DNA from: Tenacibaculum dicentrarchi
GTDB taxonomy: Bacteria; Bacteroidota; Bacteroidia; Flavobacteriales; Flavobacteriaceae
DNA: 64,000 nt
Reading direction: 5' to 3'
Assembly: GCF_964036635.1 (NCBI RefSeq)
Contig: NZ_OZ038524.1
Location: 973,501 to 1,037,500 of the forward strand
In this document: piece after piece, positions 1-64,000 of the stretch
How positions within the stretch are numbered: the first letter of the stretch is position 1
How the letters are laid out: each line of letters begins with the position of its first letter
Made by a program: the position numbers and the translations under genes
Notes under the pieces: generated by a model
What the model was told of the DNA's origin: nothing
Seen by the model: only the letters and a program-made list of their open reading frames with translations
Databases searched by the model: none

Positions 1-2
1 CT

Positions 3-74
3 AAAAGCTCTTTGAAATATATTTTAAAATGGGTTGATAAAAAATTAGACTCTAACTTTGAGAATGAAATATAA
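3..74 (+). CDS. C-terminal tail of an unidentified upstream gene (partial)
   Basis: An open frame enters from the left edge and ends with TAA at 72-74, giving 23 residues rich in Lys, Leu and Asp. It overlaps the ATG of the next gene (64) by 11 bases, as expected for neighbouring genes of one operon. The fragment is too short to assign to a family, and it could be a chance open frame. Confidence 0.35.
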   Translation, partial: KSSLKYILKWVDKKLDSNFENEI

Positions 75-615
75 AAGTATATTAAAAATCCTAAATGATA
101 GAAAAACAATCCTCTATCCAACCGATACGGTTTGGGGAATTGGTTGTGATGCCACAAATTTTGAGGCTGTTCAAAAAATATATCAACTAAAAAATAGGGA
201 AGAATCTAAAAGTTTAATAATTTTAGTTGATTCTGTTGAAATGCTTAAAAAATATGTCCATGCTGTTTCAGAAACTGTTTTGAATATTTTAAAAATAACC
301 GAAAAACCAACAACAATTATATATCCAAATCCTAAAAATTTAGCAAAAAACACGATTGCTTCTGATAATACAATCGCTATCAGAATACCTAAAGATGATT
401 TTTGTTTACAATTGATAAAAGCTTTTGGAAAACCCATTGTATCTACATCGGCTAATGTTAGTGGAGAACCTACGCCAAAAACATTTTCAGAAATAAGTAC
501 CGCAATTTTACAAAGTGTAGATTATGTAGTAGCTTTGCATCAAGATAAGACAACCGAAAAATCCTCTACAATTTTAAAAGTAGTGGGTACTTCTGTGAAT
601 GTGATAAGAGAATAA
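64..615 (+). CDS. tsaC: L-threonylcarbamoyladenylate synthase (TsaC/YrdC family)
   Basis: Makes threonylcarbamoyl-AMP from threonine, bicarbonate and ATP, the first step of t6A modification at position 37 of ANN-decoding tRNAs. The protein (183 aa) is a single YrdC domain. The N-terminal YPTDTVWGIGCDA block (ATP and threonine pocket), the KNREESKSL basic segment and the late STSANVSGEPTP motif are all visible. It lacks the extra C-terminal domain of Sua5, so it is the short TsaC type. A TTG codon lies two codons upstream at 58, but ATG at 64 is preferred because it leads directly into the conserved domain. cca starts 3 bases downstream. The partner gene tsaE lies at 19676-20095. Confidence 0.92.
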   Translation: MKYKSILKILNDRKTILYPTDTVWGIGCDATNFEAVQKIYQLKNREESKSLIILVDSVEMLKKYVHAVSETVLNILKITEKPTTIIYPNPKNLAKNTIASDNTIAIRIPKDDFCLQLIKAFGKPIVSTSANVSGEPTPKTFSEISTAILQSVDYVVALHQDKTTEKSSTILKVVGTSVNVIRE

Positions 616-618
616 TTT

Positions 619-2040
619 ATGCAAAATCAATATTATAAAGAGGCAATTTCTGCCGAAATATTTCAATATATAAGTAAAGCAGCTGAACAATTACAATTAG
701 AAAGTTACGTAATTGGTGGCTTTGTTCGTGATTTTATTTTAAAAAGAGGTACGGCAAAAGATATTGATGTCGTGGCTGTTGGTAGTGGTATCGAATTGGC
801 TCAAAAAGTAGCTTCTTTATTGCCAAATAAACCAAAAGTTCAAGTTTTTAAAACCTATGGAACTGCAATGTTGCGTTATAATGATGTAGAAATTGAGTTT
901 GTAGGAGCAAGAAAAGAATCTTATACCGAAGATAGTCGAAACCCTCAAGTAATTTCAGGAACTTTACAAGATGACCAAAATAGGCGTGATTTTACTATAA
1001 ATGCCTTAGCGTTATCTTTAAATAAAGAAACTTTCGGACTATTATTAGACCCTTTTGATGGTATTGCTGATTTAGAAGATAAAATCATAAAAACGCCTTT
1101 AAATCCTGATATTACCTATTCTGATGATCCTTTACGTATGATGCGTGCTATTCGTTTTGCCTCTCAATTAAACTTTGTAATTGAAGAAGCATCGCTACAT
1201 GCAATTACTAAAAATGCAAAGCGAATTGACATCATAACAAAAGAACGAATTGTTGTTGAATTGAATAAAATTTTAGCATCTTCAAAACCTTCTGTAGGGT
1301 TTTTATTGTTGGAAAAAACAGCTTTATTAAAGCGTATTATTCCAGAATTAACAGCATTAAAAGGAGTAGAAGAGGTAGAAGGACAAAAACATAAAGATAA
1401 TTTTTATCATACTTTAGAAGTTGTAGATAATATTGCTGAAAATACAGATGATGTTTGGCTTCGTTGGTCAGCTTTATTACATGATATTGGTAAAGCACCT
1501 ACAAAGCGTTACCATAAAAAACAAGGTTGGACGTTTCATGCACATGAATTTGTAGGCTCTAAAATGGTTTATAAATTATTTAAGCGATTAAAAATGCCAT
1601 TGAACAATAAAATGAAATTTGTTCAAAAAATGGTCATGCTAAGTTCTCGACCAATTGTGTTGGCTAGTGATGTAACAGATTCTGCTGTGCGTAGGTTAGT
1701 TTTTGATGCTGGTGATGATGTCGATTCATTAATGACACTTTGTGAAGCAGATATAACGACTAAAAATCCGAAGAAATTTAGTAGATATCACAAGAATTTT
1801 AAATTGGTTCGTGAAAAAATTAAAGAAGTTGAAGCACGAGACAAAGTCCGTAATTTTCAACCGCCAATTACTGGAGAAGAAATTATGAAGGCTTTTAATT
1901 TAACACCTTGTAGAGAAATAGGACAGATAAAAGAAGCCATAAAAGAAGCCATTTTAGAAGGTGAAATTCCTAATGAACATAAAGCTTGTTACGATTTTAT
2001 GATATTAAAAGGAAAAAACTTAGGCTTAGAATTAGTTTAG
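619..2040 (+). CDS. cca: CCA tRNA nucleotidyltransferase with C-terminal HD domain
   Basis: Adds or repairs the 3'-CCA end of tRNAs using CTP and ATP. The N-terminal class II polymerase-beta-like head shows GGFVRDFIL followed by the metal-binding pair in DIDVVAVG (about residues 33-55). The RRDFTINALAL and DPLRMMRAIRFA motifs used for nucleotide selection follow. The C-terminal half has an HD phosphohydrolase motif (LLHDIGKA, near residue 290) with downstream histidines. At 473 aa it has the usual length for the Bacteroidota HD-fused form. It starts 3 bases after tsaC stops, so the two are probably cotranscribed, and it ends before a strong bidirectional terminator. Confidence 0.95.
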   Translation: MQNQYYKEAISAEIFQYISKAAEQLQLESYVIGGFVRDFILKRGTAKDIDVVAVGSGIELAQKVASLLPNKPKVQVFKTYGTAMLRYNDVEIEFVGARKESYTEDSRNPQVISGTLQDDQNRRDFTINALALSLNKETFGLLLDPFDGIADLEDKIIKTPLNPDITYSDDPLRMMRAIRFASQLNFVIEEASLHAITKNAKRIDIITKERIVVELNKILASSKPSVGFLLLEKTALLKRIIPELTALKGVEEVEGQKHKDNFYHTLEVVDNIAENTDDVWLRWSALLHDIGKAPTKRYHKKQGWTFHAHEFVGSKMVYKLFKRLKMPLNNKMKFVQKMVMLSSRPIVLASDVTDSAVRRLVFDAGDDVDSLMTLCEADITTKNPKKFSRYHKNFKLVREKIKEVEARDKVRNFQPPITGEEIMKAFNLTPCREIGQIKEAIKEAILEGEIPNEHKACYDFMILKGKNLGLELV

Positions 2041-2052
2041 TTTTCATAAAGT

Positions 2053-2088
2053 AAAAAAAGAGAAGTTTTAATAAACTTCTCTTTTTTT
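2053..2088. terminator. Bidirectional intrinsic terminator between cca and the ABC exporter
   Basis: A 16-bp stem with a TAAT loop. The core AGAGAAGTTT (2059-2068) pairs with AAACTTCTCT (2073-2082), and A- and T-runs extend the stem on both sides. It serves the convergent genes cca (+) and the ABC exporter (-). Confidence 0.9.
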
Positions 2089-2117
2089 TGTTAATTATAT
2101 ATATTGATAATTTAATT

Positions 2118-3947
2118 TTACGCTAAAGATTGCATGGTTACTAATTTATAATATTCGCCTTTTTTAGCTAATAATTCATCATGTTTTCCTTGCTCAACGA
2201 TTGCACCTTTTTTCATCACAACAATTTTATCGGCATTTTGAATGGTCGATAATCTATGTGCGATTACTAAAGAAGTTCTATTTTGCATCATTTTTTCTAA
2301 TGCAACTTGTACCAATTGTTCAGACTCTGTGTCTAAAGCTGAGGTTGCTTCATCTAAAATCATAATTGGTGGATTCTTTAAAACAGCTCTTGCAATAGAT
2401 AAACGTTGTTTTTGTCCTCCAGAAAGTGTGTTTCCACTGTCACCAATATTTGTATTGTATTTTTCTGGTAAATTTTGAATAAATTCATCAGCATTTGCAA
2501 TTTTTGCAGCTTCTAAAACAGCAGTATCATTGGCGTTTTGTGACCCTAATTTAAGGTTGTTTGTGATAGTGTCATTAAATAAAATAGAATCTTGTGATAC
2601 AATTCCCATCAAATTTCTTAAAGATTTTTTGGTGATGTCTCTAATATTGTCATCATCAATTACCACCTCTCCTTTGTTTACATCATAAAAACGAGTAATA
2701 AGGTTTGCTAAAGTAGATTTTCCACTCCCAGACTGCCCAACCAAAGCAACAGTTTCGCCTTTATTAATAGTTAATGTAAAATCTTTTAAAACATAATCAT
2801 CTTTATATTTAAAAGAAATGTTTTTAAATTCAATTTTATTTTTAAAGGTCTCTTTTATGGTTGCATTTGATTTGTCTTTAATAGTGTTTTCTGTATTTAA
2901 GACCGTCATAATTCTTTCTGCAGAAGCTTCACCTTTTTGGATATTATAAAACGTTGATGTTATTAATTTTATAGGGTTTAAAACGGTGTAAAACAATACA
3001 ATATAACCAAAAAACTCATCTGGTTGTAGTGCACTTGTTTTAGATAGAACTTCGGTTCCTCCGTACCAAAGAATGGCAATAATGGTTGCAGAACCTAAAA
3101 ACTCACTCATAGGTGAAGCTAATGATTTCCTATGAAAAACACTTGTCGTTAATTGTTTAAAATTACTTGTAGAGTTATTGAATTTTGTTGCAATTACACC
3201 TTCAGCATTAAAACCCTTAATTATTCTTAAGCCGGTTAATGTTTCTTCAATAAAAGATAAAAAATTACCAGTTTCTTTTTGTGCTTTTGCTGAATTTGCT
3301 TTTAGTTTTTTACTTATAGATGATATTATAACACCAGAAACAGGTAGTAAAACAAAAACAAATAAGGTGAGTTTTAAACTCATAAAAAGCATGATAGAGA
3401 TAGATATTATAACTGTTAAAGGTTCTCTAACAATGGTTTCTATTGATGATATAATAGAACCTTCTACCTCTTGTACATCAGAAGTCATACGTGCTATGAT
3501 ATCTCCTTTTCTTTTTTCGGAAAAATAAGAAATCGGTAACTCAACAATTTTATCGTAGAGTTTATCTCGTAGGTCTTTTACAATACCTGTTCTTAAAAAA
3601 GCAATAACATAAGACGCTAAATATCTAAATAAGTTTTTTAGAAAAAATAATGAAAGTGCTAATAAGCAAATAAATACAAGTGTATTTATGTCACCTTCTG
3701 TTTTTATTTTTTCTGATATAAAATGATAAAAACTATCTTTTAGAAAATCACCAATTTTACTAAGACCTTCATAGTTTGGTTTATTTATAATTTTTTTATC
3801 AGTACCAAATAGAATTCCTAAAACAGGGATAAAAGCTAAAACTGATAGCACATTAAAAATTGCGTAAAGTATATTAAATACAATATTTAGAACTGTAAAT
3901 TTTCGATACTTTTTTTCATATTTTAATATATCTTTAAAATATCCCAT
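2118..3947 (-). CDS. ABC exporter, fused permease and ATPase (MsbA-like)
   Basis: A half-transporter of 609 aa that would work as a homodimer in the inner membrane. The first ~320 residues form the six-helix exporter transmembrane domain, including the KRKGDIIARMTSDV coupling region. The ATPase domain follows with Walker A GQSGSGKS (about residue 400), signature LSGGQKQRLS, Walker B IMILDEATSALD and H-loop VIAHRLST. Lipid or lipid A flipping is plausible because its neighbours handle sugars and envelope glycans, but the substrate cannot be read from sequence. Its ATG overlaps the stop of the upstream mutase by one base (TAATG), implying translational coupling in the operon DUF4199 - glycosyltransferase - mutase - exporter. 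Confidence 0.9.
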   Translation of the reverse strand: MGYFKDILKYEKKYRKFTVLNIVFNILYAIFNVLSVLAFIPVLGILFGTDKKIINKPNYEGLSKIGDFLKDSFYHFISEKIKTEGDINTLVFICLLALSLFFLKNLFRYLASYVIAFLRTGIVKDLRDKLYDKIVELPISYFSEKRKGDIIARMTSDVQEVEGSIISSIETIVREPLTVIISISIMLFMSLKLTLFVFVLLPVSGVIISSISKKLKANSAKAQKETGNFLSFIEETLTGLRIIKGFNAEGVIATKFNNSTSNFKQLTTSVFHRKSLASPMSEFLGSATIIAILWYGGTEVLSKTSALQPDEFFGYIVLFYTVLNPIKLITSTFYNIQKGEASAERIMTVLNTENTIKDKSNATIKETFKNKIEFKNISFKYKDDYVLKDFTLTINKGETVALVGQSGSGKSTLANLITRFYDVNKGEVVIDDDNIRDITKKSLRNLMGIVSQDSILFNDTITNNLKLGSQNANDTAVLEAAKIANADEFIQNLPEKYNTNIGDSGNTLSGGQKQRLSIARAVLKNPPIMILDEATSALDTESEQLVQVALEKMMQNRTSLVIAHRLSTIQNADKIVVMKKGAIVEQGKHDELLAKKGEYYKLVTMQSLA

Positions 3948-5659
3948 TAATTTAGTTTCATTTCTTTAATAATTCTTTGAATTTTTGCATCTAATGATAC
4001 TTCAATAGCTTCTGCATTTTTAACCGAATCTAATGCTGTTTTAACACTGAAATAAAACTTTATTTTAGGCTCTGTTCCACTTGGGCGAGCAGCTATTTTT
4101 GTTCCGTCGGTAGTTTGATAAATTAGCACATTCGATTTTGGAATATCCATAATTACTTCTTCACCAGTAATTAAATTCTTTTTAATTGATGATTGATAAT
4201 CATATAAAAACTCAACCTTAGTATTGTCTATTTCTGTAAAAGGATTACTACGTAAATCAGCCATCATTTGTTTGATTTGCTGTGCGCCGTCCATTCCTTT
4301 TTTAACAATAGAAATTAAGTGTTCTTTATAAAAATTATTACGAGTGTATAAGTTTAATAATTCATAATAAAACGAACTGTTATTTGCTTTTGCATCCGAA
4401 GCAATTTCACAAGCTAATAAAGCAGCCGTTACCGCATCTTTATCTCTTACAAAATCACCCACCATATAACCAAAACTTTCTTCTCCACCGCCAATAAAAT
4501 CAAGCTCTGGGAAATCTTTAATCATTTTAGCAATCCATTTAAAACCAGTTAAACCAACTTTAGTTTCAACATCGTATGAACTAGCTATTTCGTTTACCAA
4601 ATTCGTAGAAACAATAGTAGAACCTACAAATTGTTTTCCGTTTAATTTCCCGTTATTTTTCCAATCGTTAATTAAAAAATCGGTCATCATACTCATGGTC
4701 TGATTTCCGTTTAATAATTTCATATTTCCTTCTAAATCACGAACAGCAATACCAATTCTATCAGAATCGGGGTCAGTTCCTAAAACGATATCAGCACCTA
4801 CTTTATTCGCTAAATCCACCGCCATTTGTAAAGCTTCAGGTTCTTCAGGGTTTGGAGATTTTACCGTTGGAAAACTTCCATCTGGCTCGGCTTGTTCATC
4901 AACAATATAAACTTGCGTATAACCTGCACGTTTTAAAACTTCAGGAATTAATTTAATAGAAGTTCCGTGTAAAGAAGTAAAAACAATTTTTAAATCTTCT
5001 CGTCCTTTTACATCAAAAGTTCCATTTTTAATAGATGCTTGCCAAAAAGCTTCATCAATTTCACTTCCGATGCTCGAAATTAATTCTTCATTTGCTTTAA
5101 AATTAATATCTGTAAAAGCTAATGAATTTACTTCATTTATAATTTCAGTATCTTCAGGTGGAACAATTTGACCTCCATCAGACCAATAAACTTTATAACC
5201 ATTATATTCAGGCGGATTATGAGAAGCTGTTAAAACGATTCCAACATCGCAACCTAAATGACTTACTGCAAACGAAAGTTCAGGAGTAGGGCGTAGGTCT
5301 TCAAAAAGAAAAACTTTGATGTTATTTGCAGAAAACACATCGGCAACTACTTTTGCTAACCATTTACTGTCATGACGACAATCATAGCCAATCGCTACTT
5401 TTAATTCTTTCTTCGGATGTATTTGATGTAAATAATTACTTAAACCTTGTGTTGCTTTCCCTAAAGTATATTTGTTGATTCTGTTCGTTCCTGCGCCTAC
5501 AATTCCACGCATTCCGCCAGTTCCGAATTCTAAATTTTTATAAAAACGGTCGGCTAAATCGTCCGATTTTTCGCTTATTAATTGTTCAATTTCATTTCTA
5601 GTAGCTGAATCAAATGATTCAGAAAGCCATAATTTAGCTTTGTTTAAAATCTCTTCCAT
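3947..5659 (-). CDS. Phospho-sugar mutase (phosphoglucomutase/phosphomannomutase family)
   Basis: Interconverts hexose 1- and 6-phosphates through a phosphoserine intermediate in the cytoplasm. All four family landmarks are present in order: active-site serine loop TASHNPPEYNGYK (about residue 143), metal loop GTDPDSDRIG (about 295), sugar-binding GGEESFGY (about 386) and phosphate-binding RPSGTEPKIKF near the C-terminus. At 570 aa it is the long alpha-D-phosphohexomutase type common in Bacteroidota. Glucose versus mannose specificity cannot be decided from sequence. It lies 39 bases downstream of the glycosyltransferase and overlaps the ABC exporter start. Confidence 0.93.
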   Translation of the reverse strand: MEEILNKAKLWLSESFDSATRNEIEQLISEKSDDLADRFYKNLEFGTGGMRGIVGAGTNRINKYTLGKATQGLSNYLHQIHPKKELKVAIGYDCRHDSKWLAKVVADVFSANNIKVFLFEDLRPTPELSFAVSHLGCDVGIVLTASHNPPEYNGYKVYWSDGGQIVPPEDTEIINEVNSLAFTDINFKANEELISSIGSEIDEAFWQASIKNGTFDVKGREDLKIVFTSLHGTSIKLIPEVLKRAGYTQVYIVDEQAEPDGSFPTVKSPNPEEPEALQMAVDLANKVGADIVLGTDPDSDRIGIAVRDLEGNMKLLNGNQTMSMMTDFLINDWKNNGKLNGKQFVGSTIVSTNLVNEIASSYDVETKVGLTGFKWIAKMIKDFPELDFIGGGEESFGYMVGDFVRDKDAVTAALLACEIASDAKANNSSFYYELLNLYTRNNFYKEHLISIVKKGMDGAQQIKQMMADLRSNPFTEIDNTKVEFLYDYQSSIKKNLITGEEVIMDIPKSNVLIYQTTDGTKIAARPSGTEPKIKFYFSVKTALDSVKNAEAIEVSLDAKIQRIIKEMKLN

Positions 5660-5698
5660 AAATTATAAGTTATATAAATAGCGTACAAAGTACGTATT

Positions 5699-6655
5699 TT
5701 AAAAGTTTAATTTTTCTTTAATTGTGTAGTGTTTTTGTTGTGGATTACTTTTTATAATTAATTCGCCTAAAAAGCCAGCTAAAAATAAAAGTGTTCCTAA
5801 AATCATTGATGTTAAAGCGATATAAAATAACGGATTATTAGTAACTAAAATAGCTTTTATACCTGAAAATAAGTGATAAATTTTTAGTGAACCAATAATA
5901 AATGCTGATAAAAAGCCGAATATAAACATTAAACTTCCCCAAAGTCCAAAAAAGTGCATTGGTCGTTTTCCGAATTTTGATAAAAAGGAAATCGTAATTA
6001 AATCTAAAAATCCATTTATAAACCGATCGATTCCAAATTTAGTAACGCCGTATTTACGTGCTTGATGCTGTACTACTTTTTCGCCAATATTATTAAAACC
6101 TTCGTTTTTCGCTAAAACAGGAATATAACGATGCATTTCGCCACTAACTTTTACAGTTTTAATTACTTCGTTTTTATAAGCTTTTAATCCGCAGTTGAAA
6201 TCGTTTAATTTTAATCCAGATGTTTTACGAGCCGCCCAATTAAATAATTTAGATGGAATATTTTTGGTAAGAAGATTGTCGTAACGTTTCTTTTTCCATC
6301 CTGAAACTAAATCAAAATTTTGGTTTGTTATCATTTCATATAATCCAGGGATTTCATCAGGGCTATCTTGTAAATCTGCATCCATAGTAATAACTACATT
6401 TCCTTCAGCTAAACCAAAACCAGCATCTAAAGCTTGCGATTTTCCGTAGTTTTTTTGAAAATGAATTCCTTTTACGGCATTATTTTCTTCGGATAATTGC
6501 TCAATTACCTGCCAAGAAGTATCGGTGCTACCATCATCAATAAAAATAATTTCATATAAATAAGTATTGGATTGCATAATTTTAGCAATCCAATTGTGTA
6601 ATTCTAGTAAAGATTCTTCTTCATTAAGAAGTGGTATAACTACCGATATATCCAT
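5699..6655 (-). CDS. Family 2 glycosyltransferase with two C-terminal membrane helices
   Basis: The 318-aa protein has an N-terminal GT-A domain: IPLLNEEESL at the start, the nucleotide-sugar loop DDGSTD (about residue 41), and DADLQDSPDE (about 93), which resembles the DXD metal site of dolichol-phosphate-mannose-synthase-like enzymes. Two hydrophobic segments at about 232-265 and 272-300 anchor it. This architecture is typical of polyprenyl-phosphate glycosyltransferases (ArnC/DPM1-like), which load a sugar on a lipid carrier. The acceptor and donor are unknown. The adjacent sugar mutase would fit a nucleotide-sugar supply role. Confidence 0.88.
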   Translation of the reverse strand: MDISVVIPLLNEEESLLELHNWIAKIMQSNTYLYEIIFIDDGSTDTSWQVIEQLSEENNAVKGIHFQKNYGKSQALDAGFGLAEGNVVITMDADLQDSPDEIPGLYEMITNQNFDLVSGWKKKRYDNLLTKNIPSKLFNWAARKTSGLKLNDFNCGLKAYKNEVIKTVKVSGEMHRYIPVLAKNEGFNNIGEKVVQHQARKYGVTKFGIDRFINGFLDLITISFLSKFGKRPMHFFGLWGSLMFIFGFLSAFIIGSLKIYHLFSGIKAILVTNNPLFYIALTSMILGTLLFLAGFLGELIIKSNPQQKHYTIKEKLNF

Positions 6656-6763
6656 GTTTTTTGATGCAAATTAGTATGTACAAATTAAAAAAAGGTAAAG
6701 TTACAAAGTCTTTAGAATATTTGGAGTATTTCAAAAACTTTATAAGTTACCTTTTTAATAATT

Positions 6764-7291
6764 TTAGTATTCATCTTCTGGAGTATGTTTCATAATAGCC
6801 CCTGTAATAGCCGATATTATAAATCCTAAAAATACATAAAACAAAAGTCCTAAAGCATCGCCAATAATAGTTCCTTGAAATTTAGCTTGCATGGCTAATT
6901 GACTTTCAATTTGATCTTCTGACAAACCTGCATCTAAAAATTTTCCTGTTTGAAAATCGGCTAACTGATTGTAAAAATTAGGCTCAATAATACCTGTAAA
7001 AACATGGGTGTATATAATACTAATAACTGCCCCAACAGCAACAATACCAACGCCTATTTTCAAAGCTTGCCCCCAAATAAGTAAACCATTATTCTCTTTT
7101 TTAAATTTTTTAATTGCTAACACAGGTAATACGACAATACAAAGCATAAGGGCAACCATATTAATAACACCACCTGTTGTGTCAAAAGTCATTCCTAATG
7201 CGTAAATTATTAAATTGATAAAGATAATTATTGCTCCATAAATTAAGCCGTAATTTAAAATAATGTTTCTGCTTTGCGTTTGATTTTCCAT
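6764..7291 (-). CDS. DUF4199 family membrane protein
   Basis: A 175-aa integral membrane protein of unknown function with four hydrophobic helices (about residues 12-32, 40-58, 78-100 and 143-165) and a short polar tail. The pattern matches DUF4199 proteins, which are widespread in Bacteroidota and often sit beside a family 2 glycosyltransferase as here. No catalytic motif is visible. It is the first gene of the minus-strand operon leading to the glycosyltransferase, mutase and exporter. Confidence 0.75.
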   Translation of the reverse strand: MENQTQSRNIILNYGLIYGAIIIFINLIIYALGMTFDTTGGVINMVALMLCIVVLPVLAIKKFKKENNGLLIWGQALKIGVGIVAVGAVISIIYTHVFTGIIEPNFYNQLADFQTGKFLDAGLSEDQIESQLAMQAKFQGTIIGDALGLLFYVFLGFIISAITGAIMKHTPEDEY

Positions 7292-7424
7292 TGAATTAAT
7301 TGAGTTAGTTAGTACAAATATATTATTTTGTTTTCGATTCTAAATTTTTTTTAAAAAAGTTTTTAAACAATATATTAGCAGTCAGCGAGTTAAAAATATC
7401 ATGAAAAAAAAGCTATTTTTTTTA

Positions 7425-7454
7425 TTGTCAGTTTCAAAAAAGGATGTATATTTG
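7425..7454 (+). promoter_or_regulatory. Bacteroidota-type promoter of the SRP RNA gene
   Basis: The -7 element TATATTTG (7447-7454) matches the consensus TAnnTTTG exactly. A TTG at 7425-7427 lies 19 bases upstream, the standard -33 spacing in this phylum. Transcription would start about 5 bases downstream, at the first base of the RNA. Confidence 0.8.
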
Positions 7455-7458
7455 CCAC

Positions 7459-7553
7459 GGCAAGTTCTACACAACTAGCTCCCTTTGAACTCCCCCAGGG
7501 CGGGAACGCAGCAAGGGTATTAGGTTGTAGCAGTGTGATGTAGGTAGCTTGCC
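7459..7553 (+). ncRNA. ffs: Small bacterial signal recognition particle RNA (4.5S RNA)
   Basis: A 95-nt hairpin RNA that binds Ffh to form the SRP, which targets nascent membrane proteins. The ends pair (GGCAAG at 7459-7464 with CTTGCC at 7548-7553). The apical part carries the conserved Ffh-binding internal loops: CAGGGCGGGAACGCAGCAAG around 7496-7515 corresponds to the CAGG...GGAA...AGCA signature of 4.5S RNA. A T-run at 7555-7560 follows immediately as terminator, and a consensus promoter ends 5 bases upstream. Confidence 0.93.
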
Positions 7554-7685
7554 ATTTTTTGTGTCTTTTATTTTCGTTTTACATTTCTGTAAAAATTATA
7601 TTTTCTTTATATTTTAGTTGTTTTTTACCTTAATGCTCAATTTTATATTTTTTTCTGATTTTGTGTAATGCTAAAATCAAAAAGT

Positions 7686-7830
7686 ATAAGAGTTTCTTTA
7701 AATTTTAAATAAAGTATCTTTTTTAAGGTATAAACGTCATTCTGAATTTATTTTAGAATCACATAAAATTAATAACTACGGAAAATCAGTATGCGAAACT
7801 GAAATAAAATTCCTTTGACGGATTCGATTT
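7686..7830. repeat. Dispersed repeat family A, copy 1
   Basis: About 145 bp, closely similar to 10520-10660 and partly to 29161-29256 and 63055-63108. The core begins ACGTCAT followed by a small imperfect hairpin (TCTGAATTTATTTTAGA), continues through ACTACGGAAAATCAG and GAAACTGAAATAAAAT, and closes with TTTGACGGATTCG. The CGTCA and TGACG ends are complementary, so the element has short terminal inverted repeats. It fills most of the gap between ffs and xerD. The rest of that gap (7561-7685) is AT-rich with nothing recognisable. Confidence 0.75.
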
Positions 7831-7847
7831 TTCAACTATAAATTATT

Positions 7848-8765
7848 TTATTGGTCATTAATATTCATTGAACTTCTTGGGTGATGTAAATCAACAACTT
7901 CTTTTAAATAGCTGGTATCTAAATGCACGTAAATTTCGGTGGTTGTAATACTTTCGTGCCCTAATAATTGCTGAATAACACGTAAATCTGCACCGTTTTT
8001 TAATAAATAAGTCGCAAAAGAATGACGCAAAGTATGAGGACCAATACTTTTTTTAAGGTTTATTTTTATCGCTAACTCTTTCAAAATCATAAAAATCATT
8101 TGACGACTTAATCGGCTTCCTCGTCTGTTTAAAAAAATAATATCTTCTTCCTTTTCCTTCGGGATTATTGCTGGGCGAATATCATCAATATAAAAATTTA
8201 AGCGGGAAATAGTTGTACTATGAATCGGTACAAAACGATATTTATTTCCCTTTCCTAATACTCGAATATAGCCTTCATCAAAAAATAAATCGGAAAGTTG
8301 CAAATTAATTAATTCGCTAACTCGCAAACCGCAACTAAAAATGGTTTCAATAATCGTTTTATTGCGTTCGCCCTGCGGATGACTCAAATCAATGGCGTTA
8401 ATTAGGTTGTCAATTTCTTCTTTTTCGAGCGTATCGGGTAATTTTCGCATCGTATTTGGGCTTTCGATTAAATCGGTCGGATTGTCTTTTCGATAATCTT
8501 CAAAAATTAAATAATCAAAAAAACTGCGTAATCCCGAAATTAACCGTGCCTGACTTTTTGCATTTAAATTTTTTCCGCTATCGTATATAAATTGCTTAAT
8601 TATTTCCGAAGTAATATTAATTGGACTGCTATAATTTTCAAGCGTATCAACAAATAAAATCAGTTTTTTTACATCTCTTGAATAACCATTAATAGAATTT
8701 TTGGCAAGTCCTTTTTCTATTTTTAAATAATTGATATAATCTGTTATTGCTTGTTTCCAGTTCAT
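7848..8765 (-). CDS. xerD: Tyrosine site-specific recombinase XerD
   Basis: With XerC it resolves chromosome dimers at dif under FtsK control. The 305-aa protein has the N-terminal SAM-like core-binding domain (1-100) and the C-terminal catalytic domain. Catalytic residues are visible: Arg in CGLRVSEL, the HTLRHSFATYLL box, the His of LLGHESITTTEIY, and the Tyr nucleophile in that last motif. The length and chromosomal setting (divergent from aroQ) fit XerD rather than a phage integrase. A TATTTTTG element lies just upstream. XerC would be the alternative assignment. Confidence 0.88.
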   Translation of the reverse strand: MNWKQAITDYINYLKIEKGLAKNSINGYSRDVKKLILFVDTLENYSSPINITSEIIKQFIYDSGKNLNAKSQARLISGLRSFFDYLIFEDYRKDNPTDLIESPNTMRKLPDTLEKEEIDNLINAIDLSHPQGERNKTIIETIFSCGLRVSELINLQLSDLFFDEGYIRVLGKGNKYRFVPIHSTTISRLNFYIDDIRPAIIPKEKEEDIIFLNRRGSRLSRQMIFMILKELAIKINLKKSIGPHTLRHSFATYLLKNGADLRVIQQLLGHESITTTEIYVHLDTSYLKEVVDLHHPRSSMNINDQ

Positions 8766-8798
8766 TAAGTTGTTTTCAGGTGTAATGTATCAAGAAAT

Positions 8799-8806
8799 CA
8801 AAAATA
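8799..8806 (-). promoter_or_regulatory. Candidate -7 element for xerD
   Basis: TATTTTTG on the minus strand, matching TAnnTTTG, about 35 bases before the xerD start. No TTG at the proper -33 distance was found, so this is a weaker call. Confidence 0.4.
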
Positions 8807-8858
8807 AGATTTTAAAACAGTATTTTTACCAAGAAAATATAAAAGATAAATATACGAG

Positions 8859-9275
8859 ATGAAAAAAATAATAATTATAAACGGTCCAAATTTAAATTTA
8901 TTAGGAAAACGTGAGCCAGAAATTTATGGTTCAAATTCTTTTGAAGATTTTTTTAAAGAATTAAAAGAAACTTATAATACTACTGAGTTAAGTTATTTTC
9001 AATCGAATATTGAAGGCGAAATCATCAATAAATTACATGAAATTGGTTTTCAGTATGACGGAATTGTGTTAAACGCCGCCGCTTACACGCACACTTCAAT
9101 CGCTATTGCCGATGCTGTAAAAGGAATTGAAACGCCTGTTGTTGAGGTGCATATTTCAAACGTACACGCTCGTGAGAGTTTCCGTCATAAAAGTTATTTA
9201 TCGGCAAATGCGAAAGGTGTTATTTTAGGTTTCGGTTTAAAAAGTTATCATTTAGCGATTCAAAGTTTTTTGTAA
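8859..9275 (+). CDS. aroQ: Type II 3-dehydroquinate dehydratase
   Basis: Dehydrates 3-dehydroquinate to 3-dehydroshikimate in the shikimate pathway. The 138-aa protein begins with the family signature IINGPNLNLLGKREPEIYG, which carries the catalytic arginine and tyrosine. It continues with FQSNIEGEII, the NAAAYTHTSIAI segment and VEVHISNVHARESFRHKSY, holding the catalytic histidine and substrate-binding residues. The size matches the dodecameric type II enzyme. Its 3' end overlaps the convergent DUF4105 gene by 24 bases. Confidence 0.96.
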   Translation: MKKIIIINGPNLNLLGKREPEIYGSNSFEDFFKELKETYNTTELSYFQSNIEGEIINKLHEIGFQYDGIVLNAAAYTHTSIAIADAVKGIETPVVEVHISNVHARESFRHKSYLSANAKGVILGFGLKSYHLAIQSFL

Positions 9276-10436
9276 AAACCAATATCTTACAGCAAACAAA
9301 ACAAATAAAGGGATTAACGTAATTGAAAATAATTGTGTTTTTGTTACCCAAATAATAGCTAATATCACTAAAAAGGCTAGTAAAAGTAGCATATATTTTG
9401 AAATCCATTTTGGTGATTTTTTTTGTATCAAAAAGAAAGAAACGATTAAATTAGGAGCAAATGCCCATAAAAAATTAAAGTTATTTGGGGTTGTTGAGTG
9501 ATTCGTGAAAAACCATAAATACACAATTAAAACGCCTGTTATTCCTGATATAAAAAAGATGATAAAATCGAGCCATTTGCTTCTTTTGGCATTTTTATAA
9601 TCTTTATATGTGATACATAAACCAAGTAAAGAAAGTACTAAAATGATTAAAAATGGGCTGAAATTATCGCTTTTTGGCTGTTTTTCATCAAAATCTAATA
9701 AAATATTAGTTTTTGATATGAGAGTATCTTCTTTTCCATCTTTTAAAATTTTAGAATAATTTAAAGCTTCAAAAACATAATCGGGTAAATATAAATATTC
9801 ATTTGCTGTTGCAACTTTATCTAATCGACTTCCTAAAGCGATATTAATTCCTAAACTTCCCCAAGTATTTTGATGAATTTCGTTGTTCATTAATTGACGT
9901 AAAGACATTTTTTGCCTAACAAAATCATCTTTGAAAATTAGATTTTTGCCTACAACTTTTTTGATAATATCTCTAGGTTTTGTCGCGCAATTATCAAAAT
10001 ACGGGTCGTATAAATAACCCGCATTTTCGGGCAAAATATTGATTTCTAAAATTGTGAAAAACTCATTTTTTTGTACTTGTGATAAATTCAAAACCTGTTC
10101 TTTTACCCAGCGTTTATGTTGTTGATTGTTTTTTAAAGCCAAATAAAAAGGATATTTCGCCAATTTATATTTCATGTATCCTTTGGTGAAATCGGCATAA
10201 AAAGTAGGGTTTTCGAAATCAAAAATTCCGTAATTATAAATGAAATCAAAGTTTAAAACAGGGTCTTTTATACGAATTGCAGCGTGTCCGAATTTTTCAT
10301 ACAAAGCTTCGCCAGGTCCTGAAGTGATGATGCTTATCTGTGCGTTATTTGATAATTTTAAACTATCAGTTACTTGTGATAAAACGGTATTGAAACAACA
10401 TAAAAACAAGAAAATAGTAGTGATTTTTTTTATCAT
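9252..10436 (-). CDS. Lnb N-terminal periplasmic domain (DUF4105) membrane protein
   Basis: The 394-aa protein starts with a signal peptide (hydrophobic 4-20, ending near LSQ). A DUF4105 domain at about 25-230 follows, with ITSGPGEALYEKFGHAAIRI and YNYGIFDFENPTFYADFTKG motifs and conserved His and Cys residues (DNCATKP). The last ~150 residues form about five membrane helices. DUF4105 resembles the N-terminal part of the lipoprotein N-acyltransferase Lnb, so an envelope lipid or protease-like reaction is possible, but the function is not established. It overlaps the aroQ 3' end tail-to-tail. Confidence 0.82.
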   Translation of the reverse strand: MIKKITTIFLFLCCFNTVLSQVTDSLKLSNNAQISIITSGPGEALYEKFGHAAIRIKDPVLNFDFIYNYGIFDFENPTFYADFTKGYMKYKLAKYPFYLALKNNQQHKRWVKEQVLNLSQVQKNEFFTILEINILPENAGYLYDPYFDNCATKPRDIIKKVVGKNLIFKDDFVRQKMSLRQLMNNEIHQNTWGSLGINIALGSRLDKVATANEYLYLPDYVFEALNYSKILKDGKEDTLISKTNILLDFDEKQPKSDNFSPFLIILVLSLLGLCITYKDYKNAKRSKWLDFIIFFISGITGVLIVYLWFFTNHSTTPNNFNFLWAFAPNLIVSFFLIQKKSPKWISKYMLLLLAFLVILAIIWVTKTQLFSITLIPLFVLFAVRYWFLQKTLNR

Positions 10437-10519
10437 AATTGAATTCTAAAAAGAGTGATTTTACAATACAAATATCTTAATTAAGATTAAAAAAATATCA
10501 TTTTTGTGTAGCTATTATT

Positions 10520-10660
10520 TTAAGAGTCTCTGTTTAAATTTTAACTAAAGTTTTTTTTAAACATTTAAACGTCATGCTGAATTTATTTCAGCATCGCATA
10601 AAGCGAAGAACTACGGCAAATCAGGGTGTGAAACTGAAACAAAAACCCTTTGACGCATTT
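10520..10660. repeat. Dispersed repeat family A, copy 2
   Basis: Shares with copy 1 (7686-7830) both the CGTCAT...TTTGACG core and about 45 bases upstream of it (AGAGTCTC, then TTTAAATTTTAA). The internal hairpin arms GCTGAAATAAATTCAGC are perfect here (10577-10593 as read on the complementary strand). It occupies the 307-bp gap between the DUF4105 gene and the YheT hydrolase. The remainder of that gap is AT-rich, without another recognisable feature. Confidence 0.75.
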
Positions 10661-10743
10661 TTATTCTTAAAACAAGGGGTTTTAACTCCTTGTCATACTA
10701 TTTTGATATTGCAAAAATTTTTGGAATAAAATTTTTAAAAGCT

Positions 10744-11754
10744 CTAAAAATAAACGCCAATTTTATCTTGAATAAATTTCAGAATACTTTCTTCGAGCCA
10801 TTTATTTTTGATGTTTTTACTATTTTTTGAAGTATTAAAAGAAGAAATAAATCCTACGTGTCCGCCATATTTTGGTGTTAATAAATAAAAATTAGTCATC
10901 TTTTTGGCATCTTTAAAAGGATAACATTCTTCGGATAAAAAAGGGTCATCAAGTGAGTTGATAAGCAACGTTGGCAATGTAATATTTTTAATATACGGTT
11001 TTGAACTTGCTTTTGTCCAATAATCTTGCGGGTTTTTAAACCCGAATATTGGTGCGGTATATTGTGCTTCTAACTGCCAAAGTCTGGTAGCATTTTCCAC
11101 TTTTTTTCTATCTAATTTAAAGTCTGGAAATTGATTAGATTTTGCTAGTATTTTGGGTTTTAAGGTTCGTAAAAACTCCTTTAAATAGAGCCTGTTTTTA
11201 AATTTTGATAATTCGGCTTGTGAACTTGTTAAATCAATCGGTGTAGAAACGGCAATACTTCCTTTTATTTTTGGTGAAATATTTTCATATTCACCCAAAT
11301 ATTTTAGGGTTAAATTTCCGCCCAAACTAAAACCAACGATAATCATATTTTCATATGTGTAATTTGTCGCAAGATATTCGGTTATAAAATGAACATCATC
11401 GGTTTTTCCGCTGTGATAGGTTTCTAAAAGCAAATTATTTGCTCCGCTACAACTTCGTAAATTCATGGAAACGGTATCAAACCCTACTTTATTTAAGTGA
11501 TTTGAAGTTGTAATTATATAATTTGAATTTGAACTTCCCTCTAATCCGTGAATCAATAAAACTAGCGTTTTTGAATTTTGTGAGTTTTCTGAATTTATTG
11601 AAAAATCTAAATCGATAAAATCATTGTCCCAAGTAGTAATTCTTTTTCGTTGATATTTTATAGCATCTTTTGCAAATAACGGACGATATATCGTGTTAAA
11701 ATGGGGGTTTTTAAGTAAAAAAGAAGGTTTGAAATCAGCGTAAATAATCGGCAT
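10744..11754 (-). CDS. Alpha/beta-fold hydrolase, YheT family
   Basis: A 336-aa cytoplasmic serine hydrolase. Landmarks are LVLLIHGLEGSSNS (oxyanion region, about residue 75), nucleophile elbow GFSLGGNLTLKYLGE (Ser near 142), an acid in INSLDDPFL (about 267) and the catalytic His in YGGHVGF (about 297). The overall layout, including YADFKPSFLLKNPHFNTIYR at the N-terminus, is that of the YheT/embryogenesis-associated EMB8 family. The physiological substrate is unknown. It stands alone on the minus strand, divergent from pssA. Confidence 0.88.
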   Translation of the reverse strand: MPIIYADFKPSFLLKNPHFNTIYRPLFAKDAIKYQRKRITTWDNDFIDLDFSINSENSQNSKTLVLLIHGLEGSSNSNYIITTSNHLNKVGFDTVSMNLRSCSGANNLLLETYHSGKTDDVHFITEYLATNYTYENMIIVGFSLGGNLTLKYLGEYENISPKIKGSIAVSTPIDLTSSQAELSKFKNRLYLKEFLRTLKPKILAKSNQFPDFKLDRKKVENATRLWQLEAQYTAPIFGFKNPQDYWTKASSKPYIKNITLPTLLINSLDDPFLSEECYPFKDAKKMTNFYLLTPKYGGHVGFISSFNTSKNSKNIKNKWLEESILKFIQDKIGVYF

Positions 11755-11864
11755 GTTTAAAAATAAAGAGATGTATCAAAAATAATATAAAATATAAAAA
11801 TAGCATCAAAATTAAAAGCTAAAAAATGATATAAGTTTCTTATTTTCGCTATAAATATTTGAAA

Positions 11865-12605
11865 ATGAATTTTAAAAAACATATTCCTAATTTAGTAACA
11901 TTAGGGAATTTATTATGCGGTACTATAGCTGTAATTTTTGCGATAAAAGGTGATTTTTTTGGCGTAGCAATTTTAGTTATTCTAGGGATTATTTTTGATT
12001 TTTTTGATGGATTATTAGCTCGATTATTAGGCGTTCAGGGCGAATTAGGCAAGCAATTAGATAGTTTAGCTGATATGGTAACCAGTGGTGTAGTGCCAGG
12101 AATCGTGATGTTACAACTTTTCGTAACAGCTTTAGATGTTGATGCAGTGGGTTATTTTGGCGTAGATATTTACGGAGCAACGGGCAGTAATTTGCCGTAT
12201 TTCGGCTTGTTATTAACCTTAGGAGCTTGTTATCGCTTGGCTAATTTTAATATTGATACTCGCCAATCAGATTCATTTATTGGGCTTCCAACGCCTGCTA
12301 TGGCGTTATTTGTAATTTCGTTGCCATTAATTGCGGAATATTCAAATCAAGCTTTTTTTGTTGATTTAATTAATAATTCTTATTTTTTAGCGATTGTAAC
12401 GATTGTTTTAACTTTTTTAATGAATGCTGAAATCCCGTTATTTGCCTTAAAATTTAAAACCTTTGGATTTAAAGAAAATGCCTTAAAATATATTTTTTTA
12501 GCGATTTGTGTTTTATTGTTAACTTTATTAAAGTTTGTAGCAATTCCTTTAATAATATTGATATATGTTACTTTTTCAGTGGTTAATAATTTAAAGAAAT
12601 CGTAA
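11865..12605 (+). CDS. pssA: CDP-diacylglycerol-serine O-phosphatidyltransferase
   Basis: Makes phosphatidylserine from CDP-diacylglycerol and serine, the precursor of phosphatidylethanolamine. The CDP-alcohol phosphotransferase motif D-x2-DG-x2-AR-x8-G-x3-D-x3-D is intact at about residues 43-68 (FDFFDGLLAR to LDSLAD). Roughly eight hydrophobic helices make up the rest of the 246-aa membrane protein. A TTG lies two codons upstream at 11859; ATG at 11865 is preferred because homologues begin MNxKKHIPNxxTxxNL. A strong terminator follows. Confidence 0.93.
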   Translation: MNFKKHIPNLVTLGNLLCGTIAVIFAIKGDFFGVAILVILGIIFDFFDGLLARLLGVQGELGKQLDSLADMVTSGVVPGIVMLQLFVTALDVDAVGYFGVDIYGATGSNLPYFGLLLTLGACYRLANFNIDTRQSDSFIGLPTPAMALFVISLPLIAEYSNQAFFVDLINNSYFLAIVTIVLTFLMNAEIPLFALKFKTFGFKENALKYIFLAICVLLLTLLKFVAIPLIILIYVTFSVVNNLKKS

Positions 12606-12627
12606 AATAATATCGTTTTAAAATAAG

Positions 12628-12654
12628 AAAAAGGAGCTTAATTGCTCCTTTTTT
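12628..12654. terminator. Bidirectional terminator between pssA and lptB
   Basis: A 10-bp stem, AAAAAGGAGC (12628-12637) with GCTCCTTTTT (12644-12653), and a six-base loop. A T-run follows on the plus strand and an A-run mirrors it, serving the convergent genes pssA and lptB. Confidence 0.88.
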
Positions 12655-12677
12655 ATAGTTTATATCAAGGTTTAATC

Positions 12678-13412
12678 TTAAAATTTCTTCTTTTTTAAGA
12701 TAAAATCTTTTCCTAAATACACACGACGCACGGTTTCATCTTCGGCTAATTCTTCAGGAGTTCCTTCTTTTAAAATCCCTCCGTTATACATTAAATAAGT
12801 TCTGTCGGTAATTGCTAGAGTTGCTTGTACATCATGGTCGGTAATTAAAATACCGATATTTTTTGTTTTTAATTTGGCTACAATTCCTTGAATATCTTCC
12901 ACCGCAATAGGGTCTACTCCTGCAAAAGGCTCATCTAATAAAATAAATTTAGGGTCGGAAGCAAGACAACGTGCAATTTCTGTTCTACGGCGTTCTCCTC
13001 CTGAAAGTAAATCACCACGGTTTTTACGAACATGCCCCAAACTAAATTCATCAATTAATTCCTCTAAACGGGCTTTTCTTTCTGATTTAGATCGGTCAGT
13101 AAATTCTAAAACAGCCATGATATTATCTTCAATAGATAATTTTCTAAAAACAGAATCTTCTTGTGCTAAATATCCAATTCCCTTTTGAGCACGCTTATAC
13201 ATTGGGTCTTTGGTAATATCTTGATCGTCTAAAAAAACATGTCCAAAATTAGGTTTTACCATACCAACAATCATATAAAAAGATGTAGTTTTTCCTGCGC
13301 CATTAGGTCCTAATAAACCAATGATTTCACCTTGTTTGACTTCTACAGAAATTCCTTTTACTACCTTTCGGCTACCGTAAATTTTCTGTATATTATCTGC
13401 TCTTAACTTCAT
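12678..13412 (-). CDS. lptB: LPS export ABC transporter ATPase LptB
   Basis: Powers extraction of lipopolysaccharide from the inner membrane with LptFG/LptC. The 244-aa ATPase has Walker [10 protein letters not shown] (about 34-42), the Q-loop in [10 protein letters not shown], signature [14 protein letters not shown], Walker [14 protein letters not shown] and switch H in ITDHDVQ. The Q-loop segment and the C-terminal [14 protein letters not shown] stretch are characteristic of LptB rather than branched amino acid ATPases. It lies directly downstream of tatC and a carboxymuconolactone decarboxylase gene. Confidence 0.93.
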
Positions 13413-13442
13413 GAATTACTCTATTTTTTTGATAAAAAGCAT

Positions 13443-13787
13443 TTATTTTTCTTCTAAATCATCCCAAAATTCAACGGCTCTACGTAAATGGGGTATCAAT
13501 ATAGTTCCGCCAACTAAGGTAGCAATACTCATGGTTTCCATCATTTCTTCTTTGGTTACGCCATTTTTATGAGCAGTTTCTAAATGATAAGCGATGCAAT
13601 CATCACAACGCAAAACGGCAGAGGCAACCAAACCAAGTAATTCTTTTGTTTTTTCAGGTAAATGACCTTCTTTAAAGGCATTGGTATCTAAATTAAAAAT
13701 TCGTTTGATTATTTTATTATCACCCGCTAAAATTTTATCATTCATTTTAGTTCGGTAGTCGTTAAACTCTTGGACTTTTTGAGACAT
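13443..13787 (-). CDS. Carboxymuconolactone decarboxylase (AhpD-like) family protein
   Basis: A small 114-aa all-helical protein with the AhpD-type redox motif CDDCIAYHLETAH: two cysteines two residues apart, then a histidine. This motif suggests thiol-based peroxidase or disulfide reductase activity rather than true decarboxylation. The C-terminal TLVGGTILIPHLRRAVEFWDD is typical of the family. Its start overlaps the end of tatC by 26 bases. The actual reductant and substrate are unknown. Confidence 0.88.
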   Translation of the reverse strand: MSQKVQEFNDYRTKMNDKILAGDNKIIKRIFNLDTNAFKEGHLPEKTKELLGLVASAVLRCDDCIAYHLETAHKNGVTKEEMMETMSIATLVGGTILIPHLRRAVEFWDDLEEK

Positions 13788-14583
13788 TCTTTTGTTGTTT
13801 TTTTAAAATAAATTGCGATACATAAATACTTACTTCATAAAGTATCATAATTGGTACGGAAACAATTATTTGACTTGCAATATCTGGAGGTGTTATTATT
13901 GCCGATAAAACCAAAACTACGACCAATGCGTGTTTGCGGTATTTTCGTAAAAATTCAGGTGTTATTAGTCCTATTTTTGTTAAGAAATAAATAATAACAG
14001 GCAGTTCAAAAAATACAGCAACACCAATTAGTGTGTTGGTTATTAGGCTTATGTATGCCTCTAGTTTAAAATTGTTTTCAATTGAACTCGATATTTCAAA
14101 ATTATAAAAGAAATAAACAGACATTGGTAAGATAACATAATAACTAAAAAGTATTCCTAAAAAAAATAATAAGGAAGCAATAAAAATAAAACCTTTTGAT
14201 TTTTTTCTTTCAGAACTGTGTAATCCGGGGGCTACAAAACGCCAAAATTCCCATAGAATATATGGAAAAGCGACCACAAAACCTAAAATTAAAGACGACC
14301 AAATACCCGTCATTAATTGCTGTGTTGGGTTTAATGCCTGCAAGGTTTGTTTAAAACTAATATTGCAAAAACTACTATCAATACCAATTGCTGTAAATAC
14401 CTTGCAAAAAAAATGATAGGTTGCAAAGTCTGGTTTTAAGTGGGCTAATAATATATCATTAAAAACAAAATTTATATTTGCAAAAATAAGAATTGCTATA
14501 ATAAATATTGCAGCAAAACTTCTAACCAGATGCCACCTTAATTCTTCAAGATGGTCTAAAAAAGACATTTCTGTTGTTGCCAT
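13762..14583 (-). CDS. tatC: Twin-arginine translocase subunit TatC
   Basis: The core receptor of the Tat pathway, recognising twin-arginine signal peptides of folded proteins. The 273-aa protein has six hydrophobic helices and the conserved N-terminal LDHLEELRWHLVRS motif with the signal-binding glutamate. The first periplasmic loop has FWRFVAPGLHSSERK just after it, and the family ending VLSAIITPPDIASQ is present. It contains a longer first periplasmic loop with several cysteines, common in Bacteroidota. Upstream kdsD ends one base before its ATG; downstream it overlaps the AhpD-like gene. Confidence 0.94.
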   Translation of the reverse strand: MATTEMSFLDHLEELRWHLVRSFAAIFIIAILIFANINFVFNDILLAHLKPDFATYHFFCKVFTAIGIDSSFCNISFKQTLQALNPTQQLMTGIWSSLILGFVVAFPYILWEFWRFVAPGLHSSERKKSKGFIFIASLLFFLGILFSYYVILPMSVYFFYNFEISSSIENNFKLEAYISLITNTLIGVAVFFELPVIIYFLTKIGLITPEFLRKYRKHALVVVLVLSAIITPPDIASQIIVSVPIMILYEVSIYVSQFILKKQQKNVSKSPRV

Positions 14584-14584
14584 A

Positions 14585-15556
14585 TTAAAATATACCTTCT
14601 TTAATTAAGTCGTGTAAATGAACAACACCAACATAATTGTTGTTGTTATCTGTCACCAAAATTTGCGTAATACTATTGTTTTCTAAAGCTTCTAAAGCTT
14701 CAACTGCCATAGCATTTACATTTATAGTTTTAGGGTTTTTACTCATAATATCGTTGGCTGTTAGCGTATCAATTTTAGTTGTTTTGCTAAGCATTCTACG
14801 GATATCACCATCTGTAATAATTCCTGATATTATATTTTTATCAGAAATAACAGCGGTTACACCGAGTCTTTTTTCTGAAATTTCAACAATTACACTAGCT
14901 ACAGAATCAGTATTACTAACCTTAGGTAATTGATTATTTTTTATTAAATCATCAACACGTAAATATAAGCGTTTTCCTAAGGCACCTCCTGGGTGGTATT
15001 TAGCGAAATCACTACTTGTAAAGTCTCGAAGTTTTAATAAACAAACAGCTAAAGCATCGCCTAAAACTAACTGTGCTGTAGTACTTGATGTAGGAGCTAA
15101 ATTATTAGGACAGGCTTCTTTGGTAACGAAAGAATTTAGTGAAAAATCAGCATTGGTTGCTAAAAATGATTCAGGGTTTCCAGTAATTGCAATTAATTTA
15201 TTATTCGTTTTTTTTATTAAAGGAACTAAAACCTTAATTTCAGGAGTATTTCCACTTTTAGATAAACAAATAACCACATCATCTTTTTGTATACTACCTA
15301 AATCACCATGAATAGCATCAGCAGCGTGCATAAAAAGAGATGGAGTACCTGTAGAGTTAAAAGTAGCAACCATTTTATTAGCAATGTTAGCGCTTTTACC
15401 TATTCCAGTAACGACAACACGACCTTTTGAATTGAATATAAAATTTACAGCATCAACAAACGAACTATCTAATAAATTTGCTAAATTAGCAATAGCATTA
15501 CTTTCTAAAAGTATGGTTTGTTTTGCTGTTGAGAGAATTGCATTTGCGTCTTTCAA
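14585..15556 (-). CDS. kdsD: Arabinose-5-phosphate isomerase (KpsF/GutQ/KdsD family)
   Basis: Converts ribulose 5-phosphate to arabinose 5-phosphate for Kdo synthesis. The N-terminal SIS domain shows VVTGIGKSANIANKM and HAADAIHGDLG (the latter with a catalytic His), and SKSGNTPEI. Two CBS domains fill residues ~205-323. Length (323 aa) is normal. The start codon is TTG at 15554-15556: the frame is closed by TAA five codons upstream, no ATG precedes the conserved domain, and the sequence from here aligns with family N-termini. Together with lpx genes it points to a lipid A-Kdo envelope. Confidence 0.9.
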   Translation of the reverse strand: MKDANAILSTAKQTILLESNAIANLANLLDSSFVDAVNFIFNSKGRVVVTGIGKSANIANKMVATFNSTGTPSLFMHAADAIHGDLGSIQKDDVVICLSKSGNTPEIKVLVPLIKKTNNKLIAITGNPESFLATNADFSLNSFVTKEACPNNLAPTSSTTAQLVLGDALAVCLLKLRDFTSSDFAKYHPGGALGKRLYLRVDDLIKNNQLPKVSNTDSVASVIVEISEKRLGVTAVISDKNIISGIITDGDIRRMLSKTTKIDTLTANDIMSKNPKTINVNAMAVEALEALENNSITQILVTDNNNNYVGVVHLHDLIKEGIF

Positions 15557-15697
15557 GTTAAAAAAGTTTTAAATAATTTTTAAAATGTAAAAATAGGAAT
15601 ATTTAAGAAGAAAACTTTTTAATAAAAATAAAATTTACAGGAGTTTGTATAATTTTTTTTTGTAACTTAGTTTAAGTTTTTAATTTTTTGATATTAG

Positions 15698-17899
15698 ATG
15701 ATGAATACAGAGGAGACGGAGTTATACGGATCATTAAAGAAAATATTTGGTTTTAACCAATTTAAAGGTTTACAGAAAGTTGTTGTAAAAAGTATTTTAA
15801 ACAACGAAAATACATTTGTAATAATGCCAACTGGAGGAGGTAAATCTCTTTGTTACCAGTTGCCTGCATTGATGAAAGAAGGTACAGCGATTGTTGTATC
15901 GCCATTAATAGCTTTGATGAAAAATCAAGTAGATGCTATTAGAGGTATTTCGGAAGAGCATGGTATTGCACATGTGTTAAATTCATCTTTAAATAAAGCA
16001 GAAATTGCACAGGTAAAATCAGATATTGAATCAGGAATTACCAAGTTGTTGTATGTAGCACCTGAATCGTTAGTAAAAGAAGAATATGCTGCTTTCTTAA
16101 GACAGCAAAATATTTCTTTTGTAGCTATTGATGAAGCGCATTGTATTTCTGAATGGGGGCATGATTTTAGACCAGAGTATAGGAATTTACGTAACATTAT
16201 TAAGCAAATTGATAATGTGCCAATCATTGGTTTAACAGCAACTGCTACCGAAAAAGTACAAGAAGATATTTTGAAAACATTAGGTATGAGTGATGCCAAT
16301 GTATTTAAAGCATCTTTTAATAGACCAAATTTGTTTTATGAAGTATGCCCGAAAACAAAAGATATTGAGAAAGATATCATTCGTTTTATAAAACAACGAA
16401 TAGGAAAAACAGGTATTATATACTGTTTAAGTCGTAAAAAAGTAGAAGAAATTTCTCAAGTTTTACAAGTAAATGGTATTAATGCTCTTCCTTATCATGC
16501 AGGATTAGATGCTAAAAAACGAGCAAAGCATCAAGATATGTTTTTGATGGAAGATTGTGATGTTATCGTAGCTACAATAGCCTTTGGTATGGGAATAGAT
16601 AAACCAGATGTACGCTATGTAATTCACCATGATATTCCTAAAAGTTTAGAGAGTTATTATCAAGAAACTGGTAGAGCAGGGCGTGATGGTGGCGAAGGGT
16701 ATTGCTTAACTTTTTACTCTTACAAAGATATTGAAAAATTAGAGAAGTTTATGGCTAACAAACCTGTTGCAGAGCAGGAGGTTGGACATGCACTTTTACA
16801 AGAAGTTGTAGGGTATGCTGAAACTTCAATGAACAGACGTAAGTATATTCTTCATTATTTTGGAGAAGAATTTGACGAAGTAAATGGAGAAGGAGCTATG
16901 TTAGATGATAACATGAAAAATCCTAAAAAACAAAATGAAGCTCAAAATGAGGTAAAAACATTATTGTCGGTTATTAGAGATACCAACGAAATGTACAAAC
17001 CTAAAGAAGTAGTTAATACAATTATTGGTGCTGAAAATGCCTTGTTAAAATCACACAAAACAACGGCACAGCCTTTTTTCGGAATTGGAAAAGACAAAAA
17101 TAATCATTATTGGATGGCGTTAATTCGTCAAATATTAGTAGTCGATTTAATTAAGAAAGAAATTGAACAATATGGAGTTTTAAAACTAACAGAAAAAGGA
17201 AAGCAATTTATTGAAAATCCGAAGTCATTTATGATGACTGAAAATCATGTCTATGCTACAGATGATGATGGAATAATAATATCAACAACCAAAGAAGCAA
17301 CAGGAGCTGTAGATACGAAATTGGTAAAAATGCTAAAAGAGTTACGAAAAAGCGTTGGAAAGCGTTTAGGTGTTCCTCCTTATGCTGTTTTTCAAGATCC
17401 TTCATTAGAAGATATGGCATTGAAATATCCTGTAAATTTAGAAGAATTATCTAAAGTTCATGGTGTTGGAGAAGGAAAATCTAGAAAATTTGGTAAAGAC
17501 TTTGTAAAGCTTATTACAAGTTATGTAGCCGAAAATGAAATTATGCGACCTGATGATTTAATCGTTAAAAGTACGGGAGTAAATTCAGGATTAAAATTAT
17601 TTATTATTCAAAATACCGATAGAAAATTACCTTTAGAAGATATTTCAAAATCGAAAGGATTGGCTATGAACGAGCTAATCAAAGAAATGGAAGCGATTGT
17701 GTTTTCTGGAACAAAATTAAATATAGATTATGCTGTTGAAGATTTGTTAGATGAAGACCAGCAAGAAGAAATACACGATTATTTCATGGAATCGGAATCT
17801 GATAAAATTCAAGATGCTTTAGATGAATTTGATGGTGATTATGATGAAGATGAATTGCGATTAATGCGGATTAAATTTACAAGTGAAATTGCAAATTAA
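15698..17899 (+). CDS. recQ: ATP-dependent DNA helicase RecQ
   Basis: A 3'-5' helicase in recombination and repair. The 733-aa protein carries Walker A MPTGGGKSLCYQLPA (about residue 48), DEAH box in AIDEAHCISEWGHDFRP, helicase C-terminal motifs (IIYCLSRKK, ATIAFGMGIDKPDVR, QETGRAGRDG), the RQC winged-helix region, and an HRDC domain (about 540-620). An acidic C-terminal tail follows. The ATG pair at 15698/15701 makes the exact start ambiguous by one codon. The gene is monocistronic, ending before a very long palindromic terminator. Confidence 0.94.
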   Translation: MMNTEETELYGSLKKIFGFNQFKGLQKVVVKSILNNENTFVIMPTGGGKSLCYQLPALMKEGTAIVVSPLIALMKNQVDAIRGISEEHGIAHVLNSSLNKAEIAQVKSDIESGITKLLYVAPESLVKEEYAAFLRQQNISFVAIDEAHCISEWGHDFRPEYRNLRNIIKQIDNVPIIGLTATATEKVQEDILKTLGMSDANVFKASFNRPNLFYEVCPKTKDIEKDIIRFIKQRIGKTGIIYCLSRKKVEEISQVLQVNGINALPYHAGLDAKKRAKHQDMFLMEDCDVIVATIAFGMGIDKPDVRYVIHHDIPKSLESYYQETGRAGRDGGEGYCLTFYSYKDIEKLEKFMANKPVAEQEVGHALLQEVVGYAETSMNRRKYILHYFGEEFDEVNGEGAMLDDNMKNPKKQNEAQNEVKTLLSVIRDTNEMYKPKEVVNTIIGAENALLKSHKTTAQPFFGIGKDKNNHYWMALIRQILVVDLIKKEIEQYGVLKLTEKGKQFIENPKSFMMTENHVYATDDDGIIISTTKEATGAVDTKLVKMLKELRKSVGKRLGVPPYAVFQDPSLEDMALKYPVNLEELSKVHGVGEGKSRKFGKDFVKLITSYVAENEIMRPDDLIVKSTGVNSGLKLFIIQNTDRKLPLEDISKSKGLAMNELIKEMEAIVFSGTKLNIDYAVEDLLDEDQQEEIHDYFMESESDKIQDALDEFDGDYDEDELRLMRIKFTSEIAN

Positions 17900-17930
17900 A
17901 AATTCAATTTTAAGATGTTAAATTGAATTA

Positions 17931-17978
17931 AAAACAAAAAAGAACCTAATATTTAAATATTAGGTTCTTTTTTGTTTT
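17931..17978. terminator. Perfect 24-bp-arm bidirectional terminator after recQ
   Basis: Two 24-base arms, uninterrupted and perfectly complementary, with the core AGAACCTAATATTT / AAATATTAGGTTCT and A/T-run flanks. It serves recQ (+) and the DUF4258-like gene (-). Confidence 0.9.
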
Positions 17979-18060
17979 TATTATCACATAAATTCTAAAC
18001 ACTATTAATGAAGTACCAATTCATTTGTTAGTTTATTTCAGATAAATTTCAACAATAAAA

Positions 18061-18441
18061 TTATTCTTTTTTATGTATCGTTATTTTATCAATAGTGGTT
18101 GTGTTTTTACACCTGATAACGTGTAAATCAATATTTTTTAAACTGTCTTTTCCTGTAATAAAATATTTAGGGCAGGGTTTTAAGCGGGGTTTGCTTTTGC
18201 CAAAATTAACATCGCCATTTTTAAAAATAGTTGTAATTGTAGCGCTGTCAATACTTGTGGTAGCTAAAATTTGTTTCGCTTGTGCTGAAAATAAGCGTTC
18301 TCTAACACGAATTGTTTTTAAAGTACGAGCATCCATTCCGTAATCAAAAGAAACATCTTTTCCTTTCCATATAAAAAATACGACTAAAGAACCAAAAGTT
18401 AATCCTATGGCGTAATACCCAAAACGTTTTAATAATTGCAT
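18061..18441 (-). CDS. Membrane-anchored protein, DUF4258-like
   Basis: A 126-aa protein with one N-terminal membrane helix (about residues 7-25) and a soluble region beginning FDYGMDARTLKTIR. This resembles the DUF4258-type small proteins of Flavobacteriia, but the match is from memory and moderate. An upstream TTG at 18462 would extend it by seven residues. However, a TACTTTTG promoter element covers 18460-18467, so ATG at 18441 is the better start. It is transcribed downstream of ald. Its function is unknown. Confidence 0.6.
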   Translation of the reverse strand: MQLLKRFGYYAIGLTFGSLVVFFIWKGKDVSFDYGMDARTLKTIRVRERLFSAQAKQILATTSIDSATITTIFKNGDVNFGKSKPRLKPCPKYFITGKDSLKNIDLHVIRCKNTTTIDKITIHKKE

Positions 18442-18459
18442 AATAATTTTTTGTGGTGG

Positions 18460-18467
18460 CAAAAGTA
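18460..18467 (-). promoter_or_regulatory. Candidate -7 promoter element of the DUF4258-like gene
   Basis: TACTTTTG on the minus strand matches TAnnTTTG. The predicted transcription start near 18454 gives a ~13-nt leader to the ATG at 18441. No clear -33 TTG. Confidence 0.45.
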
Positions 18468-18479
18468 CGTAAAATCAGC

Positions 18480-19676
18480 TTATAAAATTAATAAATTAAT
18501 ATCTCTATAAGGTAAATCAAACCAATCTGATACGGTTTTGTTTGTTGAAATTCCGTGGTAAAAATACATGCTATTTCGTAAGCTATTATTGTAGCGACTA
18601 GCATTTTCAAAGCCTCCTTCTTCAGCAATACTTAATAAATATGGCATAAAAATATTACTAATAGAAACCGAGGCTGTTCGGGCATATCTTGAAGGAATAT
18701 TAGGTACACAATAATGAATTACGCCATGCTTTGTAAAGGTTGGCTTGCTATGTGTGGTTATTTTTGAGGTTTCAAAACATCCTCCACGATCAATACTTAC
18801 ATCGACAATAACGGCACCGTCTTTCATTTTTTTAACCATATTTTCTGTAGCAATAATAGGCGATCGGTCTTTTCCTCTAAGAGCTGCAATCACTACATCG
18901 CAACGCATTAAAGCTTTTTGTAAGCTTTTAGGCTGAATTGTTGAGGTATAAATAGGCGATTGTACGCTGTGTTGTAAATGTCTAAGTTTACTAATTGAAT
19001 TATCAAAAACTTTTATTCGAGCACCTAAACCAATTGCCGATTTGGTAGCAAATTCACCAACAGTACCTGCTCCTAAAATAACAACATTTGTAGGAGGAAC
19101 ACCACTTATATTTCCTAATAAAAGTCCATTTCCACCGTTAGATGTTGTCATTAATTCGGCAGCAATATGAATAGAAGCAATTCCTGCAATTTCACTTAAC
19201 GATTTTAAAATAGGGTGTAATCCTTGCTCATCTTTCATATAATCAAAAGCGATGGCAGTAATTCGTTTTTTAGAGAGTGCTTCAAAATATTTTTTAGTGC
19301 GTGTTTTTAATTGTAATGTAGAAATTAAAATAGCTTGCGGATGTAACATTTTTATTTCATCTAAAGAAGGAGGTGCTACTTTTAAAACAATGGCACATGA
19401 AAAAGCGTCTTTAATATTATAGGAAATTTTTGCGCCTGCTTCAGCATATAAATGGTCACTATAATTAGCGCCATCGCCAGCTCCAGTTTCAATTACAACT
19501 CGGTGTCCTTGACAAACCAAAGCGGCAACAGCATCAGGGGTTAGGCAAATGCGTTTCTCTTCAAAATGCGTTTCTTTAGGTACTCCTATAAATAGTTCCC
19601 CTTTCTGCTTTTTTATTTCAAGCATTTCAGGTTGTGGCATTAATTGCGCTTTGGTAAAAGGGGATATAAGGCTCAT
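18480..19676 (-). CDS. ald: Alanine dehydrogenase
   Basis: Reversible NAD-dependent oxidative deamination of L-alanine to pyruvate. The 398-aa protein has the alanine dehydrogenase/PNT N-terminal domain (GVPKETHFEEKRICLTPDAV and the GAGDGANYSD region). The Rossmann NAD-binding site VVILGAGTVGEFATKSA lies at about 195-211, and a closing VDVSIDRGGCFETS motif follows. It is longer at both ends than classical Ald, as is usual in Flavobacteriia. The start overlaps the tsaE stop by one base (TAATG). A transhydrogenase alpha subunit is unlikely because no beta subunit or membrane segment is near. Confidence 0.87.
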   Translation of the reverse strand: MSLISPFTKAQLMPQPEMLEIKKQKGELFIGVPKETHFEEKRICLTPDAVAALVCQGHRVVIETGAGDGANYSDHLYAEAGAKISYNIKDAFSCAIVLKVAPPSLDEIKMLHPQAILISTLQLKTRTKKYFEALSKKRITAIAFDYMKDEQGLHPILKSLSEIAGIASIHIAAELMTTSNGGNGLLLGNISGVPPTNVVILGAGTVGEFATKSAIGLGARIKVFDNSISKLRHLQHSVQSPIYTSTIQPKSLQKALMRCDVVIAALRGKDRSPIIATENMVKKMKDGAVIVDVSIDRGGCFETSKITTHSKPTFTKHGVIHYCVPNIPSRYARTASVSISNIFMPYLLSIAEEGGFENASRYNNSLRNSMYFYHGISTNKTVSDWFDLPYRDINLLIL

Positions 19677-20095
19677 TATAGTTTGTTAGTTTTTAATTGA
19701 ATATTGCGTTGTCCATTTTCTAAAAGAGTAATTTTAATAGTAACAGCATCTAAAGGTAGTAAATTTTTAACGTTTTCAGGCCATTCAATTAAACACCAAT
19801 CATTACTGTATAAATACTCTTCAATACCCATGTCGTAGGCCTCTTCTTCTTGTTCAATACGGTAAAAATCAAAATGATATACTGTATCGTTATTTTTTGT
19901 TTGGTATTCGTTTACTAATGAAAAAGTGGGTGAATGAGCAACGTCATTAACACCTAATTTCTCACATATTTCTTTTATTAAAGTAGTTTTGCCAACACCC
20001 ATATCACCATCAAAAAGCAAAACTTTATGCGGTACGTTTTTAATAATTTCTTCGGCTATTTGAGCTAGTTCGTTTAAAGCGTAATTTTTGTTCAT
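19676..20095 (-). CDS. tsaE: tRNA threonylcarbamoyladenosine biosynthesis ATPase TsaE
   Basis: The ATPase of the TsaB-TsaD-TsaE complex that transfers threonylcarbamoyl to tRNA. At 139 aa it is of normal length. Walker A GDMGVGKTTLIK (about residues 30-41), SPTFSLVNEY and HFDFYRIE, and a terminal LIEWPENV motif are all diagnostic. It is translationally coupled with ald, an arrangement that says nothing about t6A function. The gap upstream to porX holds a repeat element. Confidence 0.93.
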   Translation of the reverse strand: MNKNYALNELAQIAEEIIKNVPHKVLLFDGDMGVGKTTLIKEICEKLGVNDVAHSPTFSLVNEYQTKNNDTVYHFDFYRIEQEEEAYDMGIEEYLYSNDWCLIEWPENVKNLLPLDAVTIKITLLENGQRNIQLKTNKL

Positions 20096-20138
20096 AGTTG
20101 CAAAAATAATGAAGAGTTAAATACTATTGTTACTCAAG

Positions 20139-20281
20139 TTTTAAAATTTGTAGAAAAATAATTTGAAGCAATTTCCTGCTTTCCGCACTCGCTCTTTTTT
20201 TGAAGAAAAATCAAAAAAAGGAGCTCAAACAAAGCTTCAATCGGGGCTAGGCATCTTTACTAAATTTCTACAAATTAAAAG
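20139..20281. repeat. Inverted-repeat-bounded intergenic element
   Basis: About 140 bp bounded by AATTTGTAGAAA (20145-20156) and its exact complement TTTCTACAAATT (20265-20276). Inside are a second imperfect inverted pair around CTCTTTTTTTGA / TCAAAAAAAGGAG and GC-richer segments CCTGCTTTCCGCACTCG and TCGGGGCTAGGCATC that stand out from the local AT-rich sequence. It resembles short non-coding dispersed elements of Flavobacteriia; only one copy is visible here. Confidence 0.6.
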
Positions 20282-20322
20282 TGTTTCGTTTTATTAAATT
20301 TGTTTTAAGGCTAGTTGTAGTA

Positions 20323-21879
20323 TTATTTAGGGCTATAAATCGCACAGGGTATAATCACTTCTTCTAATGATATTCCTCCGTGTTGATAGGTGTTTTTAAA
20401 GTACTTCACAAAGTGATTGTAGTTGTTCGGATAAGCGAAAAACAAGTCTTCTTTGGCAAAAATAAACGGGCTATTTATGGCTACGCTTGGTAAAAAAATG
20501 TCTTTCGGGTTTTGAACCGCAAATACATCTTTATTTTCATAGGTTAAGCTTCTTCCTGTTTTATAACGCAAATTTGAACTGATATTTTTATCACCAACAA
20601 CTTTTGTAGAGTTTTTGGCATTAATTGTTCCGTGATCGGTTGTTATAATTAATTTCTGCCCTAATTTTTTGGCCTTTTTAATAATTTCATACAAAGGCGA
20701 ATTTTTAAACCAACTAACAGTTAATGATCGGTAGGCTTTGTCATCACCCGCCAATTCTTTTATAACTTCCATTTCTGTTTTAGCATGCGATAACATATCA
20801 ACAAAATTATATACAATAACCGTTAAATCGTTTTGCTTTGTACCGTTGTAATTGTCTGCTAATTCTTTTCCGCTTTTAAGCGATACAATTTTATAATATT
20901 CGTGTTTAATATTTAAATTTAACCTTTTTATCTGTGCTTCTAAAAAATCAGCTTCGTATAAATTCTTTCCACCTTCATCGGTATCATTTTTCCACAAATT
21001 AGGATGTTTTTTTTCCATTTCTAAGGGCATTAATCCAGCGAAAATGGCGTTACGAGCATATTGTGTAGCTGTAGGTAAAATACTGTAATAGGAATGCTCT
21101 TCTTCTTTTTTATAACAGGTATTTATAAAAGGTTCTAAAACACGATATTGATCATACCTTAAATTATCTAAAACAACGAATAATACCCCTTTTTCATTTT
21201 CTTCTTTAGGAAGTTCAGGCACAATAAAATCTTTAAATAAGGTATGTGAAAATGTTGGTTTATCGTAACTAGTAAGCCATTCTTGGTAATTTTTTTTGAT
21301 AAATTTAAAAAACTGTGAATTTGCTTCTGATTTTTGAGATTCTAAAATAGAAAGCATCCCTATATCATTAATGTTTTCTAGTTCTAACTCCCAGTGTATT
21401 AGTTTTTTGTATAGTTTAATCCATTCTTCATGTGAATTCACCATGGCTAAATCCATAGAAATTTTTCTAAATTCTTGTTGATAACTAGCCGTTGTTTTTT
21501 CCGAAATTAATCGAGAATTATCTAAATTTTTTTTTAAACTTAATAATATTTGGTTCGGATTAACGGGTTTTATTAAATAATCGGCAATTTTAGAACCAAT
21601 AGCTTCTTCCATTATGGTTTCTTCTTCACTTTTGGTAATCATTACCACCGGAAGATTGGCGTTTTTTTGTTTAATCAATGCCAAAGTTTCTAAGCCTGTT
21701 ATTCCTGGCATGTTTTCATCTAAAAAAACAATATCAAAATTGTTTTCATCTACTAAATCAATAGCATCAGCACCATTTGTAGCGGTTGTTACGGAGTAAT
21801 TTTTCTTTTCTAAAAATAAAATATGTGGCTTTAATAAATCGATTTCATCATCAACCCAAAGGATTTCTATGTTTTTCAT
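20323..21879 (-). CDS. porX: PorX: response regulator with PglZ (alkaline phosphatase-like) domain
   Basis: A regulator of the type IX secretion system in Bacteroidota, working with the PorY kinase and, in characterised species, the sigma factor SigP. The 518-aa protein has a receiver domain (1-120) with WVDDE acidic pocket, phosphoacceptor Asp54 in FLDENMPG and Lys in YLIKPVNP. A PglZ domain fills about 200-518, with metal-binding motifs VVLDNLRYDQYR and TTDHGTINAKN. There is no DNA-binding domain, which is normal for PorX. It is monocistronic, and T9SS genes themselves are not in the window. Confidence 0.93.
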   Translation of the reverse strand: MKNIEILWVDDEIDLLKPHILFLEKKNYSVTTATNGADAIDLVDENNFDIVFLDENMPGITGLETLALIKQKNANLPVVMITKSEEETIMEEAIGSKIADYLIKPVNPNQILLSLKKNLDNSRLISEKTTASYQQEFRKISMDLAMVNSHEEWIKLYKKLIHWELELENINDIGMLSILESQKSEANSQFFKFIKKNYQEWLTSYDKPTFSHTLFKDFIVPELPKEENEKGVLFVVLDNLRYDQYRVLEPFINTCYKKEEEHSYYSILPTATQYARNAIFAGLMPLEMEKKHPNLWKNDTDEGGKNLYEADFLEAQIKRLNLNIKHEYYKIVSLKSGKELADNYNGTKQNDLTVIVYNFVDMLSHAKTEMEVIKELAGDDKAYRSLTVSWFKNSPLYEIIKKAKKLGQKLIITTDHGTINAKNSTKVVGDKNISSNLRYKTGRSLTYENKDVFAVQNPKDIFLPSVAINSPFIFAKEDLFFAYPNNYNHFVKYFKNTYQHGGISLEEVIIPCAIYSPK

Positions 21880-22039
21880 ATAATTTTGAATTTACTTTTA
21901 AAGTAATATTTAAAAATAACGTTTTAAAACGTATTTGTTGTATTTGTAATAGCTAAAAATAAGTTAATAAAGCCTTTGTTTATTTGGTTTTGTTGATTAA
22001 ATATGATTATTTTGTTAGAAATTGAAGTATTTATAGATT

Positions 22040-23278
22040 TTGAAAAACAGAAAACCGAATAAATTAAAAATTATAAACGACCCTATTTATGGGTTTATAA
22101 CCATCCCAAATTCTTTAATATTTGATATTATTGAGCATCCTTATTTTCAACGTTTAAGAAGGGTTTCTCAAATGGGCTTGTCTAATATGGTGTATCCTGG
22201 AGCAAATCATACCCGTTTTCATCATGCAATTGGTTGCATGCACCTAATGCAAAAAGCAGTGCATGTTTTAAGAAATAAAGAAGTTGTTATTTCTGATGAT
22301 GAAGCAAATGCCTTATATGTAGCTATTTTATTGCATGATATTGGTCATGGGGCTTTTTCGCATGCTTTAGAACATAGTATTGTTAGTGGTGTTTCACACG
22401 AGGAAATTTCATTGAAATTTATGAAAGCCTTAAATGATGAGTTTGATGGCAAGCTGAGTTTGGCTATTCAAATTTTTGAAGGAAAATATCCTCGAAAATT
22501 TTTATATCAATTAATATCGAGTCAATTAGATATTGATCGGTTAGATTATTTAAAAAGAGATAGTTTTTACACAGGAGTAACTGAAGGAAATATTTCGTCT
22601 GACAGGTTAATAGCCATGATGAACGTGGTAAAAGACCAATTAGTAATTGAAGAAAAAGGGATTTATTCGGTAGAACAATTTATTATTGCTCGTCGTTTAA
22701 TGTATTGGCAAGTGTATTTGCATAAAACAGGTTTGGTCGTTGAAAACACGCTGGTAAATGTATTAAAAAGAGCCAAAGAACTTGCTAGTAAAGGCATTGA
22801 TTTACCTGCAGGAAAAGCCTTAAAGCATTTTTTATACAATCCAATTACGCAAATTAATTTTACAAAAGATACTTTAGAGATATTCGCAGAATTAGATGAT
22901 TATGATGTAATGTCGGCAATAAAAGAATGGGTACATCACAACGATTTTGTACTTTCTTGTTTAGCAAAAATGATTATCCGTAGAAATTTATTAAAAATAG
23001 AAATTCAGAAAGAGCCTTTTGATGATGATTATATTGCTAAAATTCATAAAAAAGTTTTAGAAAACACCGATATAAAAATAGCTGACTTAAATTATTTTGT
23101 ATTATCGAATAAGATTAAACATCAGGCGTATATTACTAAAAACCCAATTAAAATTTATACAAAAAAAGGCAAACTTAAAGATATCGCTAAAGCTTCTGAT
23201 CAATTAAACTTGAAAGCTTTAACCAAGCCAGTTGTTAAATATTATGTGTGTTATCCTAAAAAAACACAATTAGTTTAA
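22040..23278 (+). CDS. HD-domain phosphohydrolase (dGTPase-related)
   Basis: A 412-aa cytoplasmic protein with an HD domain: HTRFHHAIGCMHLMQKA (first His), LLHDIGHGAFSHALEH (HD pair) and the later SSQLDIDRLDYLKRDSFYTG (Asp ligand). This arrangement belongs to the dGTPase/SAMHD1-like superfamily, so a nucleotide triphosphohydrolase role is plausible but unproven. The start is TTG at 22040: TAG closes the frame two codons upstream, and the conserved KLKIINDPIYGFI block begins nine codons later, so no downstream ATG fits. It precedes the lpx cluster on the same strand. Confidence 0.85.
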   Translation: MKNRKPNKLKIINDPIYGFITIPNSLIFDIIEHPYFQRLRRVSQMGLSNMVYPGANHTRFHHAIGCMHLMQKAVHVLRNKEVVISDDEANALYVAILLHDIGHGAFSHALEHSIVSGVSHEEISLKFMKALNDEFDGKLSLAIQIFEGKYPRKFLYQLISSQLDIDRLDYLKRDSFYTGVTEGNISSDRLIAMMNVVKDQLVIEEKGIYSVEQFIIARRLMYWQVYLHKTGLVVENTLVNVLKRAKELASKGIDLPAGKALKHFLYNPITQINFTKDTLEIFAELDDYDVMSAIKEWVHHNDFVLSCLAKMIIRRNLLKIEIQKEPFDDDYIAKIHKKVLENTDIKIADLNYFVLSNKIKHQAYITKNPIKIYTKKGKLKDIAKASDQLNLKALTKPVVKYYVCYPKKTQLV

Positions 23279-23320
23279 TTGTTAAAGACGTCTAATAAGA
23301 GGTAATTAAACAAAAATAAT

Positions 23321-23328
23321 TACTTTTG
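23321..23328 (+). promoter_or_regulatory. Candidate -7 promoter element of the lpx operon
   Basis: TACTTTTG matches TAnnTTTG and ends only six bases before the lpxD ATG at 23335. Transcription would begin almost at the start codon, predicting a leaderless or near-leaderless mRNA. No clear -33 TTG. Confidence 0.5.
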
Positions 23329-23334
23329 CATTCA

Positions 23335-24375
23335 ATGAAATTTACAGCAAAACAAATAGCAGACATTTTAGAGGGAGAAATAGTTGGTAATGCCAATGCA
23401 GAAGTTTCTAAATTATCTAAAATAGAAGAAGGTACAACAGGGGCGTTAAGTTTTTTGTCTAATTCTAAATATAACGCTTATATATATTCTACAAAAGCAT
23501 CTGTAGTAATTGTAAATAAGTCTTTTGAGCCAGAAAAAAATATAGAAGCAACGTTAATAAAAGTAACGGATGCTTATGCGTCATTTTCTAAATTATTAGA
23601 ATTTTATAATGAAGTAAAAAACAATAAACAAGGGCGTGAAAACCCTCATTTTATAGCTAGTTCAGCATCTATAGGTAAGCAAGAATATATCGGTGCTTTT
23701 ACATATATTGGTGAAAATGTTGTTTTGGGTGATAATGTGAAAATTTACCCAAATTCATCTATCGGCGACAATGTTAAAATTAGCGATAACACCACTATTT
23801 TTGCTGGTGTAAAAATTTACTCAGAAACCCAAATAGGTAGGAATTGTAAAATTCATTCAGGCTGTGTTATTGGTTCTGATGGTTTTGGTTTTGCACCTAC
23901 GGAAACAGGCGAATATAAAGCAGTTCCTCAAATAGGAAATGTTATTATAGAAGATAATGTTGATATTGGCGCTAATACTACTATTGATAGAGCTACTTTA
24001 GGATCAACAATTATACGTAAGGGAGTAAAGTTAGACAATCAAATACAGGTTGCTCATAATGTTGAAATTGGTGAAAACACCGTAATTGCTTCGCAAACAG
24101 GTATTGCAGGTTCTGCAAAAATTGGTGAAAATTGTATGATTGGTGGTCAAGTTGGTATTGTAGGACATATTACTATTGGTAATAATGTACAAATACAAGC
24201 TAAGTCAGGAATTGGTAAAAGCTTAAAAGATAAAGACGTAGTACAGGGAACTCCTGCTTTTGGTTATAATGCCTACAATAAATCATACGTTCATTTTAAA
24301 AATTTACCAAAATTAGCATCAAAAATAGATAAAATAGAAAAAGAGTTAAATGCTCAAAAAATAAAAAATGAGTAA
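23335..24375 (+). CDS. lpxD: UDP-3-O-(3-hydroxyacyl)glucosamine N-acyltransferase
   Basis: Adds the N-linked hydroxyacyl chain in the third step of lipid A synthesis. The 346-aa protein has an N-terminal uridine-binding domain (1-100) and a left-handed beta-helix of hexapeptide repeats (about 105-320). HSGCVIGSDGFGFAPT and the catalytic His in QVAHNVEIGENTVIA are present. ATG at 23335 is preferred over an in-frame TTG at 23326, which lies inside a promoter-like element. Its end overlaps lpxC-fabZ by 8 bases. A second LpxD-like gene follows at 27201. Confidence 0.92.
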   Translation: MKFTAKQIADILEGEIVGNANAEVSKLSKIEEGTTGALSFLSNSKYNAYIYSTKASVVIVNKSFEPEKNIEATLIKVTDAYASFSKLLEFYNEVKNNKQGRENPHFIASSASIGKQEYIGAFTYIGENVVLGDNVKIYPNSSIGDNVKISDNTTIFAGVKIYSETQIGRNCKIHSGCVIGSDGFGFAPTETGEYKAVPQIGNVIIEDNVDIGANTTIDRATLGSTIIRKGVKLDNQIQVAHNVEIGENTVIASQTGIAGSAKIGENCMIGGQVGIVGHITIGNNVQIQAKSGIGKSLKDKDVVQGTPAFGYNAYNKSYVHFKNLPKLASKIDKIEKELNAQKIKNE

Positions 24376-25759
24376 GCAACAAAAAACAATACAGAACGAA
24401 ATTACATTAACTGGTGTAGGACTGCATACAGGAAATGAAGTAACAATGGTTTTAAAACCTGCTCCAGTAAATCATGGATTCTCTTTTACAAGAGTAGATT
24501 TAGAAGGTGCTCCAACAATTCAGGCAAAAGCAGAATTTGTAACCGACACACAAAGAGGAACAAATTTAGAATGTAAAGGCGTAAAAATTCAAACTCCAGA
24601 GCATGTTTTAGCTGCCGTGATTGGTTTAGAAATAGATAATTTAATTATCGAATTGAATGCTTCTGAACTTCCAATTATGGATGGGTCTTCAAAATATTTT
24701 GTAAAAGCATTAGAGGAAGCTATTATTGTAGCACAAGATGCCGAAGTAGAAGAATATGTAGTTAAAGAAATTATAAGCTATAAAGACCAGGAAACAGGAA
24801 GTGAAATAATTTTAATGCCTGCCGATGAGTATCAGGTAACTACAATGGTAGATTTTGATACTAAAGTATTAGGAACTCAAAATGCTACATTAAATAAAAT
24901 TACCGATTTTAAACAAGAAATTTCAGAAGCAAGAACGTTTAGTTTTTTACATGAAATTGAAATGTTATTGGATAATAACTTAATTAAAGGAGGCGATTTA
25001 AACAACGCTATTGTATATGTTGATAAAGAATTATCAGATAGTACAACCGATAAATTAAAAAAAGCTTTTAATAAAGAAGATATAAAAATACAATCTAACG
25101 GAATTTTAGATAACCTAAAATTACATTGGGAAAACGAAGCTGCACGTCATAAATTATTAGATGTAATTGGTGATTTAGCCTTAGTTGGTACACGTATAAA
25201 AGGTAGAATTATTGCTAATAAACCTGGACATTTGGTAAATACAATGTTTGCCAAAAAATTAGCAAAAATTATTAAATTAGAGAAACGTAATAATGTTCCT
25301 CAATATGATTTAAATAGCCCTCCATTAATGGATATTCATCAAATAATGGATATTTTACCTCACAGACCGCCATTTTTATTGATAGACCGTATTTTAGAGC
25401 TATCAGACACGCACGTAGTAGGGATGAAAAATGTTACCATGAATGAACCTTTTTTTACAGGACATTTTCCAGGAGCACCTGTAATGCCAGGTGTTTTACA
25501 AGTAGAAGCAATGGCACAATGTGGTGGTGTTTTAGTACTAAATACTGTACCAGATCCTGAAAATTATTTAACCTATTTCATGAAAATGGATAAAGTTAAA
25601 TTCAAACAAAAAGTACTTCCAGGAGATACTTTAACATTTAAATGTGAATTAATAACTCCGATAAGAAGAGGTATTTGTCATATGAAAGCTTTTGGATACG
25701 CAAATAATAAAGTCGTTGTAGAAGCTGAATTAATGGCACAAATAGCAAAAAAACAATAA
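24368..25759 (+). CDS. lpxC-fabZ: Bifunctional UDP-3-O-acyl-GlcNAc deacetylase / 3-hydroxyacyl-ACP dehydratase
   Basis: A 463-aa fusion typical of Bacteroidota. Residues 1-310 are LpxC, the zinc-dependent committed step of lipid A synthesis. Visible motifs are TGVGLHTG, the metal-binding His in TPEHVLAAV, the IMDGSS loop and the paired HxxxD ligands in HKLLDVIGDLALVG. Residues ~320-463 are FabZ, with MDILPHRPPFLLIDRI (catalytic His) and FFTGHFPGAPVMPGVLQVEAMAQ (catalytic Glu) of fatty acid elongation. The fusion ties two users of 3-hydroxyacyl-ACP into one polypeptide. It overlaps lpxD upstream, and lpxA starts 4 bases downstream. Confidence 0.96.
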   Translation: MSKQQKTIQNEITLTGVGLHTGNEVTMVLKPAPVNHGFSFTRVDLEGAPTIQAKAEFVTDTQRGTNLECKGVKIQTPEHVLAAVIGLEIDNLIIELNASELPIMDGSSKYFVKALEEAIIVAQDAEVEEYVVKEIISYKDQETGSEIILMPADEYQVTTMVDFDTKVLGTQNATLNKITDFKQEISEARTFSFLHEIEMLLDNNLIKGGDLNNAIVYVDKELSDSTTDKLKKAFNKEDIKIQSNGILDNLKLHWENEAARHKLLDVIGDLALVGTRIKGRIIANKPGHLVNTMFAKKLAKIIKLEKRNNVPQYDLNSPPLMDIHQIMDILPHRPPFLLIDRILELSDTHVVGMKNVTMNEPFFTGHFPGAPVMPGVLQVEAMAQCGGVLVLNTVPDPENYLTYFMKMDKVKFKQKVLPGDTLTFKCELITPIRRGICHMKAFGYANNKVVVEAELMAQIAKKQ

Positions 25760-25763
25760 TTTT

Positions 25764-26549
25764 ATGAATCAACCACTAGCATACGTACATCCGCAAGCAA
25801 AAATTGCTAGAAATGTAGTAATAGAACCATTTACCACTATACATTCTAATGTCGAAATTGGCTCAGGAACATGGATCGGTTCAAATGTTACTATAATGGA
25901 AGGAGCTCGTATAGGTAAAAATTGTAGAATTTTCCCAGGCGCTGTAATATCTGCAATTCCTCAAGATTTAAAGTTTAATGATGAGGAAACAACCGTTGTA
26001 ATTGGTGATAATGTAACAATTAGAGAATGTGTTACCATTAATAGAGGTACTTCAGATAGAATGAAAACCGTAATTGGTGACAATTGTTTAATAATGGCAT
26101 ATTGTCATGTTGCACACGATTGTTTCGTTGGTGAAAACTGTATTTTTTCAAACAATACTACCTTAGCAGGGCATGTAACCGTTGGAAGTAACGTGGTGTT
26201 AGCAGGTATGGTTGCCGTGCATCAATTTGCATCAATAGGAAATCACGCATTTGTAACAGGTGGTTCTTTAGTTCGTAAAGATGTACCTCCTTATGTAAAA
26301 GCAGCTCGTGAGCCGTTATCATATGTAGGAATAAATTCTGTCGGTTTACGCAGAAGAGGATATTCTATCGAAAAAATTAGAGAAATTCAAGATATATTTA
26401 GAATTTTATTTCAACAAAACTTTAATAATTCACAAGCGATTGACATTATAGAAGCTGAAATGGAGGCAACTTCAGAACGCGATGAAATTATTCAATTTAT
26501 AAAAAACTCGCACCGTGGAATTATGAAAGGATATTTTAAATCAAATTAA
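25764..26549 (+). CDS. lpxA: Acyl-ACP-UDP-N-acetylglucosamine O-acyltransferase
   Basis: The first step of lipid A synthesis, moving a 3-hydroxyacyl chain from ACP to UDP-GlcNAc. The 261-aa protein is a hexapeptide left-handed beta-helix (about 5-185) with the catalytic His in AYCHVAHDCFVG. The LAGHVTVGSNVVLAGMVAVHQF segment and GLRRRGYS lead into the helical C-terminus of LpxA. It lies four bases after lpxC-fabZ, in the order lpxD-lpxC/fabZ-lpxA. Confidence 0.96.
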   Translation: MNQPLAYVHPQAKIARNVVIEPFTTIHSNVEIGSGTWIGSNVTIMEGARIGKNCRIFPGAVISAIPQDLKFNDEETTVVIGDNVTIRECVTINRGTSDRMKTVIGDNCLIMAYCHVAHDCFVGENCIFSNNTTLAGHVTVGSNVVLAGMVAVHQFASIGNHAFVTGGSLVRKDVPPYVKAAREPLSYVGINSVGLRRRGYSIEKIREIQDIFRILFQQNFNNSQAIDIIEAEMEATSERDEIIQFIKNSHRGIMKGYFKSN

Positions 26550-26597
26550 TTATAAAAATTAAACTGTAATTAGCAGTTTATATTAATACATTACACA

Positions 26598-27164
26598 ATG
26601 GCTACAACATCAGATATTAAGAACGGATTATGTATCAGATACAACAACGATATTTATAAAATAATTGAATTTTTACATGTAAAACCAGGAAAAGGACCAG
26701 CATTTGTAAGAACAAAATTAAAAAGTGTAACAAACGGTAAGGTTGTTGACAATACCTTTCCTTCAGGAAGAAAACTTGATGACGTTAGAGTTGAAACGCA
26801 TAAATTTCAATATTTATATAAAGAAGGTGAAACATATCACTTTATGAATCAAGAAGATTATTCTCAAATTACTTTAGAAAAAAGTGCTTTAGATGCACCT
26901 GAATTAATGAAAGAAGGAGAGGTAGTTACTATTATTATCAATTCTGAAGATGAAATGCCGTTATCAGTAGATATGCCAGCAAGTGTAATTTTAGAGGTTA
27001 CCCATACAGAGCCAGGTGTAAAAGGAAATACGGCTACAAATGCTACAAAACCAGCAACTGTTGAATCTGGTGCAATTGTAAATGTACCTTTATTTATCAA
27101 CGAAGGCGATAAAATTAAGGTAGAAACTACAAAAGGAACGTATCAAGAACGTGTTAAAGCATAA
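26598..27164 (+). CDS. efp: Elongation factor P
   Basis: Relieves ribosome stalling at polyproline stretches. The 188-aa protein has the usual three domains: an N-terminal KOW-like domain with the tip loop HVKPGKGPAFVRTKLKS, whose lysine near residue 33 enters the peptidyl-transferase centre, then two OB folds with the EFP signature near VESGAIVNVPLFINEGDKIKVET. No modification gene (epmA/B or deoxyhypusine type) is in the window. The gene sits inside the lpx cluster, with a hairpin terminator just after it. Confidence 0.96.
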   Translation: MATTSDIKNGLCIRYNNDIYKIIEFLHVKPGKGPAFVRTKLKSVTNGKVVDNTFPSGRKLDDVRVETHKFQYLYKEGETYHFMNQEDYSQITLEKSALDAPELMKEGEVVTIIINSEDEMPLSVDMPASVILEVTHTEPGVKGNTATNATKPATVESGAIVNVPLFINEGDKIKVETTKGTYQERVKA

Positions 27165-27168
27165 ATTT

Positions 27169-27197
27169 ATTCCCACTTCGGTGGGAATTTCTTTTTT
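27169..27197 (+). terminator. Intrinsic terminator or attenuator between efp and the lpxD paralogue
   Basis: An 8-bp stem ATTCCCAC (27169-27176) / GTGGGAAT (27181-27188) with a stable cTTCGg-type tetraloop, followed by a pyrimidine-rich run ending TTTTTT. The T-run ends about four bases before the next ATG (27201), so the downstream gene must be reached by read-through or its own promoter. Confidence 0.82.
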
Positions 27198-27200
27198 AGA

Positions 27201-28127
27201 ATGAAATTTAAAAACATACAAACTTTAAAGCAAATAGCTACTTTATTAGAAGTAGAATTTGTGGGTGATGAAAATTTTCCTGTAAAAGGAATTAATGAAA
27301 TTCACGTAGTAGAAGATGGCGATATTGTTTTTGTTGACCATCCTAAATATTACGATAAAGCATTAAATTCTAAGGCAACAACAGTTTTAATCAATAAAAA
27401 AGTTGATTGCCCAGTAGGAAAAACATTATTAATTTCTGATGATCCATTTAGAGATTTTAATAAAATAACCAAAAATTTTAATCCATTTATAGCATCTAAA
27501 CAAAGTATTGCAGAAAGTGCTATTATTGGAGAAGGAACTGTTATTCAGCCAAATGTTTTTATTGGTGATAATGTAATTATTGGAAAAAATTGTGTTATTC
27601 ATCCTAATGTTACTATTTACAGTAACGCAGTTATAGGTAATAACGTTATTATTCATGCAAATACTGTTTTAGGAGCTGATGCTTTTTATTACAAAAATAG
27701 ACCAGAAGGTTTTGATAAATTATTATCAGGAGGAAAAGTTATTTTAGAAGATAATGTAGATTTAGGAGCTTCTTGTACAATAGATAAAGGTGTAACAGGA
27801 AATACAACTATTGGAGCTGGTACAAAAATAGATAATCAGGTTCATGTAGGGCATGATACTGTTATTGGTAAAAAATGTTTAATCGCATCTCAAACAGGAA
27901 TTGCAGGTTGTGTTATTATTGAAGATGAGGTAACTATTTGGGGACAAGTAGGTACAAATAGCGGAATTACCATAGGTAAAGGAGCTGTAATACTTGGGCA
28001 AACTGGTGTTACAAAATCAGTAGAAGGCGGTAAATCGTATTTTGGAACACCTGTTTCAGAATCGAGAAACAAGCTAAAAGAATTAGCAGAAATAAAACGC
28101 TTTTTAAAAGAACAAAAAAAGAAATAA
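27201..28127 (+). CDS. LpxD-like acyltransferase paralogue
   Basis: A 308-aa protein with the LpxD layout: an N-terminal domain about 95 residues long and a hexapeptide beta-helix from ~100 to 290. The likely catalytic His is in KIDNQVHVGHDTVIGK, and the IASQTGIAGC motif of LpxD follows. It is shorter than the lpxD at 23335 and differs in the substrate loop (LGADAFYYKNRPEG in place of the GSDGFGFAP segment). It may therefore use another sugar nucleotide or acyl donor. Paired LpxD-like genes in this order are common in Flavobacteriia. Confidence 0.82.
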   Translation: MKFKNIQTLKQIATLLEVEFVGDENFPVKGINEIHVVEDGDIVFVDHPKYYDKALNSKATTVLINKKVDCPVGKTLLISDDPFRDFNKITKNFNPFIASKQSIAESAIIGEGTVIQPNVFIGDNVIIGKNCVIHPNVTIYSNAVIGNNVIIHANTVLGADAFYYKNRPEGFDKLLSGGKVILEDNVDLGASCTIDKGVTGNTTIGAGTKIDNQVHVGHDTVIGKKCLIASQTGIAGCVIIEDEVTIWGQVGTNSGITIGKGAVILGQTGVTKSVEGGKSYFGTPVSESRNKLKELAEIKRFLKEQKKK

Positions 28128-28154
28128 AAGTTTCACAAATCAATTACAAAAAAC

Positions 28155-28162
28155 TATTTTTG
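28155..28162 (+). promoter_or_regulatory. Candidate -7 promoter element of sucD
   Basis: TATTTTTG matches TAnnTTTG and lies 28 bases before the sucD ATG. It supports independent transcription of sucD. No clear -33 TTG. Confidence 0.45.
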
Positions 28163-28190
28163 TAAAGCTTAAATAAAATAAAAATATACC

Positions 28191-29078
28191 ATGAGTGTTT
28201 TAGTAAATAAAGATTCAAAAATTATAGTTCAAGGTTTTACAGGAAGTGAAGGTACTTTTCACGCTGGTCAAATGATCGATTACGGAACAAACGTCGTAGG
28301 AGGTGTAACACCAGGTAAAGGAGGACAAGAGCACATAGGTAAACCAGTTTTTAATACGGTTGACGAAGCTGTACAAAAAGTAGGAGCAGATACTTCTATT
28401 ATTTTTGTACCACCAGCATTTGCTGCTGATGCTATTATGGAATCTGCTGAAGCAGGAATTAAAGTAATCATTTGTATTACCGAAGGAATTCCTACAGCTG
28501 ATATGGTAAAAGTAAAGTCTTATATCGATCAATTAGAAGGATGTACTTTAGTAGGTCCTAACTGTCCAGGGGTAATTACTCCAGATGAAGCTAAAGTTGG
28601 TATTATGCCAGGTTTTATCTTCAAAAAAGGAAAAGTTGGAATCGTTTCTAAATCAGGAACTTTAACTTACGAAGCTGCTGACCAAGTTGTAAAACAAGGT
28701 TACGGAATTACAACTGCAATCGGTATTGGTGGAGATCCAATTATTGGAACTACAACAAAAGAAGCTGTTGAGTTATTAATGAATGATGATGAAACAGAAG
28801 CAATCGTTATGATTGGTGAAATTGGTGGTAACTTAGAAGCTGAAGCTGCTCGTTGGATTAAAGCAGATGGTAACCGTAAACCAGTTATTGGTTTTATCGC
28901 AGGTCAAACTGCACCAGCTGGTAGAACAATGGGACATGCAGGTGCAATTGTTGGAGGTGATGATGATACAGCTCAAGCAAAAATGAAAATTTTAGCTGAA
29001 AATGGTGTACACGTTGTAGAATCTCCAGCTAAAATTGGAGAAATGGTAGCGAAAGTATTAAAAAACGTTTTAGCATAG
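28191..29078 (+). CDS. sucD: Succinyl-CoA synthetase (ADP-forming) alpha subunit
   Basis: Forms succinate and ATP from succinyl-CoA in the TCA cycle together with SucB. The 295-aa protein contains a CoA-binding Rossmann domain ([20 protein letters not shown]), [22 protein letters not shown], and the phosphohistidine loop [10 protein letters not shown] near residue 250. sucB is not adjacent, as is usual in Flavobacteriia. GC content and codon choice look richer than the flanks, consistent with high expression. It is the last plus-strand gene before the cobalamin locus. Confidence 0.96.
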
Positions 29079-29110
29079 TTTTTTAAACTAAGTATAACAT
29101 TATTACATAT

Positions 29111-29148
29111 AAAAAAACCGTTGAATTTAAAATTCAACGGTTTTTTTT
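29111..29148. terminator. Terminator after sucD
   Basis: An 11-bp stem CCGTTGAATTT / AAATTCAACGG around a single A, with a preceding A-run and a following run of eight Ts. It can act for sucD and, on the other strand, for the long cobalamin operon ending at cobN. Confidence 0.9.
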
Positions 29149-29160
29149 GTTTACTACACT

Positions 29161-29256
29161 ACCGTTATGCTGAATTTATTTCAGCATCTCATCAATAGGA
29201 GAACTGCGGCAAATCAGAATACGAACCTGAACTAAATTTAGGTTGACGGATTCTTG
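29161..29256. repeat. Dispersed repeat family A, copy 3
   Basis: Begins CCGTTATGCTGAATTTATTT and ends GGTTGACGGATTC, with the internal hairpin GCTGAATTTATTTCAGC and the ACTGCGGCAAATCAG block. It is more diverged than copies 1 and 2. It lies between the sucD terminator and the end of cobN. Confidence 0.7.
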
Positions 29257-29280
29257 TTTTCTACTATTTTTAAAAATAAT

Positions 29281-32200
29281 TTACTCCGTTATAGCGTCTG
29301 ATTTTTTATAAATATCTTTTAACTCTTCTATGGTTTCTTCGGATGGATTTTCCCATAAACCTCTTTGAATTGCTTCTAACATACGTTCCGACATATCTTT
29401 TAAAGCCCAAGGATTATGCTCTTCAATAAAAGCTTTATTATTATCATCAAACAAATATTTTTCTGTAATTTGTTCGTACATAAAATCTTCAATTAAATTA
29501 GTTGTAGCATCATAAGCAAATAAATAATCCATAGTTGCCGCCATTTCAAAAGCACCTTTGTAACCGTGTTCTTGCATACCTTGCATCCATTTAGGGTTGA
29601 CAACTCGTGAGCGAAAAACTTTTAATAATTCTTCTTTTAAAGATTTTACCTTCGGATTATCAGGGCGAGAATTATCACCAAAATAAGTTTCAGGTTGTTC
29701 TCCTTTTATGGTATTTACAGCTACCGTCATTCCTCCTTGAAACTGATAATAATCATCAGAGTCTAAAATATCATGTTCTCTATTATCTTGATTTTGCATG
29801 ACAACTTCAATATTTGATAATCGTTTTTTAAAGGTTTCATGTGCCGATTTTCCACTGTTATTTTTCCCATGATATGCGTAACCACTCCAATTAATATAAG
29901 CATTTGCTAAATCATCCGAAGTAGTCCAGTTTTTACCATCAATTAAACCTTGTAAACCAGCTCCATAAGCTCCTGGTTTCGAACCAAAAACTCGATATAA
30001 AGCTCTTTCATTGGCTTGTTTTTCATCTAAACCTTCTTGTTTCCATTGTTGTTTTTCTTCATCAAAACGTTTTTTTATAGGATTTTGTTCCGTAGTTTCA
30101 TCCAAAGAAGCTACTTTTTCAATAGCCGAATTAAACAGTGAAATTAAATCAGGAAAAGCATCTCTAAAAAAACCAGAAATACGCAACATTACATCAACTC
30201 TGGGTCTTTTTAATTCTAAAGTAGAAAGCACTTTAAAATCTTTAACCCTTCTGTTACTTCCTTGCCAAACAGGTTTTACACCGATTAATGCCAAAGCTTG
30301 TGCAATATCATCGCCACTAGTTCGCATGGTAGAAGTTCCCCAAACCGATAAACCGATAGAAGTAGGATATTCTCCATTTTCTTGTAAATAGCGATCAATA
30401 ATATTTTGCGCACTTTTTTGCCCTATTTGATACGCAGTTTCAGACGGAACAGTACGTACATCAACAGAGTAAAAATTTCTTCCCGTAGGTAAAATATCGA
30501 TGCGTCCTCTTGTTGGCGCACCAGAGCCTCCCGCAGGAATATATTGTCCGTTTAGTCCTTTAATTAAATGGGTAATTTCATTACTTGTTTTGTGTAAAAC
30601 AGGCAATGTATGTTGTTCTATATAAGTGATTATTTCTGTAGTATAAGCACCAATATTTTCAATTTCTTTGTTATTTAATAATTGATTTACGATATTTTTG
30701 GCTTTATTTTCTAACAATTCGATAGCCTGTCCGAAAGTTCGACAATGAATCCCGAAAATATCTTTATCAAAAACATCGGAATAAACAACATTTATAGGGT
30801 CAAAATTAAGTTGTAAATCTTCGGATAAACATTGTGTAATTCCTTTTAAACTTCCTTGCGGTAATCGATGTAGTGCAACAACTAAATCGACTAATTTTTC
30901 TTGTCTTGGTAATTTCCCTAAAATATGTAAACCGCCTCTAATTTGAGATTCTTTTAATTCACATAAATAACCGTCAATAACTTCTAGTAAAGTATCAATA
31001 TCTTTTCCATCTTGATTTAAATCTGATTTTAAATGTGTTTCATTTACTAATTTTTCAATTTTAGTTTTAATCAGCGAAGCACGTTTTCTATCTACTAAAG
31101 CCGATTCATAAAATTCATCAATTAAAAGTTCTAGTTTTAGTAAATCGCCATAATTTTCAGCCCGTGTCATTGGCGGAATTAAATGGTCTAGTATAATGGC
31201 TTGATTTCTTCTTTTGGCTTGAGTTCCTTCGCCAGGGTCATTAATTATAAAAGGATAAAAATGAGGAATTGCTCCTAAAATTGCCGAAGGAAAACAAGTT
31301 TTTTTGCTCAAAGCAACACTTTTACCAGGAAGCCATTCTAAATTTCCATGTTTACCAATATGCACCAAAGCATCGGCTTTAAAGCTGTGTTGTAACCAAA
31401 TATAATACGCTAAATAAGCAGGCGGTGGCGGTAAATCAGGAGAATGATAACTTGCTTGTAAATCTAAATTATAACCTCTACTTGGCTGAATACTAACAAA
31501 TATATTATCAGAAAGAAAACCAGGGATTAAAAAATAACCATTTTGATAATTAGGTGATTTTTCAGGATTCCCCCATTGTTTTTCTACTTTTTCGCGAAGT
31601 TCTACGGATAATTGATTGTAGTATTTATAAAAAATAGTGGCATCTAATTTTATAGTTTTTCGTTCGTTTAGGCTGTTTATTGTTTCTAAATCGTTGGTTA
31701 CAGCATTTGTTAATTTATCTATAAGTTGATTTGTTGTTGTAGGAAAATCATCTGATAAGCTGTAATTTTCTTTGGATAAATGAGCTAATATTTGCAAAGT
31801 ACTTTGTGGAGTATCTAAACCAACACCATTTGCTAAACGACTATTTTTATTTGGATAATTAGGTAAAACTAAGGCTATTTTTTTATCAGAATTATTTTTA
31901 TTTTGAAGATTTATCCAATTTTTTGCCATTTTAGCAACAAATTCGCAACCTTCAATATTTGGAACATAAGAAACAACTTCAGAATCTGTTAAAATATCTT
32001 TTTCAATCGATTCTTTAAACGAAATAACTTTTGATATAATTTTTCCATCAACTTCTGGCAAGGCAATATTCATAGCAATATCAGTAGGAGGCAAGCCAAA
32101 ATTTCCTTCTAGCCAACTTTCTTTATTACAGCTACCCACGATTGCCTGAATAACAGGAACGTTAAAAACATCAAACAAACTTTGTCTAGTATCATGAAAT

Positions 32201-33027
32201 CCTTGCACACTAAAACCAGTTGTATTTATAATAACTTGCGGTTTTTCTAGGTGATGTGATTTAAGTAAATCAAAAATTTGTTGTTGAATATCTTGTTCTC
32301 TATATCCTGAAGCCATTAAAGCGATAGCCGAAATACCTTTAGCTTCTAAGGAATCAATAATACTGTGAATCGGAGCTAAATTATTAGATAAATAATAACT
32401 TCGATATCCAAAAATGATGGCTTGTTTTTGAGTGCTTTTTGGTTTTAAAGAAGTGTAAATTCCTTCTTTTGGGTGATATAAAAATAAATCAGGAATCGTT
32501 TTAATAGTATTCGGAATCACTTTTTTATCAGTAATCTGATTACTAATTAATTGCAACGCCGATTGACAATTTTCAATACCACCAGATTGAATGTATTTCC
32601 AAATAATATCCACATTTTTTAACGGAATATTTGACGATTGCATCAACTCTAAATCGGGTTTGTTATCACCAGGTAAAAACAGTAACTGAATATTATTTTC
32701 TTCACAACATTCAGTTAGAGCTTCACATAAATAATTGTAATATGCTTTTCCACCTAAAAGTTTAAGCACCACAATTTTTGCAGTTGAAATTACTTCATCA
32801 ATATAAGTATCAATAGTTAATTCTTGCTTAAAGTAACTAAGATTGGCAAACCTAAAAGAAGGTGTTTTTTCTACAGAATTATGTATTAATTTGTAGGCAT
32901 TATTCATCATGAATAAATCGGAATCTGCGGAAGATAAAAATATAATATCCCCTGGAGATTGGTCGATGTAAAAGACTCCTTCATCATTAGGATTCCAGCC
33001 TCCTGGTATGGTAGAAATTAAATGCAT
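29281..33027 (-). CDS. cobN: CobN-type cobaltochelatase large subunit
   Basis: Large chelatase subunit of the CobN/ChlH/BchH family. In the aerobic pathway CobN binds hydrogenobyrinate diamide and cobalt, while an AAA/VWA pair drives insertion. The 1248-aa length fits CobN. Conserved stretches include ALVHIGKHGNLEWLPGKSVA (about residue 560) and GAPTRGRIDILPTGRNFYSV. VWGTSTMRTSGDD, the RVFGSKPGAYGAGLQGLID motif and the closing NPWALKDMSERMLEA follow. It is the last gene of the 18-gene riboswitch operon. The likely motor is the ChlI-ChlD-like protein at 36578. A cofactor-specific alternative such as Mg-chelatase BchH is unlikely because no chlorophyll genes are present. Confidence 0.9.
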   Translation of the reverse strand: MHLISTIPGGWNPNDEGVFYIDQSPGDIIFLSSADSDLFMMNNAYKLIHNSVEKTPSFRFANLSYFKQELTIDTYIDEVISTAKIVVLKLLGGKAYYNYLCEALTECCEENNIQLLFLPGDNKPDLELMQSSNIPLKNVDIIWKYIQSGGIENCQSALQLISNQITDKKVIPNTIKTIPDLFLYHPKEGIYTSLKPKSTQKQAIIFGYRSYYLSNNLAPIHSIIDSLEAKGISAIALMASGYREQDIQQQIFDLLKSHHLEKPQVIINTTGFSVQGFHDTRQSLFDVFNVPVIQAIVGSCNKESWLEGNFGLPPTDIAMNIALPEVDGKIISKVISFKESIEKDILTDSEVVSYVPNIEGCEFVAKMAKNWINLQNKNNSDKKIALVLPNYPNKNSRLANGVGLDTPQSTLQILAHLSKENYSLSDDFPTTTNQLIDKLTNAVTNDLETINSLNERKTIKLDATIFYKYYNQLSVELREKVEKQWGNPEKSPNYQNGYFLIPGFLSDNIFVSIQPSRGYNLDLQASYHSPDLPPPPAYLAYYIWLQHSFKADALVHIGKHGNLEWLPGKSVALSKKTCFPSAILGAIPHFYPFIINDPGEGTQAKRRNQAIILDHLIPPMTRAENYGDLLKLELLIDEFYESALVDRKRASLIKTKIEKLVNETHLKSDLNQDGKDIDTLLEVIDGYLCELKESQIRGGLHILGKLPRQEKLVDLVVALHRLPQGSLKGITQCLSEDLQLNFDPINVVYSDVFDKDIFGIHCRTFGQAIELLENKAKNIVNQLLNNKEIENIGAYTTEIITYIEQHTLPVLHKTSNEITHLIKGLNGQYIPAGGSGAPTRGRIDILPTGRNFYSVDVRTVPSETAYQIGQKSAQNIIDRYLQENGEYPTSIGLSVWGTSTMRTSGDDIAQALALIGVKPVWQGSNRRVKDFKVLSTLELKRPRVDVMLRISGFFRDAFPDLISLFNSAIEKVASLDETTEQNPIKKRFDEEKQQWKQEGLDEKQANERALYRVFGSKPGAYGAGLQGLIDGKNWTTSDDLANAYINWSGYAYHGKNNSGKSAHETFKKRLSNIEVVMQNQDNREHDILDSDDYYQFQGGMTVAVNTIKGEQPETYFGDNSRPDNPKVKSLKEELLKVFRSRVVNPKWMQGMQEHGYKGAFEMAATMDYLFAYDATTNLIEDFMYEQITEKYLFDDNNKAFIEEHNPWALKDMSERMLEAIQRGLWENPSEETIEELKDIYKKSDAITE

Positions 33028-33055
33028 GCCTTATAGTTTTTTAGATATATTATAA

Positions 33056-33565
33056 TTAAATATTGTTGTTTAATAAGGAAGTCATTTTTTCATATGGAGT
33101 TTTCCAATCTAACTGTTTAAAAGGGGTTTTGTTTAATTTATTTGTCATTTCTCTGATTACAGAAGAATTAAAAATATAATATTCATATTTAAAATAATTT
33201 AGCTTTTCAATATTATAATTAAGAATACCAATACTTTTTCTGTTGTTATTTGTTGAATTAAATGCTATTTGCCCAATTTTTGAAGATATTACGTCATAAT
33301 CAATCGCTATTTTTTCAAATAATAATTGCTGATGTAAGTTTTCAATAAATAATGTATCAAGATTATTAATATCTTTCACAGAGAAACGAGGAATTATTAC
33401 AGAAAAAAAACTCTCAGAATTAACAAAAAGAATACACTTTTTTTTAGCAATATAAAAAACATTAGCATTCCAACTTCCAAGGTCATTCTCATAAATTAAA
33501 CCCTTGTCTTCAATTTTTTTATAGATTATTTTTTCTAGTTTTTTTGTTGCGAAAATATTTGTCAT
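33056..33565 (-). CDS. Unknown protein in cobalamin operon (DUF6933-like)
   Basis: A soluble, basic 169-aa protein without signal peptide. The central segment GSWNANVFYIAKKKCILFVN followed by FFSVIIPRFSVKDINNLD recalls DUF6933 proteins (W-NA-...-RK-ILF-N pattern); this identification is from memory and uncertain. No catalytic motif or metal-binding cluster is evident. It lies 3 bases after cobW and 28 before cobN, in the middle of a tightly packed operon, so cotranscription with cobalamin genes is nearly certain even if its role is not. Confidence 0.6.
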   Translation of the reverse strand: MTNIFATKKLEKIIYKKIEDKGLIYENDLGSWNANVFYIAKKKCILFVNSESFFSVIIPRFSVKDINNLDTLFIENLHQQLLFEKIAIDYDVISSKIGQIAFNSTNNNRKSIGILNYNIEKLNYFKYEYYIFNSSVIREMTNKLNKTPFKQLDWKTPYEKMTSLLNNNI

Positions 33566-33568
33566 CTA

Positions 33569-34627
33569 TTAATGAGTGTGATAATGAGCGTTAATATGAG
33601 TAATTACTTCGTTATTTTTAGTAAGTTCAATATTTTTACCAATAACAACTAAACTTGTTTTTCGTTCTTCATTATCACCCCAAAGTCTTTCAAAATAATA
33701 ATCGAAACGAGAACCTACACCTTGTAAAACCATACGCATTGGTTTATTAGGAATGTTTACAAAACCTTTAATTCTGTAAATTTCGTGGTCTTCAACAAGT
33801 TTTTTCAAGTCTTTAACCAATGCTTTAATATCAGAAGTTTCAGAATACTCTAATAAAACTGTTTTAATATCATCATTATGATGGTGGTGATTACCTGATT
33901 TATGGTGCTCTTCATGAATAGAATGACGATTCTCTAAATCATCTTCCGCAGAAGCTCCAACACCTAATAATAAGGCATTATCTAATTCACCATTTATAAC
34001 AGGAACAATTTTAGTATTTGGTCTTGCTTTATCGATAATTACTTTAGTAACTTCTTCAAATTTTTCATCATCAATTAAATCTCTTTTACTAACTAAAACT
34101 AAATCGGCACAAGATAATTGATCTAAAAATAATTCTTCAATAGGTGTTTCATGATCTAAAGAATCATCAGTTAAACGTTGTTTTTGTACACGTTCTCTAT
34201 CGCAGATTTCGCCAGTTGCAATTCCTACAGCATCAACTACAGTAATAACGGCATCAATAGTAATATGAGGCTTTAAGTCTGGCCAGTTTACGGCTTTTAC
34301 TAAAGGTTTAGGCATTGATAAACCTGATGTTTCAATAACAATATGGTCAATTTCATCTTTACGCTCTAGTAATTGTAACATCGATGGTAAAAATTCTTCT
34401 TGAACCGTACAACAGATACATCCGTTAGGTAATTGAATTAAGTTACAACCATCATCATCACATTCTGATGATGCAATTAATTGTCCATCTACATCAACTT
34501 CACCAAATTCATTGACTAAAACAGCGATGCGTTTTCCATTGGCATTTTTTAACATATTATGCACTAAGGTTGTTTTTCCTACTCCTAAAAATCCGGTTAC
34601 TATGGTAATTGGTATCTTTTTATTCAT
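33569..34627 (-). CDS. cobW: CobW-family GTP-dependent metallochaperone
   Basis: A COG0523 G3E GTPase; CobW supplies Co(II) for cobalamin synthesis in characterised bacteria. The 352-aa protein has Walker A GFLGVGKTTLVH (about 13-24), the metal-binding GCICCTVQEEF motif (CXCC, about 71), the ETSGLSMPKP switch, VVDAVG and SKRDLID (the G4-like motif). A His-rich stretch, EEHHKSGNHHHHNDD, lies near residue 240, and the CobW C-terminal domain is complete with HYHTH at the end. Setting among cobalamin genes supports cobalt rather than zinc delivery. Confidence 0.9.
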   Translation of the reverse strand: MNKKIPITIVTGFLGVGKTTLVHNMLKNANGKRIAVLVNEFGEVDVDGQLIASSECDDDGCNLIQLPNGCICCTVQEEFLPSMLQLLERKDEIDHIVIETSGLSMPKPLVKAVNWPDLKPHITIDAVITVVDAVGIATGEICDRERVQKQRLTDDSLDHETPIEELFLDQLSCADLVLVSKRDLIDDEKFEEVTKVIIDKARPNTKIVPVINGELDNALLLGVGASAEDDLENRHSIHEEHHKSGNHHHHNDDIKTVLLEYSETSDIKALVKDLKKLVEDHEIYRIKGFVNIPNKPMRMVLQGVGSRFDYYFERLWGDNEERKTSLVVIGKNIELTKNNEVITHINAHYHTH

Positions 34628-34662
34628 TTTTTAAAATTTTGTTTGATGAGTTTTTTAATGTA

Positions 34663-35253
34663 TTATTTAGTCGCTGCTTTCTTCTTTCTTTTGTATAAAA
34701 ATAGATTCCATTTTTCTTCAGCAACACCGTGTTTGTCCATTTCGGCTCTTGCCATTGTGAAAAATAAATCAGACATTCTGTTTACATAACTCATAATATA
34801 ATCGTGTACACATTCAGGATCTTCTTGCATTAAGGTAACTAATTGTCGTTCACCTCTTCTCATTTGTGTTCTACAAACGTGACAAAGTGCCGATATTTCA
34901 TTTCCTCCAGGCAATAAAAAATAATCAGAAGGAGAACTGATATTTTCTTCCATTTCATCCATCCAAACTTCACAGAAATCAGCACCATCTTTAGGTTCAG
35001 GATTTGGATTTATTTTTTTAGAATCTGACGGACGTGCTAAATGCGACATCATATTCATCATATCTTTTTGAATACGGTGTAAATTTGGTTGCCATTCGTG
35101 GTCGTTTCCTAATTTAGAACGCATCAATCCTATGGTAGAATTTACTTCGTCTAAAGTTCCGATACATTCAATTCTTGCTGAGTTTTTAAACTCTCTTTTT
35201 CCTCCAAAAACGCCAGTTGTACCTTTGTCTCCTTTTCTTGTGTAAATTTTCAT
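34663..35253 (-). CDS. Cob(I)yrinic acid a,c-diamide adenosyltransferase, PduO type
   Basis: Transfers the 5'-deoxyadenosyl group from ATP to Co(I) corrinoid. The 196-aa helical protein has the ATP-binding YTRKGDKGTTGVFGG N-terminus, RIECIGTLDEVNSTIGL, and the second conserved block CRTQMRRGERQLV. These define the PduO family, not CobA/BtuR (no P-loop). There is a modest insertion around residues 75-100. Its ATG overlaps the stop of cbiA by 4 bases, consistent with adenosylation directly after a,c-diamide formation. Confidence 0.92.
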   Translation of the reverse strand: MKIYTRKGDKGTTGVFGGKREFKNSARIECIGTLDEVNSTIGLMRSKLGNDHEWQPNLHRIQKDMMNMMSHLARPSDSKKINPNPEPKDGADFCEVWMDEMEENISSPSDYFLLPGGNEISALCHVCRTQMRRGERQLVTLMQEDPECVHDYIMSYVNRMSDLFFTMARAEMDKHGVAEEKWNLFLYKRKKKAATK

Positions 35254-36566
35254 ATAGTATTATTTATTTCGTTAATCAATTGTAAAAGTATTTCTGATGT
35301 ACCAAAATAATGATGCACATAAGAAGCCATTACTTTATTTTTTTTATAAATTTTAGTAGTAGTATTCCCATCTCTAGCATTTGTAATTGTTGCGTTTATA
35401 GGTATTTCAGTATCATTTATTAAGCTCGAATAATGAAATTCGTGTCCTTTAAAAATATGCTGGTTAATTTTAGAAATTCGATATCCTAAATGCAATTTTT
35501 TATGGGCAATTGTAGCATCAAAATCAAAAATACCTACCATTTTAAAAGCGGTATTATTTTCTGATATAATAGTTTTTCCTAAGTACATCATTCCGCCACA
35601 TTCTGCATAAATTTGCCCGTTATTTTCTGCGAATTTTTTAATACTAGCAAGCATTTTTGTGTTAGAAGATAATTCTTTTAAATACGATTCAGGATATCCT
35701 CCAGCAAAATATATAAAATCACAATCAGGAATTTCAACATCTTTTATAGGACTGAAAAATTCAACAGTTCCTAATGTTTCCATTGCTGAAATACTTTGAG
35801 GATACATAAAATTAAAAGCTTCATCTTTAGCTACTGCAAATTTTATTTTTTTAGCCTGAATTATTTTTTCTGATGAAACACTTACTTGTTTAATTTCTTT
35901 GGATGCTTTTAAAATAGCTTTCCAATCGACTGTTTTTTCTAGCTCATCAGCAATTTGATTGATAACAGAATCAAACTTTTCAATTTCTTGAATATTTAAA
36001 CCTAAATGCCTTGAAGGAATTTCAATATTTTTTAAGTTTGATAAATAACCAAAACACTGTACACCAATATCATTACAGGCTTCTTTTAACATGGTATAAT
36101 GTCTTTCAGAACTAACACGATTAAAAACAACGCCCATTATTTGAACTTCTTTATCAAAATTAACAAAACCTTGAATTAACGGTGCAACAGAATAAGCAAC
36201 CGCTTTGGCATCAATCACCATTAAAACGGGTGTTTTTAGCTTTTTAGCCATTTCGGCGGTACTACCTTTGTCTTTTTTTGCGCCATCAAATAAGCCCATA
36301 ACACCTTCTATGCAATTAATTTCTGCATCTTTTCTGTAAAAATGTAAGTTGTTATTTATGTCATTTTGAGGCATCATAAATAAATCTAAATTCACACCAA
36401 TTTTGTTACAAGCTAATTGATGAAATTTAGGATCGATATAATCAGGACCAACTTTAAAAGGTTGAATAGCGTAATTTTTTCGTTTGAATAAACGTAATAA
36501 TCCTAAGGTAAGCGTTGTTTTACCTGCATTACTACTTGGCGCTGATATGATGAGTTGTTTGGTCAA
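35250..36566 (-). CDS. cbiA: Cobyrinate a,c-diamide synthase
   Basis: Glutamine- and ATP-dependent amidation of the a and c carboxylates of (hydrogeno)cobyrinate. The 438-aa protein has a dethiobiotin-synthetase-like N-terminal half with P-loop SAPSSNAGKTTLTLGLL. The C-terminal glutaminase-like half has the nucleophilic Cys in YAECGGMMYLGK and a late MASYVHHYFG. The start is TTG at 36564-36566: TGA closes the frame upstream, and the conserved KQLIISAPSS follows immediately. Whether it acts on the cobalt or metal-free substrate (CbiA versus CobB) cannot be told from sequence and depends on which chelatase is used. Confidence 0.92.
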   Translation of the reverse strand: MTKQLIISAPSSNAGKTTLTLGLLRLFKRKNYAIQPFKVGPDYIDPKFHQLACNKIGVNLDLFMMPQNDINNNLHFYRKDAEINCIEGVMGLFDGAKKDKGSTAEMAKKLKTPVLMVIDAKAVAYSVAPLIQGFVNFDKEVQIMGVVFNRVSSERHYTMLKEACNDIGVQCFGYLSNLKNIEIPSRHLGLNIQEIEKFDSVINQIADELEKTVDWKAILKASKEIKQVSVSSEKIIQAKKIKFAVAKDEAFNFMYPQSISAMETLGTVEFFSPIKDVEIPDCDFIYFAGGYPESYLKELSSNTKMLASIKKFAENNGQIYAECGGMMYLGKTIISENNTAFKMVGIFDFDATIAHKKLHLGYRISKINQHIFKGHEFHYSSLINDTEIPINATITNARDGNTTTKIYKKNKVMASYVHHYFGTSEILLQLINEINNTI

Positions 36567-36577
36567 AAAAATAAAAT

Positions 36578-38233
36578 TTATAGGTTTTCAGTAATTAAAA
36601 TTTCATAATTAGCATTAATACTGTTTGCAAGTTCTTTGGCTTCTCCAATTTTTACAATTCCTTTTTCGGCATCAATAATTTGTGTTTTATCAATTCCTTT
36701 GCAATAGGTTTGAAAAGATAATACGGTATCTTCTAAATTATTTTCTGCGTTTAATTTTCCATCAGTAATAATATGAAGATTATGATTAAAATCGATATTA
36801 GAACAATTTCTTTTTATCAATTTAAAACCTGCACTGAAATTTGTTTTTCCGCCTGTTTTAAGATTTTTTAATGCTATTTCAACATCAGCTAAAACAGCAG
36901 TTTGATTTAAAATTAATTGCGCATCTCCATTAAATAACGAAATAATAGAAAATTGTGTGTTTTGATTCTTAGAGTTTTCGGCTATTTTATGTACACTTCC
37001 TTTTGCATAAGCGATAATCTGATTTTTTAACATAGAACCGCTAGAATCTATTAAAAAAATATGATGCTGTTTTAAAAATGTACTTTTTCGTTTGGTTTTT
37101 AAATCAAATTTATCGGTTGCTAAATATTGTCCAACAGTTTTTTTAGTATCTGTTATTGTAATATTTCCTGCTGAATTTTTAATTGAATTAACACCGTTTT
37201 CTTGGGTGTTTTTAGTGCTGTTTTTTTGCTTCTGAAATTTATTCTTCGGCATTAAAAATGAAATTGTTTCTTCTTTTGATACGTTTGTTTCAGAAGGATT
37301 TTCAGGAGGTTGTTCGTCTTTGTTTTCAGGTGAATTATCAGGCGGATTTTGTTGATTAGGCGCATCATTATTTAAACTTCGATGATTTAACACGAAATCG
37401 GCAATAGTATCTACGTCTTTTTTTGTGATTTCAGTAGCATTTTTATAAGCCGAAAAAGCTCTTGCAGTTTTTACTAATAAAATATCGGCACGAAGTCCTT
37501 CTACTTGATGTAAAACGGCTAATTCACTACAATATTCAATAATTTCATCGGTTATTTTTATCGATAATAATACCTCTTTTGCCTTGATTATTTGCTTCGA
37601 AATAACAGCATCTTTACTTTTATAAGCATCGATAAAAGGAATTGGAGAATCATCAAACAAAAAACGTTGTTTAATTATTTTTTGACGGATTTTTACATCC
37701 GTAGGAGTTGTAACGTTTACACTTAAACCAAAACGGTCTTTTAGTTGCGGTCTTAAATTTCCTTCCTCAGGATTCATAGAACCGACTAAGCAAAATCGAC
37801 TTTCAAAATAACGAGAAATTCCTTCTCTTTCTAAATAATAATTTCCAGAAGCTGCGGCATCTAATAAAATATCAGTAAGATAATCTTGTAATAAATTAAC
37901 TTCATCAACATATAAAATACCTTGATGTGCTTGTGCCATTAATCCGAGGTTTACAACTTCTTTTTTAGTGTTTATTAACTGTTCTAAATCGATACTTCCA
38001 AGAAGTCTATCTTCAGAAACACCAATGGGTAAATTAACAAAAGGTTGTTTTTGTTGATTTTCCATTAGGTTGGTTAATGAACGTATTAAAGTAGTTTTTC
38101 CTGTTCCTTTATCGCCGATTGCCAATACTCCGCCAATAAGTGGGTCAATTAAATTTAAAATTAAGGCTAACTTAAAATTATCTTGCCCAACGATTGCCGA
38201 AAAAGGGAAGTGGTGCTGTTTTTTATTTTCCAT
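36578..38233 (-). CDS. AAA plus VWA chelatase motor (ChlI-ChlD-like fusion)
   Basis: A 551-aa protein combining a Mg-chelatase ChlI-like AAA domain and a VWA domain. The first has Walker A GDKGTGKTTL (residues 40-49), Walker B ILYVDEVNLL and sensor GSMNPEEG. The second begins about 385, with MIDAS residues in IFLIDSSGSM, TGGKTNFSAG and ITDGKLN. They are joined by a Pro/Glu/Asn-rich linker (about 290-335). This is the expected motor for CobN, replacing CobS-CobT. It is coupled to the upstream Ni/Co transporter (one-base overlap). The fused format suggests AAA and VWA work in one ring. Confidence 0.88.
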   Translation of the reverse strand: MENKKQHHFPFSAIVGQDNFKLALILNLIDPLIGGVLAIGDKGTGKTTLIRSLTNLMENQQKQPFVNLPIGVSEDRLLGSIDLEQLINTKKEVVNLGLMAQAHQGILYVDEVNLLQDYLTDILLDAAASGNYYLEREGISRYFESRFCLVGSMNPEEGNLRPQLKDRFGLSVNVTTPTDVKIRQKIIKQRFLFDDSPIPFIDAYKSKDAVISKQIIKAKEVLLSIKITDEIIEYCSELAVLHQVEGLRADILLVKTARAFSAYKNATEITKKDVDTIADFVLNHRSLNNDAPNQQNPPDNSPENKDEQPPENPSETNVSKEETISFLMPKNKFQKQKNSTKNTQENGVNSIKNSAGNITITDTKKTVGQYLATDKFDLKTKRKSTFLKQHHIFLIDSSGSMLKNQIIAYAKGSVHKIAENSKNQNTQFSIISLFNGDAQLILNQTAVLADVEIALKNLKTGGKTNFSAGFKLIKRNCSNIDFNHNLHIITDGKLNAENNLEDTVLSFQTYCKGIDKTQIIDAEKGIVKIGEAKELANSINANYEILITENL

Positions 38234-38949
38234 TATAAAGCCGAAATACTATTATACAACCATACAAATCCGATAATTGCCGATGCAACTCCCGCAACGC
38301 CGTTCATCCATTTAAAAATAGCTAAATTTCGTTCTAAAAATCGACTCATAACATAAATTAAAACATAACTATAAACCCCCATTGCTACAATAATTCCTAC
38401 CGATTCTACGGCAAGTATAAGAATTGCTTCACCTATGGTAGCACTACTTAAAACTAGTGCCGATGTTAAAGCACCACCTGTACCCGCTAAACCGTGTAAC
38501 ATTCCAATCCAAAAGGATTTATTCATTGGATTTACTGCGATTTCTTCGCCTTTTGTACCGTGTAAATGTATTGGATTAGAAAGATCGTGTTCGTGAGCTT
38601 CAATTTTTTTATGGTTTTTAACCATCTCATTAATTTGATGATTTCTTTTGATGGCTACAATTCCTAGCCAAATCATGATAGGACCAACGGCAAGTTCGGC
38701 ATAAAAAGAAATATCATGTATAAATAAAGTCGCCATACTTTTAAAAAGCAGTGCAAATCCTCCGAAAAGTAATAAAGTTACAGAGTGCCCAAATGCCCAT
38801 TGTGATGCTTTAAAAACAGTTTTAAAGCTCACTTTTTGTTTATTGATAGCATTTTCGGTAGCTAAAACTGAAACTGCGGTTACATGATCAGGCTCAAAAG
38901 AATGTAAAATTCCTGCCATTAAAGGTCTAACTAATGATACTATTGTCAT
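38233..38949 (-). CDS. Nickel/cobalt membrane transporter (NiCoT/UreH-like)
   Basis: A 238-aa inner-membrane protein with about six hydrophobic helices. The NiCoT signature H-x4-D-H is present at HSFEPDH (about residues 17-23). Further histidines occur at FGHSVTLL and in the His-rich loop EAHEHDLSNPIHLHG, and GMLHGLAGTGGAL follows. The setting among corrin genes and downstream of a B12 riboswitch indicates cobalt uptake. It overlaps cbiD by 23 bases and the chelatase motor by one. Confidence 0.87.
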   Translation of the reverse strand: MTIVSLVRPLMAGILHSFEPDHVTAVSVLATENAINKQKVSFKTVFKASQWAFGHSVTLLLFGGFALLFKSMATLFIHDISFYAELAVGPIMIWLGIVAIKRNHQINEMVKNHKKIEAHEHDLSNPIHLHGTKGEEIAVNPMNKSFWIGMLHGLAGTGGALTSALVLSSATIGEAILILAVESVGIIVAMGVYSYVLIYVMSRFLERNLAIFKWMNGVAGVASAIIGFVWLYNSISAL

Positions 38950-40030
38950 TTTTAATGTATTTAATAAGTGTTCCGTTTTTATGAATTAGGTAAATATTTA
39001 AATCAACCTCTTTAATTTTTGTATGGGTGTGTTTGTAACAATGGGCTAATAATAATTGAAAAAATGGCGAATTTTGGTCAAATTCAAACAACTCAATTAA
39101 CCGCCCAGCCATGTTTAATTCTTTAATTTTATCAGCATCGTAAAAACCAACTTCTTGCGCTAATTTTACTACGAAATCTTTATTCCAGCTAGACACACAA
39201 CTATGTGTATCAGTAATTCCGCCAGCTAATTTTACTGCTTTTCCTAGCATAATTCCAATACTAACTTTTTTTATAGCACATTGATTTACTTTCGTAAGTG
39301 TTTCACCAATCCAGTTTCCATAATGAATAAAAGCATATTCGGGTAAATGACTAAAATTATCAGATAAAAACTTTTCACTTCTTGCGCCTGAATTAATTAC
39401 TAATTCGGAAATATTATTTGCAATAGCAACATCAATTCCTTGCTCAATACTTGCAATATATGATGATGATGAATATGGTTTTACAATTCCTGTTGTTCCT
39501 AAAATAGATAATCCATTCATAATTCCAACACGTTCATTAAGCGTACGCTTGGCTAATTTTTTTCCATCAGTCACATAAATTGTAACTGATACGCCACATT
39601 CTAAATCATAATCATGTAACAATTTTTGAATTGCATTGCTTATCATTTTTCGAGGAACAGGATTAATTGCAGGTTCACCAATTGCTAATTCTAAACCTTT
39701 AAGCGTAACAGTTCCAACGCCTTCTCCCGCAAAAAACTGAATACCTTTTTGCTCCGTTAATTTTAAAACACAACCAATTTCAGCACCATTTGTAACATCA
39801 GGGTCATCACCAGCATCTTTAATAACCGAACATTTAGCTGTATTTTGAGTAAATTCACAATGATGAATAGGAATTTCAATTATTTTATCAATAGGTAAAT
39901 GAACTTTTACGGTAGCATTTTTTTTCTGATAAATAATAGCCATCAACCCAGATTTTGCAGCAGCTGTTGCACAAGTTCCTGTTGTAAACCCATCTTGTAA
40001 AGGGCCTTTTGGTACTTTTCTTAAACTCAT
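38927..40030 (-). CDS. cbiD: Cobalt-precorrin-5B C1-methyltransferase
   Basis: Methylates C-1 in the early-cobalt (anaerobic-type) pathway. The 367-aa protein shows the family start LQDGFTTGTCATAAAKSGL, DAGDDPDVTNGAEI, NPVPRKMI and the GITDTHSCVSSWN segment. CbiD is not homologous to the aerobic C1 enzyme CobF, so its presence argues for a cobalt-containing substrate at this stage. ATG overlaps the cobK stop (ATGA). Confidence 0.94.
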   Translation of the reverse strand: MSLRKVPKGPLQDGFTTGTCATAAAKSGLMAIIYQKKNATVKVHLPIDKIIEIPIHHCEFTQNTAKCSVIKDAGDDPDVTNGAEIGCVLKLTEQKGIQFFAGEGVGTVTLKGLELAIGEPAINPVPRKMISNAIQKLLHDYDLECGVSVTIYVTDGKKLAKRTLNERVGIMNGLSILGTTGIVKPYSSSSYIASIEQGIDVAIANNISELVINSGARSEKFLSDNFSHLPEYAFIHYGNWIGETLTKVNQCAIKKVSIGIMLGKAVKLAGGITDTHSCVSSWNKDFVVKLAQEVGFYDADKIKELNMAGRLIELFEFDQNSPFFQLLLAHCYKHTHTKIKEVDLNIYLIHKNGTLIKYIKNDNSIIS

Positions 40031-40797
40031 ATTATTGAATTTTTTTGAGGTGATAAAATAGATAATGCCGTAATTAATTGATTTTCATTAAAAACTTGCG
40101 TAAAATATTTTGGAATTTCAGGTTGTTTGATAATTATTATTTGTGTACTTGTTTTTAAAGCAGCTTCAATTTTAGTGTGTAAAAAACCACTGTTGCCTGT
40201 TTCTTTAGTTAAAATGATATCAATTTTATTTTCTTTGATAATCGAAATTTCTTTTTCTAAATCAGAAGAAGGAAATTCTAAAATTAATTGATTTTTAGGG
40301 AAATTACTTTCAGTTGCAATTGCTAAAGATTCGGGTCTGTTTAAAATTCTAAAATAAGTGAGGTTTTTTAGCCACCAAGGTTTTAACCTTTTGATAGATT
40401 GTACCCCCGTTAAAGCTAATAATATTTGATTTTCTTTTAAAATTGCTAAGGCATTATCGTAATAATTAACATAAGACACTAATACGTGTTTTGTTTGAGG
40501 TAGCAATTTTCTAGCAAAACGTATTACAGGGATTTGTAAATTTTTAGCCACCTTAGCAATGGTTTTGTGCAAAATTTCTGCAAAAGGATGCGAGGCATTT
40601 ATAATAATTTGAATTTTATTTTTGATTAGATAATTTTCTAAATCTATTTCATTTAACGCACCATATCTGTAACTCGCAATTTCTGTTTCATTAAAAGAGA
40701 TACTTGTTTTTGTTGAATAAACAAAAGGCATCAGTTTTTCTTGAAGCAAGGTTGCTACTTTTTTACCTTCTGTTGTTCCTCCAAATACAAGTATCAT
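40027..40797 (-). CDS. cobK: Precorrin-6A/cobalt-precorrin-6A reductase
   Basis: NAD(P)H-dependent reduction of the macrocycle at the 6A to 6B step. The 256-aa protein begins MILVFGGTTEGKKVATLLQ, a phosphate-binding loop typical of CobK/CbiJ. It continues with ASHPFAEILHKTIAK and IPVIRFAR, then ALTGVQSIKRLKPW and LTKETGNSGF near the end. It lies 32 bases after the cbiG-cobM fusion and overlaps cbiD. Whether it should be called CbiJ depends on the metal state of the substrate. Confidence 0.92.
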   Translation of the reverse strand: MILVFGGTTEGKKVATLLQEKLMPFVYSTKTSISFNETEIASYRYGALNEIDLENYLIKNKIQIIINASHPFAEILHKTIAKVAKNLQIPVIRFARKLLPQTKHVLVSYVNYYDNALAILKENQILLALTGVQSIKRLKPWWLKNLTYFRILNRPESLAIATESNFPKNQLILEFPSSDLEKEISIIKENKIDIILTKETGNSGFLHTKIEAALKTSTQIIIIKQPEIPKYFTQVFNENQLITALSILSPQKNSII

Positions 40798-40829
40798 TTT
40801 TTATCTTTTATTATTTTATAGATTATTTA

Positions 40830-42671
40830 TTAGTCAGTAACTACAAATTTCTTATTAGTTCTAAAAATATGTTTCCATTTTGGGTTGTATAATTGTGATC
40901 TGTTTTTACGTGCTCCAATAGCACTACCAACAACAATTAATACAGTTCTTGTTTTTTTACTATTTTTTACAATTTCGGCAAGGTTTTCTAATTTTCCTTG
41001 ATAAATTTCTTCATCTTTCCAAGTAATTCTGTACATCACAGCAACTGGAGTATCGGCATCAAAATGTTCTAATAACTGCGCTTGTACTTTTGATGCAATT
41101 CCTGCACTTAAAAAGATGCACATTGTTGAATTAGTAGCAGCAAATGCAGAAATACTTTCTTTTGATGGCATTGGTGTTTTTCCTTCTCCACGAGTTAATA
41201 CAATAGATTGTACTACTTCAGGAATGGTAAATTCTGATTTTAAAACCGCTGCGGCAGCACTAAATGAAGAAATTCCAGGAACAATAAAATACTCCATATT
41301 TAGCTCATCAAAAATGGTCATTTGTTCTTGAATTGCTCCGTATAATGAAGGGTCGCCACATTGTAAACGCACAATGGAATTTCCTTTTTTATAATGTTCT
41401 TGCATTAATGAAACTTGCTCTTCTAAAGTCATCATTGCAGAATTTCGAACCACAGCAGAAGGTTTACACCAATTTGTCATTTCTTCAGGAATTAAACTTC
41501 CTGCATATAAAACACAGTCGGCTGCTTCTAAATATTCCTTTCCTTTTACGGTAATTAATGATGAATCACCAGGACCTGCACCAATAATAGCAACAGCAGT
41601 TTTACGAACAGCTTTTGCATCTAAAGAAACAGAAAAAGTAAATTTTTCATTATTTTCAATATGAATTTTTTGCTTTTCAACTAATAGCTCATTATTTTCT
41701 GATAATAACATTGCACAAGATTCTGAAACTCCTGCAACGCCAATTTTAGATTGTACCATTTCACTAGGATTTGGTATTGAGATCTTATTTATTTCATCCG
41801 AAGTAAACGTGCTAAAAGGAATATTATTGACTTCACTAAAATCTAAATACGCTTGCTGATTTGCTTTAATATCAATAGAACCAAAATTTTTGATTGCTGA
41901 AAAATGGAATCCTTCGTTAGCTAATTTAGTTTTGAATGTTTCTTGAAAAACAGTGAAATTTAATTCTTTCGAACATCCCGAACCAACTGAAAGCACTTTT
42001 GGAATTAAAAATAAACTAGGAATTTTTGCTTCGTATATTTTGTAACTAACAGTAATAAATAATTCAAATTGCGTATAATCAATATTTTTTTCATCATAAA
42101 AAACAGTTACAAAATTAGGTGCTGTTTTTTCTAAATGCTGTGTTCCTTTATCTTTAATATCTAAAAGTAAAGCGGTTGGTTTATTGTTTACAAACAACGC
42201 CATTGTTTTAGTTATTGATAAAGAACTTTCTGTTTGCCAGTCAAATTGATTTCCAAGAGTATCTAAAGCCCAAATTTCTTGTACATCGCTAGATGTTGAT
42301 ATTACAGAATTTGCGCCTAAAACAGCCGAAACTTTTAAAGCAAAATTATTAGCACCTCCTTTATGCCCGCTTAATACTGATTGTACATTTAAACCTAAAT
42401 CATCCACAGAAATAACCGCAGGGTCGGTGTTTTTATCTTGAATATATGGTGCAATTAAACGTACACAAATACCTAATGCGGTTACAAAACAAATACCATC
42501 TAATTTTGAAAAATTATCGGTTAAATAGTCTGAAATAGATGCAATAGTCGAAACATTCCCGTTACTAGATTGTAAGGTTGTTATGACTAATGATTTTGGA
42601 AATTCTTTCTGAATTATAAGGGCTTTTTCTAATCCTTTTTCAGTAACTGCTATAATGGCTATTTTTTTCAT
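40830..42671 (-). CDS. cbiG-cobM: CbiG-CobM fusion: cobalt-precorrin-5A hydrolase and precorrin-4 C11-methyltransferase
   Basis: A 613-aa two-enzyme protein. Residues 1-335 are CbiG, which opens the lactone ring and releases acetaldehyde: FVTALGICVRLIAPY, DDLGLNVQSVLSGHKGGAN, and a C-terminal CbiG domain from VGSGCSKE to GVAGVSESCA. Residues 358-613 are the tetrapyrrole methylase CobM/CbiF: IIGAGPGDSSLITVKG, DCVLYAGSLIPEE and RLQCGDPSLYGAI. The methylase acts immediately before CbiG in the pathway, so the fusion channels consecutive steps. It directly abuts cobL (no gap). Confidence 0.93.
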   Translation of the reverse strand: MKKIAIIAVTEKGLEKALIIQKEFPKSLVITTLQSSNGNVSTIASISDYLTDNFSKLDGICFVTALGICVRLIAPYIQDKNTDPAVISVDDLGLNVQSVLSGHKGGANNFALKVSAVLGANSVISTSSDVQEIWALDTLGNQFDWQTESSLSITKTMALFVNNKPTALLLDIKDKGTQHLEKTAPNFVTVFYDEKNIDYTQFELFITVSYKIYEAKIPSLFLIPKVLSVGSGCSKELNFTVFQETFKTKLANEGFHFSAIKNFGSIDIKANQQAYLDFSEVNNIPFSTFTSDEINKISIPNPSEMVQSKIGVAGVSESCAMLLSENNELLVEKQKIHIENNEKFTFSVSLDAKAVRKTAVAIIGAGPGDSSLITVKGKEYLEAADCVLYAGSLIPEEMTNWCKPSAVVRNSAMMTLEEQVSLMQEHYKKGNSIVRLQCGDPSLYGAIQEQMTIFDELNMEYFIVPGISSFSAAAAVLKSEFTIPEVVQSIVLTRGEGKTPMPSKESISAFAATNSTMCIFLSAGIASKVQAQLLEHFDADTPVAVMYRITWKDEEIYQGKLENLAEIVKNSKKTRTVLIVVGSAIGARKNRSQLYNPKWKHIFRTNKKFVVTD

Positions 42672-43871
42672 TTATATTTTTTCTGCTGAATGAATGCTAA
42701 TTTTGTTATGCTCGTTTACTTGAATAACACTTGTATTTATCGTGTAGTTTAGTGTAGTGAGCTCTTTTATAAATATGTTGGTACTGTTTTCTTTTACAGC
42801 GTTTGTAACAAACCTTGCTTTCGGGTTTAATTGATGAATTAGATGAATTAATTCGTTTAATCGACCTCCGTGTCCGCCAATAAATACGACATCTGGAATT
42901 GGAAATTCTTGTAAGTTGAGGTTAAAAAAATCATCAATAATAATAGCGATGCCAGGAGTAGAGAAGCGTTCTGTATTTTGCTGAATTATATCTTCGCATA
43001 CAGTTCGTTTTTCAAAAGCGACTATTTTTAAATGTGGAAAATGTTGTTTTGCTTCAATAGCAACCGAACCTGTACAAGCTCCAATATCCCAAAAAACAGT
43101 TTTATTTTGTAATTGTAAAGCGTTTATTGTACTCAATCGGATGGGCATTTTAGTAATCATATTTGCCCGATTAGGTAAAGGAATAAAAGCTGTATCAGCA
43201 ATACCAAATGTTTTATCTTTATTTGTAATTTGTTTTAATAAAACACAATTTAAATTGTTATGTAATTTTTTAGTACAAGTTGCTAAATCAAGCGTTTCAA
43301 TATGTTCTTCATTTCCATCTAAAGCCTCGCCAATGGTTATTGAATAATTATCAAAACCATATTTTAACAAACGTTTTGCAATTTCACAAGGTGTTTTTTT
43401 AGCATCTGTTAATACGCCAATTAATTCATTTTGATTGATTAAAGCTTCATCTAAAGCTGACCAATCTCTACCGTGAACAGATATCGATTTTAAAGCATTA
43501 TAATTTGTTTGTGTTTTATGACACAATAATTGAATGCTGTTAAAATAAGGTGTTGCTTTTAATTTTGCGTTTGGTAATAAACGTTGTAACGTATTTCCGA
43601 AACCATAGAAAAAAGGATCTCCAGAGGTGAAAACTACAATAGTCGTATCAATTTTTTTATATTGATTGATAAGAAAATCCATTTTACCTGAAATTTCAAT
43701 CCAAGTATGGTTTTTAGGTAAAAATGACCTTACCAATTCATAATGACGTTTTCCGCCAGAAAAAACGCTTGCTTTTTGAATTAATTCCAAGACATCATCA
43801 TTGAATTTTGGCACAGGATGATTGCTGATTCCAATTAAATGAAAGTCGATATGTTTTTGAATTTTATTCAT
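42672..43871 (-). CDS. cobL: Precorrin-6B C5,C15-methyltransferase (decarboxylating), CbiE-CbiT fusion
   Basis: Adds methyls at C-5 and C-15 and decarboxylates the C-12 side chain. In the 399-aa protein residues 1-200 form the CbiE tetrapyrrole methylase (HLIGISNHPVPKF, FTSGDPFFYGFG, SVHGRDWSALDEAL). Residues ~215-399 form the Rossmann CbiT domain, with SAM motif FWDIGACTGSVAIEA and VFIGGHGGRLNELI. This fused architecture equals CobL of the aerobic pathway. It is sandwiched without gaps between bluB and cbiG-cobM. Confidence 0.94.
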   Translation of the reverse strand: MNKIQKHIDFHLIGISNHPVPKFNDDVLELIQKASVFSGGKRHYELVRSFLPKNHTWIEISGKMDFLINQYKKIDTTIVVFTSGDPFFYGFGNTLQRLLPNAKLKATPYFNSIQLLCHKTQTNYNALKSISVHGRDWSALDEALINQNELIGVLTDAKKTPCEIAKRLLKYGFDNYSITIGEALDGNEEHIETLDLATCTKKLHNNLNCVLLKQITNKDKTFGIADTAFIPLPNRANMITKMPIRLSTINALQLQNKTVFWDIGACTGSVAIEAKQHFPHLKIVAFEKRTVCEDIIQQNTERFSTPGIAIIIDDFFNLNLQEFPIPDVVFIGGHGGRLNELIHLIHQLNPKARFVTNAVKENSTNIFIKELTTLNYTINTSVIQVNEHNKISIHSAEKI

Positions 43872-44513
43872 TTATTGATAAGATTCTTTAATAACAACAT
43901 CGTTAATGTTCTTACGTTTTTCCCATTTTAAACGTTCTAATTCTGGGTTCTCATAAAATTTATCTACATGACCTAAACACAAATAACCAATTAATTGTCT
44001 GTCATTAGGCGCATTTAAAATAGTTTTCACTTTGTTCGCATTTAAAATACTAACCCAACCTAAACCCACATTTAACGCCCTTGCCATCAACCACATATTT
44101 TGAATGGCACAAACCACCGAATAAACACCTGCTTCTTTCATAGAAGTTTGCCCTAAAACAGGATGTTCACTTGGTTTGTAAAAAACCGCAATATTTAATG
44201 CCGATTCTACAATACCCTCTAATTTTAATTGTGTGTAAGCATCTGCTTTTTTACCTTCAAAAAGAGTTTTAGCTTTTTCGTTTTCTTCAAAAAAACTGTC
44301 TTTAATTTTATTTCTGATTTTTAAATCTTTAATAACCACAAATTCCCACGGTTGAGAAAATCCAACAGATGGCGCATTTACTCCAGCAAACAGAATTTTA
44401 TCTAAATGTTCTTTAGATATAGGCGTATTTAAAAACCGATTTCCTCTAACATCTCTACGTGCAAGTATTATTTGCTCAAGGGTTTCAATATTTTCTGGAG
44501 TAAATTTGTTCAT
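43872..44513 (-). CDS. bluB: 5,6-Dimethylbenzimidazole synthase
   Basis: Oxygen-dependent fragmentation of FMNH2 to the lower ligand DMB. The 213-aa nitroreductase-fold protein shows the BluB signatures ARRDVRGNRFLNTPI, VNAPSVGFSQPWEF, a lid region after FEENEKAKTLFEGKK, and NVGLGWVSI. These distinguish it from ordinary nitroreductases. It implies that the organism makes B12 with DMB and that oxygen is available during growth. It lies 3 bases after cobJ-cobH. Confidence 0.93.
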   Translation of the reverse strand: MNKFTPENIETLEQIILARRDVRGNRFLNTPISKEHLDKILFAGVNAPSVGFSQPWEFVVIKDLKIRNKIKDSFFEENEKAKTLFEGKKADAYTQLKLEGIVESALNIAVFYKPSEHPVLGQTSMKEAGVYSVVCAIQNMWLMARALNVGLGWVSILNANKVKTILNAPNDRQLIGYLCLGHVDKFYENPELERLKWEKRKNINDVVIKESYQ

Positions 44514-44516
44514 TAT

Positions 44517-45893
44517 TTATGATTTAAAATAAATTGAAGCTTCAGGTAATGTAAAAGCAGCATTAACAATAGCGGCAGCAACATTACTTCCGCCTCTGTT
44601 TCCTTCTATAACTACCCAATTTGTGTTTTTTGTTTGCGACAATTGTTCTTTAGCTTCTAAAACATTTACAAAACCAACAGGCACACCAACAACTCCAACA
44701 GGTTTAAAATTGTCGTTATCTCTTATTTGATCTACAATTTCGAATAAAGCAGTTGGAGCATTTCCAACAACATATAAAGCGTTTGGATATTTTTCAATAG
44801 CTTTTCTAATTCCTGCTTGAGAACGTGTAATATTTTCTGAAGTTGCTAATAATTGCGCATCTTCATCATTTAATAAACAATGTATTTGATTTCCATATTC
44901 TTTAGTGAAAGCCTTTGTAATTCCTGCTTTAACCATAGTAACATCTGTTACAATTTCACCACCATTTTTTAAATGTTCATGCCAGTTTTCAATCGCTTCT
45001 GGAGTTGCTGAATAATGATTAAAATCTTCTAAAATTCCTGTGGTATGAATAACTCTTGTTATTGCCCATTTATCGGCAACAGTAAAAGGTAAATCTTGAA
45101 TATGTTCGGTAACAATTCTAAAACTTTCTTGTTGAATTTCTTTTCCTGTATGTGGTTTTCGATTTAAGTATCCTCTAGGAGTAACTAAATAATCTTTAAA
45201 ACGATATGTTTGCGAATTTCCAATCATCACCAAACAAAACATATCTACATCTTCAGGATTAAATTCGCCTAAAGTGGTAATTTTACATTCTTCTTCAGGG
45301 CGAGTTACATGCCTAATAATTGCAACAGGAGTAGAAGGAGAGCGTTTTTCTAAAAATATTTTTTGTAATCGACCTAACTGCCAATGTCTTTTTTTACTTT
45401 TCGGATTGTATAAACTCGTTACAAAATCGCCCATTGCGGCAGCCTTAATTCTTTGTTCTATTTTGTTCCAAGGAGTCATTAAATCAGATAATGAAATACA
45501 ACAAAAATCGTGACCTAACGGCGCACCTAATTTACTTCCAGCAGCTAAAAAAGCAGAAACACCAGGTAAGGTTTCTAACTCAATATCATCATGATTTTCT
45601 TTAGATACAACTTCGTAAACAATCGCAGCCATTGCATAAATACTGGCATCACCAGAACCAATAACTACTACATATTTATCTTCGTTTGCTTTTTCAACAG
45701 CTTTGTGAGCTCTTGCTTCTTCTTTTCCTAGAGGCATCGAAATTAATTCGGCATCTTCTTTAAATAACGATTTTCCAAATTGAAAATAATAGTCGTACCC
45801 AATAACAACATCCGCTTTTTGCAACGCATTTTTAACAACGGGTAACATATAATCTATATCTCCAGGACCTAATCCCGCAACGGTTATTTTCAT
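44517..45893 (-). CDS. cobJ-cobH: CobJ-CobH fusion: precorrin-3B C17-methyltransferase and precorrin-8X methylmutase
   Basis: A 458-aa two-domain protein. Residues 1-240 are CobJ/CbiH, the ring-contraction methylase: ITVAGLGPGDIDYML, VIGSGDASIYAMAAIVYE, LPGVSAFLAAGSKLGAPLG. Residues ~255-458 are the CobH/CbiC methylmutase: the catalytic region at about residue 290 (INTTG equivalent near VIHTTGILEDF), TDVTMVKAGI, NAPTALFEI and GVVGVPVGFVNVLEAKEQL. The domains catalyse non-consecutive steps, unlike the cbiG-cobM fusion. Stop and start overlap with neighbours by 4 bases upstream of cobI. Confidence 0.92.
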   Translation of the reverse strand: MKITVAGLGPGDIDYMLPVVKNALQKADVVIGYDYYFQFGKSLFKEDAELISMPLGKEEARAHKAVEKANEDKYVVVIGSGDASIYAMAAIVYEVVSKENHDDIELETLPGVSAFLAAGSKLGAPLGHDFCCISLSDLMTPWNKIEQRIKAAAMGDFVTSLYNPKSKKRHWQLGRLQKIFLEKRSPSTPVAIIRHVTRPEEECKITTLGEFNPEDVDMFCLVMIGNSQTYRFKDYLVTPRGYLNRKPHTGKEIQQESFRIVTEHIQDLPFTVADKWAITRVIHTTGILEDFNHYSATPEAIENWHEHLKNGGEIVTDVTMVKAGITKAFTKEYGNQIHCLLNDEDAQLLATSENITRSQAGIRKAIEKYPNALYVVGNAPTALFEIVDQIRDNDNFKPVGVVGVPVGFVNVLEAKEQLSQTKNTNWVVIEGNRGGSNVAAAIVNAAFTLPEASIYFKS

Positions 45894-46600
45894 TTTTTTA
45901 TTTTTTTAATAATGATAAGAGAAAAATAAGGAGTTTCTCTTTTACTAGCTATATCCCAGTTATTAGTTATAAATTGTTGGTCAGTTCCTAGGCGTTCGGC
46001 ATAGGTGACGCTATGTTTTTGAGTGTCAATTACAGTGGTAATTATATCAATAACCGATATAATTTTCATTAAAACTATGGTGTCAAAATTATCAATAGCT
46101 TCTTGTAATTCTTCTTTACTCTGGATGCGAGGAATAACGGTTACTTTTTCATTTTGCAAACACAAAGGAATTTGACTTTCTGATGATAAATGCAAGTAAG
46201 AAGTAATTCCTGGAATTAAATCTATTTTTAATTGATGAGCTTTAATTTTTTCTAATAGATAAGAAAAAGAGCTGTAGGTACTAATATCACCTTCGCTTAC
46301 AATAGCTATGTATAAACCATTTTTATAATCGTTTAAAATTTGTTGAAAAGTAGTTTCGTAAACCTCTTTAGCCTGAATTCTTTCTAAATCCATCTTTAGA
46401 TAAAATCCGACCAATTTATTAGTCTCTAAATTGTAATTATTTAAAATAGTACGTGAATAACTCACTTTTCGACCATCTTTAAATAATGAACCAGGATAAT
46501 ATATTTTATCAGCTTGCTGTAAGGTTTTTAATCCTTTTAAGGTAATTAAATCCGCATCACCAGTACCTAACGAAACACCGTGTATTGTACCCGTTATCAT
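45890..46600 (-). CDS. cobI: Precorrin-2 C20-methyltransferase
   Basis: A SAM-dependent methylase converting (cobalt-)precorrin-2 to 3A. The 236-aa protein begins with the motif GTIHGVSLGTGDADLITLKG. The family segments ADKIYYPGSLFKDG, IAIVSEGDISTYSSFSYL and LIPGITSYLHLSS follow, and it is complete to the C-terminus. CobI and CbiL cannot be separated by sequence alone. ATGA overlaps on both sides tie it to cbiX and cobJ-cobH. Confidence 0.92.
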   Translation of the reverse strand: MITGTIHGVSLGTGDADLITLKGLKTLQQADKIYYPGSLFKDGRKVSYSRTILNNYNLETNKLVGFYLKMDLERIQAKEVYETTFQQILNDYKNGLYIAIVSEGDISTYSSFSYLLEKIKAHQLKIDLIPGITSYLHLSSESQIPLCLQNEKVTVIPRIQSKEELQEAIDNFDTIVLMKIISVIDIITTVIDTQKHSVTYAERLGTDQQFITNNWDIASKRETPYFSLIIIKKIKK

Positions 46601-47529
46601 ATTCCTAAGCCTTTTTTAATTTTAGTAAATACATTACTTTTTTGCCCAACTTTTTCATCTTCTTCAAATAAAACACCTTTTACACCTAAATGATGTCCAA
46701 CTTGTTCTTTACCAACTTCATCTTCTAATCCAACAATTTGTTTTCGATATTTACACAATTGGCAATTCATATTTGCTGTACCGTTGATGGTTTCATCTAA
46801 ACGTTCATCAAAAGCTTTTAAAATTAATTCATCGCTACCAAAAGCATCAGTATAAATATGTTCAAAAGGAGAGGTTTCATCAAAAGTGCGAATTTGATTG
46901 TAAATACGTTCTAAAAGAATTCCTGTAAAAAAGAAAAACGGAATCGCAATAGTTCGTTTAAATTCCATTTTACTGGTTAATTCTAAACTTTTAGTAACCG
47001 TCGGATACGCCGTTCCGCTATATGCAACGGTTGTAAAACCAAAACCCATTCCTTCGCCTAACATACACGCTAATTTGTGTACATCAGAATTGGCATCAGT
47101 ATCTGTAGTTCCTCGTCCAACCACCATTAAACAAACATCTTTTCTATCAATAACAGGATGTTTGCTTTCTTCTTCTAAAATTCTTTTTTGAGCCAATTCT
47201 AGTAAAAACGAATTTACACCAAGGTGTTTTCCCATTTTTATAGTTAAATCGCTATAATAACTCTGTATGGTATTCATTTCATACGGAATATCATTTTTAG
47301 CATGAGAACCTGCAAAAAGAATAATCGGCAAAGCATAAATTTCACGAATTCCTTTTTGATACATGCGTTCAATAGAAGCTTCATACACAGGATGATTGAA
47401 TTCTAAAAATCCATAATCCACTTCATAATCAGTATAACGAGCCTGTAAGGCTTCAACTAATTGTTTAAAAGCATCAGTTCCTGTTTTGGTTCTGCTACCA
47501 TGTCCGCAAAGTAAAATTCCTTTTTTCAT
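46597..47529 (-). CDS. cbiX: Sirohydrochlorin cobaltochelatase CbiX, long form
   Basis: An ATP-independent chelatase inserting Co(II) into sirohydrochlorin. The 310-aa protein has two CbiX/SirB half-domains with LLCGHGSRTKTGTDAF (about 7-22, catalytic His in GHGS) and LPIILFAGSHAKNDIP (second His), then MVVGRGTTDTDAN and IPFFFFTGILLERI in the second half. The C-terminal tail NCQLCKYRKQ resembles the cysteine-bearing extension of long CbiX. There is no poly-His tail. The presence of CbiX and of CobN in the same operon is unusual. It lies 4 bases after the SDR-SUMT fusion. Confidence 0.9.
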   Translation of the reverse strand: MKKGILLCGHGSRTKTGTDAFKQLVEALQARYTDYEVDYGFLEFNHPVYEASIERMYQKGIREIYALPIILFAGSHAKNDIPYEMNTIQSYYSDLTIKMGKHLGVNSFLLELAQKRILEEESKHPVIDRKDVCLMVVGRGTTDTDANSDVHKLACMLGEGMGFGFTTVAYSGTAYPTVTKSLELTSKMEFKRTIAIPFFFFTGILLERIYNQIRTFDETSPFEHIYTDAFGSDELILKAFDERLDETINGTANMNCQLCKYRKQIVGLEDEVGKEQVGHHLGVKGVLFEEDEKVGQKSNVFTKIKKGLGI

Positions 47530-47533
47530 TGAT

Positions 47534-49087
47534 TTAATTTATTGGTTTTACACCTATTAAAAATACTACAGGCATTTGTAGTGGTTGTTTTTTTATATCG
47601 TTTTCTATTTCTCCTAATGTTGATGAAAGTAATACTTCATTATTTCTTGATACATTAGAAACAGCATTGATAGGAATTGTAGAATCTCCACAAATGCTTA
47701 TCAATTTAGGAATTAATTTATCTAAACTTTTTAAGCCCATATACAGCGCTAATGTATTTCCTGCTTTTAGCATTTCAGCAATTCCTTTCAATTGTTCGGT
47801 TGAATAATCTGCTGTATGTGCGGTACAAATTAAAACGGCGTTTGATTTTCTTCTTTCTGTAATAGGTATGTCAACTGCGCTAGCGGCTGCTAATACAGCT
47901 GAAATCCCTGGGACAACTGTAAAAGGAAGTTTATGTTTCTTTAAAAAACGAACCTCTTCGGCAGCTCTTCCATAAATATATGGGTCGCCAGATTTTATGC
48001 GAACGACTTTATCACCTTGTTCACAATGTTTTTTCATCAATAAATTGATGTTATCTTGACGACTTTGTTGGTCTTCTTTATCGCCAAATTTTCTACCGAC
48101 ATAAATACGTTCCGCTTGTGTATTGATGTTTAATATTTCATCAGAAATTAAATTATCATGTAAAATAATTTCCGCAGTTTCAATCGCCTCAAAAGCTTTT
48201 AAAGTTAGTAGATTTTTATTTCCAGGACCTGCGCCAACAATCGAAATTTCAGGTAAATGTTCTCTTGTAAAAATCCATTCAGGATTAGCAAATTGATACG
48301 TGAAATTTAATAACGATTTTGATTTTGAATTATCAATTATTTTAAAACGTTCTTCTGATGTTTTAGCTGTTTCAAAAATAGGAGCAGGCATATTTAATTT
48401 GATAGCTGCATTTTCATAATATTCTTTTCTTTTCGGATGTATATCTGCACAACCATTAATAATTTCACCAAAACAATTTTGATTTAAAATAGTATCAATT
48501 AAACTAATAACATCTTTCTGATGAATTAAATTAACAGGTACATTAGGGTTTTTTAATTGCTTTTTATTGGCAAGAAATCTTCCAGGATGACGTTTCGCAC
48601 CGATTAAACCCGCTAAACGTAAAATAGTTAAATTATCACCAAAATGTTGTTGTAATAATTCTTCGGCTTTAATTAATGCGTGTCCAGATGCTTTTTCAGG
48701 AACACATTTTTCAGCTTCATTTATCAGATTATTATTGTTTTGATATACCGAAGTAGAACTCACAAAAATAACTTTTGTTGATTTAGGAGTTTGTTCTATA
48801 ATTTGCGCTATTTGCTTCGGATGAATTGTTTCAATATTATCAATTCTTTTAGGCGGAAAATTAATAATAAGGATGTTTGTATCTGTAATAAAAGATTCCC
48901 AATCACCAATAATATTATCGGCTTCAAGTCTTATTCTGCAAGTATGAAACGAATATTTAGCAAGTGTTTTTAGTTTTTCTACAGATGAGGTACTTCCATT
49001 AACAGTATATCCATTTTTTTGTAACTGTAAAGCAAGCGGTAAACCTAACCAGCCCAAACCTAATATTGAAACATGTTGTTTATTCAT
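47534..49087 (-). CDS. Fusion of an SDR-type NAD(P)-binding protein with uroporphyrinogen-III C-methyltransferase
   Basis: A 517-aa fusion. Residues 1-275 form an atypical short-chain dehydrogenase/epimerase domain (YeeZ-like): cofactor loop GLGWLGLPLA (10-19), VIFVSSTSVYQNN (107-119), and His136/Lys140 where a YxxxK would stand, so the usual catalytic tyrosine is missing. Residues 280-517 are SUMT (CobA): ISIVGAGPGNKNLLTLKA, IKSGDPYIYGRA and TVVPGISAVLAAASAVDIP. SUMT makes precorrin-2 from uroporphyrinogen III. The N-terminal domain has no proven role. In siroheme synthases a different Rossmann domain fused to SUMT dehydrogenates precorrin-2 to sirohydrochlorin, the CbiX substrate, so a similar role is an attractive inference. 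Confidence 0.85.
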   Translation of the reverse strand: MNKQHVSILGLGWLGLPLALQLQKNGYTVNGSTSSVEKLKTLAKYSFHTCRIRLEADNIIGDWESFITDTNILIINFPPKRIDNIETIHPKQIAQIIEQTPKSTKVIFVSSTSVYQNNNNLINEAEKCVPEKASGHALIKAEELLQQHFGDNLTILRLAGLIGAKRHPGRFLANKKQLKNPNVPVNLIHQKDVISLIDTILNQNCFGEIINGCADIHPKRKEYYENAAIKLNMPAPIFETAKTSEERFKIIDNSKSKSLLNFTYQFANPEWIFTREHLPEISIVGAGPGNKNLLTLKAFEAIETAEIILHDNLISDEILNINTQAERIYVGRKFGDKEDQQSRQDNINLLMKKHCEQGDKVVRIKSGDPYIYGRAAEEVRFLKKHKLPFTVVPGISAVLAAASAVDIPITERRKSNAVLICTAHTADYSTEQLKGIAEMLKAGNTLALYMGLKSLDKLIPKLISICGDSTIPINAVSNVSRNNEVLLSSTLGEIENDIKKQPLQMPVVFLIGVKPIN

Positions 49088-49089
49088 AA

Positions 49090-49890
49090 TTATTTTAAAT
49101 GTAAGTTGGTGTTTTGTAACTGAATTTTAGTGCAATATAACCAAGCTTTATTTTCTATGGAATCGAAAGTTATTTTTCCTAAAATTTCACCAAATTTATT
49201 TTTGAAACGAATACCTGTGAGTGCTGTTTCTTTTTGATGAAAATATTCTGTACTAGAAATTTTTGATTGTTGTAATTCCTTATTTTCTTTAGGAACTGCA
49301 GCAATTGTTAACTTTATGATTTCCGTTTTAGTTTTTAATTCAAGCGTATGTGTATCTGAATAATTTACTGTAATTATTTTATCAAAAGAAATAATATTTT
49401 TATCAGCCATAGCAAGTGTTACACCTTTTGGATTTTCTGATAAATATAAGAAAAGAGGATATAAATATTGATCAGAGCTAAAACCTTTAGTAATAAAACA
49501 ATTTCCTAATTCAGCATCATTTTTTAACTCGAAAGGTTTTGGTTTTATAGGCGCTCTTTCGTTATTAGAAACTAGTTTATTCCATTCTTTTTTGTATAAT
49601 AAATCATCTTCATTAAAAGGCTCATTATTAATATGAGCCTTTATAATTGGAGTAATTTTTTCAGGTGTTAATTCTTTATACCAAAACTCGCCAGGATACA
49701 CAATACAAGTTGGAGCATCTTCACATCTACCGTTACATCTTGTTTTAATTGTATGCGTTTTATCCCAAAGATTATTGTTTCGTAAGTAAGCTCTTGCCGT
49801 TCTTGTTACTTGTTCGCTTCCTGCTTTTTGACAAGAACCTCCGTCGCAAAAGAAAAATGTATGCGTTGTATTAGCTATATCTTTTCCCAT
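49090..49890 (-). CDS. Thioredoxin-like [2Fe-2S] ferredoxin with unknown C-terminal domain
   Basis: The N-terminal ~100 residues are a thioredoxin-fold [2Fe-2S] ferredoxin: Cys15 and Cys20 in FFCDGGSCQKAG, Cys52 and Cys56 in TRCNGRCEDAPTC, with an extra Cys62 and IVYPGEFWYKEL. The remaining ~160 residues are not recognised; they look like an alpha/beta domain with a DUF2470-like flavour (GVTLAMADKN, ALTGIRFKNKFGEILGKI), a weak impression only. It is the second gene of the riboswitch operon, next to the SDR-SUMT fusion and CbiX. A redox role in corrin ring synthesis is inferred from context, not shown. Confidence 0.8.
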   Translation of the reverse strand: MGKDIANTTHTFFFCDGGSCQKAGSEQVTRTARAYLRNNNLWDKTHTIKTRCNGRCEDAPTCIVYPGEFWYKELTPEKITPIIKAHINNEPFNEDDLLYKKEWNKLVSNNERAPIKPKPFELKNDAELGNCFITKGFSSDQYLYPLFLYLSENPKGVTLAMADKNIISFDKIITVNYSDTHTLELKTKTEIIKLTIAAVPKENKELQQSKISSTEYFHQKETALTGIRFKNKFGEILGKITFDSIENKAWLYCTKIQLQNTNLHLK

Positions 49891-49893
49891 AAT

Positions 49894-51930
49894 TTAAAAG
49901 AAATAAGTGAAACTTACTTTTGATAAAAAAGGAGTTCCTGGTGTAAAATGAATATCATCAATAGGTTGTAATTCGTTTTTTAATTGTGACGAATCATAAA
50001 AAAAAGCTTCTCTCCATGCTGTATTAAAAATATTTTCTACGGATAAACCTATTTGATATTTTGGTCTTATGTAGTTGATAACAAAATCTGCAATAAAATA
50101 ACTGTCAGCAATTACAGATTCGTCTTTAATTAAAGGACGTTCTCCTAAAAAACGATAACGTAACGATGTGTTAATTCCATTTTTTAAACGCAAAGTAGCG
50201 CCACCAGTTGAAGTAAAACGAGGCGCACTAGGAATTTTATTTTCAGTTTTCGGAGTATCTAATAAAGTTCCAAAACTATAATTTAAATCGGTATCGAACC
50301 AAAAATAAGGCAATGGTTGATATCTAAAAGATGCTTCACTACCAATTCGTTTCGATCTTCCTTTATTTTCAAATTCAAATCCATCAGGACTAAAAACAAA
50401 TTCAGCATCACTTTGTAAATAAAAAGTAGCAATGTTACCAACAAAGTTTTTTCCTATTTTAAATTCTGTACCAATATCGTATCCGATAGCTTTAGGTAAC
50501 GGATTAATTTCTTTGTTTTTTATAGCTGCGTTTGCGTAGTTTGAATGAAAACCAGAACTTGCTTTTGCATATAATTGTAAGTTTTTAGTAGCATCATAAA
50601 ACAAACTAAATTTCGGACTTATTCTAATAGAATTTGTTTTCCCTTGTTGAGAAACTGGTACTATTTCGGTTACATTAAAATCGAAATAATCAGCTCTAAG
50701 ACCTGCTAAAGCAGTTAGCTTAGGAGTTATTTGAATTCTTTCTTTTAAAAATAAAGCAACGTTTGTTTCTTTAATATCAAATTCATTTATAGGATTTGAC
50801 AAGGTACGTCCAATAGCATTATTTAAACCAATATTGTTATTGTTACGTTGAATTTCCCAACCAAAAGTAGTGGTGCTATTTGGTATTTGAAATATGTTTT
50901 TAGTTGAAATATTTCCTTTATAAGTATATGTTTTACGATTTTCTTGTTGATGAATCATATCACCATTAACAGGATTATTTTGATAAAAAGAAAAATTAGA
51001 AAACAAATTGTACTTATTAGAAACATAATAAAACTGATTTGTAAGCTGTGTTTTATCAGAAATATCAGAAGATAATTGCATGTTAAAATGCATTCTTTCA
51101 GTATCGCCACCTTCTTTATCGTCAATAGCTCCAAATCTATCTATTAATCCACTTTTAACAGCTCTTAAAGGTATTTGACCCGAAGCATTCCAATTACTAT
51201 TAAATGTAGAAATTGATGTTCTTAATTTATGATTATCAGAAAATGCAACGGTATATTTTGTAAATGTATTTAATCTTTTAAGTCTTTGTTCACTTTCAAA
51301 AAAACTGTCATTATAAGTTCCTTCAATAGCAATGTAAGCACTTTCTTCATTCTTAGTTAAAGAATTGTTTTTATCAATAAGTGATACCATTGCCAAAGCT
51401 CTAGCAAAATCGTATTGACCATATTCTAACTTTACAAAATTACGATGTACTTTATCTTTTGATGAAAATTTAGCAGCTCCAGAAACGGCAAAATTTCCTA
51501 ATGAAGTTTCATGAGGTCCTTTATAATAATCGGCAGCTTGAACAGTTTCAGGAATTAAAAAATGTAAATCTGCATAGCCTTGTCCGTGTGCGTGAGAACT
51601 TAAATTAACGCCAATATCATCAACTAAAACAGCAAAATCGGTTCCATGGTCGTTATCAAAACCTCTTAAAAATATTTGTTCGGCTTTTCCGCCACCAGCA
51701 TGTTGCGCTATAAATAAACCTGGTACTGTTTTTAAAAAATCGTGAGCGCTATTTATTGGTCGTAATTGCAACGAAATTTTAGAAACCTTATGAGTACCTA
51801 ATTTTTTTTCGTTTTTAGAGTTGATAATTATTTCAGAAAGTTCTATTTCTGAGTTTTTTTTGTTGTTTTGTGAGAATACAGATAATGAAAAACACATTAT
51901 CCATAGACTGCATAAAATCAATTTTTGCAT
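49894..51930 (-). CDS. TonB-dependent outer-membrane receptor, B12-riboswitch controlled
   Basis: A 678-aa protein with signal peptide (about 1-20, ending VFSQ). The plug domain (30-150) contains HDFLKTVPGLFIAQHAGGG, IFLRGFDNDHGTDFAVLVDDI and a long 22-strand barrel ending in an aromatic residue (VSFTYFF). It lacks the carboxypeptidase-like N-terminal extension of SusC proteins. Location directly behind a cobalamin riboswitch suggests uptake of a corrinoid or of cobalt; BtuB is a functional analogue, not a sequence-based call. No BtuFCD genes are in the window. It is the first gene of the 18-gene operon, and the ferredoxin gene begins 3 bases later. Confidence 0.88.
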   Translation of the reverse strand: MQKLILCSLWIMCFSLSVFSQNNKKNSEIELSEIIINSKNEKKLGTHKVSKISLQLRPINSAHDFLKTVPGLFIAQHAGGGKAEQIFLRGFDNDHGTDFAVLVDDIGVNLSSHAHGQGYADLHFLIPETVQAADYYKGPHETSLGNFAVSGAAKFSSKDKVHRNFVKLEYGQYDFARALAMVSLIDKNNSLTKNEESAYIAIEGTYNDSFFESEQRLKRLNTFTKYTVAFSDNHKLRTSISTFNSNWNASGQIPLRAVKSGLIDRFGAIDDKEGGDTERMHFNMQLSSDISDKTQLTNQFYYVSNKYNLFSNFSFYQNNPVNGDMIHQQENRKTYTYKGNISTKNIFQIPNSTTTFGWEIQRNNNNIGLNNAIGRTLSNPINEFDIKETNVALFLKERIQITPKLTALAGLRADYFDFNVTEIVPVSQQGKTNSIRISPKFSLFYDATKNLQLYAKASSGFHSNYANAAIKNKEINPLPKAIGYDIGTEFKIGKNFVGNIATFYLQSDAEFVFSPDGFEFENKGRSKRIGSEASFRYQPLPYFWFDTDLNYSFGTLLDTPKTENKIPSAPRFTSTGGATLRLKNGINTSLRYRFLGERPLIKDESVIADSYFIADFVINYIRPKYQIGLSVENIFNTAWREAFFYDSSQLKNELQPIDDIHFTPGTPFLSKVSFTYFF

Positions 51931-51983
51931 TTAAAAATGAGATTAAGCAGGCAAGGAAAGAAAATATAAAAAAACAATTTTCT

Positions 51984-52002
51984 AACTCTTTACCCGAGAG
52001 TT
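51984..52002 (-). promoter_or_regulatory. Conserved hairpin downstream of riboswitch 1
   Basis: On the minus strand AACTCT and AGAGTT pair around the loop CGGGTAA, 21 bases after the B12 box and 53 before the receptor ATG. The same element occurs behind riboswitch 2 with a compensating C-G to T-A change. It is likely part of the expression platform (position of P13/L13 in class I cobalamin riboswitches). Confidence 0.6.
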
Positions 52003-52021
52003 AATATAAATTAATGTTTAA

Positions 52022-52194
52022 ACGGCAGGTCTCCTGACTTAACTCTATTTTATTTACCTTCCCATAGTTATAACTACAGTGGTTTTTACTAATAAAATAT
52101 TGCTTGAGTCTTACAGTTGCGGGAACAGTTTTGGATTTACACCAAATTCCCTTTTAATTCTATATTCTGATGATAAAAAAAGAATAAGAAACCG
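52022..52194 (-). promoter_or_regulatory. Cobalamin riboswitch 1 (leader of the main cobalamin operon)
   Basis: On the minus strand the aptamer runs from about 52194 to 52022. The hallmarks are TTAAAAGGGAATTTGGTG, then TTCCCGCAACTGTAAG, then the B12 box AGTCAGGAGACCTGCC at 52024-52039. It lies upstream of the TonB receptor and through it controls the corrin genes. B12 binding is expected to lower expression. It is nearly identical over about 68 bases of its 5' half to the second riboswitch at 54784-54955. Confidence 0.93.
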
Positions 52195-52203
52195 AATATG
52201 CTG

Positions 52204-52211
52204 CAAATGTA
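52204..52211 (-). promoter_or_regulatory. -7 promoter element of the main cobalamin operon
   Basis: TACATTTG on the minus strand matches TAnnTTTG and predicts transcription starting near 52198, a few bases before the first conserved riboswitch base. No TTG at the ideal -33 distance. Confidence 0.6.
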
Positions 52212-52213
52212 TT

Positions 52214-52300
52214 GTTTTTTTTGATTTAAAAGATGGAATCGAAAAGGAGTTTTTATGCAATCAGTTTCGGATAAAAAAGAAAAAAGCTTGTACATCATTA
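52214..52300 (-). pseudogene. Putative remnant of the 3' end of a cbiB-linked ATPase gene
   Basis: On the minus strand the segment ending TTTTAA at about 52225 reads L-L-F-D-S-I-F-stop, against L-I-L-D-S-I-F-stop at the end of the intact ATPase gene (54989-55516). The nucleotide similarity continues unbroken through the promoter into the riboswitch. Upstream, the frame shows in-frame stops and an indel, with only scattered similarity (a P-K-L-x-A segment against P-R-F-S-A). It looks like a decayed end left by duplication of the riboswitch module. The left boundary is uncertain. Confidence 0.45.
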
Positions 52301-52385
52301 CAAATCTTGATAAAAACGAATCAAGAAAAAGTATCAAAAATAAAATACCTAAGTAATGATGTAAATCGCTAATTTTTAATTGATA

Positions 52386-54677
52386 TTAAATTTTATAACT
52401 TAAATTTATTTTGAAATTTCTTTCAGCGCCCGGGAAAAACTGATAATCATAAATGGCATCTGTAAAGTATAATTTATTGGTAATGTTATTTATATTAACA
52501 CCAATTCTGACGTTATTTTTTTGATAATAAATTGCGCCATCCATTAGTAAATAAGAGGGTAGTGTATATGAATTGTCAGAATTTGTATAATTATCACTCG
52601 TATAATTACCTCCAATTCCAAAACCTAAGCCGTCTTCTAATTCATAATTAACCCATAAATTTGCTAAATGTTTAGGGGTAAAAGGTAAGGTATTTCCTGC
52701 CTTTTTAACCTGTGAATTAGCTGCTCCGTAAGCACCTAATTTAGCTTCTGTAAAAGCATAGCCAGCTTTAAGATAAACATTTTTTATAGGAGTGTATTCT
52801 AAATCAAATTCGATACCTTTGGAATCAGCTTCTCCAATTTGAAGGTATTGATTTACTTTATTTTTTTCAACAATATTGTGTTTTAAAATATAAAAGGTAG
52901 ACAGGCTAATGTTTAAAGTGTTATTTCTTTCAAATTTAAGCCCTCCTTCTATTTGATATCCTTTTTCAGGATCAAAAATTTCACTGTTAGGAGCAATAGT
53001 TCTTGAAGGTTTAAAATAATTAGAATAAGAAGAAAAAATACTAATATTTTTAAGCGGCTGATACACCAAACCAGCTCTATAACTAAAAGCTGTTGAAGGA
53101 ACTTCTGTTCTGTCGCCCGCTTTAATTAAGGTTCTATTTGCTTTAATTTTATCGGTAGCATATCTTCCTTTAAAAATATCGTAGCGAATACCAATTAAGG
53201 CTTTAAAATTATCAGAAATATTCGACCAGTTTTGCCAATAAAAACCACTATTAAATTCATCTCTTATCTGTACTTTTTGATCAACAGCCTCTATATGCCC
53301 TTGGTTCAGAATAGGATTTTGAACAGAAATAGTAGTGTATGTACCAGGACCAACAACGCTTCCTCTAAACGATTTTCTTTCTAAAATACTTACCGATTGA
53401 CCAAACAACGATTTGTGTTTTACCTTTCCTGTTTTAAACTGATAGCTTAAATCTAATTGATTTTGAATGGTATTAGTGGTGTGGTTAAAATAAAAAGGAA
53501 ACCCTCTAGTTATTGAATCTTTTGCTGCATTAAAAGACAGCCATTCTGTTGAAAGATAATTAATATCATCATCAGACCATGAAAAATTATTAGTTAATTT
53601 TAATTTTTTATTAAACTGATGTTTGTACTTAATTTGTAAGTCAAAACGTTTGTGTTTCAGATAATCTTGAGGATCGTTATATCGCGTTTTAACATCCATT
53701 GCTTTTACAATGCTTCCGTCTTTATCAACAGGAATTCCTGTGTCAGTATCATATTTATCATTATTGGCTTGGAAAGAAATATCTAAAACATCTTTCTTGG
53801 TCGGTGTATAATTAACCGCAAAAGAAGCGTTATTTGTATTGATGCCAAAATCTCTCCAACCGTCAGATTTAGAAACACCAAAATCTACTCGATATCTTAA
53901 TTTCTGATCAATAGGGCCTCCCATACCTACCGACATTTCGTAAGTATTAAAAGAACCATAGGTAGTATTAAATTCAGCAGAAAAATCCGTAGTTGGTTTT
54001 TTACGAATAATATTTATAATTCCGCCTAAAGCAGCGTGTCCAAACATAACACCAGAAGGTCCTTTAAGTATTTCTATACGCTCAACATTGGCTAAATTAG
54101 TACTCGGCGCACTTGTAGAAAGATTATGACGTTCATCTCTTGTACCATCATTTAATAAAACAAAATTGTTAAAACCTCGTATTCTAAAAGTTTGAAAACC
54201 ACCGTATCTGTTTATCGGGCGAACACCTGTAGCACTTTTAACAGCAGTCCCTAAATCATTGGTATTTCTAATTTTAATTAATTTAGAACTCACGCTATTG
54301 GTTGTTAATGGCGCGTCTAAATTTTTTAATTGAAGCTTGTTTAGTTCAACATATTTTTTTCTTGTACTCGAAATTTCGACCCCTTGTAATTGAACCGATA
54401 GCGGGTGTAAATAAATAATATCGGCTAATTTTTTAAATAAAATACTTGTTGATTTGTAGCCAACATATGAGATGTTAATAACATCGTTAGGGTTTCCTGT
54501 AATTTTGAAAATCCCTTTATTGTTAGAGCTTGTTCCTTTTTTAGAATTGTTATTTATAATAGAGGAAAACTCAATAGGTAGCCCGTTTTGTTTATTTAAA
54601 AGTTGAACGGATTTTGAATTTTGAGCAATCAGTAAACTGCTGCTAATTAAAAAAGAAAAAAGTAATTTGAATTTCAT
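52386..54677 (-). CDS. TonB-dependent receptor (siderophore-receptor type), B12-riboswitch controlled
   Basis: A 763-aa outer-membrane protein with signal peptide (1-18, LLIAQ) and a carboxypeptidase-regulatory-like domain (about 22-100; INISYVGYKSTSI). The plug domain has FQTFRIRGFNNFVLLNDGTRD and IEILKGPSGVMFGHAALGGIIN. The barrel ends with NLSYKI, after FFPGAERNFKINL. The family is FhuA/siderophore-like, but a cobalamin riboswitch sits directly upstream, so its ligand is more likely a corrinoid, cobalt chelate or related compound. It is a single-gene unit; the gap to riboswitch 1 is 191 bases. It is not closely similar to the other receptor of the locus. Confidence 0.88.
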   Translation of the reverse strand: MKFKLLFSFLISSSLLIAQNSKSVQLLNKQNGLPIEFSSIINNNSKKGTSSNNKGIFKITGNPNDVINISYVGYKSTSILFKKLADIIYLHPLSVQLQGVEISSTRKKYVELNKLQLKNLDAPLTTNSVSSKLIKIRNTNDLGTAVKSATGVRPINRYGGFQTFRIRGFNNFVLLNDGTRDERHNLSTSAPSTNLANVERIEILKGPSGVMFGHAALGGIINIIRKKPTTDFSAEFNTTYGSFNTYEMSVGMGGPIDQKLRYRVDFGVSKSDGWRDFGINTNNASFAVNYTPTKKDVLDISFQANNDKYDTDTGIPVDKDGSIVKAMDVKTRYNDPQDYLKHKRFDLQIKYKHQFNKKLKLTNNFSWSDDDINYLSTEWLSFNAAKDSITRGFPFYFNHTTNTIQNQLDLSYQFKTGKVKHKSLFGQSVSILERKSFRGSVVGPGTYTTISVQNPILNQGHIEAVDQKVQIRDEFNSGFYWQNWSNISDNFKALIGIRYDIFKGRYATDKIKANRTLIKAGDRTEVPSTAFSYRAGLVYQPLKNISIFSSYSNYFKPSRTIAPNSEIFDPEKGYQIEGGLKFERNNTLNISLSTFYILKHNIVEKNKVNQYLQIGEADSKGIEFDLEYTPIKNVYLKAGYAFTEAKLGAYGAANSQVKKAGNTLPFTPKHLANLWVNYELEDGLGFGIGGNYTSDNYTNSDNSYTLPSYLLMDGAIYYQKNNVRIGVNINNITNKLYFTDAIYDYQFFPGAERNFKINLSYKI

Positions 54678-54745
54678 TGAATTTCATTTGTTCAGAAATA
54701 AAAATGAAGGGTCATAAGCCTAAAATATAGGCAGTCGAACACTTT

Positions 54746-54765
54746 AACTTTTATTCCCGAAAGTT
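54746..54765 (-). promoter_or_regulatory. Conserved hairpin downstream of riboswitch 2
   Basis: AACTTT and AAAGTT pair around the loop CGGGAATA on the minus strand, 20 bases after the B12 box. It corresponds base for base to the hairpin at 51984-52002, with one compensatory pair change and the CGGG loop start retained. Confidence 0.6.
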
Positions 54766-54783
54766 TAGATTATGTTTTTGATT

Positions 54784-54955
54784 TAGGCAGGTATCCTGAC
54801 TCAACTCAAGCAATCATTTACCTTCCCATAGTTTTGCTACAGTGGTTTTATTAATGATGCCTTTAAATAAGTTTTACAGTTGCGGGGACAGCTTTGGATT
54901 TACACCAAATTCCCTTTTAATTCTATATTCTGATGATCAAAAAGAATAAGAAACC
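54784..54955 (-). promoter_or_regulatory. Cobalamin riboswitch 2 (leader of the second TonB receptor)
   Basis: On the minus strand: TTAAAAGGGAATTTGGTG, then GTCCCCGCAACTG, and the B12 box AGTCAGGATACCTGCC at 54786-54801. It precedes the receptor at 52386-54677. The variable arm near 54830-54870 differs from riboswitch 1, while the core is nearly identical. Confidence 0.93.
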
Positions 54956-54965
54956 AAAATCGGCG

Positions 54966-54973
54966 CGAATGTA
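54966..54973 (-). promoter_or_regulatory. -7 promoter element of riboswitch 2
   Basis: TACATTCG, one mismatch from TAnnTTTG, at the position matching TACATTTG in riboswitch 1. It lies between the end of the ATPase gene (54989) and the riboswitch. Confidence 0.5.
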
Positions 54974-54988
54974 TAGTTTTTTTTTGAC

Positions 54989-55516
54989 TTAAAAGATAGA
55001 ATCTAAAATGAGTTTTTTTCTTTTTATAGCCGAAAAACGAGGTAGTATAATGATTTTAAAGCCTTTACTTTTATAGTGTTCTAAAAGCGATTTTTCTAAT
55101 TTCAAACAATAGTCAAATTCTTGTAATCGCTGTGGATCTTGTTGGTAAATAGCAAACCAAGTAGGGGTAAAAAACACGGTTTTGTGGTAGTTTTTTTTAT
55201 AGCAGAAATTTTTTAAATAATCAGGTATTTCTTTTTTTTCTACGGATAAATACGCCTCTAAATCTAACACCGACCGATCACAAAATTGGGCATCCGAAGT
55301 TAATAATTCTTTTTTTGTACGGGTGAAAACTAATTCTGAAAACCGATTAATATCAGCCCAAGGCATGCCGTTTCGGTTATTTTGTTGTTCCTCTGTAATT
55401 ACCTTTCTTGAAACTTCATCCATACAAGAAAAGCGATTTTTTAAAAGATTAATCAAGGTTGTTTTTCCAGTTCCAGGAGCGCCAGTAATAATATATTTCT
55501 TTTGGTTTTTAGGCAT
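54989..55516 (-). CDS. Small P-loop ATPase/kinase-like protein of the cobalamin cluster
   Basis: A 175-aa protein with Walker A IITGAPGTGKTTLINLL (P-loop at residues 12-19), FCDRSVLDLEAYL in the middle, and a basic C-terminus. It has the features of the AAA_28 group, related to the ribosylnicotinamide-kinase half of NadR. It is not CobU/CobP, which carry a GGxxSGKS loop and a guanylylated His. It overlaps cbiB by 8 bases, so a role in the pathway is likely. Candidate reactions are adenosylcobinamide or threonine phosphorylation; neither is shown by the sequence. Its 3' end is apparently duplicated at 52214. Confidence 0.75.
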   Translation of the reverse strand: MPKNQKKYIITGAPGTGKTTLINLLKNRFSCMDEVSRKVITEEQQNNRNGMPWADINRFSELVFTRTKKELLTSDAQFCDRSVLDLEAYLSVEKKEIPDYLKNFCYKKNYHKTVFFTPTWFAIYQQDPQRLQEFDYCLKLEKSLLEHYKSKGFKIIILPRFSAIKRKKLILDSIF

Positions 55517-56453
55517 ATTTTACGGTAAGCAAAAACACACTAATCATCAATAAAACAAACAATATGCTTACTTTATAATTAATTTGATGTACTATTTTAA
55601 TTTCTTCATGTTTAATTATTCGGTTATTAGTTCCGATAAAAGGTTTTTCAACTAATTTACCATGATAATAATTAGAGCCTCCAAATTGGCAATTTAAAAT
55701 ATACGCCAAAGCAGCTTCAGGGTAACCAGCATTTGGGCTACTGTGTTTTTTTCCTTCATTAAAAACAAAAGAAATTCCGCTGATTTTATTTTGCACAACT
55801 AACATTAATATTGCAGTAATTCGGGCAGGAATATAATTGACAACATCATCTAATTTTGCGGAAAATTTTCCAAACCAAAAATATCGATTACTTTTATAAC
55901 CAATCATAGAATCGAAAGTATTTATCATTTTATAAGCCATTGCACCAGGAACACCGAAAATTAAAAAATAAAATAACGGAGCAATAATACCATCGCTTAA
56001 ATTTTCCGACATGGTTTCAAAAGTAGCAATTCTGATTTGTTGTTCGTTTAAATTGGTGGTTTCTCGCCCAACAATCCATGATAAACGTTTTCTTCCTGCT
56101 TCTAAACCTTCATTTTTTAAGGTGTTAAAAACAGCATATCCTTCTTTAACTAACGTTTTATTTGCAAGACAATAAAATAACATCAGTACTGAAAATATGT
56201 TCGCTAAAATTTTAAAATCGGCAGCATTTAGCCATTTAATAATGAAATATGGAGCGACAAAAGAAATACTCACTAAAAAAATGGTTAAAAAAGCACCTTT
56301 TAAAAATTGATTATTTTTTTTATTAAGCCATTTTTCACCAAAAGAAATACTGTTTCCAAAAGCGACAATAAGATGCGGTAATTTTTTTGGGTCGCCAAAG
56401 ATTAAATCTAACAAAAAAGCAATAATTAAAATATATATTGAATTTAAAGCCAT
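55509..56453 (-). CDS. cbiB: Adenosylcobinamide-phosphate synthase CbiB
   Basis: Joins adenosylcobyric acid and (R)-1-amino-2-propanol phosphate. The 314-aa protein is an inner-membrane protein of about five helices with FLLDLIFGDPKKLPHLIVAFG at the N-terminus, then GREATT-like VGRETTNLNEQQI, ATFETMSENLSDGIIAPLF and a final NAGYPEAALAYILNCQFGG. All are standard for CbiB. It overlaps cobD (10 bases) upstream and the P-loop gene downstream. Confidence 0.94.
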   Translation of the reverse strand: MALNSIYILIIAFLLDLIFGDPKKLPHLIVAFGNSISFGEKWLNKKNNQFLKGAFLTIFLVSISFVAPYFIIKWLNAADFKILANIFSVLMLFYCLANKTLVKEGYAVFNTLKNEGLEAGRKRLSWIVGRETTNLNEQQIRIATFETMSENLSDGIIAPLFYFLIFGVPGAMAYKMINTFDSMIGYKSNRYFWFGKFSAKLDDVVNYIPARITAILMLVVQNKISGISFVFNEGKKHSSPNAGYPEAALAYILNCQFGGSNYYHGKLVEKPFIGTNNRIIKHEEIKIVHQINYKVSILFVLLMISVFLLTVKYA

Positions 56454-57454
56454 TCTTTTAAAGCTTGAATTAAAGTGTTATTTGCCGATTTATTTTGTGT
56501 CGATAATCGAATATATTCGCCGTTTAATTTTTTAAAATTAGTAGCATCTCTAATTAAAATTTGATGTTTTTCAATTAAATGCGCTTTTAAATCACTTGCT
56601 TTTTTATCATTTAAAATTTCTACTAAAAAATAAGACGTATTACTTTTACAAACTTTTATGCCCTTTAAATTTTCAAGTTGATTTTTAAATTGCGTAGTTT
56701 CTGAAATTAATTCAGTAACATTAAATTGAAGCGTTTTATAATTGTTAAAGATAAATTCACCCGCTTTTACTGCCAATAAATTAACGCTCCAAGGCATTTT
56801 TAAATTTAAAAGTGATGCTATTAATTTATCATTAGAAATAATATAACCCAAACGTAAACCAGGAATGGTAAATGTTTTTGTCAATGAACGAACGATTATT
56901 AAATTATTAAGCTCTTTTATTAATGAAACAATTGATTTTGCACTGTTTGTAAACTCGATATAAGCTTCATCAATAACAAAAATAGTATTTGGTTTTTGTT
57001 GAAATAACAATGCTAATTCTTCGGATGAAAAAATAGCTCCCGTAGGATTATTAGGATTACAAATAAAAATAAGGTCGGCATTTGTTTGGTTTATTCTATC
57101 TCTAGAAATTAATTGATAATCTAATTTGAAAATTTTACAAGAATCCTCATATTCCGAAAAAGTAGGAGCAACAATAGCCGTTTTTTTATCAGAAAATAAT
57201 TGAGCTATCAAATAAAAAGCTTCAGTTGCACCATTGGTAAATAAAAAGTTTTCGCTTTTTAAATCGAATTTTTTAGCCGCCAAAATATTTAATTCGCTTG
57301 CAGTGGGCGAGGGGTAACTTTGAATTAAAGGAATGTTTTTTGAAATATGTGAAAGTAAATTTTCTGGGCATCCTTTATAATATACGTTCGAGCTAAAATT
57401 GTGTTTAATTTCTCCTTTAATTAAATGAAGGTCATCTCCATGTCCGTTTAACAT
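56444..57454 (-). CDS. cobD: L-threonine-O-3-phosphate decarboxylase
   Basis: A PLP enzyme making aminopropanol phosphate, the linker between corrin ring and nucleotide loop. The 336-aa class I aminotransferase-fold protein starts LNGHGDDLHL. It shows FTNGATEAFYLIAQLF, ICNPNNPTGAIF, VIDEAYIEF, the PLP lysine in VRSLTKTFTIPGLRLGY and a C-terminal RLSTQNKSANNTLI. HisC is the main alternative, but GHGDD and the location between cbiP and cbiB decide for CobD. No threonine kinase (PduX) gene is visible. Confidence 0.91.
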   Translation of the reverse strand: MLNGHGDDLHLIKGEIKHNFSSNVYYKGCPENLLSHISKNIPLIQSYPSPTASELNILAAKKFDLKSENFLFTNGATEAFYLIAQLFSDKKTAIVAPTFSEYEDSCKIFKLDYQLISRDRINQTNADLIFICNPNNPTGAIFSSEELALLFQQKPNTIFVIDEAYIEFTNSAKSIVSLIKELNNLIIVRSLTKTFTIPGLRLGYIISNDKLIASLLNLKMPWSVNLLAVKAGEFIFNNYKTLQFNVTELISETTQFKNQLENLKGIKVCKSNTSYFLVEILNDKKASDLKAHLIEKHQILIRDATNFKKLNGEYIRLSTQNKSANNTLIQALKEWL

Positions 57455-58923
57455 TCTTTTGTGCTGTTTTTTATGATGGCTTTCATGTCTAAATTTTCAT
57501 TAATCCAATCGGCTAATTTATCAAATTGTTTAGCTTTAAAATTTTTATAATTTATAGCCTTAGCATCAGGGTATTTTATGCGTAATAATTCGGTTACTAT
57601 TTCTTGATTATCAAAAATACCGTGTAAATAGGTTCCCCAGCTTTTATTTCCATCAAAATAACCTTCTTTTTTTTCTGTTTTTTTTCCGTTGATATAATTT
57701 AGATGCTTATTTTTCGGCACAATTGTTTCGCCCATATGAATTTCGTAACCTTCACAAAGTTCCTTTTTATCTTTAAAATAAAAACTGCGTTGTATGGTTT
57801 GTTTAGTTTTAGAAAGGGTGGTTTCAATATCAAATAAACCCAAACCTTTTTCCGATTTAATTTCACTTTCTACAGAAAAAGGGTCGTTAATTGTTTTGCC
57901 TAACATTTGATATCCGCCACAAATACCCAAAACAGGAACGTGTTTGTATTGTTCTTTTATAACGGTATCTAAATTATCTTTTTTTAAAGCGATTAAATCT
58001 TCAATAGTATTTTTTGTACCTGGTATAATAATTATATCAGCCTTTTTAAGTTCTTCGGAATCTCTTGTAAAATATAAATTGATAAGCGGTTCTTGTTCTA
58101 ATACTTGAAAATCGGTGTAATTAGACATGTAATGAAGTCTTACTACTGCAATATTTAATTTATTATCCGTTGCCGTAGTAGCTCTTTTATTTAAAGCAAC
58201 AGAATCTTCTTCTTCGATAATAATATCTGTAGCATAGGGTAAAATTCCTAATAAAGGAATATTTGTAAGTTCTTCTAACTTCTTTTTTCCTTCGATAAAT
58301 AAATCAGGATCGCCTCTAAATTTATTAATTATAATACCTTTTATAAGTTTACGTTCCCAAGGTTCTAATAATTCAATGGTTCCATATACGCTACCAAATA
58401 CGCCGCCTTTATCAATATCGGCAATTAAATAAACACAAGCATTTGCCGCCGCCGCCATGGGCATATTTACAATATCTCTGTGTTTTAAATTTAATTCGCT
58501 GATACTTCCTGCACCTTCTATAACAATAGGATTGTGTTTTGCAGTTAATTTTTTAAAGGCTTTTTTAGCTTCTTCAAACAGTTGTTTTTTATTATCGCCT
58601 AAAAAATATTCTTTTGCAGTTTGATTGCCAATTGGTTTTCCATGTAAAACAATTTGCGATTTATTTAAAGAAGAAGGTTTTAATAAAATCGGATTCATTT
58701 CTACAGTTGGTAAAATACCACAGGCTTCTGCTTGTACAGCTTGCGCCCTTCCAATTTCAAGATTATCGGGTGTAGAAAAACTGTTTAATGACATATTTTG
58801 TGCTTTAAAAGGTGCTGGATTATATCCTTTTTGTTTTAGCCACCTACAAATTCCTGTAGTTATCCAGCTTTTACCAACATCAGAGCCTGTGCCGACTAAC
58901 ATAATAGGGTGTAGGTTTTTCAT
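57448..58923 (-). CDS. cbiP: Cobyric acid synthase (glutamine-hydrolysing)
   Basis: Amidates four remaining carboxylates (b, d, e, g) of adenosylcobyrinate diamide. The protein (491 aa) shows the P-loop LVGTGSDVGKSWITTGICR, FKAQNMSLNSFST, the EIGRAQAVQAEAC motif, the nucleophile in GICGGYQMLGK and catalytic His in GTYLHGIFDN. ATG at 58923 is preferred over GTG at 58941, because a promoter element covers the latter. It is the first gene of the cbiP-cobD-cbiB-ATPase operon. Confidence 0.94.
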   Translation of the reverse strand: MKNLHPIMLVGTGSDVGKSWITTGICRWLKQKGYNPAPFKAQNMSLNSFSTPDNLEIGRAQAVQAEACGILPTVEMNPILLKPSSLNKSQIVLHGKPIGNQTAKEYFLGDNKKQLFEEAKKAFKKLTAKHNPIVIEGAGSISELNLKHRDIVNMPMAAAANACVYLIADIDKGGVFGSVYGTIELLEPWERKLIKGIIINKFRGDPDLFIEGKKKLEELTNIPLLGILPYATDIIIEEEDSVALNKRATTATDNKLNIAVVRLHYMSNYTDFQVLEQEPLINLYFTRDSEELKKADIIIIPGTKNTIEDLIALKKDNLDTVIKEQYKHVPVLGICGGYQMLGKTINDPFSVESEIKSEKGLGLFDIETTLSKTKQTIQRSFYFKDKKELCEGYEIHMGETIVPKNKHLNYINGKKTEKKEGYFDGNKSWGTYLHGIFDNQEIVTELLRIKYPDAKAINYKNFKAKQFDKLADWINENLDMKAIIKNSTKEC

Positions 58924-58940
58924 TTTGTTTTTTTGAAGCA

Positions 58941-58948
58941 CAAAAATA
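58941..58948 (-). promoter_or_regulatory. -7 promoter element of the cbiP operon
   Basis: TATTTTTG on the minus strand matches TAnnTTTG. It predicts a start near 58935 and a leader of about 12 bases, too short for a riboswitch. Confidence 0.55.
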
Positions 58949-59000
58949 TTGAATAAAATATAGATAGTAAGTTATTCAGTTAGTGTTTTTGTGTTTTACC

Positions 59001-59126
59001 GTAGAGACGCGATTTATCGCGTCTATTTAGCGGAATCTATTAATAGTGAATCTATTAAATAGTGAATTTATTATGTGAGACGCGATAAATCGTATCTGTA
59101 CGGGTTGGATGCGATTTATCACGTAT
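59001..59126. repeat. REP-like palindrome cluster, left flank of the RAYT gene
   Basis: Three palindromic units of the form AGACGCGATnnATCGCGTCT: 59005-59024 (perfect arms), 59078-59097 (diverged) and 59108-59126 (degenerate). They are linked by GAATCTATTAA-type spacers. The whole arrangement recurs on the other side of the transposase gene (59819-59940), including the TAGTGAATTTATTATGTGAGA spacer start. Confidence 0.85.
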
Positions 59127-59131
59127 ATTAT

Positions 59132-59716
59132 TTATCTATAAAATTTATCCTCATTCCAATTGACGGGATTATTTTCTATATAATTCTGAATTTTATCAAA
59201 CGCCTTTGAATTTCTAATAATATGGTCGTAAAACCGTGGTTGCCACGAAAAATCGGTGTGAATTTTACGTATCTCATAAGTACAACATCCTTTATACCAT
59301 CTAATAATTCGTGATATATTTTGATGAAACATCGGGTTTGTGTTGCCTGTTATTCCACCTATTTTTGAGTCAGGGGGTAGAGACGCGATTAATCGCGTCT
59401 CTACGGATTGCGTCTGTACGAATGATTCGGAAATATCGGATGAAAATTTATCAATAATTAATATACCGTGCATATGATTGGGCATAATTACAAAGTTACC
59501 TAATGTAATAAACGAAAAACGATTAGGAATTTCAAGCCAATATTTTTCTGCTAATTTTCCGAGGTTATTAAAATGTAGCTCTTTATTTTTTATATCACCA
59601 AAAAAATGTTGATTTCCTGCCGTACAAATGGTTATAAAATATGCACCATTATTTCCGTAATCCCAATTTTGTAACCGTGCTGATGGTATGCGATATTTAT
59701 TATTAAATTTTTCCAT
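59132..59716 (-). CDS. REP-associated tyrosine transposase (RAYT, IS200/IS605-like)
   Basis: A 194-aa Y1-type transposase domain. FITICTAGNQHFFGDI opens the fold. The HUH metal motif lies in VIMPNHMHGILIID (two His, about residues 79-81). The probable catalytic Tyr is in IIRWYKGCCTYEIRK, near 144-151. WQPRFYDHIIRN follows as in REP-associated relatives. RAYTs cleave and move REP hairpins rather than an IS of their own. Reading frame residues VETRLIASL are encoded by a REP palindrome at 59377-59404, an in-frame insertion. REP clusters flank the gene on both sides. Confidence 0.88.
   Translation of the reverse strand: MEKFNNKYRIPSARLQNWDYGNNGAYFITICTAGNQHFFGDIKNKELHFNNLGKLAEKYWLEIPNRFSFITLGNFVIMPNHMHGILIIDKFSSDISESFVQTQSVETRLIASLPPDSKIGGITGNTNPMFHQNISRIIRWYKGCCTYEIRKIHTDFSWQPRFYDHIIRNSKAFDKIQNYIENNPVNWNEDKFYR
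59377..59404. repeat. Perfect 28-bp REP palindrome inside the transposase coding sequence
   Basis: The two 14-base arms GTAGAGACGCGATT and AATCGCGTCTCTAC are exact complements. A partial second unit, ATTGCGTCTGTAC, follows at 59408-59420. The insertion keeps the transposase frame open. Confidence 0.93.
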
Positions 59717-59818
59717 TTTTTATTGATGGTTTTATTGATGATAAAAATCCAATATATTGTAAAAATGCAATTATTTTTTTGAAAAAACAATTGCCATTTC
59801 AAAAAATAATAATTCACG

Positions 59819-59940
59819 TAGAGACGCAATTTATCGTGTCTAAACATCGTATCTAAAACATCGCGTCTATTTAACTGAATCTATTAATTTTGAATTTATT
59901 ATGTGAAATTTATTATGGGAGACGCGATAAATCGCGTCTA
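59819..59940. repeat. REP-like palindrome cluster, right flank of the RAYT gene
   Basis: Units at 59819-59842 (GTAGAGACGCAATTTATCG start), about 59846-59869 (degenerate) and 59919-59940 (perfect GAGACGCGATAAATCGCGTC). The ACTGAATCTATTAA and TGAATTTATTATGTG spacers match the left flank. Confidence 0.85.
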
Positions 59941-59966
59941 AAATACCGTATATATTTAATCACACA

Positions 59967-62843
59967 TTAGGCATCCATACCATTTATAAACGTTTGAATA
60001 AAATCTTTTATTTTTTCGATAATTCTGTTACCGATTGTTTCACGATGTAAAATACTCGGTTGTTTTTTTAGTGTATTTAAAACTTCGTCTTCGGTTGCCA
60101 TTTTTCCTGTAAACAGATAATCGTTAATAATAATTTCTACTTTATTTTGGTGCAGTGCTTCGGTGGTACTTAATTTTTGCAATGCTTTTTTCGATTCCTC
60201 TTGCCAGTAGGTTTTAAAAACTGCTTCAATATCGGCATCATCAGAAATATTTGGCAAATTATTTTCGATAAATTGCACAATTAATTCTCGTTTACTACGC
60301 AAGGTCGATTCTCCTGCCAATAAATCTAAAATTTCTTTTTTCTGCTTGGATTTTTCTTTAGGATTTGCATCTTTTAGTTGATTTAATAGCCTCATTATAT
60401 AGGTTACATTTATTTCATCTTTATGTAACAGCGAAATTTCAAAATCTATTTCATTTAAAATAGAAACCTTATTTTTTTTGCGGTCATTTTTTATTTTATC
60501 ATCTAAATCTTGATATTTACTTGAAAAACTATAAAACTCTTGTTCTTCCATAGAAATTTCATCAAAAGAAAATTGCGTAAACGAATTTAAAATATTTTTA
60601 AGCCTTACAACATTTCTAAAAGCTTTTGCAAAATTTAATTCGTCTAGCTCAGTAACCAAATTACTTACATCGTCAGGAATAGGAGTGATGGCAATAAGTT
60701 TTGCGTAGGCTTCTTCAAAAAAAGCAAGCTGTTCGCTATAAGGTGCAATAGTAATGCTTTCTTTTGCCGATTGATTCGAAAACAAACGAACTGCGTCATC
60801 GGTATTTTGTTTTAAATTTCGGAAAGTAACAATATTACCCTGTGTTTTATGCTTGTCTAAAATTCTGTTGGTTCGTGAGAATGCCTGTATTAAGCCATGA
60901 TATTTTAAATTTTTATCAACATATAAGGTATTTAAAGTTTTACTATCAAAGCCTGTTAAAAACATATTTACCACCAGTAAAATATCAATGTCTTTATTTC
61001 TTACCCTATCGGCGATGTTATTTTTATAGTTCAAAAAACTTTTGGCATCGTTTGCGGAATGCTTTTCTTTAAACATACTATTATAGTCGTCAATAAACTC
61101 GTCTAATTTATCACGTGCCGATTGATTTACAGGCGCAGTATCGCTTACATCTTCTTCTTCAATAGTTCCGTCAATATTTCCATCAATAACAGCTCTGGGC
61201 GGATTGGGGTTATAAGAAAATATAGTTGCTATTTTATAGCGATGTTTTCCTGCTTCTTTTTCAGCTTTAAAATAATTGTAATATTTTATTAGTGTATCAA
61301 TAGAACTCACACAAAATATCGCTGTAAATTTTTTGCTGTTTGTTTTTGCGTAATGATTTTTTAAAATAAAATTCCCTACCGTTTTTATATAGGCATCACT
61401 TTCAAAAACTTCTTGGGTGTCAATTCCTTCGACTTTAATATCATCTTCGGGAGTATCCTCTTCATTTTCGGAGACCTTTTTTTTAAAGACATTATAATAC
61501 TCTATCGAAAATTTTAAGACATTTTCATCACGGATAGCATCTGTAATTACATATTTATGCAAACATTCATCAAAAAGATTCACCGTAGTTTGTTTTACAC
61601 TTTTTACGCTTAGGGCATTTTTTTCGAAAATTGGCGTTCCTGTAAAACCGAATAATTGATGATTAGTAAAAAAACGTACAATTGCTTTGTGAGTGTCGCC
61701 AAATTGCGAGCGATGGCACTCATCAAAAATAAAAACTATTTTTTCGTCCTTTAAAGTAGCTATCTGATTTTTAAACACAGATTTTTTAATAGCAACATTT
61801 AATTTTTGAATGGTTGTAACTATTAAAGGTCGACTATTATCTAAAAAATGTTTTACTAATGTTTTTGTATCGGCAGTACTGTCGATGCTTTCTTTGTCGA
61901 AGGCTCGAAATTCTTTAACTGTTTGGTGGTCTAAATCTTGACGGTCAACAACAAATACCACTTTTTTTACATTCGGATTATTGGTAAGTATTTGACTGGC
62001 TTTAAAAGAAGTCAATGTTTTTCCTGAACCTGTGGTGTGCCAAATATAGCCGTTTTTTTCTGAGTTTTTTACTCTGTCAATAATTGCTTCGACCGCATGA
62101 AACTGATAAGGACGCAACGCCATTAAAATACCGTCCGATTGATGCAACACAATATACTTGGTTATCATTTTGGCAATATGACAGGGCGTTAAAAAAATAT
62201 CAGCAAATTTATGAAGCTGTGTAATTCGTTTATTTTTTACATCGCTCCAATAAGAAGTAAATTTATAGCTCGGCATTTTACTACCTTTAAAAGTATTGGC
62301 AAAATATTTGGTGTTCTCGCCGTTGCTAATTACAAAAAGCTGTATATAATTGAACAACGAATGATTAGAGGCAAAAGAATCTTGTTGATAACGGCATATT
62401 TGATTAAAAGCCTCCTTTAGTTCGATGCCTCTTTTTTTAAGCTCTATTTGTACCAAAGGCAAACCGTTTATTAAAATAGTAACATCGTAACGGTTTTCAC
62501 GTTTGCCGTGTATTGTTACTTGGTGCGTTACTTGAAACTGATTTTTACACCAATGATTTTGATTGATAAATTCGATGTATTCTTTTTTTCCGTTGTCTTT
62601 TAGCAAATCGTATTTTAACTCTCGCAAGGTGTTTGCTTTATCAAAAATATTTCCTTTGCTAAGGTGGATTAAAATGCGTTTAAACTCGTTATCAGTAAAT
62701 TGTGTATTATTATGAGTTTCTAATTGTGTTTTAAGATTATTTACTAGTTGTTCTTCGGTATTTATAACCGCTTTTTTATACCCTAAACCTATTAACTGCT
62801 GTATTAATTTGTTTTCTAATTCTTGTTCTGATTCTGTTTTCAT
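59967..62843 (-). CDS. hsdR: Type I restriction enzyme, subunit R (HsdR)
   Basis: The translocase/endonuclease subunit of a type I system, 958 aa. The N-terminal HSDR_N nuclease domain has the PD-(D/E)xK pattern in RYDVTILINGLPLVQIELKK (about 117-137) followed by QICRYQQD. The SF2 helicase motor has Walker A HTTGSGKTLTSFKA (about 270), DECH box in VFIFDECHRSQFGDTH and GFTGTPIF. VVNMFLTGFDSKTLNTLYVD and QAFSRTNRI follow, then a helical C-terminus that docks to HsdM. It is complete. hsdM is not in the window and should lie upstream of hsdS. Confidence 0.94.
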   Translation of the reverse strand: MKTESEQELENKLIQQLIGLGYKKAVINTEEQLVNNLKTQLETHNNTQFTDNEFKRILIHLSKGNIFDKANTLRELKYDLLKDNGKKEYIEFINQNHWCKNQFQVTHQVTIHGKRENRYDVTILINGLPLVQIELKKRGIELKEAFNQICRYQQDSFASNHSLFNYIQLFVISNGENTKYFANTFKGSKMPSYKFTSYWSDVKNKRITQLHKFADIFLTPCHIAKMITKYIVLHQSDGILMALRPYQFHAVEAIIDRVKNSEKNGYIWHTTGSGKTLTSFKASQILTNNPNVKKVVFVVDRQDLDHQTVKEFRAFDKESIDSTADTKTLVKHFLDNSRPLIVTTIQKLNVAIKKSVFKNQIATLKDEKIVFIFDECHRSQFGDTHKAIVRFFTNHQLFGFTGTPIFEKNALSVKSVKQTTVNLFDECLHKYVITDAIRDENVLKFSIEYYNVFKKKVSENEEDTPEDDIKVEGIDTQEVFESDAYIKTVGNFILKNHYAKTNSKKFTAIFCVSSIDTLIKYYNYFKAEKEAGKHRYKIATIFSYNPNPPRAVIDGNIDGTIEEEDVSDTAPVNQSARDKLDEFIDDYNSMFKEKHSANDAKSFLNYKNNIADRVRNKDIDILLVVNMFLTGFDSKTLNTLYVDKNLKYHGLIQAFSRTNRILDKHKTQGNIVTFRNLKQNTDDAVRLFSNQSAKESITIAPYSEQLAFFEEAYAKLIAITPIPDDVSNLVTELDELNFAKAFRNVVRLKNILNSFTQFSFDEISMEEQEFYSFSSKYQDLDDKIKNDRKKNKVSILNEIDFEISLLHKDEINVTYIMRLLNQLKDANPKEKSKQKKEILDLLAGESTLRSKRELIVQFIENNLPNISDDADIEAVFKTYWQEESKKALQKLSTTEALHQNKVEIIINDYLFTGKMATEDEVLNTLKKQPSILHRETIGNRIIEKIKDFIQTFINGMDA

Positions 62844-62919
62844 TTATTTTTTTTCTTTTTTTGATAGCAATTTTTTTTAGCCTTTTAAATTTTTGTCAAT
62901 AATTTTTTTACAAAAACCT

Positions 62920-63046
62920 GTCAGTTCGAGTGATTTTTTTCCTTCAAAAAAATTGTATCGAGAACTTTTTAGCATCAAAATCAATCAAAATAAAATTCTC
63001 GATACAATTTTAATTCCTTCTAGTCATTAAAATCACTCGAATTGAC
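62920..63046. repeat. 127-bp imperfect inverted-repeat element between hsdR and hsdS
   Basis: Outer arms GTCAGTTCGAGTGATTTT (62920-62937) and AAAATCACTCGAATTGAC (63029-63046) match at 17 of 18 pairs. Inner arms TTGTATCGAGAA (62953-62964) and TTCTCGATACAA (62996-63007) are exact. The transcript would fold as a long hairpin. It has no coding capacity. The remaining bases of this 299-bp gap hold copy 4 of repeat family A and AT-rich sequence. Confidence 0.85.
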
Positions 63047-63054
63047 AAAATGGT

Positions 63055-63108
63055 GAAAAATCAGTATGTGAAACTGAAATAAAATCCCTTTGACGGATTC
63101 GGATTTTT
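63055..63108. repeat. Dispersed repeat family A, copy 4 (3' half only)
   Basis: GAAAAATCAGTATGTGAAAC onward matches copy 1 (7781-7830) closely, ending CTTTGACGGATTCGG. The CGTCAT half is missing; the 127-bp inverted-repeat element abuts it. Confidence 0.75.
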
Positions 63109-63142
63109 TTTATTTTTTTTTGATGCCGTTTTTTTTAGCCTT

Positions 63143-64000
63143 TTAAACGAACATTTTTTGTAACAAGCCTTTTTTAAAGACTTTATTATTTTCTATGTTG
63201 GTATTGAGCGTTTTTATCTTGTTATCTATTTCTGATAAAAAATTAGCGATTTTTTCTTGCTCTTCTAAACAGGGGTATTTTATATTTATTTTAGAATATT
63301 CAGAAATCCAAAACCTTTTGTGTTCATCTCCTTTCGGATATTTTATTAATTGAATACTCTCATAAATAAATTTTAAATTTATTTTACTAGATTTTGGTTT
63401 TAAAATTTTCATTGCTGATGATTTAACTTTAAAATCAAAATCTACAAATTTATTAGCCATAGTAAAGTCATCAAATATAATCACTGGTAAATTTGTGAAA
63501 ATATTATTGACTTCATTTGTATGACCAAGTAAAAAAGTTTTACCAGCAGTTAACACAGGTGTTTTAAAATTATTTTGATACTCTGTAGATGAAACAATAT
63601 ATTTTGTTGGTTGTTCATAATCTAAAACTTCTCCTAAAGTTTTCTCCTCCCATTTAGGGAAGTTATTTCCTTTGTTATCTTTAAATCTTATTTTTTGATT
63701 AAAGATTTTTTGCATCACGCCTTTTTTGTAGTTTTCTAATAAGGCTTTCTTTTTTGTTAATTGCGTTAGCTTACTATCTACGTCAGTTAAAAATGATGCG
63801 ATTTTTTCTTGCTCTGAAAGTTGAGGTGAATATAATCGGCAATTTTTAATAGTCTTTAATGAAAGGTTTTTAATTGTGCTTCCTGTTAATTCAGATAAAA
63901 AATATTTTTTAATTCTTGGACTTTGAAGAATATAATAATAGTATGATACAGGGTATTTTTTTTCAATATTTATATAACTAGCACTTTTACCTAGTATTAT
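63143..64000 (-). CDS. hsdS: Type I restriction enzyme, specificity subunit S (HsdS), 5' end beyond the window
   Basis: The frame is open from the window edge (64000 is the first base of a codon) to the stop at 63143, giving the last 285 residues. The part inside the window covers the end of the first target-recognition domain and the first conserved helical repeat (LSEQEKIASFLTDVDSKL, then LLENYKKGVMQKIFN). A second recognition domain starts at about FPKWEEKTLGEVL, and the second helical repeat is LEEQEKIANFLSEIDNKI. The two repeats are near copies, as in all HsdS. An internal ATG at 63718 is not the start. Confidence 0.9.
   Translation of the reverse strand: MILGKSASYINIEKKYPVSYYYYILQSPRIKKYFLSELTGSTIKNLSLKTIKNCRLYSPQLSEQEKIASFLTDVDSKLTQLTKKKALLENYKKGVMQKIFNQKIRFKDNKGNNFPKWEEKTLGEVLDYEQPTKYIVSSTEYQNNFKTPVLTAGKTFLLGHTNEVNNIFTNLPVIIFDDFTMANKFVDFDFKVKSSAMKILKPKSSKINLKFIYESIQLIKYPKGDEHKRFWISEYSKINIKYPCLEEQEKIANFLSEIDNKIKTLNTNIENNKVFKKGLLQKMFV

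Follow-up and report, generated by a model that had tools for sequence, protein, structure and literature searches.

The SUMT of the B12 locus of Tenacibaculum dicentrarchi is joined to a YeeZ-family extended SDR domain, and this fusion was confirmed as real. The SDR belongs to a B12-locus gene set across the Bacteroidota and is under purifying selection. Judged from its sequence and gene neighbours, it may be a precorrin-2 dehydrogenase that is unrelated to CysG-N, Met8 and SirC and serves only the cobalt branch of the pathway, a reading to which a probability of about one half is given. The DNA analysed (the window) is a stretch of 64,000 nucleotides from a genome assembled as a single contig of 2.81 Mb. 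From it and from related genomes we infer the substrate, cofactor and reaction, together with the division of labour with the canonical CysG-N.

The SDR-SUMT fusion protein

Residues 1-275 have the extended-SDR fold with an N-terminal glycine loop (GLGWLG) and are homologous to E. coli YeeZ over their full length (E 4e-45, 32% identity over 267 aa; profile probability 100%). The YeeZ-like domain of the preliminary description is a complete extended SDR. In the loop, G10, G12, W13, L14 and G15 are invariant in 42 B12-locus SDRs. The SUMT that had also been described is a predicted methyltransferase, the C-terminal half passing NCBI's curated TIGR01469 cut-off (Table 1). The classical SDR motif YxxxK and its register were positioned by eye. 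No tyrosine stands in that register in 30 rows read of 89 aligned sequences, nor in 21 rows read of the 42-sequence B12-locus alignment, so that B12-locus SDRs and general paralogs are alike in this respect, in agreement with the earlier remark that the tyrosine is missing. The letters YxxxK occur in one locus (L102) but five places out of register, and E. coli YeeZ too has Ser at the Tyr position.

The SDR domain alone gave no match to TIGR01470 or PF13241 in searches of Pfam (to E 1) and NCBIfam (to E 0.001). Alignment with three CysG-N sequences using hhalign gave a probability of 0.2%, and Met8-type chains were absent from the 50 structural matches listed in each of two comparisons. Two structural-genomics proteins of unknown function, 3gpi and 3ius, show ~20% identity and carry no function in their entry names. 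A structure model spanning both domains (mean pLDDT 82.1, pTM 0.67) has four ten-residue blocks below pLDDT 60 in the SUMT half and is too weak for contacts between the domains to be read from it.

Table 1. Features of the fusion gene and the surrounding B12 locus. Positions are those of the window.
Feature	Position	Strand	Remark
SDR-SUMT fusion gene, 517 aa	47534..49087	-	
YeeZ-family extended-SDR domain, residues 1-275	48263..49087	-	
GLGWLG dinucleotide-binding loop, residues 10-15	49043..49060	-	
SUMT domain, residues 280-512	47552..48250	-	TIGR01469 221.2 bits, cut-off 185
CbiX, 310 aa	46597..47529	-	start 4 bases past the fusion's stop codon
CbiL	45890..46600	-	TIGR01467 180.5 bits, cut-off 163.25
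CbiH-CbiC fusion	44517..45893	-	
BluB	43872..44513	-	
CbiE-CbiT fusion	42672..43871	-	
CbiG-CbiF fusion	40830..42671	-	
CbiJ	40027..40797	-	
CbiD	38927..40030	-	
CbiA-like gene	35250..36566	-	
CobW-like gene	33569..34627	-	named by eye
CobN-like gene	29281..33027	-	56% to a PF02514 protein
2Fe-2S ferredoxin-like protein	49090..49890	-	stop codon 2 bases ahead of the fusion's start
TonB-dependent receptor-like gene	49894..51930	-	named by eye; heads the run
Cobalamin riboswitch RF00174	52007..52211	-	105.2 bits; upstream of the fusion-bearing run
Second cobalamin riboswitch RF00174	54769..54973	-	108.9 bits

The locus holds the anaerobic (early-cobalt) set CbiX, CbiL, CbiH, CbiF, CbiG, CbiD, CbiJ, CbiT, CbiE and CbiC, with three more pathway fusions: CbiH-CbiC, CbiE-CbiT and CbiG-CbiF. 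Each of the two cobalamin riboswitches sits upstream of a TonB-receptor-like gene. The CbiX protein contains two CbiX stretches, and its C-terminal motif NMNCQ[LM]C is conserved in the 10 sequences aligned; the protein is 100% identical to the Tenacibaculum dicentrarchi CbiX of locus L075. Genes for early and late cobalt chelation share this neighbourhood; given the CobN-, CobW- and CbiA-like genes near CbiX, the chelation route may be hybrid or dual, and a late cobalt insertion that bypasses sirohydrochlorin is possible.

Gene order around cbiX in related genomes

Relatives of the window's CbiX were found at E<=1e-10 in 10 of the 149 genomes of the family set, and in all ten an SDR lies just upstream of cbiX with at most SUMT between them. 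The SDR is fused to SUMT in six of these genomes, separate from it but adjacent in G079 and G122, and directly before CbiX in G033 and G072. At E<=1e-15, a class-level survey with the same CbiX had matches in 3 genomes out of 396, too few to use. A wider set of named loci was taken from a CbiX alignment search (the best 80 of 363), with 'upstream' defined as a distance of <1.3 kb. The placing of the SDR beside cbiX, first noticed at this one locus, recurs there: in 65 of the 80 loci an SDR lies upstream, 28 times fused to SUMT, 29 times near a separate SUMT and eight times with no SUMT between SDR and cbiX. One of the last, L147 (genome G033), has a SUMT ~18 kb away on the same contig. Lineages with the gene set include Flavobacteriaceae, Crocinitomicaceae, Flammeovirgaceae, Cyclobacteriaceae, Cesiribacteraceae and Chitinophagaceae.

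Of the remaining loci, two have the SDR at another place in the locus and 13 gave no SDR there; two of these 13 are contig edges, and a third, L106, has its SDR elsewhere on the contig, next to CbiL and to a gene that looks PduO-like by eye. The B12 loci of L087 and L107 lack SDR and SUMT alike, with CysG-N and a SUMT found elsewhere. Loss of the SDR does not always go with loss of SUMT: L123 and L148, which lack the SDR, retain a SUMT within the B12 locus or near it.

Several single cases were also observed. A Crocinitomicaceae MAG (G554) has two fusion-bearing B12 loci, L092 and L129. Genome G138 has, besides the SDR of its B12 locus, another of the B12 type that stands alone at a different site (L043, 6400-7251). 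In G061 (L015, L051) the frame of the fusion matches only from query residue 15, and translation from its first ATG would give 402 aa; it seems to be truncated or disrupted at the 5' end. In Xanthovirga aplysinae (L151, 8214-9482), SUMT forms a fusion with the B12-locus AAA_28 ATPase; the locus has no SDR, and the genome gave two CysG-N matches. Fusion taken alone was rejected as weak proof of function, since the SUMT-ATPase fusion of L151 indicates that a SUMT fusion may reflect only neighbourhood.

The closeness to SUMT (fused or near in 57 of the 80 loci) would also be expected of an SDR that binds NAD(P)(H) without catalysis and serves as a regulator or scaffold of SUMT. The analogy is MAT2B, the regulatory SDR-fold subunit of methionine adenosyltransferase, chains of which (9qpp, 2ydx, 4ktt) are among the structural matches of the SDR domain; the lack of a catalytic Tyr in register would fit such a role. 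It is nevertheless unlikely, given that the SDR stays beside CbiX in the eight loci without SUMT between them and is located away from CbiX in L101, L146 and L106.

Two loci of the Cytophagales type, L161 and L172, have the SDR next to a PduO-like gene (named by eye) and CbiL. These neighbours would suit an SDR serving another redox point, for instance as a source of reducing equivalents for ring contraction (cobalt-factor III to cobalt-precorrin-4) or for corrinoid adenosylation. Ring contraction from cobalt-factor III requires a reductant, and the CbiH-CbiC protein of the window has CbiH and CbiC domains only. This role appears somewhat unlikely because a flavin-less SDR is a poor one-electron donor, and because the commonest neighbours of the SDR are SUMT and CbiX rather than CbiH or PduO. 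Those two partners catalyse the steps immediately before and after the proposed dehydrogenation, which favours a precorrin-2 dehydrogenase.

CysG-N in this genome and in its relatives

The preliminary description had argued from necessity that the locus offers no other recognisable precorrin-2 dehydrogenase, and had named a separate one elsewhere in the genome as the finding that would count against its proposal. A search of the whole genome found a canonical CysG-N at C1:1133172 (TIGR01470 114.9 bits, cut-off 62.3), so the argument from necessity was rejected; as far as sequence can tell, a canonical enzyme for precorrin-2 oxidation exists in this cell. The gene follows a second SUMT and a siroheme-reductase-like gene within a sulfate-assimilation cluster, cysH-cysD-cysN...cysE-cysM. 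Its product keeps the residues equivalent to D104 and P106 of CysG, in a loop that a passage of PMC7018833 ties to bifunctional dehydrogenase-chelatase enzymes.

TIGR01470 was found in 76 of the 149 family genomes (75 above cut-off), in 42 of a further 48 genomes searched and in all of another 22, one of them only by a broken match below cut-off. A strict complementarity of SDR and CysG-N was rejected. In a table of 75 genomes, 59 had both, six the SDR without CysG-N, nine CysG-N without the SDR and one neither (Fisher p = 1); the two usually coexist. In favour of the dehydrogenase reading, nine of the ten SDR-lacking genomes have CysG-N. This table includes seven rows from the family set (L086=G138, L102=G072, L108=G003, L109=G079, L112=G019, L119=G122, L147=G033), counts L124 as CysG-N-positive on the broken below-cut-off match and L106 as SDR-positive, and leaves out L129 (from the MAG of L092), L082, L118 and, for a contig edge at or near CbiX, L085 and L135.

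The six SDR-bearing cbiX genomes that are negative for CysG-N (L092, L097, L098, L101, L119 and L147) comprise five MAGs and one isolate, Aureivirga CE67 (L147, 99% complete). In two of the six, G033 and G122, the only matches to PF13241 had E values of 6.7e-6 or weaker and lay mostly in ORFs of >400 aa. Two further CysG-N-negative genomes, L088 (a 2.0-Mb MAG) and L135 (near a contig edge), gave general paralogs only and no B12-type SDR. NIR_SIR is absent from seven of these eight CysG-N-negative genomes, L101 being the exception, and hence from five of the six with the SDR; it is present in all four CysG-N-positive genomes tested. In six of the seven loci read, CysG-N lies no more than one gene from a siroheme reductase; the seventh, L185, which is Xanthovirga's second copy, borders the end of its contig. 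The presence of CysG-N thus seems to follow the use of siroheme, and that of the SDR the synthesis of B12.

These results bear in two ways on the suggestion that the SDR domain is an analogous replacement of the dehydrogenase. Gene order and the genomes in which CysG-N was not found are best fitted by it, whereas the co-occurrence statistics lend it no support. Against a precorrin-2 dehydrogenase stand the genome's own CysG-N, the CobN-type chelatase gene in the neighbourhood and the fact that, of the six genomes with the SDR but negative for CysG-N, all but one are MAGs. A genome without CysG-N also need not have a substitute, since precorrin-2 can be oxidised non-enzymatically according to a part of PMC7018833.

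Family tree, paralogs and selection

A database search gave 282 relatives of the SDR domain at E<=1e-10. PF00590 was present in 97 of the 120 listed, a fused share inflated by a length rule that omitted stand-alone proteins of less than ~284 aa. The listed relatives with a source name were mostly called SUMT or, when PF00590 was absent, 'SDR family oxidoreductase'. General paralogs outside B12 loci were collected from 20 further loci, in 15 of which a large ORF precedes the paralog; one of these ORFs is membrane-peptidase-like by eye and four have no Pfam match.

In the tree, the general paralogs fall on one side of a 100/100 branch. When 14 rows were added, support for the branch that splits paralogs from all B12-locus forms fell to 86/71, with the Chitinophaga-Cytophagales type nearer the paralogs, and the tree does not establish that the SDR entered B12 loci only once. 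The main B12 set (64 sequences, plus L043) is set apart at 100/98. All 28 fused forms lie in one clade of 33 rows (100/100), which also includes the stand-alone L043, L100, L110 and L152 and the broken L094.

In B12-locus SDRs (n=42), 37 columns are invariant. A comparison of 67 B12-locus SDRs with the paralogs (21 rows, 20 of them different) gave 20 positions that are at least 90% conserved in the former and not in the latter, including R81, K132, R220, N253, K255, S256, K257 and P269. Three of these were weakened as marks of the B12 type: paralogs carry Arg one place on from R81, YeeZ has R220 too, and K255, invariant in the 42, is Lys in 57% of paralogs. K257 is likewise invariant in the 42, and no residue exceeds 14% there in the paralogs. 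A substrate that carries eight carboxylates would be well served by additional basic residues; CysG holds the eight carboxylates via basic and polar residues, according to a section of PMC7018833.

Of the most conserved positions, 29 are common to the paralogs and the B12 set. Together with the position of E. coli YeeZ and the widespread paralogs outside B12 loci, and with the 13 loci in which the SDR was not found, this would agree with a metabolite-repair or epimerase-like enzyme of the YeeZ family that restores an intermediate after damage or isomerisation without being an obligatory step. Such an enzyme is quite unlikely here: the SDR is kept just upstream of CbiX in 65 of the 80 loci, and the B12 set has conserved residues that the paralogs do not keep.

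In five comparisons, dN/dS was 0.10-0.14 for the SDR half and 0.10-0.13 for the SUMT half, with dS near or above 0.7 in three of the five. An inert passenger of a chance gene fusion, which the preliminary description had allowed for and of which the SUMT fusion in L151 would be a second chance-looking example, is most improbable. The value of ~0.1 in all five comparisons equals that of the SUMT half, and the domain persists in relatives as a separate gene (39 of the 80 loci, L094 among them as an apparently broken fusion).

A proposed precorrin-2 dehydrogenase for the cobalt branch

If the SDR is the precorrin-2 dehydrogenase of the cobalt branch, SUMT would yield unstable precorrin-2, and the SDR, whose Rossmann site would hold NAD(P)+, would remove a hydride from it to give sirohydrochlorin. 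CbiX, the product of the next gene of the operon, would receive this and insert cobalt. Lack of the catalytic Tyr would be immaterial if no nearby base is needed, as in SirC, whose reaction is reported in part of PMC7018833 to run without one. The canonical CysG-N beside sulfite reductase would serve siroheme and may double as ferrochelatase, committing material to siroheme; with a dehydrogenase of its own next to CbiX, the cobalt branch would stay separate from it. Next after this reading, held at about one half, follow action at another redox step and then a regulatory SDR.

Fusion around an unstable intermediate has precedent. Precorrin-2 is listed, in a portion of PMC4921024, among the unstable metabolites common to fused enzymes, and in a Tenacibaculum MAG (G575; L187, 4845-6224) the SUMT of the siroheme cluster is fused to CysG-N in a protein of 459 aa, SUMT first. 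E. coli CysG (b3368) likewise carries an N-terminal Rossmann NAD-binding module and a SUMT module in one chain, between which precorrin-2 would pass. The N-terminal module of the present fusion differs in being a YeeZ-family extended SDR with no detectable homology to CysG-N, and its operon partner is CbiX, not a siroheme reductase. The proposed step is also that of SirC and Met8; SirC is a monofunctional dehydrogenase and SirC, Met8p and CysG are compared as one structural group in the part of PMC7018833 consulted, but the candidate SDR belongs to another sequence family. E. coli YeeZ (b2016) aligns with the whole SDR domain, yet its gene is flanked by yeeY and yoeB/yefM, and it has Cys at the position of K257 and Arg at that of K255. 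The YeeZ family gives no chemistry, since the annotation of its E. coli member goes no further than putative epimerase. Dehydrogenases named in an excerpt of one review are SirC, Met8p and CysG (PMC7242693). Among the papers listed in literature searches that covered mainly open-access journal articles, no SDR-type or non-orthologous precorrin-2 dehydrogenase was found.

Precorrin-2 dehydrogenation is the branch step to siroheme and anaerobic B12. Tentatively, SDR-type dehydrogenases without a catalytic Tyr could form a class of their own in the cobalt branch of the Bacteroidota, fused to SUMT in one clade as a mirror image of CysG. They would make B12 synthesis independent of the siroheme enzymes, and lineages that have given up siroheme could still make B12. 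De novo B12 producers make up only 0.6% of Bacteroidota genomes according to a passage of a review (PMC8123684). If the proposal is true, B12 reconstructions for the Bacteroidota would have a gap closed by another, unrelated enzyme for the step, rules that demand CysG, SirC or Met8 would miss genomes like Aureivirga CE67, and the YeeZ family would gain a testable function.
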